Positions 1 through 36,375 of a DNA stretch of 36,375 bases are shown here, piece by piece. The stretch lies in IMG/VR virus record IMGVR_UViG_3300035145_002601, positions 1-36,375 of that record, one strand, 5' to 3'. The notes under the pieces were generated by a model. The model worked only from the letters and a program-made list of their open reading frames with translations. It was not told where the DNA came from and ran no database searches. Both the position numbers and the translations under genes were made by a program. The stretch comes from a virus. Every line of letters begins with the position of its first letter. The first letter of the stretch is position 1.

Positions 1-530
1 TGCCAGATTCTGAATGTAAATGGGTATCACCTGAATTATTTCAATTTTGGGGAAATAAGCCCCAATACACTTCAACAAAAAGTATGTGGCAATCTCAAGC
101 AAATCATAATATTTTTAATACGGATGAAGGTATTGATTATATAAAATCAGCAGATTATATTGTTTATCAAAAAATAAAACCTTCAACATCTGCTTCATTC
201 AACTATGAGAAAATTGAATCCTATACAAAACCTTCAGCTCAAGTAGTATCGTTAACATATATTCATTACGATAAAAGTGCAAGTGATCCACTACAAGGAA
301 TGGTCGAACGAGAAGAACTTCTTTCACCTGATATTAGAATCAGTAAATTAATTTCAGAACACCCTGATCGTGAAAATTTTAAATTTAATGCGAAAGGCAC
401 ACATTGCAATTCAGTTGTATTTCTTGAGATATTGAGGGAAATATGTGAAAATTTTAATTGGGCTTTTTTCAACGACGAGCAATATATTAAAATTCAGGAA
501 AAATATTACCCTTTTGGGGAAAACCTATGA
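1..530 (+). CDS. C-terminal part of an unrecognised protein, perhaps WcbI-like
   Basis: The frame is open from base 3, so the 5' end lies outside the window and about 175 residues are visible. The segments SADYIVYQKI and HCNSVVFLEILREI near the C-terminus recall the capsule enzyme WcbI family, but this is only a visual resemblance. It ends 12 nt before a protein-transferase-like gene and lies two genes upstream of a sulfotransferase, so a role in modifying surface polysaccharide is possible. It could equally be another uncharacterised phage protein. Confidence 0.6.
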   Translation, partial: PDSECKWVSPELFQFWGNKPQYTSTKSMWQSQANHNIFNTDEGIDYIKSADYIVYQKIKPSTSASFNYEKIESYTKPSAQVVSLTYIHYDKSASDPLQGMVEREELLSPDIRISKLISEHPDRENFKFNAKGTHCNSVVFLEILREICENFNWAFFNDEQYIKIQEKYYPFGENL

Positions 531-542
531 CCAACACAAATC

Positions 543-1337
543 ATGCAAATATTCTACGACCACGTTATTTCTAAACAAGCTGACACAGACTTTAATTATA
601 CTCTTATTTCTGCTTGGGTTGATAGTGGTGAAGAGGATGAAGCTCTAGCTACGGGTTGGTTGCCTACATATTTCTATACCGATGATTGTGAATTTGCGAA
701 AGAGAGTGAGTCAAATAAGCGTCAAATTTGGTGTCAATTAAGAAGCACAAGAATCGAGTGTGAAAAGTTTCGTGCAAAAAGTAAACATTTAAAAGCATTA
801 AAATTGCAAAACTTTAAGTATCAAATAATAAAACAAAAAGACATTTATGGAGATTTGAATGTCTTATCTACCCTTTACCAAATATACAACAAATATGTAA
901 CTTACAAAAATTACAAAGACATACTAGATAAAGATGGTTTTATTAAACATATAATTGATGATAGTAGTCATTTTATTTTATTTATGATTGACGATAGAAT
1001 TGTAGCTTGTACCGCAATGCAACAATTTGGCAATAGTTTTGTTTCGGGCTTGTTTTTTTGGGATTACGCAAATAAAGAGCTATCATTAGGCAATTTATCT
1101 AATCATCTTGAAGTTGAACTTTCAAGAGAGTATGGTTTCAAATACCTATATATCGGTGTGTATAGCGAGATACCTTCCCAATACAAATCTTACATCAAAG
1201 GAGTACAGGTTTGGACAGGAAGAAAATGGATGTCAAATAAACGACAATTAATAAATATTGCACAGAATGATTCAAATAGTAATACATTAGAAGATTTTGT
1301 AGATTATAATAAATTTCAAAAACTATTAGAATTTTAA
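543..1337 (+). CDS. Arginyl/leucyl-tRNA--protein transferase-like (ATE/Bpt family) protein
   Basis: The 264-residue length fits bacterial Bpt (aminoacyl-tRNA-protein transferase), which adds an amino acid from tRNA to protein N-termini as a degradation signal. Residues 61-85, with WCQLRSTRIECEKF followed by a basic stretch, resemble the end of the ATE N-terminal domain (C..C....R+..F.PS). Residues 145-230 resemble the GNAT-fold C-terminal domain: DDRIVACTAM, then FWDYANKELSLGNLSNHLE (family pattern DP....SLG....L) and YLYIGVYSEIPSQYKSYIKG (family pattern Y.YLGY....M.YK). The cysteine pattern of the N-domain is degenerate, so substrate use is uncertain. The next gene starts on the base after its stop codon. 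It could act on host or phage proteins; that is inference. Confidence 0.6.
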   Translation: MQIFYDHVISKQADTDFNYTLISAWVDSGEEDEALATGWLPTYFYTDDCEFAKESESNKRQIWCQLRSTRIECEKFRAKSKHLKALKLQNFKYQIIKQKDIYGDLNVLSTLYQIYNKYVTYKNYKDILDKDGFIKHIIDDSSHFILFMIDDRIVACTAMQQFGNSFVSGLFFWDYANKELSLGNLSNHLEVELSREYGFKYLYIGVYSEIPSQYKSYIKGVQVWTGRKWMSNKRQLINIAQNDSNSNTLEDFVDYNKFQKLLEF

Positions 1338-1931
1338 GTGATTTTATCTCATAAATATAATTTTATTTTTATCGCAATCCCCAAGACTGGAACAACAAGT
1401 GTGCAAAGAAGGTTTGAATTAATGAACCTAGAAGGTACAAATATATGTAATACTAGAGAGCCTAACTTAACACAACCAAAACCACTTTTCACCAAACATA
1501 TACCTGCTATAGAACTTAAACAAAAATGTGAAAAATTTGACCAATATTTTAAGTTTTCATTTGTGAGAAATCCATATGCTAGAGCCGTATCTTGGGTTTT
1601 TTATCATTTAAGAAATGAAAATTATGATTTAGAAAATTATTCTTTCAGCGAACTAATTTTAAGATGTCCACATTGGATATGGTATCCTCAACATAGGTGG
1701 ATATATTCAAATGGTAATAATTTAATGAATTTTGTAGGAAAAATAGAAAGCCTTCAACAAGATTTCAACATCGTCTGCGACAAAATCGGAATCCCACAAC
1801 AAAAACTGCCACACATCAATAAAAGTAACCACAAACATTATACGGAATACTATGATAATGAAACTCGAAAAATGGTGTCAGAAAGGTATGCGGAGGATAT
1901 TGAGTTTTTTGGGTATAAATTTGGCGAATAG
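1338..1931 (+). CDS. PAPS-dependent sulfotransferase
   Basis: The 197-residue protein carries both signatures of the sulfotransferase superfamily. IPKTGTTSVQRRF (about residues 14-26) matches the 5'-phosphosulfate loop and FVRNPYARAVSWVFYH (about 75-90) matches the 3'-phosphate site with its R-[DN]-P-[YL]-R/S pattern. The family moves sulfate from PAPS to a hydroxyl or amine on a carbohydrate or other acceptor. The start is GTG, immediately after the upstream stop (TAAGTG), which implies coupled translation. The acceptor cannot be read from sequence; a surface glycan is plausible given the upstream gene. Confidence 0.85.
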   Translation: MILSHKYNFIFIAIPKTGTTSVQRRFELMNLEGTNICNTREPNLTQPKPLFTKHIPAIELKQKCEKFDQYFKFSFVRNPYARAVSWVFYHLRNENYDLENYSFSELILRCPHWIWYPQHRWIYSNGNNLMNFVGKIESLQQDFNIVCDKIGIPQQKLPHINKSNHKHYTEYYDNETRKMVSERYAEDIEFFGYKFGE

Positions 1932-1932
1932 C

Positions 1933-2040
1933 CTAAAATATAATAATTAATTTAATTAACATAAAACAGACTTCCATTATTGCTTCGCGCTCAAGAAAGA
2001 ATAGTAATAAGGTAACAATCCAATACCAATCTTTTTGCAC
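1933..2040 (-). CDS. Tiny hydrophobic peptide, third gene of minus-strand cluster
   Basis: Thirty-five residues, beginning MQKDWYWIVTLLLFFLE, with two hydrophobic stretches. Its GTG start follows directly on the stop codon of the upstream 28-residue peptide, and it ends 1 nt past the convergent sulfotransferase stop. The tight coupling and exact fit in the gap support it, but the length is short and the start is not ATG, so it may be chance. Confidence 0.35.
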   Translation of the reverse strand: MQKDWYWIVTLLLFFLEREAIMEVCFMLIKLIIIF

Positions 2041-2127
2041 TTAATTATTGCTTAAAAGAATTGTCATCATTGAACCCGCTAGAGCCAAATAAAGAAACAC
2101 TTGCCAAATCTCTGTGAATAATTCCAT
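2041..2127 (-). CDS. Single-span membrane peptide (28 aa)
   Basis: The peptide begins MELFTEIWQVFLYLALAGSM and is nearly all one membrane span, ending SNN. Its ATG overlaps the stop of the upstream gene as TAATG, the coupling used throughout this window for tiny membrane peptides. Its partner is a membrane-anchored coiled-coil protein, so a helper role in a membrane process such as lysis can be suggested but not shown. Confidence 0.6.
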   Translation of the reverse strand: MELFTEIWQVFLYLALAGSMMTILLSNN

Positions 2128-2360
2128 TATTTAAAAATTTTTTCGTAAATTTTAATTACATCTTGCCTACGATCTTCAAGTAGTTTTGATATTTGCGCCC
2201 ATCGCTCTTCGTCCCTTGCTTCATTTTTTGCTAATTTTATTTCAATATTTCTCACATCATCACTTAACTTGCTAATTTTTGAACTCTCCTTTTTCAAATA
2301 AAAGGCAATAATTGAAACCATTGCTCCAATTACCAATAAGACAATCTCTTTAATTTCCAT
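2127..2360 (-). CDS. Membrane-anchored coiled-coil protein, holin-like layout
   Basis: The 77-residue form starts MEIKEIVLLVIGAMVSIIAF: one N-terminal membrane span (about residues 5-22), then a charged helical tail (KKESSKISKLSDDVRNIEIK) to the end. Start choice: AGGGG lies 7 nt before this ATG. Two other in-frame ATGs exist upstream, at 2366 and 2384 (MSSKRGMTMEIK), so longer forms with a basic N-terminus are possible, as in dual-start holins. One span plus a coiled coil is seen in several small phage holin-like and lysis-regulator proteins, but no family is recognised. It is convergent with the sulfotransferase gene and divergent from the next plus-strand gene. Confidence 0.7.
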   Translation of the reverse strand: MEIKEIVLLVIGAMVSIIAFYLKKESSKISKLSDDVRNIEIKLAKNEARDEERWAQISKLLEDRRQDVIKIYEKIFK

Positions 2361-2478
2361 CGTCATTCCCCTTTTGCTTGACACAATATCGTTGATTTGA
2401 TACCTTTCATATACATAAAATTACACTTTTTTCATTTTTTTCTTTTCTTTTGCCTCAACCAATGTCACTATAAGAGGT

Positions 2479-2775
2479 ATGCAAGTTCCAAGACACTCCA
2501 AAAAAAGATTGATAGAACGCTTTGGGTTTGACCCAAAACCTAGCGATATGAGAGCTATGAGAAAAATGGTACTCAGAGGCAAATACAAAAGCCTTGAATC
2601 GGTAGATGGTTATACTCGCAAGCCCCACACTATACTAGGTGAATTGACCTACAAGGGGGTTAGGGTAGCATTTTCGTTTCATATATTTGCAAATAATTTT
2701 GTTACATTTATGAAGCCCCCAAGAACAGAAAACAGAGGTCTTCATGTTTCTTTGGGGGATTTTTGGAAAAATTGA
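2479..2775 (+). CDS. Hypothetical protein
   Basis: Ninety-eight residues, basic and soluble. The N-terminus RHSKKRLIERFGF and the central YKGVRVAFSFHIFANNFVTF faintly recall the small alpha/beta fold of DUF4258-like or toxin-like phage proteins; this is not a firm match. A TATAAG box lies 4 nt before the ATG but no good -35 box is visible. The uvsE promoter begins immediately after its stop. Confidence 0.7.
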   Translation: MQVPRHSKKRLIERFGFDPKPSDMRAMRKMVLRGKYKSLESVDGYTRKPHTILGELTYKGVRVAFSFHIFANNFVTFMKPPRTENRGLHVSLGDFWKN

Positions 2776-2804
2776 TTGACAAAGGTTAAATTTTTTGCAA
2801 TATT
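2776..2804 (+). promoter_or_regulatory. Leaderless promoter of uvsE
   Basis: TTGACA, a 17-bp spacer and AATATT. The gap to the ATG at 2811 is 6 nt, which puts the predicted first transcribed base on the start codon. No Shine-Dalgarno sequence is present. Confidence 0.65.
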
Positions 2805-2810
2805 ATGAGC

Positions 2811-3812
2811 ATGACAAATACAATACTAGGCTTAACTTGCATTAGCGAGCAACTCAAAGATCAAGACAAGAAAGCATATTCGTTTCGCACGATGACTCGC
2901 AAACGCTTCAATGACTTGTGTAACAAGGAAGGTAGAAATGAAGCAATTAAAGAGCTATCTGATAGAATTTTGCATAATGTTGTTGTTACTGCACATATTG
3001 TCAATCATTGTGCTAAGTCAAACATTGGGCATTATCGTGTTAGTTCTGCTCTTTTTCCTCTCGTTACCGATGAAACTTTGGAAATTGATCTTGAAGAGTT
3101 GCCCGATATTGAGGAAATCAACCAAGGATTGCGACAAGTAGGTATCGTTGCCAAGACTCTTGGCATAAGCATGGGTTCGCATCCCGATCAATTCAATGTT
3201 CTCGCATCAACAAATACTGATGCGGTTCGTAGAACTATTGGAGAATTAAATATGCAAGCTAGTGTGCTTGATAAAATGGGATTACCTCAAGATCATACTG
3301 CCCCAATGAACATTCATGTTAATTATACTCCCAAGATGGATGAAACTTTGGAAATTGTTGCAACTAGATTCTTTCGTAATCTCGCTATGTGTAATGCAGG
3401 AGTCTATAATCGCATTACTATCGAGAATGAAGATAAGGGTTTCTTTAATGTAGATAATTGCATTAAATTTAGCGACTATTTATTCGAGGTTCATAAGGTA
3501 AATATCCCTGTTTGTTATGACAATCTTCATGATTTTTGTAATCCATCAGAAGTCGAAAGTGTCTCATTTCAAGCTGAACGTTGTGCATATACATGGGTCA
3601 ACCAAGACGATGGTGACGAACATTTCATTGCTCCTGTCTTTCATTGGTCAGAAGGAACTCCCGAAAAACCTCGCGCTCATGCAGATTATTTTGCTCTTGG
3701 AAGTTTTCCACCTTATATTGCCATCGAAACAGACAAACCTGCAAAGTGGGAATGTGAAGTAAAACAAAAAGACAAAGCTATTGCATTACTACTTCAGAAT
3801 GCAAACATATAA
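2811..3812 (+). CDS. uvsE: UV damage endonuclease UvsE/UvdE
   Basis: UvsE enzymes are metal-dependent TIM-barrel nucleases that nick DNA 5' to UV photoproducts and start excision repair. The 333-residue protein is of typical length. Family landmarks: LGLTCIS at the N-terminus, YRVSSALFPL (about 75-85), the metal-ligand motif SHPDQFNVL (about 123-131), a central TIENEDKG (about 203-210), CYDNLHDFCN (about 235-244) and FHWSEG...HADY (about 277-292). An ATG at 2805 lies between the -10 box and the predicted transcript start, so 2811 is preferred. The gene overlaps the next by 14 nt. A repair gene of this kind fits a phage of a sunlit habitat. Confidence 0.93.
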   Translation: MTNTILGLTCISEQLKDQDKKAYSFRTMTRKRFNDLCNKEGRNEAIKELSDRILHNVVVTAHIVNHCAKSNIGHYRVSSALFPLVTDETLEIDLEELPDIEEINQGLRQVGIVAKTLGISMGSHPDQFNVLASTNTDAVRRTIGELNMQASVLDKMGLPQDHTAPMNIHVNYTPKMDETLEIVATRFFRNLAMCNAGVYNRITIENEDKGFFNVDNCIKFSDYLFEVHKVNIPVCYDNLHDFCNPSEVESVSFQAERCAYTWVNQDDGDEHFIAPVFHWSEGTPEKPRAHADYFALGSFPPYIAIETDKPAKWECEVKQKDKAIALLLQNANI

Positions 3813-4440
3813 AATAAAGGAATTAAGTAGACCAAACTTATTGATTGTATTTCAATCAATGAATCAGTTCTTATACAAAGAAGAAAATGCTGATACATTT
3901 GAATTTGAAAAAACTCTTTCACGCCAAGAACATGATGTAGGGTCATGTGATTATTTATTTATAAAAGACAACATCAAACCTTCTCTTGGCGGGGGTTGGT
4001 ATGTGAATCCACATGAAAAAATCAATAAGCTGAAAAAATTTTTACTAAAGCAAAAAACAAAGTATAATAAAATATGCACAACAGGCACAAGTGCAGGGGG
4101 TTTTGCAAGTATTCTTTATGGTAGCTTATGTAATGTAGATTTAGTTTTAGCGCTTGACCCTCAAACTATTTTATTCGACCTTCAAAGCAATAAAAAATTT
4201 CATAAAGTGAGACATTTAGAGGATACATTTCTTGACTGCAAACCTCATATCAATAATACTACAAAATATTTTATTTACAATAAATGCAACAAACCATACA
4301 ATGAATGTGACATTCCCGACAAGCTACATCATGTAGTCAATTCTCAACGACTTGAGAATTTTCCTAATGTTGAAATTATCAACTATGGCGATATTGGTAG
4401 TGAAGATTGGAAATCTTTATTAAAAAATAATGGATTTTAA
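3799..4440 (+). CDS. Alpha/beta-hydrolase-like protein
   Basis: The 213-residue protein contains CTTGTSAGGFASILYGS (about residues 93-109), a nucleophile elbow of the G-x-S-x-G kind after a beta strand, followed by LVLALDPQTIL, which could hold the acidic residue. The N-terminal LLIVFQSMN would be the first strand. This layout occurs in acyl-transferring or deacetylating enzymes of glycan clusters, but no subfamily is recognised. The ATG at 3799 lies inside the end of uvsE, so it is probably cotranscribed with uvsE. Confidence 0.7.
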   Translation: MQTYKIKELSRPNLLIVFQSMNQFLYKEENADTFEFEKTLSRQEHDVGSCDYLFIKDNIKPSLGGGWYVNPHEKINKLKKFLLKQKTKYNKICTTGTSAGGFASILYGSLCNVDLVLALDPQTILFDLQSNKKFHKVRHLEDTFLDCKPHINNTTKYFIYNKCNKPYNECDIPDKLHHVVNSQRLENFPNVEIINYGDIGSEDWKSLLKNNGF

Positions 4441-4442
4441 GT

Positions 4443-4471
4443 TTGACACATCAAAATATTTATTGTAGATT
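4443..4471 (+). promoter_or_regulatory. Leaderless promoter
   Basis: TTGACA, 17 bp, TAGATT, then 6 nt to the ATG at 4478. The predicted transcript starts on the ATG. Confidence 0.7.
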
Positions 4472-4477
4472 TAAATT

Positions 4478-5014
4478 ATGAACAAAAAACCATTTCTTAT
4501 TGGCGATTTCGTTAAAGAGAGATCACTTAGATTAAAAAAACGTATCGGTCAAATTACTGCAATTAGAGACGACAAAAATACCACACTTGAATGTATTCAA
4601 GTTCATCACAGAAACCTTGAACCAATTCAAGATTATATTGGTCAAGCTAAAAGTTTTACTTTGCGATCAAAAAATGCCAAGCATTATACTCCAAAACATT
4701 TATTGTTTCACAAAAAACCATTTGACATTTCATCTTACATTCAATATAAAGAGAAAGGTAAATACAAGTTTGGCAGAATCGTTGGTTACTTACATCGAGA
4801 AGAAGGTTTATATCCACACTCTTATGACATTAGAAAGCACAATGGTAAAGATTTATTAGAATGCATAGAAATAAAACCTATTGGTTTAAGTAGAGTCAAA
4901 AATGCTCATGGTTGCCCTAACTTTTTCGTAGCTGACCCAAGCAAATCAAAAGTCCTTGGTGTTGTTTATGATGAAGAGGATGGTAAAATTAAATTAGAAG
5001 GATTTCATTCTTAA
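4478..5014 (+). CDS. Hypothetical protein with two related SH3-like halves
   Basis: The 178-residue basic protein appears to be an internal duplication. Residues about 7-52 (IGDFVKERSLRLKKRIGQI ... LECIQVHHRNLEPI) and about 83-138 (ISSYIQYKEKGKYKFGRIVGYL ... LECIEIKPIGLSRV) share a beta-rich pattern with the repeated LECI. Short beta barrels of this sort bind RNA, DNA or protein, so a nucleic-acid role is possible. It has its own leaderless promoter and leads into the macro domain gene 5 nt downstream. Confidence 0.75.
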   Translation: MNKKPFLIGDFVKERSLRLKKRIGQITAIRDDKNTTLECIQVHHRNLEPIQDYIGQAKSFTLRSKNAKHYTPKHLLFHKKPFDISSYIQYKEKGKYKFGRIVGYLHREEGLYPHSYDIRKHNGKDLLECIEIKPIGLSRVKNAHGCPNFFVADPSKSKVLGVVYDEEDGKIKLEGFHS

Positions 5015-5019
5015 AAAAT

Positions 5020-5520
5020 ATGAATACATTAACAGATAATATAGAAATAATTGAAGGCAACTTACTCAAGATGCACTTTCATGGATTGGATTACATTGCT
5101 CATTCTTGTAATACCCATAATGTAATGGGTGCAGGTATTGCATTAGATATAAAACATACTTACCCCGAAGCATACTCTGCTGATTGTCATGCAATGATGG
5201 AAGGAGAGAATAAATTAGGTTGGTATAGTTTTGCATGGACTGACGCGACTCAAAGCAAAGGCGTATATAATATGTACACTCAAGATAGTATCGGGGGTGA
5301 AAGAGCAGTTAATTATGAAGCATTTTATACTGCTTTAAATCATGTTGCTAACCACATTGAATGGCAAGATGAGCATGATGATAAAACTTCCACTTTCGCC
5401 CTACCTTATGGTATTTCTTGTGGTCTTGCAGGGGGCAGTCCAAGAATCATTAATTCAATGATCCACGACATTTTAGTTGACAGATCATTTAAAACATATA
5501 TAGTTAAATACCATGAATAA
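5020..5520 (+). CDS. Macro domain protein (ADP-ribose / ADP-ribose-phosphate hydrolase-like)
   Basis: Macro domains bind ADP-ribose and some remove it from proteins, nucleic acids or ADP-ribose-1''-phosphate. The 166-residue protein is one complete domain: EIIEGNLLK, then the ligand loop AHSCNTHNVMGAGIALDI (about 27-44, with the N and the MGAGIA run), VYNMYTQDS and the C-terminal LPYGISCGLAGGSP loop followed by a helix. It resembles the ALC1/Poa1-like ADP-ribose phosphatase branch. It could counter host ADP-ribosylation or recycle nucleotides after RNA repair. It overlaps the next gene by 8 nt. Confidence 0.85.
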   Translation: MNTLTDNIEIIEGNLLKMHFHGLDYIAHSCNTHNVMGAGIALDIKHTYPEAYSADCHAMMEGENKLGWYSFAWTDATQSKGVYNMYTQDSIGGERAVNYEAFYTALNHVANHIEWQDEHDDKTSTFALPYGISCGLAGGSPRIINSMIHDILVDRSFKTYIVKYHE

Positions 5521-5773
5521 ATTAGAAGAAGCAATGGGTATGATGTCTAATATACAATCTGACATTGATACTATGATCTATGCAATCGGTGATGCTCCTC
5601 GTAAATATACTGAGGATGAATTACTTAATATGTTGATGGGAATGAGTCAATTACATCAAACTCGTTATGATCATCTATGGGTTGAGTATGAAAATTTCAA
5701 ACGAGAGCATAGAGCCTTTGATGAGGATGATATATTCGATCAAAATTACCAAAACACAAATAAAGGGAAATAA
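5513..5773 (+). CDS. Hypothetical helical protein
   Basis: Eighty-six residues, acidic and Met-rich, predicted helical (LEEAMGMMSNIQSDIDTMIYA). The ATG lies within the end of the macro domain gene, so the two are probably coupled. No family recognised. Confidence 0.75.
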   Translation: MNKLEEAMGMMSNIQSDIDTMIYAIGDAPRKYTEDELLNMLMGMSQLHQTRYDHLWVEYENFKREHRAFDEDDIFDQNYQNTNKGK

Positions 5774-5775
5774 TT

Positions 5776-6120
5776 ATGGAAGTTTGTTTAGAGTTAGAGC
5801 AAAAATATAAAGATAGTCTAATTGCAAAGTTTTTACATCATGTAGAAAAAGTTGAAGCCGATCACGATGTTAAAACTGATGGCGATAATACAGATTATTG
5901 GAATAGTATGCAATTAGAGGATGGAAGTTTCGTTGATTATAATTTTCACATGATGTCTGAATGGGATGACCTCGATAGAAGTTGGACTTGTGAAGTTTAC
6001 TCAGTTGATCCACCAACAGAAGATAATGAATATCATTCGATCAATACTGATTTGGTATTGTTGTTAGCTTTTTATCAACCCAAAACCAAAAAATTAGAAA
6101 TAGATGACTTGGTTCATTAA
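5776..6120 (+). CDS. Hypothetical protein
   Basis: A 114-residue acidic protein with an aromatic-rich middle (DYWNSMQLEDGSFVDYNFH). AAAGGGA 6 nt before the ATG gives a clear ribosome binding site. No family recognised. Confidence 0.75.
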   Translation: MEVCLELEQKYKDSLIAKFLHHVEKVEADHDVKTDGDNTDYWNSMQLEDGSFVDYNFHMMSEWDDLDRSWTCEVYSVDPPTEDNEYHSINTDLVLLLAFYQPKTKKLEIDDLVH

Positions 6121-6172
6121 ATATTTAATTATAACTTCTCTTGTGATATGGTTTTTAGTTCTTATGAGTTGA
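6104..6172 (+). CDS. Single-span membrane peptide (22 aa)
   Basis: The peptide begins MTWFIKYLIITSLVIWFLVL and is essentially one membrane span. It starts inside the end of the upstream gene in another frame. Several peptides of the same design occur in this window in the same kind of position, which supports it as a real gene. Confidence 0.5.
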   Translation: MTWFIKYLIITSLVIWFLVLMS

Positions 6173-6222
6173 AAATCGCTATCGCAAATTTAACATATAT
6201 AATCACACAAAGAAAGGAAAAT

Positions 6223-6327
6223 ATGAAATATCAACCTAGAAAGAATAATACCTTATATGCAAATATCAACAATCGTATTGATTTTAACATTTTTAATTTT
6301 CTCTTTATTTGGGGGTTGCAAACCTAA
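6223..6327 (+). CDS. Possible 34-aa peptide overlapping a lipoprotein gene
   Basis: The frame begins MKYQPRKNNTLYANINN and ends GLQT. AAAGGAAA lies just before its ATG, the best ribosome binding site in this interval. The lipoprotein-like frame starts 34 nt inside it without its own site, so this peptide may be a coupling leader or a nested partner. Confidence 0.4.
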   Translation: MKYQPRKNNTLYANINNRIDFNIFNFLFIWGLQT

Positions 6328-6451
6328 AGTCTGCATTGAAGATTTTGAATACGAAGAGGTTTACCATCAATGCCCAAAACAAGGTCATGGTCAATGCCCT
6401 ATTTGCTTTGACCCACAATTAAAGAATCATGAAATGGCTCTCAAAAATTAA
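6257..6451 (+). CDS. Small putative lipoprotein
   Basis: The 64-residue frame starts MQISTIVLILTFLIFSLFGG and reaches a Cys at about residue 21, a layout of signal peptide plus lipobox (LFGGC). The mature part is Cys-rich (CIEDFEYEEV..CPKQGHGQCPIC), so it may bind a metal or form disulfides. It overlaps a 34-codon frame that owns the ribosome binding site, an arrangement reminiscent of overlapping spanin genes, though the partner lacks a typical spanin coiled coil. A 23-aa membrane peptide follows with a TAATG overlap. Confidence 0.5.
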   Translation: MQISTIVLILTFLIFSLFGGCKPKVCIEDFEYEEVYHQCPKQGHGQCPICFDPQLKNHEMALKN

Positions 6452-6522
6452 TGCGGTTTTTATTAGAGTTATCTCTCATAATAATTATATTAGTCTTGAG
6501 TGTGCTATTCTTTTGGTCATAA
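6451..6522 (+). CDS. Single-span membrane peptide (23 aa)
   Basis: MRFLLELSLIIIILVLSVLF followed by FWS: one span with a short basic N-terminus. Its ATG shares one base with the upstream stop (TAATG). Confidence 0.5.
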   Translation: MRFLLELSLIIIILVLSVLFFWS

Positions 6523-6561
6523 CCATTTTGCTATTTTTTTCAGCTTTTTAAATTTTTTTCT

Positions 6562-6589
6562 TTGCTTTTCGTTTTCGTTGCGCTATACT
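6562..6589 (+). promoter_or_regulatory. Promoter with very short leader
   Basis: TTGCTT, 16 bp, TATACT, then 10 nt to the ATG at 6600. The predicted leader is about 4 nt. Confidence 0.45.
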
Positions 6590-6599
6590 TATAACCATT

Positions 6600-7103
6600 A
6601 TGAATACAGACACACCAATATCCACTAAATGTCGAGTCAATAGTTTTATTACTTGCGATGGCGTTCACATTGATCCCGCAACAGGGAAACATTCACTCTT
6701 AGGAATCTTTTCAAGTTTAAGAGCTAAAAATTTTCCTGTTGTTCATCCTAAGATGACTTGGTTCTTATCTTTATCTGAACTACGTAAAGGCACGCATCAT
6801 CTTACAATTTCTATGGCAGACCCAACAGGAGAGCTAGAGCCTAAAATAATTATAGACAGAGATTTTGAAGCACCCGATCCTCTACATAGAGTTAATTTGA
6901 TCAATGACATTCATCGCCTCAAAATATTAGAAGCAAAAAATTACTCCATTGTCATTGAGGTAGATGACGAAATTATTTTTGTTGACACTTTACCTGTGAT
7001 AGATCAATATAGGAAATTAGAGAAAGATTTAGAACAACTCATAGAAGAGTATGAGGAAGACGAAGATGATGATTACTACAATGATGATGATAGCGTTTTT
7101 TAA
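6600..7103 (+). CDS. Beta-rich protein resembling DUF6941
   Basis: The 167-residue protein shows the pattern FITCDGVHIDPATGKHSLLG-IF-SLRAKNFPVVHPKMTWF, followed by ELRKGTHHLTISMADPTGE. This fits the all-beta DUF6941 type seen in bacteria and phages, whose function is unknown. The last about 30 residues are a strongly acidic tail (EEYEEDEDDDYYNDDDS). Two hypothetical genes follow at 2 and 6 nt and are likely cotranscribed. Confidence 0.7.
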   Translation: MNTDTPISTKCRVNSFITCDGVHIDPATGKHSLLGIFSSLRAKNFPVVHPKMTWFLSLSELRKGTHHLTISMADPTGELEPKIIIDRDFEAPDPLHRVNLINDIHRLKILEAKNYSIVIEVDDEIIFVDTLPVIDQYRKLEKDLEQLIEEYEEDEDDDYYNDDDSVF

Positions 7104-7105
7104 TT

Positions 7106-7387
7106 ATGAATGATTTACAAATAGATAGTTGGCTCACTATTAGGCAAGAAGATGATGAAGATGTAATGTCTGCACCAATCATGTGGTTGGATGATAATTC
7201 AGAGTATGATTTGTTTCCATCTAGCGATCTAAATATAGATTGGGTAGAAGAAATGGATAAGGAAGGCGCACCAATTATTGATGGTGATTCTCTTGGGCGT
7301 GACATTTGCATTGAAGTATCTTCTCTATCTAAGGGTTGGAATAAACGACGTGCAGTTGGATACAATATTGATTTTAATTGGAATTAA
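7106..7387 (+). CDS. Hypothetical acidic protein
   Basis: Ninety-three residues, rich in Asp, Glu and Trp (LTIRQEDDEDVMSAPIMWLD). Lies 2 nt after the DUF6941-like gene. No family recognised. Confidence 0.7.
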   Translation: MNDLQIDSWLTIRQEDDEDVMSAPIMWLDDNSEYDLFPSSDLNIDWVEEMDKEGAPIIDGDSLGRDICIEVSSLSKGWNKRRAVGYNIDFNWN

Positions 7388-7393
7388 ATAATT

Positions 7394-7753
7394 ATGAAAT
7401 TATCACTAACATTACACAATAAAACTTATAGCATTGAATCTGACGAAGGTTACGATGGATCAAATGTTTACGAACTCGCAGAACAATTTAAAGGCTTGCT
7501 CGTCAATGCAGGATTTCATCCATCTAATGTTGATAGTATTTTTAATTTAGATTGCCAATGGTTTACTGACGAAGAAAATGAAGGCAATATGCAAGGTCAT
7601 ATTAATTTCAACAAAACCAACCAATTTGGCAAATTACCTCATCATTACGACAACGAACCTATACTAGATTCCGAAGCAAAAGATAGGATGCAAAAGAGGA
7701 TAGATCAATTTCAAAACAATATGTATAGACAAGATGATGACAAGCCTCTTTAG
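7394..7753 (+). CDS. Hypothetical protein
   Basis: The 119-residue protein starts with a beta pair (MKLSLTLHNKTYSIESDE), followed by a helix, VYELAEQFKGLLVNAGFHP. No family recognised. It overlaps the next small gene. Confidence 0.7.
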   Translation: MKLSLTLHNKTYSIESDEGYDGSNVYELAEQFKGLLVNAGFHPSNVDSIFNLDCQWFTDEENEGNMQGHINFNKTNQFGKLPHHYDNEPILDSEAKDRMQKRIDQFQNNMYRQDDDKPL

Positions 7754-7910
7754 TCGAATTCTTTTTTACATTGGTGATAAAATTAGCAATTTATTGTACT
7801 TTAAGTGGATGGGTATAATTTTATATCCTGTTTACAAAAAGTTAATGATTTGGAGTTCTGAGCTTGACAAAGACGGCATAATATGGAAAGATATAGACAA
7901 TGATACTTAA
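7734..7910 (+). CDS. Small membrane-associated protein (58 aa)
   Basis: The frame starts MMTSLFSRILFYIGDKISNL, continues through a hydrophobic IILYPVYKKLMIW and ends with an acidic tail. It bridges the gap between its neighbours, overlapping the upstream gene by 20 nt and the downstream nuclease-like gene by 11 nt. Small proteins with a similar LYP.Y.KLM.WS pattern occur in other phages, as far as I recall; function unknown. Confidence 0.65.
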   Translation: MMTSLFSRILFYIGDKISNLLYFKWMGIILYPVYKKLMIWSSELDKDGIIWKDIDNDT

Positions 7911-8451
7911 TACTTTAGAAACAATACCTTTTACCCAAGAAGATATTGACAATGCTCATGCTAGAGCTAAAGCTATGGGTGAAATTGCTAACTCCATAAC
8001 AAAAGGCAGAGCTAATAAATCTGCTTTTTTATGCGAAAACGCCATCCTTAGATCATTACATGAACCTTTGTCTGACGAAAAAGATTTTGACTTTTTACAC
8101 AAAAACTATCGTTGTGAAATTAAGACAAAGAGGGGAGAATATGATCCACAACCTCATTACGATGCAAGTATAGCTGACACTAGCACACATCAAAATCCCG
8201 ACATCTATATTTTTTGTAGAATCATTTTTGCAGAAAAGAAAGGCAAAGGGATTCATGCAGAATACTTCAAACCTCAAAGGATTTGGTTCTGCGGTTGGGA
8301 CTACAAAGATAGTTACTTTAAAAAAGCTACTTACCACAAAAAGGGGGACTATGATCCTAGCAATAAATTTTACTTTAAGAATAATTGCTACAATGTACCT
8401 TACTCTAAATTACGTTCTTTTACTCAATTCAAAATATTACATCCAAAATGA
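7900..8451 (+). CDS. PD-(D/E)XK nuclease-like protein, paralogue 1
   Basis: The 183-residue protein has the core layout of PD-(D/E)XK nucleases: a helix with Glu46 (FLCENAIL), Asp64 in a strand (KDFDFLH) and the E73-I-K75 pair in RCEIKTKRG. A second strand pair, DIYIFCRI and RIWFCGW, follows. A paralogue at 13738 has the same residues at almost the same positions (E45, D64, D73, K75). It would be a DNA or RNA nuclease; host DNA breakdown or branch resolution are possible roles. Its start lies in the end of a small membrane protein gene. Confidence 0.6.
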   Translation: MILNTLETIPFTQEDIDNAHARAKAMGEIANSITKGRANKSAFLCENAILRSLHEPLSDEKDFDFLHKNYRCEIKTKRGEYDPQPHYDASIADTSTHQNPDIYIFCRIIFAEKKGKGIHAEYFKPQRIWFCGWDYKDSYFKKATYHKKGDYDPSNKFYFKNNCYNVPYSKLRSFTQFKILHPK

Positions 8452-8855
8452 ATGGAAAATGGGATCATTCAACAAAACCATCTACCTACAAATTGCTTGA
8501 CAAAGATGGAAAAGTGTTTTATAGTGGAGCATTTAAAAACTGCATGGAGAAACAAGAAAAAATGAATGGAGAAATAACACAAGATGTATATTTTACTAGA
8601 GGATACCAAAAAGGTTACTCTGACGCTCAAGAAAGTTTGGCACTTAAAATGAGTAAAACTATTATGGATGATAGTGATGCAGGTTACGATCAAGGAATTA
8701 AAGATTGCAATAGAATTTTATGCGAGCAATTAGACGAAATGATTGCAGATCAAAAAGCGATTTATGAAAGATATGAATATAAAGACGAATGGAGTGCTTT
8801 GATGAAACTTCAAGATGTTCGTGAAAAACTTTTTGGATCGTATAAAAATGATTGA
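8448..8855 (+). CDS. Hypothetical protein
   Basis: A 135-residue charged protein, mainly helical after residue 40 (FTRGYQKGYSDAQESLALKM). The ATG overlaps the upstream stop (ATGA). No family recognised. Confidence 0.75.
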   Translation: MNGKWDHSTKPSTYKLLDKDGKVFYSGAFKNCMEKQEKMNGEITQDVYFTRGYQKGYSDAQESLALKMSKTIMDDSDAGYDQGIKDCNRILCEQLDEMIADQKAIYERYEYKDEWSALMKLQDVREKLFGSYKND

Positions 8856-8967
8856 CACAATTTTACAATCTGATATAAAATGGGATGCAGTTGTTGCAGT
8901 TATAATCATCATTGGATGTCTTGGAATTAGTATTTATAACCTTTGGAATAATAATAGAGATTCGTGA
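8848..8967 (+). CDS. Single-span membrane peptide (39 aa)
   Basis: The peptide has a polar N-terminus (MIDTILQSDIKWD), one span (AVVAVIIIIGCLGISIYNL) and a polar tail. It overlaps both neighbours by 8 and 4 nt, which supports translation. Confidence 0.6.
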   Translation: MIDTILQSDIKWDAVVAVIIIIGCLGISIYNLWNNNRDS

Positions 8968-9365
8968 AAACAATTAAAACAAAAACACAACCATACAAAG
9001 CTGAACATTGTACTTACTATTTAGTAAGTAGAAAGTCTAATTTAAACAAAAAAGGTATCAAGAGAAAACGTGGCGAGCAACTCATCTTACGCACTAGAGA
9101 TAGTTATAAGTCAACTTATCCCGAATTTCCGAATGGTACATATTATGAATATCAAATTCACATTGATCCCTTTATGAAAGGAAAACCATGCAAGAAATAT
9201 TATTTTCACGACACAAAACAAAACCATAAACATTTTCTTGGTGTTGAAATCTTTGAAAGCATTGATCCTAAATATATTGGTAAAAGAGATAATAGTTGCT
9301 TTCATGTCAAAGGTGGAGTTGTTAGATTTGGAGATAAAAATAAATGCTCAAAAAATTTTGGTTAA
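8964..9365 (+). CDS. Hypothetical basic protein
   Basis: The 133-residue, Lys-rich protein begins with GTG overlapping the upstream TGA. It has a beta-rich middle (YEYQIHIDPFMKGKPCKKYY) that may bind nucleic acid. No family recognised. Confidence 0.7.
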   Translation: MKTIKTKTQPYKAEHCTYYLVSRKSNLNKKGIKRKRGEQLILRTRDSYKSTYPEFPNGTYYEYQIHIDPFMKGKPCKKYYFHDTKQNHKHFLGVEIFESIDPKYIGKRDNSCFHVKGGVVRFGDKNKCSKNFG

Positions 9366-9538
9366 TATGGGCTAGAACATTAGACCATCGAGTTGGCAGA
9401 ACTGATGACGATGAACCCGACATACCTATTCTATCTTTAAAAGATGCACAATTTAGTTTAACCTTGAGGACGATTATAGTTGTTTTAAATATGATAACTT
9501 GTGTATTTATTATCCTAAATGTAATCAGACATTGGTAA
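9344..9538 (+). CDS. Small membrane protein (64 aa)
   Basis: A soluble N-terminal part (MLKKFWLIWARTLDHRVGRT) is followed by one C-terminal span (TIIVVLNMITCVFIILNVI). It overlaps the upstream gene by 22 nt and the next gene as TAATG. Confidence 0.65.
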   Translation: MLKKFWLIWARTLDHRVGRTDDDEPDIPILSLKDAQFSLTLRTIIVVLNMITCVFIILNVIRHW

Positions 9539-9939
9539 TGGATGAAAAAAAAATACCCGACAACGTCGCACTAAACCCCCACTCTCTTCCTTATGCTAGT
9601 AATTTAGGCTCTCCTGTCATCAAGCCCGACCATAGCTTGGGCGGTTGGAAAGATGGAGCAGTTCATCGAGCAAATAAACATTATGATGAAAGATTTAACA
9701 AACTAAAAAAAGAATTCAACGAATTATATGACGAATTCAAATGGAATGAAATAATCTTCAATGCCGAAATGAGGTTTAAACCTGTTATTGGAAAACCTTA
9801 TTATCTTTTTCAAAAAGAAAATGGTAAATTTTACTTGACTTTATTTGCTCCACATGAAAGAATTGGTGGAGATGAAGGTTATCAAGGTGCATTTAGATTA
9901 AATTATGACAATAGATGGGAAAAGATAAATGAAAAATAA
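9538..9939 (+). CDS. DUF2452-like protein
   Basis: The 133-residue protein carries NPHSLPYASNLGSPVIKPD near the N-terminus, then a helical RFNKLKKEFNELYDEFKWNE and FKPVIGKPYYLF. This order resembles DUF2452 proteins of bacteria and phages (function unknown). The ATG at 9538 overlaps the upstream stop; longer readings need a TTG start and have no support. Confidence 0.65.
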   Translation: MDEKKIPDNVALNPHSLPYASNLGSPVIKPDHSLGGWKDGAVHRANKHYDERFNKLKKEFNELYDEFKWNEIIFNAEMRFKPVIGKPYYLFQKENGKFYLTLFAPHERIGGDEGYQGAFRLNYDNRWEKINEK

Positions 9940-10033
9940 ATTAAACGCAATTAAAGAAACTTTTTGTTTCATTGGAGTATTTTTTGCCTTGCTATGTTTG
10001 CAAATATGGTACATACTCACAGATAGTGAATAA
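9929..10033 (+). CDS. Single-span membrane peptide (34 aa)
   Basis: The basic N-terminus MKNKLNAIKE precedes one span (FCFIGVFFALLCLQIWYI) and a short acidic tail. It starts inside the end of the upstream gene. Confidence 0.55.
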   Translation: MKNKLNAIKETFCFIGVFFALLCLQIWYILTDSE

Positions 10034-10041
10034 AATAATTC

Positions 10042-10070
10042 TTGACAAATAACTCAAATAACAATAAAAT
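10042..10070 (+). promoter_or_regulatory. Leaderless promoter
   Basis: TTGACA, 17 bp, TAAAAT and 7 nt to the ATG at 10078. A TTG at 10042 that opens the same reading frame is the -35 box and not a start codon. Confidence 0.7.
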
Positions 10071-10077
10071 TATTATT

Positions 10078-10290
10078 ATGAATAACGAACTATATCAAAT
10101 GTTAAAATCGTCTGCTGAAGCAGATATAGCTAAAGCGAAACTCACGCTTAATCTTTTAAGTGAAAAGTCAGTAGGAATTGGAGATCACTCCACCGAAGAT
10201 TTCTACAAAAATGCAGAACAAGCATTAGCTTTGTTGGATGATGGTCAAAGCAGACTTGAAACTTTAGAGAAATATAAACAAAGCGTTTAA
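10078..10290 (+). CDS. Hypothetical helical protein
   Basis: Seventy residues, mainly helical (MNNELYQMLKSSAEADIAKA). First gene of a run of small cotranscribed genes; its stop overlaps the next ATG (TAATG). No family recognised. Confidence 0.7.
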   Translation: MNNELYQMLKSSAEADIAKAKLTLNLLSEKSVGIGDHSTEDFYKNAEQALALLDDGQSRLETLEKYKQSV

Positions 10291-10475
10291 TGAAAGAAAT
10301 AATCTTAAATGTTTTAAGTGACATTGCTTGTGGTAATACAGGCACTTGTCAAATAAATATGCAATCAGAAAGCGCTAGAGAAATGATTGCCAATAAACTT
10401 GAAAAAGAACTTGACAAATACGTTAATTCTATGATAGAAGATATTATGTGTCCACCATTAGAAAAATATGAATAA
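10290..10475 (+). CDS. Hypothetical protein
   Basis: Sixty-one residues, helical C-terminal half (AREMIANKLEKELDKYVNSM) and two Cys near residues 14 and 20. Coupled to both neighbours by overlap. No family recognised. Confidence 0.7.
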   Translation: MKEIILNVLSDIACGNTGTCQINMQSESAREMIANKLEKELDKYVNSMIEDIMCPPLEKYE

Positions 10476-10695
10476 AGACGAAGAATATGTAAAAACCTTA
10501 TTAAAACTCAATCAACTTATTGGTCAAGATATTTTAAAAAACGATAGCTTTACCGAAGAAGATTTAACGGAAGTACGAGATCGAGTAGGTGATCTTATCA
10601 CTCAATTAGAATTTTGGATTGAGCAAGATAATTCTGAAAGATTTTGCTACGAATTAAAAAACCACATCCAATGGATGATAGATAATTACTCTTAA
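10468..10695 (+). CDS. Hypothetical helical protein
   Basis: Seventy-five acidic residues, predicted all-helical. It starts 8 nt before the upstream stop. No family recognised. Confidence 0.7.
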   Translation: MNKDEEYVKTLLKLNQLIGQDILKNDSFTEEDLTEVRDRVGDLITQLEFWIEQDNSERFCYELKNHIQWMIDNYS

Positions 10696-10712
10696 TAAAA
10701 CCTAAATATATA

Positions 10713-10895
10713 ATGAATACTGAAATGAATATTAATACTCTTAAAGAACAACGCGATCACCTACTTTCTCATGTTTGGCATGACTCAAAACAACCTCCTC
10801 AAGCTATTGATGATGAAGTTGCATGGGGTATTATTGAATTACTAGACTCTCTAATTAGTGAGAGCGAGGATGTTAAAAACGTAATCTACAAATAA
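10713..10895 (+). CDS. Hypothetical small protein
   Basis: Sixty residues: MNTEMNINTLKEQRDHLLSH, then an acidic helical tail. Follows the previous gene by 17 nt. No family recognised. Confidence 0.65.
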   Translation: MNTEMNINTLKEQRDHLLSHVWHDSKQPPQAIDDEVAWGIIELLDSLISESEDVKNVIYK

Positions 10896-10896
10896 G

Positions 10897-11259
10897 ATGG
10901 GTTGCGAGAAAGAAAATTGTAATTGCTCATGCTCAGATAGGGCAAGAGAGCATTATGAAGATTTAATGTTTGAACATTACTCAAATTTATTTCTCAATGG
11001 TGAAGATATTATTAATCAAGTATCTCAATCGAATACTGATGCTATTGTTCTTGAGCCAAGAAAAACAATGAATTGCGCTATTGTGGGATTTGATTCTGAT
11101 AATAGAATTATTTATTCTTACAATAAAATAATTGAAATGTTTATGCACTTCGATAAAATGTCTGAAGAGGAAGCAAGAGAACACTTTGATTATAATGTTC
11201 TAGGAACTTTTGATGGTATGGACAATAAAAATAAACCTATTTTCATGTATGAAAATTAA
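10897..11259 (+). CDS. Hypothetical protein with N-terminal Cys cluster
   Basis: The 120-residue protein begins MGCEKENCNCSCSD, with four Cys in the first 12 residues that could bind a metal. The rest is mixed alpha/beta (MNCAIVGFDSDNRIIYSYNK). No family recognised. It overlaps the next gene by 11 nt. Confidence 0.7.
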   Translation: MGCEKENCNCSCSDRAREHYEDLMFEHYSNLFLNGEDIINQVSQSNTDAIVLEPRKTMNCAIVGFDSDNRIIYSYNKIIEMFMHFDKMSEEEAREHFDYNVLGTFDGMDNKNKPIFMYEN

Positions 11260-11437
11260 AACATACGAAATTGAAGTTAGTGCCACTACTTGTCGCACTT
11301 ATTACATTGATGCCGAATCAAGCGATGAGGCAGAAGAAAGAGTTTTTGCTGAAATAGATGCGGATTGGGAGATTAGTAAGGCATGGAAGCAAAATGCCGA
11401 AATTTCTTACATCGAAGAGCAAGATAAAAAAAATTAA
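11249..11437 (+). CDS. DpnD/PcfM-like small protein, paralogue 1
   Basis: The 62-residue protein reads KIKTYEIEVSATTCRTYYID, then AESSDEAEERV: a strand, a strand ending in a Tyr/Val-D/E-A step, and an EA-rich helix. This strand-strand-helix pattern recalls DpnD/PcfM-type proteins of phages and plasmids (function unknown). Genes at 12844 and 14250 show the same pattern. Confidence 0.6.
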   Translation: MKIKTYEIEVSATTCRTYYIDAESSDEAEERVFAEIDADWEISKAWKQNAEISYIEEQDKKN

Positions 11438-11445
11438 TTTTTTCC

Positions 11446-11474
11446 TTGCCTTTTAGCAAAAGGTTTAGTAGTAT
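11446..11474 (+). promoter_or_regulatory. Promoter with very short leader
   Basis: TTGCCT, 17 bp, TAGTAT and 10 nt to the ATG at 11485. The predicted leader is about 4 nt, without a ribosome binding site. Confidence 0.5.
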
Positions 11475-11484
11475 CATAATTATT

Positions 11485-11724
11485 ATGGATATTACAGAAG
11501 AAAAAAACCAACTTGCAAGCCTACTTTCTTATGAATGTACGCTCAATAATATGATTAACGAGTTTCTCGATTATGAAGCTACAAGTGATGTCGCTAACGA
11601 AATGTTGTTACTCAACGATGTCTTACTTGAAAAGATGCTAGAGAGAGCAGAACACATTGGCATCGAGGGCGTTAATGAAAATACTACTCACTCTGATTTC
11701 TATGCAATTCTAAATACAGACTAA
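11485..11724 (+). CDS. Hypothetical helical protein
   Basis: Seventy-nine acidic residues, helical (LASLLSYECTLNNMINEFLD). The ATG lies just after the promoter; a TTG start at 11446 would lie in the -35 box and is rejected. No family recognised. Confidence 0.7.
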   Translation: MDITEEKNQLASLLSYECTLNNMINEFLDYEATSDVANEMLLLNDVLLEKMLERAEHIGIEGVNENTTHSDFYAILNTD

Positions 11725-11726
11725 TC

Positions 11727-12284
11727 ATGGGTGGAGAAGGAAAGTCAGTAAGTTTTAGAAGAACGTTAGAGACTACAAAGTCCAATCAAGAACTCCTTGA
11801 AGAGTTTAAGGATTTAGTTTATTCTAATAAAAAGATAATGTCTCACATGAAATGGTATGGTTATGCCCATAGTGTTTATATGGAAGAGCATGGTGATAAA
11901 GAATTGGAAACATGGCAAAAAGAATATGTTGCAATTAAAGATACTTTTAATTTCTGCATTAGTGTTTATGATTCTTGGTATGAAGATGCCGACCTTTATG
12001 AGTCACATGAGCGAGAAGATAGTTTCGTTTCTCTTGCTAGAAAATTTGCAAACGACAATGCTCTCATGTACTTTCCTTGTGGCTTTACTCCCGAATGGTA
12101 TGAGAAAAACGAAGAAGGAAAGTATGAGCATTTTAAAGTCGAACCCAATGATAAAAATATTGACAAAATATGTGATATGTGGCATCGTTATGGAATAATG
12201 AAACTACAAGCATTTGACGAAGAACTTGAATCTCAACTTTTGGGCGAGGCTCAAGAAGAAATTAAACAACTAATAACTACCTAA
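11727..12284 (+). CDS. Hypothetical protein
   Basis: A 185-residue acidic protein, rich in Trp and Tyr (MKWYGYAHSVYMEEHGDKEL) and mainly helical. It sits between small genes with gaps of 2 and 1 nt. No family recognised. Confidence 0.75.
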   Translation: MGGEGKSVSFRRTLETTKSNQELLEEFKDLVYSNKKIMSHMKWYGYAHSVYMEEHGDKELETWQKEYVAIKDTFNFCISVYDSWYEDADLYESHEREDSFVSLARKFANDNALMYFPCGFTPEWYEKNEEGKYEHFKVEPNDKNIDKICDMWHRYGIMKLQAFDEELESQLLGEAQEEIKQLITT

Positions 12285-12285
12285 T

Positions 12286-12582
12286 ATGTGGAATTACAGA
12301 ATAATCAAACAAAAAGATTGTTATGGTCTTTACGAGGTCATATATAATGACGATGGAGAAATATGTGCGCATGGTGAAGAACCCGAAATGATCGGCGCAA
12401 GCCCAAAAGATTTGCTTGACACTTTAGAATTAATGATACATGATGTAAACGAACACATTATTGATGGTAAAGAAATATTAGAATATGATAAAATTAAATT
12501 CCATGAATTTTGTAAAGATTTAGATAAAGGTGAAGAAATAACAATAGAAGAATTAGATGATATATTAAAGGACTTAGAATGA
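12286..12582 (+). CDS. Conserved small protein of the MWNYRII type
   Basis: The 98-residue protein starts MWNYRIIKQKDCYGLYEVIY, then DDGEICAHGEEPEMIGASPKDL and a helical LLDTLELMIHDV. This order occurs in many short bacterial and phage proteins of unknown function. Its stop overlaps the ATG of the AbrB-like gene (ATGA). Confidence 0.75.
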   Translation: MWNYRIIKQKDCYGLYEVIYNDDGEICAHGEEPEMIGASPKDLLDTLELMIHDVNEHIIDGKEILEYDKIKFHEFCKDLDKGEEITIEELDDILKDLE

Positions 12583-12869
12583 ATGAATTAAAATTAAAAG
12601 AAACAGAAGATGGTGAATTATTTTTCAATATCCCCGATGATGTACTAGAAAGGCTAGGTTGGGAAGAGGGTGATGAAATAAAGTTTGTCGAGCAAGATGG
12701 TGGATTCTTATTAAAAAAAGTAAAATACGAATCGGTTGAGCTTGACTTTGACAAAGAAGATTTGTTAAACTACATGACTTATGCTCATTTTAAAAATATT
12801 ACATTCAACGAACTTTGTGAACAAGCAATTAAGGAAAAACTAGATGAACTCGAAAAAGAAGAAGGATAA
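12579..12869 (+). CDS. AbrB/MazE-like DNA-binding domain protein
   Basis: Residues about 10-48 (LFFNIPDDVLERLGWEEGDE, then IKFVEQDGGFLLKKV) match the swapped-hairpin SpoVT/AbrB fold: an IP step, a LGW.EGD turn and a final LKK strand. Such domains form dimers that bind DNA as antitoxins or transition-state regulators. The remaining half is acidic and helical. No toxin gene is next to it, so a regulator role is more likely than a toxin-antitoxin pair. Confidence 0.75.
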   Translation: MNELKLKETEDGELFFNIPDDVLERLGWEEGDEIKFVEQDGGFLLKKVKYESVELDFDKEDLLNYMTYAHFKNITFNELCEQAIKEKLDELEKEEG

Positions 12870-13044
12870 ATACTTTGTATTCTCTGTGCCAACTGCTTTT
12901 GTTTATGAAATACAAGCAGAAACAGAAGAAGAGGCGCGCGAAATATTAGTCGAAGAAGGTGGACTCAGTATTTTTGGCGAGCAATGCGAAATGACAAGTG
13001 AAGATTACGCTCAAGCAGACTTGGAACAAACTTACGAAATGTAG
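12844..13044 (+). CDS. DpnD/PcfM-like small protein, paralogue 2
   Basis: The 66-residue protein has KYFVFSVPTAFVYEIQAETE and EEAREILVEEGG, the same strand-strand-helix order as the genes at 11249 and 14250. It overlaps the AbrB-like gene by 26 nt. Confidence 0.6.
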   Translation: MNSKKKKDKYFVFSVPTAFVYEIQAETEEEAREILVEEGGLSIFGEQCEMTSEDYAQADLEQTYEM

Positions 13045-13046
13045 AA

Positions 13047-13211
13047 GTGGATAATTTAGATAAAATCATAATCAAGGGAATAGATAATTACTTACTAGAT
13101 AATGGTTATCAATCATTTTCTCCGAATCTACTCTTGAAGCAAACACAATTAGAGTTAGCTATTTACATAAGGAAGCAAGTTCAATTATATTTAACAGGAA
13201 AAAAATCTTGA
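13047..13211 (+). CDS. Hypothetical protein (54 aa, GTG start)
   Basis: The frame fills the gap after the previous stop: GTG, then DNLDKIIIKGIDNYLLDNGY and a helical LKQTQLELAIYIRKQVQLYL. Its TGA lies in the -35 box of the next promoter. No family recognised. Confidence 0.5.
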   Translation: MDNLDKIIIKGIDNYLLDNGYQSFSPNLLLKQTQLELAIYIRKQVQLYLTGKKS

Positions 13212-13236
13212 CAATTCAAAACAATCACTATAAGGT
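13208..13236 (+). promoter_or_regulatory. Leaderless promoter
   Basis: TTGACA, 17 bp, TAAGGT and 6 nt to the ATG at 13243. The AAGG within it could look like a ribosome binding site, but it would not be transcribed. Confidence 0.6.
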
Positions 13237-13242
13237 AAAAGC

Positions 13243-13728
13243 ATGAAAGAAATAATAGGAGACGATTACCCAACTTACGAAGATTCAGTAAATGCTACTC
13301 TTGCAGAAAAGCAACAAGAGGATGCTTATACTTACTTAAAAGAAGTTGAAGATAAAATTCACAAAGATAACCTAGAGAGGTTGATGAAAGAAAATTTTGA
13401 GCTTAGACATCGTTTGTCTTGCATTGCTGATGATATTGAAATTATTGATAGGCATATCCAAAATAATTGCAACAAAAGATTCAAAAGACCAAGTTTAAAT
13501 AAAGATGGTAGCACATTTGCAGACCAAGCATGGCACAATGTTACTAATATACAAATTGCTTGTGATTTAAATGATGACGAACCAATGGAGTGGGGTAGTA
13601 AAGTTAAGCATGAAGCACAACTTGACAATTTAAATAAAGATTTAGGTGAAGACTCTGTTTTTCAAGGTCATTTAAAACACATGGAATCAGTCGATGAGTA
13701 TTCTAGCAAATATAAAGGAATAAAATGA
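13243..13728 (+). CDS. Hypothetical protein, coiled coil in the middle
   Basis: A 161-residue charged protein with a probable coiled coil at about 25-75 (AEKQQEDAYTYLKEVEDKIH onward). A GSTFADQAWHNVTNIQIACD stretch follows. Opens a unit that includes the second nuclease paralogue. No family recognised. Confidence 0.75.
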   Translation: MKEIIGDDYPTYEDSVNATLAEKQQEDAYTYLKEVEDKIHKDNLERLMKENFELRHRLSCIADDIEIIDRHIQNNCNKRFKRPSLNKDGSTFADQAWHNVTNIQIACDLNDDEPMEWGSKVKHEAQLDNLNKDLGEDSVFQGHLKHMESVDEYSSKYKGIK

Positions 13729-13737
13729 ATTTAAAAA

Positions 13738-14250
13738 ATGATTGAAGTTAAAATAACTCAAGAAATTTTCAATGAAGCTAATTTGCGCAATCAAGAGTTT
13801 TATACTAAATTTGGAAATGCAGGAACTCATAGAGTAAATAAGGAACAAAGAATGACAGGTTATTTGGCAGAGGCTTGCATTAATCAAACATTTCACAATA
13901 TTCAATATAGTGATGATTTTAATGTTGACTTTACCTTAGATAATCTTACAATAGACTCTAAAGCTCAAGGTTGTAACTCTAAACCTCTTGATTATTATAG
14001 TGCTACATTATATGAAGAACAAAAGACTAGAGATACCAACTATTATATATTCAGTAGAGTTAAAAAAGACTTCACTACTGCATGGATATGTGGAATAATT
14101 TCCAAGAAAAAATTTTTCAAGATTTCTAAATTACAACCAAAAGGAACAAAAACAAATAATTTTACATACGATCAATCAAGATACGAAGTGCAATACAAAG
14201 ACTTAGGAAATATGTATGACTTCTTAAATTGGTATAAGGAGAACAAATAA
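13738..14250 (+). CDS. PD-(D/E)XK nuclease-like protein, paralogue 2
   Basis: The 170-residue protein shows a helix with Glu45 (MTGYLAEACI), Asp64 (FNVDFTLD) and the pair D73-S-K75 in TIDSKAQG. Strands NYYIFSRV and TAWICGIISKKKFFKI follow, as in the paralogue at 7900 (DIYIFCRI and RIWFCGW). The matched spacing of acidic residues and Lys supports a nuclease fold. The cleavage target is unknown. It shares one base with the next gene (TAATG). Confidence 0.6.
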   Translation: MIEVKITQEIFNEANLRNQEFYTKFGNAGTHRVNKEQRMTGYLAEACINQTFHNIQYSDDFNVDFTLDNLTIDSKAQGCNSKPLDYYSATLYEEQKTRDTNYYIFSRVKKDFTTAWICGIISKKKFFKISKLQPKGTKTNNFTYDQSRYEVQYKDLGNMYDFLNWYKENK

Positions 14251-14528
14251 TGAAAAAAGAATATTGTGTTGGAATTAAAATAATTAATTGCTTTTATGTC
14301 GAGGCAGAAAATCGAGATGAAGCAGAACAAATAGTGAGAGAGTATGATCCATACAAAACTCTTGACGATTGTGATTTCAATATTGAATATTGTGATCCCA
14401 CAAATGGAGAAATCGCATGGAAAATAAAAGCAGACGAAGTTAATTGGTCTGATCTTCACAACAAACACGATAATTGGCTTGACAAACGTATTGATGATCT
14501 TTATGGTAATGATCCTACTATTGATTGA
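14250..14528 (+). CDS. DpnD/PcfM-like small protein, paralogue 3
   Basis: The 92-residue protein starts KKEYCVGIKIINCFYVEAEN, then RDEAEQIVREYDPY: the same strand-strand-helix pattern as the genes at 11249 and 12844, with a longer acidic tail. Confidence 0.6.
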   Translation: MKKEYCVGIKIINCFYVEAENRDEAEQIVREYDPYKTLDDCDFNIEYCDPTNGEIAWKIKADEVNWSDLHNKHDNWLDKRIDDLYGNDPTID

Positions 14529-14530
14529 AA

Positions 14531-14749
14531 ATGAATAAAATATTTAAATACTTAATTGAAGAAGAAGAAATGAAAGCCGAAATAAAAGATACTCGCAAAC
14601 ATATTAAAGATTTAGAAGGAGAATATGAATTTCTCTTGACAAGAGAACCAAATGAGGTTAAATATATTGCTAGTGTTAAAAACCATATAGATAATTTATA
14701 CGAAAAATTAGATCAATTATATAGAAAGTTAGACAATGAAATTAACTAA
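14531..14749 (+). CDS. Small coiled-coil protein
   Basis: Seventy-two residues. Two long charged helices (EEEEMKAEIKDTRKHIKDLE and VKNHIDNLYEKLDQLYRKLD) suggest a helical hairpin or coiled coil. The ATG at 14531 is preferred to an upstream TTG. It overlaps the next gene by 14 nt. Confidence 0.7.
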   Translation: MNKIFKYLIEEEEMKAEIKDTRKHIKDLEGEYEFLLTREPNEVKYIASVKNHIDNLYEKLDQLYRKLDNEIN

Positions 14750-14954
14750 ATATCAAAAGGCAAGATTATTAGAACATGAATGGGATGTAGTTGAGACTGA
14801 TGGGGGGCAAAATTGTTCTTGGATCAGTATAGAACCCGAAGATGGTGAAATTTTTAATATCGTAATTAACCTTTTTGGCTTGACAGGAGAAGGTCAAGAT
14901 GTTAAGTTGTTGGTAGTAGCAACAAGGGAGGAGTTTGAAAATGAGAACAACTGA
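14736..14954 (+). CDS. Hypothetical protein
   Basis: Seventy-two residues, beta-rich (CSWISIEPEDGEIFNIVINL). Its 3' end contains the strong ribosome binding site AGGGAGGAG of the next gene. No family recognised. Confidence 0.7.
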   Translation: MKLTKYQKARLLEHEWDVVETDGGQNCSWISIEPEDGEIFNIVINLFGLTGEGQDVKLLVVATREEFENENN

Positions 14955-15135
14955 AAGACAATGTAGAGAAGGTGAACCCACTATTGACGATATGCGTTAT
15001 GATCTTGCCGAACAAGAAGCAATGAACATGGGTGTTGGTCAAATAATTGATATGTTATTGGATGGTGTTCAAGGTTTAAATGAAATTCCCGACATCGAAA
15101 TTAAAGATGAATGGAATCAACTTTTTGGAGAATAA
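14941..15135 (+). CDS. Hypothetical protein
   Basis: Sixty-four acidic residues beginning MRTTERQCREGEPTIDDMRY. The start is set by AGGGAGGAG 7 nt upstream, one of the best Shine-Dalgarno sequences in the window. It overlaps the upstream gene by 14 nt. Confidence 0.75.
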   Translation: MRTTERQCREGEPTIDDMRYDLAEQEAMNMGVGQIIDMLLDGVQGLNEIPDIEIKDEWNQLFGE

Positions 15136-15138
15136 AAT

Positions 15139-15297
15139 ATGAACTTAGAAGAAGCATTGGAAATTGTATTAAACGAAGCTGAATCAGTTGGTCTTGGTGA
15201 AGTTGGTGATACTCAAGAAAAAATCTTGAATGCAGTTGAGGTAGTGCAAGTATTCTACGATAACTATGGTCATCAATTTTCTCATTTTTCTGTTTGA
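15139..15297 (+). CDS. Hypothetical helical protein (52 aa)
   Basis: The frame begins MNLEEALEIVLNEAESVGLG and is acidic and helical. It lies 3 nt after the previous stop. Its own stop falls in the -35 box of the next promoter. Confidence 0.6.
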   Translation: MNLEEALEIVLNEAESVGLGEVGDTQEKILNAVEVVQVFYDNYGHQFSHFSV

Positions 15298-15322
15298 CAA
15301 TAATAAATAACTCTGCCATATT
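15294..15322 (+). promoter_or_regulatory. Leadered promoter
   Basis: TTGACA, 17 bp, CATATT. A leader of about 38 nt follows and contains AAAGGA before the ATG at 15367. Confidence 0.7.
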
Positions 15323-15366
15323 ACAATCATAACAATCATAATTAACAATAACACAAAGGAATCAAA

Positions 15367-16014
15367 ATGAAATTTTTCGAGCAATCAAAAGTAAATTGGA
15401 ATCGCTTTCGCCCAACTGATATAGTATTCAAAAGTAATGCTATGGTTAAAAAGTTAGTTCCATCTGAAAACATTTTAAGTTATTCCACCAAATCAAATCG
15501 TGATGTCGAAATGGCACAACGTTCGGGTGGAGAACAAAAACAACAAAAGCATTGGACAGGTGAAACTTATACTTATTATAGCAGAGATAAATATCGCGCA
15601 GTTCATGTTAAATTAAAAGATTTAAAATCACCTCATCCAACCGCTGATCTTGAATTTGTAGATTTTACACCAAAGGAAGATAGTGTTGGCAATGCTTTTA
15701 GTCACATTACTGCTCTTGTTTACATAACAAGCTACCATCAACGCACTCAATGGGTTCAAGGCTCAAATGGTCATTACACTACTCAAAAAGTAGGTAAGAT
15801 TGCTCAACTTGACGAGGGTTATCGTGTTGCTTATGGTGGACAAGGTGATTCTAACTACATGGGTTTCGATGAGTTAGAAGAAATTGCACAAATCGCTCGC
15901 GCAGTCAAAAATTTTCTAGTCGAAGTCGTTGTGCCTTTTAAGGAAGGCAATCTTGACTATGGTTATGTTAATTCTGTTGTAGAAGAGTCATTCAATTTAC
16001 CACAATTAGTATAA
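15367..16014 (+). CDS. Hypothetical protein, probably well expressed
   Basis: The 215-residue protein is mixed alpha/beta with a beta-rich centre (NAFSHITALVYITSYHQRTQ) and no recognised family. It has its own leadered promoter and an AAAGGA site, like the rII genes, so it is likely made in larger amounts than its neighbours. A 34-aa membrane peptide follows directly on its stop. Confidence 0.8.
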   Translation: MKFFEQSKVNWNRFRPTDIVFKSNAMVKKLVPSENILSYSTKSNRDVEMAQRSGGEQKQQKHWTGETYTYYSRDKYRAVHVKLKDLKSPHPTADLEFVDFTPKEDSVGNAFSHITALVYITSYHQRTQWVQGSNGHYTTQKVGKIAQLDEGYRVAYGGQGDSNYMGFDELEEIAQIARAVKNFLVEVVVPFKEGNLDYGYVNSVVEESFNLPQLV

Positions 16015-16119
16015 ATGACAACGAATATTGCAGAAATTATTCAACTCTTATCTGTTTGTATAGGTATAGCTTTGACAATTCTTTTCTTTTCAATTTTATT
16101 TTTTAGCGATAACGAATAA
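16015..16119 (+). CDS. Single-span membrane peptide (34 aa)
   Basis: MTTNIAEIIQLLSVCIGIAL leads into a span ending FFSILFF and a short acidic tail. The ATG follows immediately on the upstream stop. Confidence 0.55.
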   Translation: MTTNIAEIIQLLSVCIGIALTILFFSILFFSDNE

Positions 16120-16125
16120 AAAGTG

Positions 16126-16154
16126 TTGACATCACTTGATTCTTCTTTTAATGT
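16126..16154 (+). promoter_or_regulatory. Leaderless promoter
   Basis: TTGACA, 17 bp, TAATGT and 6 nt to the ATG at 16161. Confidence 0.7.
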
Positions 16155-16160
16155 GGTTGT

Positions 16161-16607
16161 ATGAATGCAAGAGAAGCAGAAAGTTTAGTTTACAAGTACA
16201 TGGCAAAACATGATTTGCCCGATGAATGGTTATTTCGTTGGCAAAACAAGAAAGGCGCATTAGGTACTTGTAGTTACAATAAAAAAGAAATCAGACTATC
16301 TAAGTGGTATGTCGAATTAAATGACATCGAATCTGTTGTCGATACTATTTTACATGAGATCGCTCATGCCTTATCTTATGTTTATTATGGATCGAAAGGC
16401 ATTGGTCATGGTAAGTTATGGAAAGATATTTGTAGGCAAATTGGTGCAGTACCAAAGGCTTGCAGTAAAGAAAATTTAATTAAACCAAAAAATCATTACA
16501 AGTATATTGACACTTGTGCTTGTGGCATTACATACAAACAACATCGCTTGCGTAAAAATGCTAGATACTCTTGTCCTAAATGCAAAGAGGAATTATTTAG
16601 GGGTTGA
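16161..16607 (+). CDS. SprT-like zinc metalloprotease
   Basis: SprT-like (Spartan-related) proteins cleave proteins crosslinked to DNA or act in DNA repair. The 148-residue protein is one full domain. The active site is LHEIAHAL (HExxH at residues 65-69) with the likely third zinc ligand in GHGKLW (H83). A zinc ribbon, C119-A-C121 and C138-PK-C141, closes the protein. It might help replication past DNA-protein crosslinks or process phage or host proteins; the target is unknown. It is transcribed from a leaderless promoter. Confidence 0.88.
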   Translation: MNAREAESLVYKYMAKHDLPDEWLFRWQNKKGALGTCSYNKKEIRLSKWYVELNDIESVVDTILHEIAHALSYVYYGSKGIGHGKLWKDICRQIGAVPKACSKENLIKPKNHYKYIDTCACGITYKQHRLRKNARYSCPKCKEELFRG

Positions 16608-16632
16608 CAAATTAACATTGATGGAATATAAT
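16604..16632 (+). promoter_or_regulatory. Perfect consensus sigma70 promoter, leadered
   Basis: TTGACA, 17 bp, TATAAT. A leader of about 30 nt carries TAGGAGA before the ATG at 16669. Confidence 0.8.
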
Positions 16633-16668
16633 TTAAAACAATTAGGATACAAATAGGAGAAAATTATT

Positions 16669-17097
16669 ATGGGATTAGATCAATATGCTTATGCACGTCC
16701 ACCTCGTAAGAGAAATAGTGAGGACGATATTCAAATAATGGAATGGCGCAAACATAATCGCTTGCAAGGTTGGATGGAGCAATTATGGGAAAATAAGGGT
16801 TGTCCAAACTACCCCGAAGATTTTGAAGATAATGGTATGGGTAGTGCATTTAATTGCATTGAATTGCCATTGACTAAATCAGATATAGATGAACTTGAAT
16901 ATGCCATCAATAATTTTGAGTTTCCCGAAGCTAATGGTTTCTTTTGGGGTAGTGATTCTTATTTTTGGAACGATGAAAATGATGAACCATTTCCCGAAAA
17001 CGAATATTGGTACAAGAAGAATGACTTAATGTTCGTAGAAGAAGCAAGAAAAATGCTTGACAAGAAGTGGCGCGTTTATTATAGTTGTTGGTATTGA
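16669..17097 (+). CDS. Conserved phage protein of the MGLDQYAY type
   Basis: The 142-residue protein has the landmarks of a widespread phage/bacterial family of unknown function: MGLDQYAYAR, WRKHNRLQGWMEQLW, a middle LPLTKSDIDELEYAI, GFFWGSDSYFW and a C-terminal VYYSCWY. Members are sometimes labelled phosphoglycerate kinase in databases, which nothing here supports. The perfect consensus promoter and good ribosome binding site predict strong expression. A structured intergenic segment follows. Confidence 0.8.
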   Translation: MGLDQYAYARPPRKRNSEDDIQIMEWRKHNRLQGWMEQLWENKGCPNYPEDFEDNGMGSAFNCIELPLTKSDIDELEYAINNFEFPEANGFFWGSDSYFWNDENDEPFPENEYWYKKNDLMFVEEARKMLDKKWRVYYSCWY

Positions 17098-17237
17098 TTT
17101 TAATAGTGGGTTCACCTCTTTCTGATCCTATTCCTACGGAACTACCCTGTCTGATCAACTAAAAAAGACTAGAAAGTAATTCGATTACTACTATATCGGA
17201 GTTAGTCATGGATACTCTCCATGCAAATATTTAAACT
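17098..17237 (+). ncRNA. Candidate structured RNA or leader between two genes
   Basis: No gene fits this 140-nt gap, except a possible 8-codon frame (MDTLHANI). Three nested or adjacent stems are visible: GACTA (17167) with TAGTC (17203), inside it AGTAAT-tcg-ATTACT (17175-17189), and CATGGA-tactc-TCCATG (17207-17223). The last hairpin ends 14 nt before the next ATG. It could be a 3' processed RNA of the strongly transcribed upstream gene or a translational control leader. Confidence 0.4.
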
Positions 17238-17498
17238 ATGAAAATAAAATTAGGATTACGAGGAAGTTCAGATGCAGTAAATCATATTTTGATTAAAATA
17301 GATGATCTTACTTTAATGACTACTGAAAATTTATTTCTTGCGGGAGAAGAGTATAGAAATAAAACAGGAAAAAATATTGTAGAATTATTTAATTACTTAT
17401 CGCAAGAGCATGAAATATTAATTAAAGAAAATATAGCAAAGGAAGCAGAAAGAGAATTAGGGTTAAAAAACGGAGAATTACAAAAATATGTAAAATAG
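17238..17498 (+). CDS. Hypothetical protein
   Basis: Eighty-six residues starting MKIKLGLRGSSDAVNHILIK, then helical and charged. There is no Shine-Dalgarno sequence; a hairpin lies just upstream. No family recognised. Confidence 0.7.
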   Translation: MKIKLGLRGSSDAVNHILIKIDDLTLMTTENLFLAGEEYRNKTGKNIVELFNYLSQEHEILIKENIAKEAERELGLKNGELQKYVK

Positions 17499-17500
17499 TA

Positions 17501-17529
17501 TTGACAATACCAATCACTTCATTTATTGT
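17501..17529 (+). promoter_or_regulatory. Leadered promoter
   Basis: TTGACA, 17 bp, TATTGT, with a leader of about 29 nt carrying AAAAGGAAAA before the ATG at 17565. Confidence 0.7.
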
Positions 17530-17564
17530 CTTTCTTATTAATCACACTAACAAAAGGAAAAATT

Positions 17565-17798
17565 ATGGATACCGCACAAGCATTTCTAGCAGACATAGCT
17601 AAATCAATCACTCATGCCGAGAAGGTTGCCAACTCTATACCTCGCAAGGGTATGAATGTTTATCTTGATAAATCTACTATGGTCATGCAAACTTTTAATG
17701 ATCCTAGTGCATTTGCCAAGGCTAAGAAAGTTACCGCGCGAGCAGGTCAATCAAGTTGTCTTCGCAATGTATTAGATGCAGGGGGTAGATTGCAATAA
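17565..17798 (+). CDS. Hypothetical small basic protein
   Basis: Seventy-seven residues (MDTAQAFLADIAKSITHAEK, then a basic C-terminal half AKAKKVTARAGQSSCLRNVL). The start is fixed by the ribosome binding site; longer readings would start before the promoter's own transcript. Likely well expressed. No family recognised. Confidence 0.75.
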   Translation: MDTAQAFLADIAKSITHAEKVANSIPRKGMNVYLDKSTMVMQTFNDPSAFAKAKKVTARAGQSSCLRNVLDAGGRLQ

Positions 17799-17940
17799 TC
17801 TTAATTGTGTATCATGGATGATGGATAAATCAAATTGTTAATCAAAATTTGCGAAAATGATTCACAATGCATGATAAAAGATGCAAAATCTTTGTTTAAC
17901 TATACAAACACAAACTTTTTACGAAAAACCATCAAAATGC

Positions 17941-17969
17941 TTGACATATCATGCAAATTAGCATACTTT
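17941..17969 (+). promoter_or_regulatory. Leaderless promoter
   Basis: TTGACA, 17 bp, TACTTT and 6 nt to the ATG at 17976. Confidence 0.65.
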
Positions 17970-17975
17970 AACGAC

Positions 17976-18107
17976 ATGAAGGAAACAGAAATTATAGTCA
18001 AATTACAAGATTACATTGCTGATTGTGGAATAGAAGAATTAGTTAGTTTGTATAATTTTGTATTTAATGAAGAAATAACTTATAAAGATATAGAGTGGAA
18101 TAAATAA
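17976..18107 (+). CDS. Hypothetical small protein (43 aa)
   Basis: MKETEIIVKLQDYIADCGIE begins an acidic, helical peptide. The leaderless promoter fixes this start. The same frame stays open upstream to an ATG at 17871, which would add 35 residues, so a longer product cannot be excluded. The 177 nt before this gene otherwise show no clear feature. Confidence 0.55.
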   Translation: MKETEIIVKLQDYIADCGIEELVSLYNFVFNEEITYKDIEWNK

Positions 18108-18108
18108 A

Positions 18109-18309
18109 ATGAAATTACCAACATTTGAAGAATATATCACAGATATGCCATTAATAGAGCAAATTAAATTCTATTTTGATGTTGACATCGACAACTTTAC
18201 AGGTGATCCTTGGGAAATACTCGCAGAATGTGCAGTCGATCCACATTGGTTAGGAGAGTTTAAAGTTAATTTTAAAGAATACTTACAAGAAAGGGAATAC
18301 ATAAGATGA
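18109..18309 (+). CDS. Hypothetical protein
   Basis: Sixty-six acidic residues (MKLPTFEEYITDMPLIEQIK onward, rich in Trp and Phe). One nt after the previous stop; overlaps the next gene as ATGA. No family recognised. Confidence 0.7.
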   Translation: MKLPTFEEYITDMPLIEQIKFYFDVDIDNFTGDPWEILAECAVDPHWLGEFKVNFKEYLQEREYIR

Positions 18310-18536
18310 AAGAACTTAAAGAAAAATTAAATAAAGTTATTTCTAAACAAGTTGAGATGGTAAATAAGTATGGCTCAAATACACTATCTACTTGCGATCA
18401 TTATAATTGGGATAGAGATATTTGGAATCATAGATATTCTATTATTGACAAGTTAATTGATTTAGGTTTTAATGTTGAAAGTCAAATGAATCACGAAGTC
18501 TTAGACATAACAATAACTGCTGACTTAAAATTATAA
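18306..18536 (+). CDS. Hypothetical protein
   Basis: Seventy-six residues: a basic helical start (MKELKEKLNKVISKQVEMVN), then CDHYNWDRDIWNHRYSIIDK. Overlaps both neighbours. No family recognised. Confidence 0.7.
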   Translation: MKELKEKLNKVISKQVEMVNKYGSNTLSTCDHYNWDRDIWNHRYSIIDKLIDLGFNVESQMNHEVLDITITADLKL

Positions 18537-18709
18537 TGGAATATACAGACGAAAATTTAGAATTAATTGCAAACAAAGTTGCAAACAATATGGACATAGA
18601 AGACCTTAGATGGTATGTTGCTGAAGACTTCTTCCATCGTTTCGAGCATGATAGTGAATTATTCCATGACTATGCAAAAGAATTTGGAGTTGACAATGAA
18701 AGTAATTAA
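18536..18709 (+). CDS. Hypothetical acidic protein (57 aa)
   Basis: The frame begins MEYTDENLELIANKVANNMD and is acidic and helical. It starts in a TAATG overlap and ends 14 nt inside the next gene, so it fits the local pattern of coupled genes. Confidence 0.65.
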   Translation: MEYTDENLELIANKVANNMDIEDLRWYVAEDFFHRFEHDSELFHDYAKEFGVDNESN

Positions 18710-18902
18710 AGTAAGATATTTTCAAACCAACAAAGGTGTTGGTTATCAATGCAAAACAAACGTAAATGGTGTTGAGATTTGTAACGATGGCGCAGGGGGT
18801 GCAACTTATCTTGATGGTAGATATATAGATACTAAACCATACGAATATTATACAGAATGGGAACTAGAGGACTTAATAGATGAATACGAACGAAATAATT
18901 GA
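18696..18902 (+). CDS. Hypothetical protein
   Basis: Sixty-eight residues beginning MKVIKVRYFQTNKGVGYQCK, beta-rich, then an acidic helical tail. The ATG at 18696 is chosen because the upstream gene occupies the earlier sequence. No family recognised. Confidence 0.65.
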   Translation: MKVIKVRYFQTNKGVGYQCKTNVNGVEICNDGAGGATYLDGRYIDTKPYEYYTEWELEDLIDEYERNN

Positions 18903-18969
18903 AGAAGATTACATGGAAACAATATTAGAAAGGAAAGAAAGATTAAAAAATGAATCAACAAATAATTGA
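18880..18969 (+). CDS. Possible 29-aa peptide
   Basis: MNTNEIIEEDYMETILERKE continues as a charged helix. It overlaps both neighbours by about 20 nt. It is very short, so support is only positional. Confidence 0.4.
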   Translation: MNTNEIIEEDYMETILERKERLKNESTNN

Positions 18970-19105
18970 AGACAAATTTTATTACGATAGTTTTACAGGA
19001 ACTTATTTCCTACATGACGAAGAGTGGGAAGAACCTAGAGAATTTACTGAAGATGAATTAATTCAAGAAGGAATTTACTTCAATGAGTATTGCCAACAAA
19101 TATAA
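18950..19105 (+). CDS. Hypothetical acidic protein (51 aa)
   Basis: MNQQIIEDKFYYDSFTGTYF begins a Tyr- and Glu-rich protein. It overlaps its neighbours at both ends. No family recognised. Confidence 0.6.
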   Translation: MNQQIIEDKFYYDSFTGTYFLHDEEWEEPREFTEDELIQEGIYFNEYCQQI

Positions 19106-19277
19106 AATGGATTTAGGTATAACTCACGAAGAGATTATAACTTTATTAAATGGAGAATCGCTTGAGTTTATTTTTAAGAACAATGAGGACTTGCCCGACA
19201 TCAATGTGCAAATCAAGGAAGTTCCCGATGATTCGACTTTAAGTGAAACAATGGAACTAAGGATAAACAATGATTGA
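19083..19277 (+). CDS. Hypothetical protein
   Basis: Sixty-four residues (MSIANKYKMDLGITHEEIIT onward). An alternative ATG at 19107, just past the upstream stop, would give 56 residues. No family recognised. Confidence 0.6.
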   Translation: MSIANKYKMDLGITHEEIITLLNGESLEFIFKNNEDLPDINVQIKEVPDDSTLSETMELRINND

Positions 19278-19299
19278 TGACGAAAATGAAGATTTATGG

Positions 19300-19328
19300 T
19301 TGACAGGCATGAGTTAATATGTTTATAT
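19300..19328 (+). promoter_or_regulatory. Leadered promoter
   Basis: TTGACA, 17 bp, TTATAT. A leader of about 42 nt carries AAAAGGAG before the ATG at 19377. Confidence 0.65.
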
Positions 19329-19376
19329 TGAGTACATATTATCAATCATACGTTTACAAAAGGAGAAAATATCGAC

Positions 19377-19607
19377 ATGAGTTACATTACAGAGAAAATT
19401 AGTTTTAATGTCCCACAAAATGGTGGAGATCAATATCGCTTGTATGAGTGCGTAGATCAAGTCGCAGATTTAATTGATATGTACTTCCATACCGCAATAG
19501 AAGATACAACCAACATTCACAATTTAATTGAAGAAGAAATTAAAGCAAGTAAATTAAGAGAAGTAAAATACAATAAGCTAGATAATATAAATGGGGGAAG
19601 TAAATAA
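19377..19607 (+). CDS. Hypothetical protein
   Basis: Seventy-six residues with an N-terminal strand region (MSYITEKISFNVPQNGGDQY) and helices after it. Its own leadered promoter predicts good expression. Stop overlaps the next ATG (TAATG). Confidence 0.7.
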   Translation: MSYITEKISFNVPQNGGDQYRLYECVDQVADLIDMYFHTAIEDTTNIHNLIEEEIKASKLREVKYNKLDNINGGSK

Positions 19608-19789
19608 TGGAAGAATCACAAATAGAATATATATTAAAATTGATGTCAAATATCAATAGTTCTTTGTCGCAAATTTCAGATAGTCTTACTATTCTTGCTG
19701 ATAATTCGGGTGGAGTAGAGTCAAATCATATTTCAGAATTAAATCATACTCTTAAACTAATCTATGAACATTTAGAAGATCAAGAATAA
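19607..19789 (+). CDS. Hypothetical helical protein
   Basis: Sixty residues, helical with heptad-like hydrophobics (ILKLMSNINSSLSQISDSLT). Coupled to the previous gene. Last gene before the rIIA promoters. Confidence 0.65.
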   Translation: MEESQIEYILKLMSNINSSLSQISDSLTILADNSGGVESNHISELNHTLKLIYEHLEDQE

Positions 19790-19794
19790 TTTAG

Positions 19795-19823
19795 TTGACA
19801 AAGTAATTCTCTTTCATTATATT
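19795..19823 (+). promoter_or_regulatory. Upstream tandem promoter before the rIIA-like gene
   Basis: TTGACA, 17 bp, TATATT. It lies 93 bp before a second strong promoter in the same direction and would add a longer leader holding a 14-codon frame. Confidence 0.6.
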
Positions 19824-19846
19824 CAATCAAATTACTTTTATTTTAA

Positions 19847-19891
19847 ATGAAGAAATCAGACTCAACCAAAAAAAACAAAAAAAAGTGTTGA
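19847..19891 (+). CDS. Possible 14-aa Lys-rich peptide
   Basis: MKKSDSTKKNKKKC lies in the leader made from the upstream promoter. It could be a regulatory leader peptide. The A-rich composition makes chance likely. Confidence 0.2.
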   Translation: MKKSDSTKKNKKKC

Positions 19892-19916
19892 CAAACAAAA
19901 TTTAATCACATATAGT
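19888..19916 (+). promoter_or_regulatory. Leadered promoter of the rIIA-like gene
   Basis: TTGACA, 17 bp, TATAGT. A leader of about 28 nt carries AAGGAA before the ATG at 19951. Confidence 0.75.
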
Positions 19917-19950
19917 AGGAACATAATTTAATCACAACCAAGGAAAAAAA

Positions 19951-22251
19951 ATGATTATCGCAGAAAAAACTAACTCTAAAGTAGTACAATCACATGACTT
20001 TGAACAAGTCAACTGCACAATAGATGCAGAAGACATGAGGTATGTTGCTTCTTTATTAAGAAACAATTATTCCAATACACAACTTGCAGTTGTGCGCGAA
20101 ATTAGTGCCAATGCACTCGACGCCAACAAGGAAGCAGGTGCAACTCGTCCTATTGAAGTAAAGTTACCAACACAACTTAATCCTAATTTTGTTGTGCGCG
20201 ACTTCGGGGGTGGACTTAGTGAAGAAGATGTTTTTGGTCTTTACTCTAAGTATGGTAAAAGTACAAAGCGCGACTCCAACAACTACATTGGTGCTTTCGG
20301 TATCGGTAAGTTTGCTCCATTATCTTATGGTGACAACTTCACTTGTGTTTCTTATCATGGTGGAATGAAGAAATCTTACAATGTATTTGTCAATGATGAT
20401 GACGATACAAAGATTGCAAAGTTGTTTGAAGAACCAAGTGACGAACCAACAGGATTATCTATTGAAGTTGCAGTTGCAGATAGTGACAGAACTAATTTCA
20501 GAGAAATCGTAATGAAGTTCTTTCGTTTCTTTGATGATTCCGAAATGCCAAAGTTTGTAGGTCTTGAAGAAAATGAGGTCATTAAAAGACCAAGCAATGC
20601 TATCGAAAGTGCTAAAGGTAATTGGTTTGTAATAGATGAAGAAAATGGACAAAATTATTACTATCGCAAATCTCATGTAATTATGGGTAGAGTTGCTTAT
20701 CCTCTCGATGCAGATGCAGTTAATGTTGACAACTTTATTTCTAACGAAAAGTCAAAAACAATCGTAAAGAATCTAATCAGAGAAGGTAATTTCTATCTTC
20801 GTATGCCAATCGGTTCTATTAAACTTCATCACTCACGTGAAGCACTAGAATACAATAAGTCAACACAAAAAGCATTGTGTCGCGCATTATATGAAGCAAG
20901 TGAAGAAATTCTTGAGATTGCAAAACTCAAACTTGCAGATAGTGCTGACTTGTTTGAAGCAAAAGTAAATCATGCTAAAATCTTAAATAGTTTATCTCAT
21001 TCTTTGCGCAATTTATTTGACAATGCTTTCGAGTGGAATGGCGTAAAGATTGAAAGTTCTAGGTTTAATCGTGCATACGATGAACTAGACAATCTTACTC
21101 TTACCCAAATGAACAGAGAGAAGGATTCTGATTCTCGCAATGGTTACAGAGTTAAAACTCAAAAAGTGTCAAGCATATTCTGTCAAGAAGATGGCATTTT
21201 TATGATTCAAAACATTGCTTCTTCTCATGGCAACAATCTACGTGCTAGAACAATTTTCAACGAAAATGAAGACATTAATGTTGTGTATGTTATTCATCCT
21301 CTTAATGATGAAGGTTGGAATTACATCAATCAAGAGTGGGATTTTAATTTAGTTTCAGATGAACATAAATTATTCTCTGACAATGTAGAGAAGGAAAAAC
21401 CTGTTCGCAACAAAGTTACTAATGGTCAAAGTCGCGCATCAATTCCATTATTCAAAATGAAGCACGACACTAGGTATCTTTATCGCAATGCAGATTATTG
21501 GCAAAATGTCAACAATCCAATTAATTCCTTGGAAGCAGATGAGATCGAAGGTTCAGTAGAAGGTAAACTTATATATGTACCAATCACTCGTTTTACTATT
21601 GACATCGAAGGTTGGGACTTAGAAAGAGTTGGTTCAACTGCAAAGTTTATTCGCAACAATGCTGAAGAAGATTCTGAGTTAAGTAAATTTACCATCATGG
21701 GTGTTCGCAAAGGTGATGTTAAGAAACTTGGTGATAATTGGATTTCTTGGATTGACTTTTTGACTGATCACTACAAGCAAATCATTGAGGATAATATGGC
21801 AGATATGACTGATTGCTATATTAGGAACTCGATCAATAGTGCAGAGCATGATAAAGCCAATAAAATTAGAGACATATTAAATGCTCATAATGGTATTTTA
21901 ACTTGCGATCAAATTGATTGGAGTAAATTTGCAGACGATCATTTGCTTCTTACCATTCGTTCATACAAACGTATTATGAATTCTAACGACTCTAGTCATT
22001 ACAATAAGCTAAAGTTTATCGCTTTTCACGATGCAGAATGGTTGAACGAAAAATTCAATTCAGTAGAATTTGATATTGATAGTATTGTTTCTAATGTAGA
22101 AAACTTTCAATCAAATTATCCTCATCTTTCGATGCTTGATGATGCTTACCACTACTACAACAAACGCGATCACCACACACATGGTGATATGACAATCAAA
22201 GTGCAAGACTATATTTCCTTGTGTGATAATCAAAGGGGAGAGGGGGAGTGA
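19951..22251 (+). CDS. rIIA: RIIA-like protein with GHKL ATPase domain
   Basis: At 766 residues this is close to T4 rIIA. The N-terminal GHKL ATPase motifs are clear: the N box REISANALDANKEAG (49-63), the G1 box RDFGGGLS (83-90) and the G2 box YIGAFGIGKFAPLS (112-125). In T4, rIIA and rIIB form a membrane-associated pair that protects infection from prophage-encoded exclusion systems. Here the rIIB-like gene follows after a hairpin and its own promoter. The remaining two thirds show no domain I can name. Expression is from a leadered promoter with AAGGAA. Confidence 0.85.
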   Translation: MIIAEKTNSKVVQSHDFEQVNCTIDAEDMRYVASLLRNNYSNTQLAVVREISANALDANKEAGATRPIEVKLPTQLNPNFVVRDFGGGLSEEDVFGLYSKYGKSTKRDSNNYIGAFGIGKFAPLSYGDNFTCVSYHGGMKKSYNVFVNDDDDTKIAKLFEEPSDEPTGLSIEVAVADSDRTNFREIVMKFFRFFDDSEMPKFVGLEENEVIKRPSNAIESAKGNWFVIDEENGQNYYYRKSHVIMGRVAYPLDADAVNVDNFISNEKSKTIVKNLIREGNFYLRMPIGSIKLHHSREALEYNKSTQKALCRALYEASEEILEIAKLKLADSADLFEAKVNHAKILNSLSHSLRNLFDNAFEWNGVKIESSRFNRAYDELDNLTLTQMNREKDSDSRNGYRVKTQKVSSIFCQEDGIFMIQNIASSHGNNLRARTIFNENEDINVVYVIHPLNDEGWNYINQEWDFNLVSDEHKLFSDNVEKEKPVRNKVTNGQSRASIPLFKMKHDTRYLYRNADYWQNVNNPINSLEADEIEGSVEGKLIYVPITRFTIDIEGWDLERVGSTAKFIRNNAEEDSELSKFTIMGVRKGDVKKLGDNWISWIDFLTDHYKQIIEDNMADMTDCYIRNSINSAEHDKANKIRDILNAHNGILTCDQIDWSKFADDHLLLTIRSYKRIMNSNDSSHYNKLKFIAFHDAEWLNEKFNSVEFDIDSIVSNVENFQSNYPHLSMLDDAYHYYNKRDHHTHGDMTIKVQDYISLCDNQRGEGE

Positions 22252-22273
22252 TTACTCCCTTTCCCCAAACTTT
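22235..22273 (+). terminator. Hairpin terminator or attenuator after rIIA
   Basis: GGGGAGAGGGGGAGT, a GATT loop and ACTCCCTTTCCCC form a GC-rich stem with a small internal bulge, followed shortly by CTTTTT. The rIIA stop codon lies inside the stem. Confidence 0.6.
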
Positions 22274-22286
22274 TTCAAAAAAACTA

Positions 22287-22315
22287 TTGACATTATTTAA
22301 AAACTCACATATATT
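22287..22315 (+). promoter_or_regulatory. Leadered promoter of the rIIB-like gene
   Basis: TTGACA, 17 bp, TATATT. A leader of about 25 nt carries AAAGGAT before the ATG at 22347. Confidence 0.75.
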
Positions 22316-22346
22316 ACTATCATAACATTAAACAAAGGATAACATT

Positions 22347-23459
22347 ATGCAAGTGCCATACATATTAAGCGAAAATTCACTCACAATTTTCTTTGAGGGA
22401 AAACCACACACTCTTAGAAAAGATCATCCAAACTTCAATCTTGCTCGCAAAGCTATTCTCGATGGTGAGACTGAACGTCTTACTGATCTTATAGATGTAG
22501 AGCGCGCGATTGAGGACTTTGTTCAAGGCGACATTGAAGTCAAAGATGAAGTTGTCTATTACAGGGGTCATCGTCTTCATGGTGTAGTTGTTGACAAATT
22601 GCTCGAAATGCTTCGTGCAGGTTTGAAAGATTCCGCGCCAATCACTAACTTTATCACTAGATTGCAAGCCAATCCAAGTGCTAATAGTGTTGCAGAATTG
22701 TACACATTCTTGGGTTACAAGAACTTGCCAACAACTGCTGAAGGAAAATGTCTTGGATACAAAGGTGTTCAACACGATTATTGGAGTTCAACAGGCAATG
22801 CTGACACAATCGTTGTGCAAGGTGACACTAACGAACGTCACCAAATCCTCAACAAAGTTGGCGCGACTATCGAAGTTGCACGTCGTTGTGTAGATGACAA
22901 CAAAGACAATCATTGTTCTTTCGGTCTTCATGTTGGTTCATACGATTATGCTAACGGATGGGCAGGAGAAAATGGTAGATTGCTTGTTGTAGAGTTTGAT
23001 CCTGCCGATGCAGTTTCAGTTCCAACTGATTGCGATTTTCAAAAACTTCGTGTTTCTAAGTACAAAGTGATCTCTGATATTACTGACACTAGAAAAGAGT
23101 TGAATAAACCTGTCTACGAGGCTAATAAGCCTATCTACGGATCAGATGATGACATCAACTTCGATGAAGATGATTATGATGAAGATTATGATGATGATTT
23201 TGTAGATCAAGGTGATTGGAGTGATGACTATGACGATAATTCCAATCAAGATGATGATGAATTAAAAACATCTCTTGTTCGTTACATCAACAAAAAGAAA
23301 CAAAAAGGTCAAGAAATCACTCTCAAACATCTTGCTGACTTAAATCCACCAAGAGAAAGAAATCTCAAATGTGTAGAATTACTTGAAATTGTTAAGGATT
23401 TAGGTTATAATGTAGATGAGGATGAAAATATTCCTCTATATTTATACAAGGTAAGCTAA
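22347..23459 (+). CDS. rIIB: RIIB-like protein
   Basis: The 370-residue protein follows rIIA and has features of the phage RIIB family: FVQGDIEVKDEVVYYRG, NFITRLQANPSANSVAELYTFL, GKCLGYKGVQHDYWS, CSFGLHVGSYDYANGW and LLVVEFDPADAVSVPTDC. It is longer than T4 rIIB because of an acidic linker (about residues 265-310, almost all Asp and Glu) and a C-terminal domain, LVRYINKKKQKGQEITLKHL onward. Its partner is RIIA; together they are expected to guard the infection against host exclusion functions. Confidence 0.82.
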   Translation: MQVPYILSENSLTIFFEGKPHTLRKDHPNFNLARKAILDGETERLTDLIDVERAIEDFVQGDIEVKDEVVYYRGHRLHGVVVDKLLEMLRAGLKDSAPITNFITRLQANPSANSVAELYTFLGYKNLPTTAEGKCLGYKGVQHDYWSSTGNADTIVVQGDTNERHQILNKVGATIEVARRCVDDNKDNHCSFGLHVGSYDYANGWAGENGRLLVVEFDPADAVSVPTDCDFQKLRVSKYKVISDITDTRKELNKPVYEANKPIYGSDDDINFDEDDYDEDYDDDFVDQGDWSDDYDDNSNQDDDELKTSLVRYINKKKQKGQEITLKHLADLNPPRERNLKCVELLEIVKDLGYNVDEDENIPLYLYKVS

Positions 23460-23461
23460 AA

Positions 23462-23713
23462 ATGAATGATAACAATTTGCTATTCAATAAAATTGGCGAG
23501 GCAAATGAATATCAAATGGATGCACTTTGGGCAATCCTTAAATACAGAGACATGGGAATACTACGAAAGATATTTGCCATGTGTGAAGTTTTAGGTATCG
23601 ACAAGAACGAAGTTGTATCCAACTTACCACAAGATGAGAATGGAAGAATATATGACTCAAAGAATAGATTCTTATTAAGTAGAGCATTATTAAAGAAAAC
23701 AAATGGAAGATAA
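23462..23713 (+). CDS. Hypothetical protein
   Basis: Eighty-three residues, helical (ALWAILKYRDMGILRKIFAM). It lies 2 nt after rIIB, so it is likely part of that transcript. No family recognised. Confidence 0.7.
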   Translation: MNDNNLLFNKIGEANEYQMDALWAILKYRDMGILRKIFAMCEVLGIDKNEVVSNLPQDENGRIYDSKNRFLLSRALLKKTNGR

Positions 23714-23954
23714 TACATATTCAGACGATACAACAATCAATGTTAATAAATTAAAGATGGAAGAAAATTTAATTGACAATGATTTTTATATAAAGAAAAT
23801 GGATGAAATGGATAATATTGTAAACTTTGTTCAAGATAAAGGAGAAAAGAATTCAATGAAATTAATTTTAGAAGCATTGTTTCCACATCTCGACAATCAA
23901 TCTGAAGAAGTAAAGAAAAGCTACGAATACTTCAAGTTGAAAGTAAACTCTTGA
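23703..23954 (+). CDS. Hypothetical acidic protein
   Basis: Eighty-three residues, acidic N-terminus then helices (LILEALFPHLDNQSEEVKKS). Overlaps the previous gene by 11 nt. No family recognised. Confidence 0.65.
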   Translation: MEDNTYSDDTTINVNKLKMEENLIDNDFYIKKMDEMDNIVNFVQDKGEKNSMKLILEALFPHLDNQSEEVKKSYEYFKLKVNS

Positions 23955-23979
23955 CAAGTCGCGCGCATTATGCCATACT
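23951..23979 (+). promoter_or_regulatory. Leadered promoter
   Basis: TTGACA, 17 bp, CATACT; the spacer holds a GCGCGC run. A leader of about 26 nt carries AAAGGAT before the ATG at 24012. Confidence 0.7.
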
Positions 23980-24011
23980 TCTATTATTAATTAAAGAAAG
24001 GATAAAACAAA

Positions 24012-24239
24012 ATGACTTATATTTGGAATAGAGCAAAAAAAGTACCATCAGATTCAATGCCTTATGTGGTGATTGATTCATTCTTAACATGGAAGAAGAG
24101 ACAACTCCAAGGTATCGAAAACAAGAACCAAAGAGAACAAAAAAGAATCCATGCTCAAGTAAAGAGACAACAAATGAATCTCGAAACAAACCTCAGTTTG
24201 CTTGGTTATTCCATTGATAATTTACAATATAATTTATAA
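24012..24239 (+). CDS. Hypothetical basic protein
   Basis: Seventy-five residues with a basic helix (KKRQLQGIENKNQREQKRIH) that could bind nucleic acid. Its own leadered promoter predicts good expression. No family recognised. Confidence 0.7.
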   Translation: MTYIWNRAKKVPSDSMPYVVIDSFLTWKKRQLQGIENKNQREQKRIHAQVKRQQMNLETNLSLLGYSIDNLQYNL

Positions 24240-24240
24240 T

Positions 24241-24345
24241 ACATTACATATAACAATATATACAATATAATATATAGAATAGAATACAACAAATTATAAT
24301 GAAATTAAACAAAATTTATCTAAATGAAATTGAATTGAAATTGGG
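24241..24345. repeat. AT-rich low-complexity segment
   Basis: Dense TATA, AATATA and AAATTGAA runs without a gene. It could be an easily melted replication or recombination site, or mutational drift; no iterons are evident. Confidence 0.4.
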
Positions 24346-24377
24346 CTTTTCCCTTTGTAAATGAGGGTTAAATCGGT

Positions 24378-24593
24378 ATGAGTGGGTTGAAGTGGGTGAA
24401 AATGGTTCTGAGTGGTGCGCGAGGCAAATATGGCGAAATAACTGAACGCAAATTTCATTTAAATTATTTTTTATTAAAAAAGAAAGAAGATTCAAGCGAA
24501 AATAAATCAAATCAAAATCAAACTAAATTAAATTTAAATACAAACAAAATTAAATACAATAAATTTGGTTTCCCCACATATAATAAAGATTAA
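24378..24593 (+). CDS. Hypothetical basic protein, low-complexity C-terminal half
   Basis: The 71-residue frame begins MSGLKWVKMVLSGARGKYGE; the second half is Asn/Lys-rich, following the AT-rich DNA. A GAGGG lies 13 nt before the ATG, farther than usual. No promoter is evident, so it is doubtful. Confidence 0.45.
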   Translation: MSGLKWVKMVLSGARGKYGEITERKFHLNYFLLKKKEDSSENKSNQNQTKLNLNTNKIKYNKFGFPTYNKD

Positions 24594-24623
24594 ATTGAAT
24601 TAAAATTAAATTGCGCCGAAATA

Positions 24624-24710
24624 ATTTTAACTAAATTTGAATGTATTTAACTTAAATAAAACTAATTTAACTAAATTTGAATTAATTTCGAGTGAAATAA
24701 ACTTAAATAA
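24624..24710. repeat. Two-copy AT-rich direct repeat, 40-bp period
   Basis: The 17-mer TTTAACTAAATTTGAAT occurs exactly at 24626 and 24666. AACTTAAATAA also occurs twice (24649 and 24700). The motif GAAATAA recurs here and at 24432, 24612, 24910, 24949 and 24982. Confidence 0.6.
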
Positions 24711-24711
24711 G

Positions 24712-24924
24712 ATGAACCAAAACCAATATGACGAGTATGTAGAGTATTGGATGGATAATGATGAGGGTTTTAGCAATCTATTGGACTCAGAAGAGTACAT
24801 GGTTGAAGATATAGAGATAATAGAGAATAATATTGCGCCCCGAACTGCGATCTTCATGCACCCAAATATGATATTGCTATTTCCACCATTTGATTTGCAA
24901 ATGAATTATAGCGAAATAACTTAA
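24712..24924 (+). CDS. Hypothetical acidic protein
   Basis: Seventy residues: MNQNQYDEYVEYWMDNDEGF, acidic middle, then IFMHPNMILLFPPFDLQM. It starts right after the direct repeat. A longer TTG-start reading runs through the repeat and is rejected. No family recognised. Confidence 0.6.
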   Translation: MNQNQYDEYVEYWMDNDEGFSNLLDSEEYMVEDIEIIENNIAPRTAIFMHPNMILLFPPFDLQMNYSEIT

Positions 24925-24972
24925 ATTAAATTTAAATGTAATTATTTTGAAATAAATTTATTGAAATTTTAT
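24925..24972. repeat. AT-rich box before a promoter
   Basis: Contains AATTAAATTTAAAT and AATTATTTTGAAATAAAT. Similar boxes precede the minus-strand promoters near 33356 and 35429, so it may be an UP-like element. Confidence 0.4.
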
Positions 24973-25000
24973 TTGACATTGGCGAAATAACACATATAGT
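24973..25000 (+). promoter_or_regulatory. Leaderless promoter
   Basis: TTGACA, 16 bp, TATAGT and 7 nt to the ATG at 25008. A GTG at 24999 in the same frame is part of the -10 box. Confidence 0.7.
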
Positions 25001-25007
25001 GATTGGT

Positions 25008-25325
25008 ATGAGTATTGCAAAAGACATAAATAGATTGTTGGACGATATTTTACATATACGTTCTGAAATAAAGAGAATGCGCGCCGATTTAAATGCAAAC
25101 GATTCTCTTGTAAATAAGAAAACAGGAGAGAAGATTAGTGCAAACAAGATCGAGGAACTCGCAAATAACGAAATAACTGCTATCAAGTCTGAGTTAAATA
25201 AGATTACCAACGAAGGTAAGCGCGCCACAGGCATATTCAACAACACATACTATGTTAATGATATGCTACAAGATAAGCTATTAGCTGAGGCAGGGCAAAC
25301 TACTGAAGATGTTGATAATCAATGA
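25008..25325 (+). CDS. Hypothetical helical protein
   Basis: A 105-residue, probably coiled-coil protein (INRLLDDILHIRSEIKRMRA, then KIEELANNEITAIKSELNKI). Start fixed by the leaderless promoter. AT-rich repeats flank it on both sides. No family recognised. Confidence 0.7.
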   Translation: MSIAKDINRLLDDILHIRSEIKRMRADLNANDSLVNKKTGEKISANKIEELANNEITAIKSELNKITNEGKRATGIFNNTYYVNDMLQDKLLAEAGQTTEDVDNQ

Positions 25326-25331
25326 TTTATG

Positions 25332-25381
25332 TTTTAATTCAAATTAAATTTGATTTAAATTAAAGAAATTCAAATTAATTG
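25332..25381. repeat. AT-rich repeat segment
   Basis: Repeated TTCAAATTAA and AAATTAAA units ahead of a promoter; same type as at 24925 and 26867. Confidence 0.4.
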
Positions 25382-25410
25382 TTGACTTTATTCTATTACC
25401 CCCTTATAGT
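25382..25410 (+). promoter_or_regulatory. Leadered promoter
   Basis: TTGACT, 17 bp, TATAGT. A leader of about 30 nt carries AAAGGAAAG before the ATG at 25447. Confidence 0.7.
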
Positions 25411-25446
25411 AGTTCTATATTATTAATCACCAACGAAAGGAAAGTT

Positions 25447-25644
25447 ATGAATCTCGCTAAATGTGCCCAAGCAACCTCTATTATGAACAATGTCAAGAAT
25501 GGTCACTACATTCGTGGCGCAAAGTTTGCCAACTTCGGCTCAGTAGTCGAAGATAGTATAATCGCACAACAAATGGAGGCAGATAAAAGACTTAAAGAAA
25601 TACAAGCACAAAGGGCATTGAGGTTAGCCAAAAAATGTGTATAA
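25447..25644 (+). CDS. Hypothetical basic protein
   Basis: Sixty-five residues (MNLAKCAQATSIMNNVKNGH onward), with a Lys/Arg/Gln-rich helix at the end. Leadered promoter. No family recognised. Confidence 0.7.
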   Translation: MNLAKCAQATSIMNNVKNGHYIRGAKFANFGSVVEDSIIAQQMEADKRLKEIQAQRALRLAKKCV

Positions 25645-25650
25645 ATATAC

Positions 25651-25956
25651 ATGAAAAAAGGTTATTATATATATTTTGATAAGAGTAAGGGAAAATGCCC
25701 CCCATGTGGTATTGTTGAACCCTATGTTGATCGTCTTATTAATGATGGATACGAAATAGAGAAGATTACTAGGGAAGAATATGCAGATAGATACAACACC
25801 AAAGCCCCAGTGACCCCAAGAATCAAGGTTGAAGGTGATGATGAGTTGTATCAAGTATATTTCAGAGAAGACAATGTAGATTATTATCACGAATTCAATG
25901 TAGAAGATATTTACGAAAGAATTAAAGTTTTACTTGACAATTCAGAAGATAAATAG
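25651..25956 (+). CDS. Thioredoxin/glutaredoxin-like protein
   Basis: The 101-residue protein has a redox motif KCPPCGIVEPYVDRL (CPPC at residues 16-19), a following helix and strand (GYEIEKI), then a likely cis-proline in APVTPRIKV (about 52-60). This is the thioredoxin fold order. The C-terminal part is acidic. It might serve ribonucleotide reductase or other dithiol steps, but no reductase gene is seen here. The -35 box of the structured RNA promoter lies in its last codons. Confidence 0.75.
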   Translation: MKKGYYIYFDKSKGKCPPCGIVEPYVDRLINDGYEIEKITREEYADRYNTKAPVTPRIKVEGDDELYQVYFREDNVDYYHEFNVEDIYERIKVLLDNSEDK

Positions 25957-25962
25957 TATAAT
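25934..25962 (+). promoter_or_regulatory. Perfect consensus promoter of a structured RNA
   Basis: TTGACA, exactly 17 bp, TATAAT. Predicted start near 25969. No coding sequence follows for more than 400 bp. Confidence 0.85.
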
Positions 25963-25968
25963 ATATAA

Positions 25969-26345
25969 ATAATCAAAATTGAGAACCAAACTCAATTAAA
26001 TAAAATAAAATTGATCTTTAACATTTTAATTTGGAGCAAATAAGTTGGCAACTGAGTATCGGGCGCCGACTTGCTCTATAAACTTTGGAAGGGCTTATAA
26101 TCCTTCCTGTGGGTGACCGAATACCCCTTCGTGTGCGGGGTAAGGTATATGCTTCTCTGTGGTGGAGTGCCGATGGACAAATGTCTGAGGTAGGATGACC
26201 CAATCCAAGTGTAGTTCGAGTAGGTTAACCAATGAACTGATGTTCACGCCGAAAGTTGAGGGTATTCAGTAGTCCCTCCCCACATCTATTTTCTCGCCAA
26301 TCGTTCAGCCCCGATCTAGTGCCTCTGCTAGGTCGGGGTTTTTTT
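25969..26345 (+). ncRNA. Probable structured non-coding RNA (about 375 nt), family not recognised
   Basis: The segment lies between a perfect consensus promoter and a strong terminator, is more GC-rich than its surroundings and holds no credible gene. Stems visible by eye: AATTGAG/CTCAATT (25977/25991); AAGTTGGC/GCCGACTT (26042/26065) extended by GAGC/GCTC; GGAAGG/CCTTCC (26087/26102); TACCCC/GGGGTA (26122/26137); GGAT/ATCC (26193/26203); GAAC/GTTC (26234/26242); GAGGG/CCCTC (26258/26274); then the terminator stem. I do not see the signatures of tmRNA, RNase P RNA, 6S RNA, tRNA or a group I intron. It may be a highly made phage RNA acting as decoy, regulator or scaffold; that is open. Confidence 0.75.
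26309..26345 (+). terminator. Intrinsic terminator of the structured RNA
   Basis: CCCCGATCTAG, an 8-nt loop and CTAGGTCGGGG form an 11-bp stem with one wobble pair, followed by seven T. Confidence 0.9.
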
Positions 26346-26347
26346 AT

Positions 26348-26376
26348 TTGACAAACCACGCATGATCCATTATTGT
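26348..26376 (+). promoter_or_regulatory. Leaderless promoter
   Basis: TTGACA, 17 bp, TATTGT and 6 nt to the ATG at 26383. It starts 2 nt after the terminator T-run. Confidence 0.7.
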
Positions 26377-26382
26377 ATTTTT

Positions 26383-26673
26383 ATGATTAACACATTATTA
26401 AAAGTTCTCTCCAAACAACAATTTGGTTTCGTTACAGCGCAAGATCTCGATTCATTAGAAGTTGAGATGCCCAACCTCCCCCTTCTTATTAGATGCGGGC
26501 GCGACAGATATATAGCTCAAGCCTGCGACACTAAAGCTAGAATGGAATATGTCGAGGAAACGGGCGACTATGTTCGTGATGTATCGATTCCAGCAAGAAC
26601 ATTAGATGGAATGGCAACTTCGCCTTTCGTTCCATTTGCTGTTAAGCAAGCAATTGAAGGCTTAAGAGCTTAA
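26383..26673 (+). CDS. Hypothetical protein
   Basis: Ninety-six residues (MINTLLKVLSKQQFGFVTAQ, then LPLLIRCGRDRYIAQACDTK and a helical end). Start fixed by the leaderless promoter; an upstream ATG at 26362 lies within the promoter spacer. After its stop GTGGGTCT and AGATCCCCAC can pair, without a T-run. No family recognised. Confidence 0.7.
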   Translation: MINTLLKVLSKQQFGFVTAQDLDSLEVEMPNLPLLIRCGRDRYIAQACDTKARMEYVEETGDYVRDVSIPARTLDGMATSPFVPFAVKQAIEGLRA

Positions 26674-26737
26674 CCGAAAACCCGGTGGGTCTACTTCTAG
26701 ATCCCCACATATACTATAATTACTATCATGAATATAC

Positions 26738-26815
26738 ATGGCAATAGAATCAATACTCATTCTAGGGACCTTATCCTTTTTTACTATATTAGCTAAAGAA
26801 TACCTTAAGGACTAG
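26738..26815 (+). CDS. Single-span membrane peptide (25 aa)
   Basis: MAIESILILGTLSFFTILAK plus EYLKD: one span and a charged tail. A TATAAT box at 26715-26720 lies 17 nt upstream, without a clear -35 box; a competing 22-codon frame starts at 26728. The match to the other tiny membrane peptides favours this frame. Confidence 0.45.
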   Translation: MAIESILILGTLSFFTILAKEYLKD

Positions 26816-26866
26816 ATATCAATTAAATAACAATCAAATACAATACAAATATGATACCTGACACTT

Positions 26867-26910
26867 AAATTAAATTAAATTAAAATTATTTCAAATTAAA
26901 TTGAAAAAAC
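26867..26910. repeat. AT-rich repeat segment before element 1
   Basis: Tandem AAATT units followed by ATTATTTCAAATTAAATTG. Adjoins the first 71-bp GC-cored element. Confidence 0.4.
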
Positions 26911-26913
26911 TTT

Positions 26914-26984
26914 CGTAAGTCGTTGACTACCAAGGGGTTAGGCGGCGCGCGCCGGCATAAATGCCTGACTATCAACAACTTATG
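26914..26984. repeat. 71-bp boundary element, copy 1
   Basis: Two 29-bp imperfect palindromes (26914-26942 and 26956-26984) flank the 13-bp GC core CGGCGCGCGCCGG. The left copy is one of the more diverged. It lies after a tiny membrane peptide gene and 28 bp before a TTGCGG promoter. Confidence 0.9.
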
Positions 26985-27041
26985 ACAACTTTCATTTTAA
27001 TTCACTTTTTTCTTGCGGTTTTTTAAAAACTAGCCTAGTAT
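26985..27041 (+). promoter_or_regulatory. Element-linked leaderless promoter 1
   Basis: A 28-bp T-rich box (ACAACTTTCATTTTAATTCA onward), TTGCGG (27013), 17 bp, TAGTAT and 6 nt to the ATG at 27048. The ATG is 64 bp from the element edge. Confidence 0.7.
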
Positions 27042-27047
27042 GTATAT

Positions 27048-27287
27048 ATGAAGTTAAACGAAGATTATGAAAACAAAGCTCCCAACTTTGACAATTTAGA
27101 TTCAATGGAGGGAGTTCAACTTGCAATGGATATGCTTGAGTGGAATGTCCTTAACAAATTAGACCTTGACACACGTGACTTAATTGGTTATAGTTTGATT
27201 CGCGCTTATATTGATGAGGTTGCAAAAAAAGCCTATGCCTTTGAGACTATGTTCGAAGGAAAAGAAAACAGAATTTATAAAAATTAA
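27048..27287 (+). CDS. Hypothetical helical protein
   Basis: Seventy-nine residues (NLDSMEGVQLAMDMLEWNVL, then RDLIGYSLIRAYIDEVAKKA). Leaderless start. No family recognised. Confidence 0.7.
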   Translation: MKLNEDYENKAPNFDNLDSMEGVQLAMDMLEWNVLNKLDLDTRDLIGYSLIRAYIDEVAKKAYAFETMFEGKENRIYKN

Positions 27288-27290
27288 CTA

Positions 27291-27319
27291 TTGACAACAA
27301 CAACAACTACTATATTATA
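27291..27319 (+). promoter_or_regulatory. Leaderless promoter
   Basis: TTGACA, 17 bp, ATTATA (or 16 bp and TATTAT), 6-7 nt to the ATG at 27326. Confidence 0.65.
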
Positions 27320-27325
27320 GATATT

Positions 27326-28195
27326 ATGAACATTGAAGAAAACACCAATACCGCTCCTCACAAATCTGTTAACTTGCACATTTGCGGAGGTAATCACAAA
27401 CTCTACGATATTGACGAGATTCGCGCTGTACCAACTCCACCTGTTGAGTTCCGCAAAAAAGAAAATGCCAATGGTGAGCGCACCATTTCTTATCAACCAA
27501 TCGCTCATGCTGAATTGATTGATCGCACTCGCAATGCCTTAACCTCTCAAGGTTTCCGCATTCAAGATGAGATTCACTCATTAGCTTCTCACGACAATCA
27601 TTACTTTGGTTTGTTTGCCATTGATCACGTCAATCGTGTTTCTACTGATCGTGGTTGTGTGGTTGGTATTCGTAACTCTCACGACAAAAAATTCCCTGCG
27701 GGATTGTGTGCAGGTGATGCACCTTTCGTCTGTGACAATCTTATCTTCACCAATACAATCAAACTTGCGCGTCGTCACACTCGCAACATTTTAGACGATC
27801 TCAACTTCACCATCAATCGTGCGCTTGGTAAGTTGTTTGGCTTTTGGAATGGTCAAGATGCTCGTATTGATGCATACAAAAATCGTTCTATTGGAAATGT
27901 CTATGCAAATGACTTAATTGTCAAAGCGGTTCAAATGGGTGCTTTGCCTAAAACCAAACTCCTTGATGTTGTGAATCAATGGGAATCATCCGATCACCCC
28001 GAATTTCACGACAGAAATGTCAACTCCCTTTATAATGCCTTTACAGAGGTATACAAAGGTAATCTTGTTCAACTCCCAAATCGCTCTGATGCGCTACACT
28101 CATTACTTGATGGGTACGTAGACTTCAATGTTCACAATCATGTCGAGAATGTTCTTGACATGGAAGTGGTAGAGAACGAATTGGTTGAGGTGTAA
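27326..28195 (+). CDS. DUF932-like protein
   Basis: The 289-residue protein resembles the DUF932 (phage/plasmid TIGR03299-like) family: YQPIAHAELIDRTRNAL near the N-terminus, then HYFGLFAIDHVN, CVVGIRNSHDKKFPAGLCAG, APFVCDNLIFTNTIKLARRH and a helical C-terminal half. Members occur on phages, plasmids and beside defence or mobile genes; their function is not established. It has higher GC than the left half of the window. It ends at a strong terminator and the second 71-bp element. Confidence 0.65.
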   Translation: MNIEENTNTAPHKSVNLHICGGNHKLYDIDEIRAVPTPPVEFRKKENANGERTISYQPIAHAELIDRTRNALTSQGFRIQDEIHSLASHDNHYFGLFAIDHVNRVSTDRGCVVGIRNSHDKKFPAGLCAGDAPFVCDNLIFTNTIKLARRHTRNILDDLNFTINRALGKLFGFWNGQDARIDAYKNRSIGNVYANDLIVKAVQMGALPKTKLLDVVNQWESSDHPEFHDRNVNSLYNAFTEVYKGNLVQLPNRSDALHSLLDGYVDFNVHNHVENVLDMEVVENELVEV

Positions 28196-28209
28196 GTAGT
28201 TGTGTCATA

Positions 28210-28239
28210 CCCCTCCCTTCGGGGAGGGGTTTTATTTTT
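28210..28239 (+). terminator. Intrinsic terminator with TTCG tetraloop
   Basis: CCCCTCCC-TTCG-GGGAGGGG followed by TTTTATTTTT. It closes the DUF932-like unit just upstream of element copy 2. Confidence 0.92.
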
Positions 28240-28252
28240 GCCCGAAACTTTC

Positions 28253-28323
28253 CGTAAGTTGTTGATATTCAACGACTTATGCCGGCGCGCGAGCCGTAAG
28301 TCATTGATATACAGACACTTACA
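28253..28323. repeat. 71-bp boundary element, copy 2
   Basis: Left palindrome 28253-28281 (half sites CGTAAGTTGTTGA and TCAACGACTTATG), core CCGGCGCGCGAGC, right palindrome 28295-28323. It lies between a terminator and the next promoter. Confidence 0.9.
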
Positions 28324-28380
28324 ACAAAATGCATTTAATTGCATTTTGTTCTTGCGGTAATTAAGAAACTACCTTATTGT
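28324..28380 (+). promoter_or_regulatory. Element-linked leaderless promoter 2
   Basis: A 28-bp box, here a palindrome around AATGCATTTAATTGCATT, then TTGCGG (28352), 17 bp, TATTGT and 6 nt to the ATG at 28387, 64 bp from the element edge. Confidence 0.7.
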
Positions 28381-28386
28381 AGTTAT

Positions 28387-28788
28387 ATGATTAAGAGAAA
28401 CCAACACGACCCACGATACATCATCAAGAAGAATCGTCCTGTATATGTTTACAAGAATCTACACAAGGATTGTTGGAGCATCAAGCAACATGGTTTAGTT
28501 AAGGCTCACATCCCACAAGGCGATAGTATCGGACTTTGGGATTGCTATTTTCATGTTGACATCAAGGGCAGAGAAAAGGTTCTTCGTGAGAAGCGCAAGA
28601 ATGTTCATGCTTTTGTGAAGGGCTATCTTCAAGATGCCGAGAATGTAAACACAGACAGACCCGCAACTGAGGTAACATATAATCCATACAAGTATGAGAC
28701 TTTTGTTGACAAGGATACCGAGAAGTTTGTATACTATGCAGATGAAGTTTTATTATCACACAACCAAGTAACCGCCTACATACCATGA
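28387..28788 (+). CDS. Conserved phage protein (KNLHKDCWSI type)
   Basis: The 133-residue protein shows PVYVYKNLHKDCWSIKQHGL, VKAHIPQGDSIGLWDCYFHV, KGREKVLREKRKNVHAFVKG and YNPYKYETFVDKD. This order occurs in a widespread family of small phage and bacterial proteins without known function. The ATG at 28387 is set by the promoter; an upstream ATG at 28339 lies before the promoter and cannot be on this transcript. ATGA overlap with the next gene. Confidence 0.8.
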   Translation: MIKRNQHDPRYIIKKNRPVYVYKNLHKDCWSIKQHGLVKAHIPQGDSIGLWDCYFHVDIKGREKVLREKRKNVHAFVKGYLQDAENVNTDRPATEVTYNPYKYETFVDKDTEKFVYYADEVLLSHNQVTAYIP

Positions 28789-28979
28789 ACAACCTATCAC
28801 AAACAACAATTAAGTATGCAAAAGATTGGTTTACGGAAAACCAATACTCAGTCACAACTGACAATAATCAATTCACATTACATATCAACGGCAACATATT
28901 TATTCTCGATCCAACCGAGCTTAAGTATAGAGCAGAACTACAATTAGACTCATTATTAGAGGAGGTAAAGACAGATTAA
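28785..28979 (+). CDS. Hypothetical protein
   Basis: Sixty-four residues with a beta-rich centre (QFTLHINGNIFILDPTELKY). Coupled to the upstream gene (ATGA); the next ATG follows its stop directly. Confidence 0.7.
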   Translation: MNNLSQTTIKYAKDWFTENQYSVTTDNNQFTLHINGNIFILDPTELKYRAELQLDSLLEEVKTD

Positions 28980-29183
28980 ATGAAAGAAGAATTAAAAGCA
29001 ATTAAATTCGCCATTGACGGACTCAGTGATGAGATGCTAGAACACCGTAGACATGCAAACATGGAGGATCTCGTCAAGGTCATGAAAAACATTAACGACA
29101 ACCTTGTTTCTATTAGCTTTGACCTAAAAGATTTAGTCGAAGCAAAAAAGTTTCAAAATGAGTTGACAACAGCCCTAAGGTAA
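28980..29183 (+). CDS. Hypothetical helical protein
   Basis: Sixty-seven residues, coiled-coil-like (MEDLVKVMKNINDNLVSISF). Its last codons contain the -35 box of the next promoter. Confidence 0.7.
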   Translation: MKEELKAIKFAIDGLSDEMLEHRRHANMEDLVKVMKNINDNLVSISFDLKDLVEAKKFQNELTTALR

Positions 29184-29191
29184 GCTATATT
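29163..29191 (+). promoter_or_regulatory. Leaderless promoter
   Basis: TTGACA, 17 bp, TATATT and 6 nt to the ATG at 29198; embedded in the previous gene's end. Confidence 0.7.
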
Positions 29192-29197
29192 GTTTAT

Positions 29198-29425
29198 ATG
29201 ATGACACAAGAAAAGATAATACAAACCATTCGCCAACTTTGCGAAGGCAACATGAGGTATGCCGATGCAATGGATAGAATCAATGTCGAGCGCGGCAAAG
29301 AACTTGGCGTAGATGGATTCACAGTTCAATCAGCAGAGGAAGCATTAAGTGACCTCATACTTGACCTACAATCACTAGAACACGAACTATGCCTTAACGG
29401 CTCAATGGAGGGAGCATCACTATGA
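29198..29425 (+). CDS. Hypothetical acidic helical protein
   Basis: Seventy-five residues (EKIIQTIRQLCEGNMRYADA onward). Leaderless start; ATGA overlap with the next gene. No family recognised. Confidence 0.7.
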   Translation: MMTQEKIIQTIRQLCEGNMRYADAMDRINVERGKELGVDGFTVQSAEEALSDLILDLQSLEHELCLNGSMEGASL

Positions 29426-29616
29426 TATTAGACACACCCAAACAAATCGAATCATTCCGTCAACGTACTTTGCTTAAAGGATTGCAAGGAGAAATCATGG
29501 GTCTTAGGCTTACTAGGGGCAGAAGTTGCTACTCTATTATTAAGGAGGAGTTTGGACTCAAGGGCAGTAAACAAAAAGTTTACGATCAATTCAAAAAGTT
29601 ACTACAAGGAGAATAA
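29422..29616 (+). CDS. Hypothetical basic protein
   Basis: Sixty-four residues (RTLLKGLQGEIMGLRLTRGR, SIIKEEFGLKGSKQKVYDQF). Similar small basic proteins are common in phages; no name is supported. Confidence 0.65.
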   Translation: MILDTPKQIESFRQRTLLKGLQGEIMGLRLTRGRSCYSIIKEEFGLKGSKQKVYDQFKKLLQGE

Positions 29617-29618
29617 TT

Positions 29619-29840
29619 ATGACAAAACAAGAAATGGAAGATATGGTAGAGAGTTGGAATTGGAATTGCACAATCTTCGACATATACGAAGAGATTAAAC
29701 ATATGAGAGAAAGCGAGCGCGAAAAGTTGGTAAACTTTGCTTTCAACTTCTTCTCAGACAAAGGCTCTAAAGATAGCTTGTCTGAGCTAGCACACCACTT
29801 TGGCATTCACATCGAACAAGAGGAAGAAGTTAATGCATAA
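29619..29840 (+). CDS. Hypothetical acidic helical protein
   Basis: Seventy-three residues with a GSKDSLSELAHHFGIHIEQE end. CAAGGAGAA upstream is a good ribosome binding site. Overlaps the next gene by 8 nt. Confidence 0.7.
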   Translation: MTKQEMEDMVESWNWNCTIFDIYEEIKHMRESEREKLVNFAFNFFSDKGSKDSLSELAHHFGIHIEQEEEVNA

Positions 29841-30078
29841 GTACATAGAAGCTGTTTGTGTTGGTAAGCCATTAGGTTTACCCGAATGGGATGAAGCGAG
29901 TGAGCTTTGGGAATTGTTCTTTGAGGAGTCGGAGACTCCTTACCACCCATATGATGAACGAGACATTATTTCTGTAAGTTTCGAATCAGCACAAGAAGTG
30001 ACTGATGCTTACAATCACTATAACTTAAACCCTGTAGGAGGATCCAACAATGAAGAACTTATTGAAGTCAATTCTTAA
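29833..30078 (+). CDS. Hypothetical acidic protein
   Basis: Eighty-one residues (MHKYIEAVCVGKPLGLPEWD onward). The start follows AGAGGAAG at good spacing. Overlaps the next gene by 29 nt. No family recognised. Confidence 0.65.
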   Translation: MHKYIEAVCVGKPLGLPEWDEASELWELFFEESETPYHPYDERDIISVSFESAQEVTDAYNHYNLNPVGGSNNEELIEVNS

Positions 30079-30283
30079 TCTTTTTATTTCCCGCTATCAA
30101 GTTGTGTACACAGCTGCAGACGGGAACACTGAAATGTACACCATATCAAAACCCAGTCACCGTAATGAATTCGGCAACAAGCAAGAAGGTAAAGCTGTGG
30201 TGGGCTTTAAGTCTTGGTGTTACAACAAAGAAGGAGTTCGTTCCTTTCGTTACGACAGAATCGTATCCTTAAACAAAGCTTAA
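30050..30283 (+). CDS. Small protein with WYL-like beta segment
   Basis: The 77-residue protein has VVYTAADGNTEMYTI and ends with VVGFKSWCYNKEGVRSFRYD plus RIVSL, similar to the C-terminal part of a WYL domain (G.R.FR.DRI..L). WYL domains sense ligands or nucleic acids in phage and defence regulators. Here only the short beta module is present. TAGGAGGA before the ATG is a strong ribosome binding site. Confidence 0.65.
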   Translation: MKNLLKSILNLFISRYQVVYTAADGNTEMYTISKPSHRNEFGNKQEGKAVVGFKSWCYNKEGVRSFRYDRIVSLNKA

Positions 30284-30285
30284 TT

Positions 30286-30441
30286 ATGATAGAGTCACTA
30301 AAAATGGAGCTCAGAGAGCTTGGCCACAAGCTAGCTGTTCGTGAAATGTACGGGGATAATACTCCTAAGTATCATGATGAACGTCGTCGTCATTATAAAC
30401 TACTACTAAAGTTGTATGAATTAGAAAAGCGTAGCTTGTAA
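30286..30441 (+). CDS. Hypothetical basic helical protein (51 aa)
   Basis: MIESLKMELRELGHKLAVRE begins a charged helical protein ending KLLLKLYELEKRSL. The ATG lies 2 nt after the upstream stop. Last gene of its unit. Confidence 0.65.
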   Translation: MIESLKMELRELGHKLAVREMYGDNTPKYHDERRRHYKLLLKLYELEKRSL

Positions 30442-30492
30442 ATACGGGCCGCGTAAATATATAGCTTGCAAATATATATCCCCTAAATATAA

Positions 30493-30528
30493 CCCTCGTC
30501 GGCACCGCCGGCGGGGGTTTGCTTTTAC
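30493..30528 (+). terminator. Intrinsic terminator
   Basis: CCCTCGTCGGC-ACC-GCCGGCGGGGG, an 11-bp stem with wobble pairs, then TTTGCTTTT. Confidence 0.85.
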
Positions 30529-30540
30529 CCTCAGTTTTTT

Positions 30541-30611
30541 CGTAAGTCCTTGATAATCAACAACTTATGAAAATCGCGCCGGCGGAAGTCGTTGATATTC
30601 AACGAGTTACA
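30541..30611. repeat. 71-bp boundary element, copy 3
   Basis: Palindromes at 30541-30569 and 30583-30611 with core AAAATCGCGCCGG, the most diverged core. It follows a terminator and precedes a leaderless promoter by 28 bp. Confidence 0.88.
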
Positions 30612-30668
30612 ACAACTTTCGATTTAATTCACTTTTTTCTTGTGTTCGGTTAGGTTTGGTGGTACTGT
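30612..30668 (+). promoter_or_regulatory. Element-linked leaderless promoter 3
   Basis: The 28-bp box ACAACTTTCGATTTAATTCA onward is nearly the same as in promoter 1. TTGTGT (30640), 17 bp, TACTGT and 6 nt to the ATG at 30675, 64 bp from the element edge. Confidence 0.65.
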
Positions 30669-30674
30669 ATACTT

Positions 30675-30875
30675 ATGCAAAGAATAGTAAAAATCCTAAT
30701 GGCGCGTGACGGCTTAAGCCTTGAAGACGCGGAATTGCAAGTGAGCGCTTTTTTCTCTGAAATGGCTCTTGATTTGAATCAAGGCGGTGACCCATTTGAA
30801 TGGGAAACTTTATTTGTCGACGAGTTCGGGTTAGAGCCTGATTTTTTTGAGGATTTAGTGTTTGCCTTAGTTTAA
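30675..30875 (+). CDS. Hypothetical acidic protein
   Basis: Sixty-six residues (MARDGLSLEDAELQVSAFFS onward), with an acidic aromatic end. Leaderless start. The next promoter begins in its last codons. Confidence 0.7.
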   Translation: MQRIVKILMARDGLSLEDAELQVSAFFSEMALDLNQGGDPFEWETLFVDEFGLEPDFFEDLVFALV

Positions 30876-30890
30876 AAATTAGTTTACTTT
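30862..30890 (+). promoter_or_regulatory. Leaderless promoter of the GP88-like gene
   Basis: TTGCCT, 17 bp, TACTTT and 6 nt to the ATG at 30897. Confidence 0.6.
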
Positions 30891-30896
30891 AGTATT

Positions 30897-31625
30897 ATGA
30901 TTAACTTACTATCCAACCCAAGCAAGATGCCTTGCTATTCATTCAACATTCCCGCTTTCAAGTATTGCCCAGCCGCGCAGCTATTAGCAAAGATTAAAGA
31001 AGCGGGCAAAAAGTTTATTTGTGATTCTTGCTACGCTTGCAAGGGTTTCTATATGTTTGCTAACGTCAAGGCAAGTTTACAAGGCAAGGCGGATCTTATC
31101 ACAAAGTCTTTGCACCAAGACAACGGGCAAACTTTTATTGATGAGATGTGCAAGCAAATTCGCGCAAAGTATTTTGACAAGCACGGAAACAAAAAGCAAC
31201 TCAAAAAGACAAACACAGATTTGTTTCGCGTTCATGATTCGGGCGATTTGTTTTCCCCCAAGTATATTGCCGCGTGGATTAAGATTTGTGAGCAATTCCC
31301 AACAATTCGCTTTTGGTTTCCAACTAGGGAATGGAAGCGCGACTCGCAACTTCCACACTTGCAAAAGTTAGCTAGCCTTAAAAACGTTTGCATTAAGCCA
31401 AGCGCAATTTATGTAGATGAGCCAGCCCCTCAAGTAGACGGACTCGACGCGGGCACTTCGGTTTATACTAGCAAGGCAAAAGCCGAGCAAGACGGGCATT
31501 TTGTTTGCCCCGCAACTTACGTTAAAGGCGAGGACGGCAAAATTCTTGCGACTTGTCAAGCCCATAATTGCAACCTCTGCTTTATTAAGGGTTGCAAAAA
31601 GGGTATAGCGTACTTAGCCCACTAA
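30897..31625 (+). CDS. GP88-like phage protein
   Basis: The 242-residue protein matches the pattern of the mycobacteriophage gene-product-88 family: MPCYSFNIPAFKYCPAAQLL, then CDSCYACKGFYMFANV, a helical region, FRVHDSGDLFSPKYIAAW and FPTIRFWFPTREWKRD. The Cys-rich N-terminus and a second cluster near the C-terminus (CQAHNCNLCFIKGC) suggest a bound metal or cluster. The function of the family is not established. Its GC content is above that of the plus-strand array, which hints at separate origin. Confidence 0.75.
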   Translation: MINLLSNPSKMPCYSFNIPAFKYCPAAQLLAKIKEAGKKFICDSCYACKGFYMFANVKASLQGKADLITKSLHQDNGQTFIDEMCKQIRAKYFDKHGNKKQLKKTNTDLFRVHDSGDLFSPKYIAAWIKICEQFPTIRFWFPTREWKRDSQLPHLQKLASLKNVCIKPSAIYVDEPAPQVDGLDAGTSVYTSKAKAEQDGHFVCPATYVKGEDGKILATCQAHNCNLCFIKGCKKGIAYLAH

Positions 31626-31644
31626 GTCAACCCCAAAAAAGTCT

Positions 31645-31715
31645 CCTAAGTTGTTGATATTCAACGACTTAGGCGGCGCGCGCCGGCGTAAGTGCCTGAT
31701 ATTCAACGACTTACG
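31645..31715. repeat. 71-bp boundary element, copy 4
   Basis: Palindromes 31645-31673 (outer pairs CC/GG) and 31687-31715 (outer pairs CG/CG), core CGGCGCGCGCCGG identical to copy 1. It starts 19 nt after the GP88-like stop, with no separate terminator. Confidence 0.92.
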
Positions 31716-31771
31716 AAAACTTTCACTTAATTGCTTTTTTTCTTGCTATCAGTTGCCGGCTCGCTTATTGT
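31716..31771 (+). promoter_or_regulatory. Element-linked leaderless promoter 4
   Basis: A 27-bp box (AAAACTTTCACTTAATTGCT onward), TTGCTA (31743), 17 bp, TATTGT and 6 nt to the ATG at 31778, 63 bp from the element edge. Confidence 0.65.
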
Positions 31772-31777
31772 ATATAT

Positions 31778-31960
31778 ATGACGACAAGAGAACTTATTGA
31801 ACTTATCAATTCAACCCAAGACGGAGAGATTTGGCTCTATGATAGCAAACTCAAAGACCACCTTGCTGTGGTCGAGGAAGCATTAGAAAAAGATTTGATC
31901 CACTTCATCCGCGCCGATGTTGGCAACATTACCACAGAATTTATTCGTGTTTCTATTTGA
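31778..31960 (+). CDS. Hypothetical acidic protein
   Basis: Sixty residues (MTTRELIELINSTQDGEIWL onward). Leaderless start; the next promoter overlaps its stop. Confidence 0.65.
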   Translation: MTTRELIELINSTQDGEIWLYDSKLKDHLAVVEEALEKDLIHFIRADVGNITTEFIRVSI

Positions 31961-31985
31961 CACAGAGCAAAAACTAAACTACTTT
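31957..31985 (+). promoter_or_regulatory. Leaderless promoter
   Basis: TTGACA, 17 bp, TACTTT and 6 nt to the ATG at 31992. Confidence 0.7.
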
Positions 31986-31991
31986 ATACTT

Positions 31992-32231
31992 ATGACAATT
32001 AAAGACAACGGAAAAGAATTCTACTTTGAGCGCTTACCTAATGGCTTACTTAGAACATATGACTACAAGAGCGCTTGGGATGTAACATTTCAACGAGTTG
32101 ACGGAGTATGGAAAGGTCACTTTCGTGGTGACTATATCGGCTACAAAGGTTTACTCAACAAACTCAACTTATTACAACAACAAGTAGATGCAGAAAGAGC
32201 ATTGGCAAAAGATTTAGCTGAAGTAGCTTGA
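31992..32231 (+). CDS. Hypothetical protein
   Basis: Seventy-nine residues, beta-rich N-terminal half (FYFERLPNGLLRTYDYKSAW), helical end. Start fixed by the leaderless promoter. The next promoter overlaps its stop. Confidence 0.7.
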   Translation: MTIKDNGKEFYFERLPNGLLRTYDYKSAWDVTFQRVDGVWKGHFRGDYIGYKGLLNKLNLLQQQVDAERALAKDLAEVA

Positions 32232-32256
32232 CAAACAAAACAAACTAATTTAGTTT
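32228..32256 (+). promoter_or_regulatory. Leaderless or near-leaderless promoter
   Basis: TTGACA, 17 bp, TAGTTT and 8 nt to the ATG at 32265. Confidence 0.6.
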
Positions 32257-32264
32257 ATTATTAT

Positions 32265-32609
32265 ATGAAAAACTTCGATGATTTAAAATTCACTTACGAT
32301 GACTCTATCAGAAGATGGAGTGCATCGCTCACACTTGACAATGGATATTTATTCTCGGTTATTGCGGGCAACGATGATGGAGCATTTCAACCATTTTATG
32401 GTCGTTATCCCGATACTTTTGAAGTTGCAGTATTTAATGAAGATAAAAACTTCGTTCCATTATCTGTTTCTGATGATGTGCTAGGTTGGCAAGAGCCACA
32501 CAGAGTGACATCACTTATGCATCAATTTGAGATGGATGGGAAAGCTCACGAAGATTTGCTTGTAGCAATGCGAGCAGATTTTAACAAAAAACTTGTTGAC
32601 TCTCACTAA
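32265..32609 (+). CDS. Hypothetical protein
   Basis: A 114-residue protein with a beta-rich first half (WSASLTLDNGYLFSVIAGND) and a helical second half. The next promoter overlaps its 3' end. No family recognised. Confidence 0.7.
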   Translation: MKNFDDLKFTYDDSIRRWSASLTLDNGYLFSVIAGNDDGAFQPFYGRYPDTFEVAVFNEDKNFVPLSVSDDVLGWQEPHRVTSLMHQFEMDGKAHEDLLVAMRADFNKKLVDSH

Positions 32610-32624
32610 AAACTAGATTACCTT
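32596..32624 (+). promoter_or_regulatory. Leaderless promoter
   Basis: TTGACT, 17 bp, TACCTT and 6 nt to the ATG at 32631; overlaps the end of the previous gene. Confidence 0.65.
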
Positions 32625-32630
32625 ATTATT

Positions 32631-32897
32631 ATGACATTAACAGAAGAACAACGAATCGCAGTTATTAAACACGCGGCAGAAAGCTCACAAAAGGTTTCAG
32701 CCACCAAGTCAGTTGCTGACTTCATCGAGGAAATTAAGTCCGAAGAAGTTTTGGGCGAGCATGGCTTATTAGATGCTCAAGAGTGCGACATCGAAGACGA
32801 AGTTTCTCTAATTGATTACAAGCCAACCGCTGAATCTATTGATGAAGAGGATTTAGATTTTGGCATTAGCGATGAAATGAAAGGGCTTTACTCATGA
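32631..32897 (+). CDS. Hypothetical acidic protein
   Basis: Eighty-eight residues, strongly acidic C-terminal half (DAQECDIEDEVSLIDYKPTA onward). ATGA overlap with a membrane peptide gene. Confidence 0.7.
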   Translation: MTLTEEQRIAVIKHAAESSQKVSATKSVADFIEEIKSEEVLGEHGLLDAQECDIEDEVSLIDYKPTAESIDEEDLDFGISDEMKGLYS

Positions 32898-33007
32898 TTA
32901 TTTTAGAAGTATTAGTTGCAATTTTTTTCTTGACAACTCCCGCAATGGTTGCGTACATGGCTTATCAAGACATGGTAGACTACGACAACGAAGAGAAATT
33001 TTGGTAA
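32894..33007 (+). CDS. Single-span membrane peptide (37 aa)
   Basis: MIILEVLVAIFFLTTPAMVA is the membrane part, followed by an acidic tail (MVDYDNEEKFW). It overlaps the upstream stop (ATGA). Last plus-strand gene; element copy 5 starts 7 nt later. Confidence 0.65.
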   Translation: MIILEVLVAIFFLTTPAMVAYMAYQDMVDYDNEEKFW

Positions 33008-33014
33008 AAGTTGT

Positions 33015-33085
33015 CGTAAGTTGTTGATATTCAACGACTTACGGCGGCGCGCGGCACCTAAGTGCCTGACTACCAACGACTTATG
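33015..33085. repeat. 71-bp boundary element, copy 5, between convergent genes
   Basis: Palindromes 33015-33043 (near-perfect CGTAAGTTGTTGA and TCAACGACTTACG) and 33057-33085, core GCGGCGCGCGGCA. It fills nearly all of the gap between a plus gene ending at 33007 and a minus gene ending at 33086, the position of a bidirectional terminator. Confidence 0.92.
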
Positions 33086-33319
33086 CTAAAAGTCGTATTG
33101 GTCATGGTAGCCGTAGTCGAAGTCTTCGTAGGCATCGTGCCAACGCTCTTCGTGGTTGCGGTGAACCTCTTGCATTAGAGCTTGCTCCTCAAGGTAGCGC
33201 TCTTCTGCGAGGGCTTGATTCGTGCGGGCGATCTCCCTGTTGATTTCTGCCATTTGGCGAGCTTGCTCATTTGCAAGGGCGTTATCGTTGCGGTCGAAGT
33301 GTGAGTACTTACTAATCAT
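33086..33319 (-). CDS. Hypothetical charged helical protein
   Basis: Seventy-seven residues, a long charged helix (NEQARQMAEINREIARTNQA and ALAEERYLEEQALMQEVHRN) and an aromatic tail rich in Asp/Tyr. The start is the ATG just after the promoter; an upstream TTG is rejected. First gene of the minus-strand block. Confidence 0.7.
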   Translation of the reverse strand: MISKYSHFDRNDNALANEQARQMAEINREIARTNQALAEERYLEEQALMQEVHRNHEERWHDAYEDFDYGYHDQYDF

Positions 33320-33327
33320 ATACAAAC

Positions 33328-33356
33328 AACATAGCCCATCTGGCAGGGTATAGCAA
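33328..33356 (-). promoter_or_regulatory. Near-leaderless minus-strand promoter
   Basis: TTGCTA, 17 bp, TATGTT and 8 nt to the ATG at 33319. An AT-rich box (AATAATTCAAAATAAATGCG) lies between it and element copy 6. Confidence 0.6.
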
Positions 33357-33391
33357 GCATATTCGCATTTATTTTGAATTATTTTTTATTT

Positions 33392-33462
33392 CATAAATCG
33401 TTTATATTCAACGACTTACAGCCGGCGCGCCGGCCTAAGTCCCTGATTACCAAGGACTTAGG
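33392..33462. repeat. 71-bp boundary element, copy 6
   Basis: Palindromes 33392-33420 and 33434-33462 (outer pairs CC/GG), core GCCGGCGCGCCGG. The core and its flanks are the same as in copy 7. It lies between two minus-strand units. Confidence 0.9.
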
Positions 33463-33475
33463 TAAACTTTGGCGG

Positions 33476-33658
33476 TTATACTAAGCAAGCATTAATGCCC
33501 ATTTGATCAATGGCATCAGAAATTTCCATTTTCATTTCTTCGCAAGTGATAATTGTTTGTCGTGCTGAGATGCTACCCGCTTCAGCGGCTTCAATGTTAG
33601 CTTCAATTCTGTCTTGAAGGGCGTTGATTCTTTCGGTGAGTTCTTGTAATGTTGTCAT
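33476..33658 (-). CDS. Hypothetical helical protein
   Basis: Sixty residues (MTTLQELTERINALQDRIEA onward), predicted coiled coil. Own leaderless promoter; ends 14 nt before element copy 6. Confidence 0.7.
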   Translation of the reverse strand: MTTLQELTERINALQDRIEANIEAAEAGSISARQTIITCEEMKMEISDAIDQMGINACLV

Positions 33659-33664
33659 ATTATT

Positions 33665-33693
33665 AAAGTAAGCTAATTGGTTGAGGAAGTCAA
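33665..33693 (-). promoter_or_regulatory. Leaderless minus-strand promoter
   Basis: TTGACT, 17 bp, TACTTT and 6 nt to the ATG at 33658. Confidence 0.7.
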
Positions 33694-33694
33694 G

Positions 33695-34012
33695 TCATTT
33701 ATCACATTTTTTTCTTCCGTATCTGTCTTCGTTTTGTGGTGGAATAATTCGCATCATATTGCCACGCACGCCTGACTCAGCTAAAGTTGTTTCTCTATTG
33801 ATTACAAACCTTCTCCTGTTTACCTTTTCAAGCTCAACCTTGAGATCGTGCCTTGGGAAACTTTCATCAATTCTCTTTTTAACTCCTTTTACATATTTTC
33901 TAACATCAGACATGGTGTCAAATTCACGTACGCCAATGCGAAACTTATCTTTACCATAAGAGAAAGAAGAAAAGAAAAGAAGAAGAGAGAGTGAGATTGT
34001 AATTTTTTTCAT
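33695..34012 (-). CDS. Secreted or periplasmic hypothetical protein
   Basis: The 105-residue protein has a clear signal peptide (MKKITISLSLLLFFSSFSYG, cleavage likely near residue 20) and a basic mature part (VRKYVKGVKKRIDESFPRHD). A phage protein in the envelope could affect superinfection, but no family is recognised. It lies 4 nt after a small gene in the same unit. Confidence 0.72.
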   Translation of the reverse strand: MKKITISLSLLLFFSSFSYGKDKFRIGVREFDTMSDVRKYVKGVKKRIDESFPRHDLKVELEKVNRRRFVINRETTLAESGVRGNMMRIIPPQNEDRYGRKKCDK

Positions 34013-34016
34013 ATTT

Positions 34017-34226
34017 TTAGAATGTTAAGTTTTTAAGAGAAGTAAAGGTTTTGCACCAACGGCGTAAAGGGTGGTAACAATTTGATCCTTGGTGAATCAA
34101 GTGTTGCTCGCCACATTTGGCTTGTATCATGTAACCTTTTTTAGTTTGCTGAATAGAGGTAATGTCGGGGCACTTTTTAAGTTGCTTCATTACCTTGACC
34201 ATGTTATTAGTATTGTGCTTACTCAT
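34017..34226 (-). CDS. Small HicA-like or RNA-binding-like protein
   Basis: The 69-residue protein (MVKVMKQLKKCPDITSIQQT, then KKGYMIQAKCGEQHLIHQGS and a basic end, PLRRWCKTFTSLKN) recalls the short beta-beta-helix fold of HicA-type dsRNA-binding proteins. The catalytic H of HicA toxins would be the H in LIHQG, but the match is weak. AAAGGAT lies upstream and its ATG overlaps the stop of the upstream peptide gene (ATGA). Confidence 0.55.
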   Translation of the reverse strand: MSKHNTNNMVKVMKQLKKCPDITSIQQTKKGYMIQAKCGEQHLIHQGSNCYHPLRRWCKTFTSLKNLTF

Positions 34227-34345
34227 GCATATATCCTTTGTTTGTGTTTTGCCTTGCGAGGCAGAACCTTGTTTTTTAGCTTATGAGGACGGGCTTTAGT
34301 AAAGACCATTGGAATCCTCACTTTTATTTTAGCTTTGTTTTTCAT
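34223..34345 (-). CDS. Highly basic 40-aa protein
   Basis: MKNKAKIKVRIPMVFTKARP continues with alternating Lys/Arg (KLKNKVLPRKAKHKQ), 16 Lys/Arg in 40 residues. It could bind nucleic acid or ribosomes. ATGA overlap with the next gene, own promoter upstream. Confidence 0.65.
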   Translation of the reverse strand: MKNKAKIKVRIPMVFTKARPHKLKNKVLPRKAKHKQRIYA

Positions 34346-34353
34346 ATACTAAC

Positions 34354-34382
34354 AACCTAATGGATAAGGGGGTTGACGTCAA
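34354..34382 (-). promoter_or_regulatory. Near-leaderless minus-strand promoter
   Basis: TTGACG, 17 bp, TAGGTT and 8 nt to the ATG at 34345. It lies 27 bp from element copy 7, as on the plus strand. Confidence 0.65.
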
Positions 34383-34409
34383 GCATATTGGCAATTATTT
34401 TTATTTTGT

Positions 34410-34480
34410 CGTAAGTTGTTGTTATACAACGACTTACAGCCGGCGCGCCGGCCTAAGTTGTTGATATTCAAGGACTTACG
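34410..34480. repeat. 71-bp boundary element, copy 7
   Basis: Palindromes 34410-34438 and 34452-34480, core GCCGGCGCGCCGG. It lies between the terminator at 34497 and the promoter at 34382, both serving the minus strand. Confidence 0.92.
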
Positions 34481-34496
34481 GAACTTTTAGTAGTAC

Positions 34497-34518
34497 AAAA
34501 AACCCCCCTTTCGGGGGG
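34497..34518 (-). terminator. Intrinsic terminator of the four-gene minus-strand operon
   Basis: CCCCCC-GAAA-GGGGGG followed by TTTTTT on the minus strand. Confidence 0.92.
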
Positions 34519-34523
34519 ATAGT

Positions 34524-34589
34524 TCAATGTGGCTTCCTTGTGAGTACATAGGCGGAGCAACATATTCCGCTCACAATTAAGAAGATCAT
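34524..34589 (-). CDS. Single-span membrane peptide (21 aa)
   Basis: MIFLIVSGICCSAYVL plus a basic tail (TRKPH). The ATG overlaps the upstream stop (ATGA) and the terminator begins 6 nt after its stop, so it fits exactly as the last gene of the operon. Confidence 0.6.
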   Translation of the reverse strand: MIFLIVSGICCSAYVLTRKPH

Positions 34590-34750
34590 TGCTCTATGAG
34601 TTTAATGGTAGCCTTGGGGTACTCTTTACGACGTATACGTCTAGCCATGTGCATGGCGCGTTGTTCGTTACTGAATTGGTCTACTAGTTGACCAAAGACC
34701 CTAAGGTCGAACCAATTCGAGAAGTTTTTATTCTTTGCAATCGTTATCAT
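34586..34750 (-). CDS. Hypothetical basic protein (54 aa)
   Basis: MITIAKNKNFSNWFDLRVFG continues to a basic helix (RAMHMARRIRRKEYPKATIK). Joined to both neighbours by ATGA overlaps. Confidence 0.65.
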   Translation of the reverse strand: MITIAKNKNFSNWFDLRVFGQLVDQFSNEQRAMHMARRIRRKEYPKATIKLIEQ

Positions 34751-34971
34751 ACATTTACATTAGTGGATTCTCTGAGTAAAGTCAAGACTTTTTCGTATTC
34801 TTTTTGCGCTTCTACTAGTGCAGAATGTGCATCTTGTACAGCTTGCGCTTTGGTGTGCGTTTCGCACCATCCTTCTTTTATTACATTAACAAGAAAGTTA
34901 AGATTGCCACGCGCCTTACTCATAGCAAGGGCGCAGTCTAGTTCGGGGTATGGTACTCTTTCAGCGCTCAT
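34747..34971 (-). CDS. Hypothetical helical protein
   Basis: Seventy-four residues, helical (QAVQDAHSALVEAQKEYEKV). Joined to both neighbours by ATGA overlaps. No family recognised. Confidence 0.7.
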   Translation of the reverse strand: MSAERVPYPELDCALAMSKARGNLNFLVNVIKEGWCETHTKAQAVQDAHSALVEAQKEYEKVLTLLRESTNVNV

Positions 34972-35120
34972 TGGTTATTAAATTCGTTGATGATTTGGTC
35001 AAGTGTCCATACGTTACCGCCTACGTCCTCAAAGAGGTCAAGCCCGTCAAGTGGGTCTGTGCCCAAGCGGTCGATGATACCGAGTTCTTCTGTCATGAAT
35101 GTTTCTAATTGTTCTGTCAT
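34968..35120 (-). CDS. Hypothetical acidic protein (50 aa)
   Basis: MTEQLETFMTEELGIIDRLG begins an acidic protein ending NEFNNQ. First gene of a four-gene operon; leaderless start. ATGA overlap with the next gene. Confidence 0.68.
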   Translation of the reverse strand: MTEQLETFMTEELGIIDRLGTDPLDGLDLFEDVGGNVWTLDQIINEFNNQ

Positions 35121-35126
35121 ATTACT

Positions 35127-35155
35127 ACTATCGTCTATTTAATGATTAAAGTCAA
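35127..35155 (-). promoter_or_regulatory. Leaderless minus-strand promoter
   Basis: TTGACT, 17 bp, GATAGT and 6 nt to the ATG at 35120. Confidence 0.7.
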
Positions 35156-35171
35156 ATTAAATCGCGCTTAT

Positions 35172-35363
35172 TTAGCACTTTTTAGTTTCAGCAAAGAAGG
35201 GATGTCTTGTAACATCCGCAAAGCGGATACCCACTTCTCTGTCTGTGCGGTAGATCCGCACCTTCGCAATGATACCGAGATCGGGGTGATTAACTTGCCC
35301 CTTGTACTCAAGGATTTTGTTGTCGCGTGAGATGAGAATGTCGCCTTTGTCGTATGTGTTCAT
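35172..35363 (-). CDS. Small beta-rich hypothetical protein
   Basis: The 63-residue protein (YDKGDILISRDNKILEYKGQ, then IIAKVRIYRTDREVGIRFAD) looks like an SH3-like barrel. It has a leader of about 31 nt with AAAGGAAAA, so it is probably well expressed. Confidence 0.7.
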   Translation of the reverse strand: MNTYDKGDILISRDNKILEYKGQVNHPDLGIIAKVRIYRTDREVGIRFADVTRHPFFAETKKC

Positions 35364-35400
35364 TTTAATTTTCCTTTGTTTAATTATTAACTATAAAAAC

Positions 35401-35429
35401 AATATAAACAGAAAAACAGCTCACGTCAA
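35401..35429 (-). promoter_or_regulatory. Leadered minus-strand promoter
   Basis: TTGACG, 17 bp, TATATT. The leader to 35363 contains AAAGGAAAA. Upstream lies the AT-rich box AATAATTCCGAAATAAATGC. Confidence 0.7.
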
Positions 35430-35529
35430 ACTTATTTGCATTTATTTCGGAATTATTTTATTGCACAATCCTACTGCCGGAGCCGGCGCTATATGTGCCC
35501 GCATTGGCGCGGATCTTGTACAGATGTTT

Positions 35530-35600
35530 CGTAAGTGCTTGATTATCAAGTACTTAGGCCGGCGCGCGCCGCCTAAGTCGTTGACTGTAAGCGACTTATG
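35530..35600. repeat. 71-bp boundary element, copy 8
   Basis: Palindromes 35530-35558 (GCTTGA paired with TCAAGT) and 35572-35600, core CCGGCGCGCGCCG. It lies 5 nt after a minus-strand gene. Between it and the next promoter is GCCGGAGCCGGC (35476), a further GC palindrome. Confidence 0.9.
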
Positions 35601-35605
35601 GCATA

Positions 35606-35836
35606 TTAGAACTCGTCCATTAGCCACTCGTCAAGAGCGTAAGTGTCAAGGTCAGGGTCTGTATAGCTTGCCCCATCAGGGGTAACAGGCACGCCGTAAT
35701 CCACTAGCTCTTGGGCTAAATCTTTATAGTTGACAAACCTGCGAGCCATCTTGTAAAGACTCTCGTCGTTGCCTAGCCATAGCGCTACGTTCCAAGTTGC
35801 CCAGTTCTTCCATCCGTTGTATCTTGTGTCTGTCAT
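35606..35836 (-). CDS. Conserved small phage protein (NGWKNWATWNVALWL type)
   Basis: The 76-residue protein begins MTDTRYNGWKNWATWNVALW and ends acidic (DLDTYALDEWLMDEF). The Trp-rich motif marks a phage family of unknown function (DUF7249-like, as I recall). The ATG at 35836 overlaps the upstream stop (TAATG) and has AGAGGAT upstream. Confidence 0.75.
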   Translation of the reverse strand: MTDTRYNGWKNWATWNVALWLGNDESLYKMARRFVNYKDLAQELVDYGVPVTPDGASYTDPDLDTYALDEWLMDEF

Positions 35837-36054
35837 TATGATATATCCTCTGTTAGTATCCAAATTCTACCATCCCAATCAAGTTCTCCTGTCATGTCTG
35901 TAAGTAAACCACTCTTGACGTTAGCATCTACCATGTCCTTGCTGATAGCATACTCTTTGTCGTTGTGCTTGTAGTTATGTGGTACTTCTGCCACTATGAC
36001 GTGCTTGTCTTCTGATGTGGTGAGTAAGTATTTTGTTTTCTTTTTAATTTGCAT
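35836..36054 (-). CDS. Hypothetical protein
   Basis: Seventy-two residues: basic start (MQIKKKTKYLLTTSEDKHVI), middle VAEVPHNYKHNDKEYAISKD and an acidic end, GELDWDGRIWILTEDIS. Cotranscribed with the next gene. Confidence 0.7.
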   Translation of the reverse strand: MQIKKKTKYLLTTSEDKHVIVAEVPHNYKHNDKEYAISKDMVDANVKSGLLTDMTGELDWDGRIWILTEDIS

Positions 36055-36063
36055 TGTGTTGTT

Positions 36064-36092
36064 AGATTAGTCTAGTAATGGCATTCTGTCAA
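36064..36092 (-). promoter_or_regulatory. Near-leaderless minus-strand promoter
   Basis: TTGACA, 17 bp, TAATCT and 9 nt to the ATG at 36054. Confidence 0.6.
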
Positions 36093-36095
36093 GCA

Positions 36096-36375
36096 TTAAC
36101 TTAATGCTTCGACTAGCTGATCTTCATTTTCATTCATTAATGGGCTATGCAACACACGATCAAGTAGTTTCTCAAGCTTGCTTTCCAATGCTTTAGCATC
36201 ACAAGCAAACTCAACTTGATCTTCGTTTTCGTCTTCTACAAAGTTAATTTTTACAGCATCGACAAGAATATAACCATCTTCTTCTCTTACTACCACGTCA
36301 GCGCTAAGCCCGCCCTCATAGTAACCTTTTCCTGTGTCAAACTGACAGAAAACATTTACAACATTAGAGTCGACG
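36096..36375 (-). CDS. Hypothetical acidic protein, 5' end outside the window
   Basis: The frame is open from base 36374 on the minus strand; 92 residues are visible, including YYEGGLSADVVVREEDGYIL and FVEDENEDQVEFACDAKALE. A GTG at 36296 could be a start, but the open frame upstream with similar composition suggests a longer gene. No family recognised. Confidence 0.65.
   Translation of the reverse strand, partial: VDSNVVNVFCQFDTGKGYYEGGLSADVVVREEDGYILVDAVKINFVEDENEDQVEFACDAKALESKLEKLLDRVLHSPLMNENEDQLVEALS

Follow-up and report, generated by a model that had tools for sequence, protein, structure and literature searches.

What function is served by a DNA element that recurs in one fixed format between the genes of a virus? 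The question is raised by the window (the whole stretch of DNA that was analysed, a 36,375-bp virus fragment of 34% GC), in which eight copies of a 71-bp element all lie between genes (8/8). Each copy consists of a 29-bp palindrome, a 13-bp GC core and a second 29-bp palindrome (29-13-29), with zero length variation in the window and a palindrome centre-to-centre distance of 42 bp. A preliminary description had reported the starts of the eight copies, their exact layout, their intergenic location in AT-rich DNA and the 42-bp distance, all of which are verified by measurement. A loose-palindrome pattern (both strands, ≤2 mismatches) has 31 matches in the window vs. 0.07 expected from dinucleotide shuffles, and 0 of 100 shuffles reach 31. 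The elements and the adjoining intrinsic terminators are as follows:

26914..26984, no strand assigned: element copy 1, palindromes 26914-26942 and 26956-26984, GC core 26943-26955
28253..28323, no strand assigned: element copy 2, palindromes 28253-28281 and 28295-28323, core 28282-28294
30541..30611, no strand assigned: element copy 3, palindromes 30541-30569 and 30583-30611, core 30570-30582
31645..31715, no strand assigned: element copy 4, palindromes 31645-31673 and 31687-31715, core 31674-31686
33015..33085, no strand assigned: element copy 5, palindromes 33015-33043 and 33057-33085, core 33044-33056
33392..33462, no strand assigned: element copy 6, palindromes 33392-33420 and 33434-33462, core 33421-33433
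34410..34480, no strand assigned: element copy 7, palindromes 34410-34438 and 34452-34480, core 34439-34451
35530..35600, no strand assigned: element copy 8, palindromes 35530-35558 and 35572-35600, core 35559-35571
28209..28230, plus strand: intrinsic terminator just upstream of copy 2
30491..30519, plus strand: intrinsic terminator just upstream of copy 3
34503..34518, minus strand: intrinsic terminator just upstream, in the sense of transcription, of copy 7

The window elements reside directly past a gene end or an intrinsic terminator, and the tandem copies also precede the start of the next unit. Copy 1 is followed by an AT-rich promoter-like stretch and a gene starting at 27048. An intrinsic terminator is located within the 57 bp that separate copy 2 from the stop at 28195, copy 3 directly follows an intrinsic terminator, and copy 4 is 19 bp past a GP88-family gene with no terminator in between. 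Copy 5 occupies the gap of a convergent gene pair (7 bp and 0 bp to the respective stops), copy 6 is flanked by two minus-strand genes, with 13 bp separating it from the preceding stop and 72 bp from the next start, copy 7 is downstream on the minus strand of the terminator at 34518-34503, and copy 8 is 5 bp past the stop of the minus-strand gene 35606-35836. GP88-family and L5 gp82-family genes sit between the window elements, and the window genes include RIIA and RIIB homologs; a RIIA homolog of another contig (G023:8248-9951, the contig of L082) matches over several frames with many stops, the frames of its relatives being intact. Other content of the window includes a manA RNA (RF01745, 71 bits) at 26087-26288 on the plus strand, ~600 bp before the first element, and plus-strand genes for an arginyl-tRNA-protein transferase-like protein (543-1337), a sulfotransferase (1338-1931) and a UV-endonuclease UvdE (2805-3812), in a phage.

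Elements of this kind are widespread: at least 128 viral loci with two or more palindrome pairs are recovered by scans of viral contigs after rescoring, the total being about 130, of which 128 entered the context analysis. A single large-terminase clade is common to 36 of the 40 contigs tested (36-100% identity), while the closest isolate terminases reach only about 22-29% identity. The collection holds at least 590 terminase relatives, and the element-bearing contigs, having been picked for carrying the motif, give no measure of frequency in the clade. The element is not universal in the clade, as two contigs (G041 and G042) have the terminase and long flanks with the element absent, and a de novo palindrome search of terminase (TerL) contigs lacking elements finds none of the element kind. 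In 7 of 8 contigs of 112-206 kb, the elements are confined to one segment of about 5-13 kb; the sole case of two separate segments among the mapped contigs is G005 (24063-26964 and 140299-142891).

Among cultured phages, no convincing element match is found in INPHARED with one window copy as the query, and a match in a Cronobacter phage is, on inspection, a lone site after the capsid gene. Single palindromes of bacterial genomes are mostly lone hairpins, some beside tRNA genes, and may be chance finds among terminators. The sole bacterial-genome case with spaced, GC-cored copies like those of the window is L151, a 5.7-kb contig of a Rhodobacteraceae MAG that is perhaps phage. One bacterial MAG (Microscillaceae Prado074, contigs JALONJ01, L127-L240) has many lone TAAGTNNTTGANNNTCAANNACTTA palindromes ~1 kb apart, from which the paired GC-core layout is mostly absent.

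The spacing of the two palindromes is fixed within a phage and differs between lineages. The modal spacing of the contig is matched exactly by 438 of 471 elements, whereas between contigs the spacing spans about 40 to 61 bp (40-42, 45-53, 57-58 and 60-61 bp in relatives), with 50 bp the commonest. The preliminary description had equated 42 bp with four helical turns and the binding of two proteins on one face of the DNA. This helical-phase argument is ruled out by the variation between lineages, which includes half-turn values (47 and 58 bp). The spacing type tracks the TerL tree (15 changes vs. 20.7 when shuffled, with 0 of 200 shuffles as low) and acts as a phage-level trait, altered in step across all sites of a genome. 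Either homogenisation of the copies or a constraint common to all sites, set by a single trans-acting complex, could explain such in-step change. Constraint is argued for by the cores, which differ in sequence by 26% on average and still keep their length. The cores are GC-rich (median 88%, against a mean of 41% for the contigs) and weakly palindromic (0.51 vs. 0.36 shuffled). In two lineages (L115 and L098), the core centre occurs in both orientations (GGCGGGGG or CCCCGCCCC; loops TTC/GAA and GTA/TAC) with the orientation of the edges constant, and an extra repeated motif (CTGTTAGA...TGTTAG...TGTCAAG) is present between the element and the promoter.

Placement relative to genes was analysed in the sample of 128 loci, with gene, terminator and element calls by purpose-written scripts that include a simple gene finder. 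An element is present in 36 of 57 convergent vs. 8 of 54 divergent junctions (Fisher P = 2e-7; as for the other statistics, over related and fragmentary contigs that are not independent samples) and in 222 of 851 tandem junctions. Of the tandem elements located ≤25 bp from the stop, 10 of 82 (12%) have an intrinsic terminator, compared to 61 of 106 (58%) of those >60 bp from the stop (P = 7e-11). The element therefore either follows a terminator or replaces it. It is tentatively read, at a little under an even chance, as a protein-bound and direction-independent transcription boundary that acts as a roadblock or an insulator. Of the functions listed in the preliminary description (terminator, insulator, recombination site or replication site), the insulator or boundary is the best supported, given the location at 3' ends and convergent junctions and the rarity at divergent ones; an RNA-hairpin terminator is disfavoured, recombination is weak at best, and replication draws positive support from the one-segment clustering and nothing further.

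The main rival is an operator or upstream activating site: a protein bound there would repress or activate early genes through the promoter immediately downstream, and the elements would be at 3' ends because promoters are located there. Promoter-like sequence does follow many tandem copies, the gap between a tandem element and the next start is nearly always long enough to hold a promoter (10th percentile 49 bp), the ATG is 62-63 bp from the element in window copies 1, 2 and 4, and dimeric palindromic sites are typical of regulators. The operator is nevertheless unlikely, as elements are enriched at convergent junctions, where no promoter-like sequence follows, and depleted at divergent junctions, which hold two promoters; in addition, strong promoter-like sites inside cassettes (e.g., at 27291 and 29163) have no element, and the distance from element to start differs widely among phages.

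The positions of the elements are conserved. Among 265 orthologous junctions of <95% protein identity, the element is in both members of 101, in neither of 161 and discordant in 3; across different spacing types, the counts are 38, 67 and 1. In one discordant junction, a degenerate pair is found on alignment in the contig scored as lacking the element. The fixed presence at these junctions bears on another proposal, modelled on that made for PeSLs: the element would be a recombination joint or mobile regulatory cassette, and its repetition would allow phages to exchange gene cassettes. Genes of 94-100% protein identity do flank elements of different core length in different phages, and alignment breaks are more frequent in elements (2.77 per kb) than in other intergenic DNA (1.93) or genes (0.89). 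The excess is, however, gone at ≥90% identity (0.68 vs. 0.98 in other intergenic DNA). One well-resolved exchange involves a shared gene and terminator, next to an element that is still of the phage's own type. A site for a tyrosine or serine recombinase is rejected, as these enzymes (PF00589 and PF00239) are absent from 14 element-bearing phage contigs in searches with positive controls; a Y1 transposase (PF01797) is likewise not found in the 14 contigs, which may be incomplete, and a host could supply such an enzyme. Homologous recombination, moreover, does not need a conserved half-site, and a recombination joint is considered improbable.

A third proposal, that transcript hairpins terminate, process or protect the mRNA 3' end, agrees with placement at 3' ends and can be examined in the palindromes themselves. 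The preliminary description held that outer pairs and one inner pair change together, a claim that does not withstand shuffling: for the 16 window palindromes, the covariation score is 0.118, against 0.091 for shuffled sets, of which 48 of 500 score as high, and the share of paired cells is 82.2%, against 80.1% (55 of 500 as high). When the partners of 722 palindromes are shuffled within their own contig, excess pairing is detected at 0 of 13 positions and a deficit at two (z -3.5 and -3.7). In transcription-oriented tandem copies, stem mismatches include 537 G.T vs. 496 A.C (P = 0.21); this test of G.U pairing is weaker if both strands are transcribed and is, therefore, judged jointly with the covariation test. 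An RNA hairpin or cruciform is disfavoured because there is neither half-to-half covariation nor a preference for G.U over A.C. Outward T-tracts are also weak, separate intrinsic terminators often precede the element, and the elements have no match in Rfam. An exception is the lineage with a 29-bp core, where every core that has a terminator-like hairpin together with a T-tract (9 of 9) is oriented with transcription. An RNA element is, overall, highly unlikely.

With no RNA-pairing preference and no excess pairing, the palindromes are best read as inverted half-sites: the symmetry appears, from the sequences, to be that of two inverted copies of one half-site (consensus C-G-T-A-A-G/C-T-C-G-T-T-G-A) instead of one kept by compensating changes. 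The pattern, with four half-sites per element, looks like that expected for a dimeric DNA-binding protein, and the anti-correlation at the two deficit positions would fit selection on total dimer binding.

A role in replication or genome organisation (as an origin or a segregation, gyrase or packaging site) would suit the clustered, symmetric and GC-cored elements, which reside in one segment in most large contigs, but is just as improbable as an RNA element, since GC-skew extremes are away from the cluster in most contigs, the strict link to gene ends and the fixed junctions better suit transcription, and an unsystematic search finds no partition gene.

From the architecture, placement, half-site character, fixed spacing and conserved positions, which are established by computation, we infer protein binding, bridging and a roadblock or insulation step. 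In the proposed boundary mechanism, the four 13-bp half-sites of an element form two inverted pairs, with the GC-rich core setting a lineage-specific distance. A putative protein encoded by the phage or host would bind each palindrome as a dimer, and the two dimers would probably join into one complex. This complex, at the 3' ends of early units, may form a boundary in either direction, blocking polymerase that leaves the upstream gene or two convergent genes, or reinforcing its stop, and may shield the promoter that opens the next transcription unit. A 349-aa protein is the best conserved neighbour (36/36 contigs tested) but is rejected as the binder, as it also occurs in contigs with no detected elements and its AlphaFold model (pLDDT 81) has no significant match in the PDB. 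This clade-wide protein, with two predicted three-helix units, adjoins a sigma factor-like 243-aa protein (L356:747-2524, minus strand), and the gene pair is located between the terminase and the element segment.

Several known systems share features with the element. The L5 stoperators are dispersed intergenic protein sites that are thought to stop elongating polymerase and are short, asymmetric and oriented with transcription; the elements are similarly dispersed, putative protein sites, and differ in being symmetric doubles. The REP/BIME/REPIN sequences of enterobacteria and pseudomonads are palindromes that occur in pairs in intergenic DNA, at tandem and convergent junctions but not at divergent ones; of these, REPs form hairpins and are spread by a Y1 transposase. 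The elements share the paired intergenic palindromes and the junction bias; by contrast, they have no covariation and no Y1 transposase in the 14 contigs and are conserved in position, and a REP/REPIN reading is rejected, given this absence of PF01797 and the 3 discordant junctions in 265 in place of mobility.

The promoter-early stem-loop (PeSL), a term associated with Arbiol et al. 2010 and Comeau et al. 2014, is reportedly one stem-loop terminator plus a promoter and is credited with mediating recombination. PeSLs of the T4-type phages RB49 and phi1 are cited in PMC4503421 and resemble the elements in being repeated intergenic units between early transcription units of a variable region, with gene exchange nearby; a PeSL has a terminator before and a promoter after it, and many tandem elements are likewise followed by promoter-like sequence and often preceded by a terminator, whereas convergent copies have no such promoter. 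In place of a single stem-loop, the elements have two palindromes without a base-pairing signature, at lineage-fixed spacing and conserved positions. A stem-loop that serves as intrinsic terminator is rejected outside the 29-bp-core lineage, as there is no RNA pairing signature and separate terminators precede the elements; PeSL-type recombination is considered improbable, the breakpoint excess being small.

The extended start-associated sequences (ESAS) of cluster K mycobacteriophages each consist of a single pair of 17-bp inverted repeats, the spacer of which varies (4-13 bp in most), and are tied to translation starts (PMC3203893). Like ESAS, the elements are dispersed paired inverted repeats by a subset of phage genes and are conserved with these genes; unlike ESAS, they have two palindromes at fixed spacing and are linked to gene ends. 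The elements are not assigned to ESAS, as many abut stop codons, and no ESAS-type linked 13-bp repeat is seen in an unsystematic look at element flanks.

The elements represent a widespread class of phage DNA element of unusually strict geometry, with no convincing match among the isolate records searched. With one spacing per genome, conserved positions and lineages that differ, they offer a testable case of coordinated change. It is possible, though on balance doubtful, that in this clade of large phages a dedicated tetravalent DNA-binding complex sets direction-independent boundaries where early units end and that its geometry, read from the palindrome spacing, has shifted in step at all sites, several times, to give each lineage its own format. 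If the boundary role is true, large phages would insulate many small early units without sole reliance on RNA terminators, and the elements would be a source of a compact two-way insulator.
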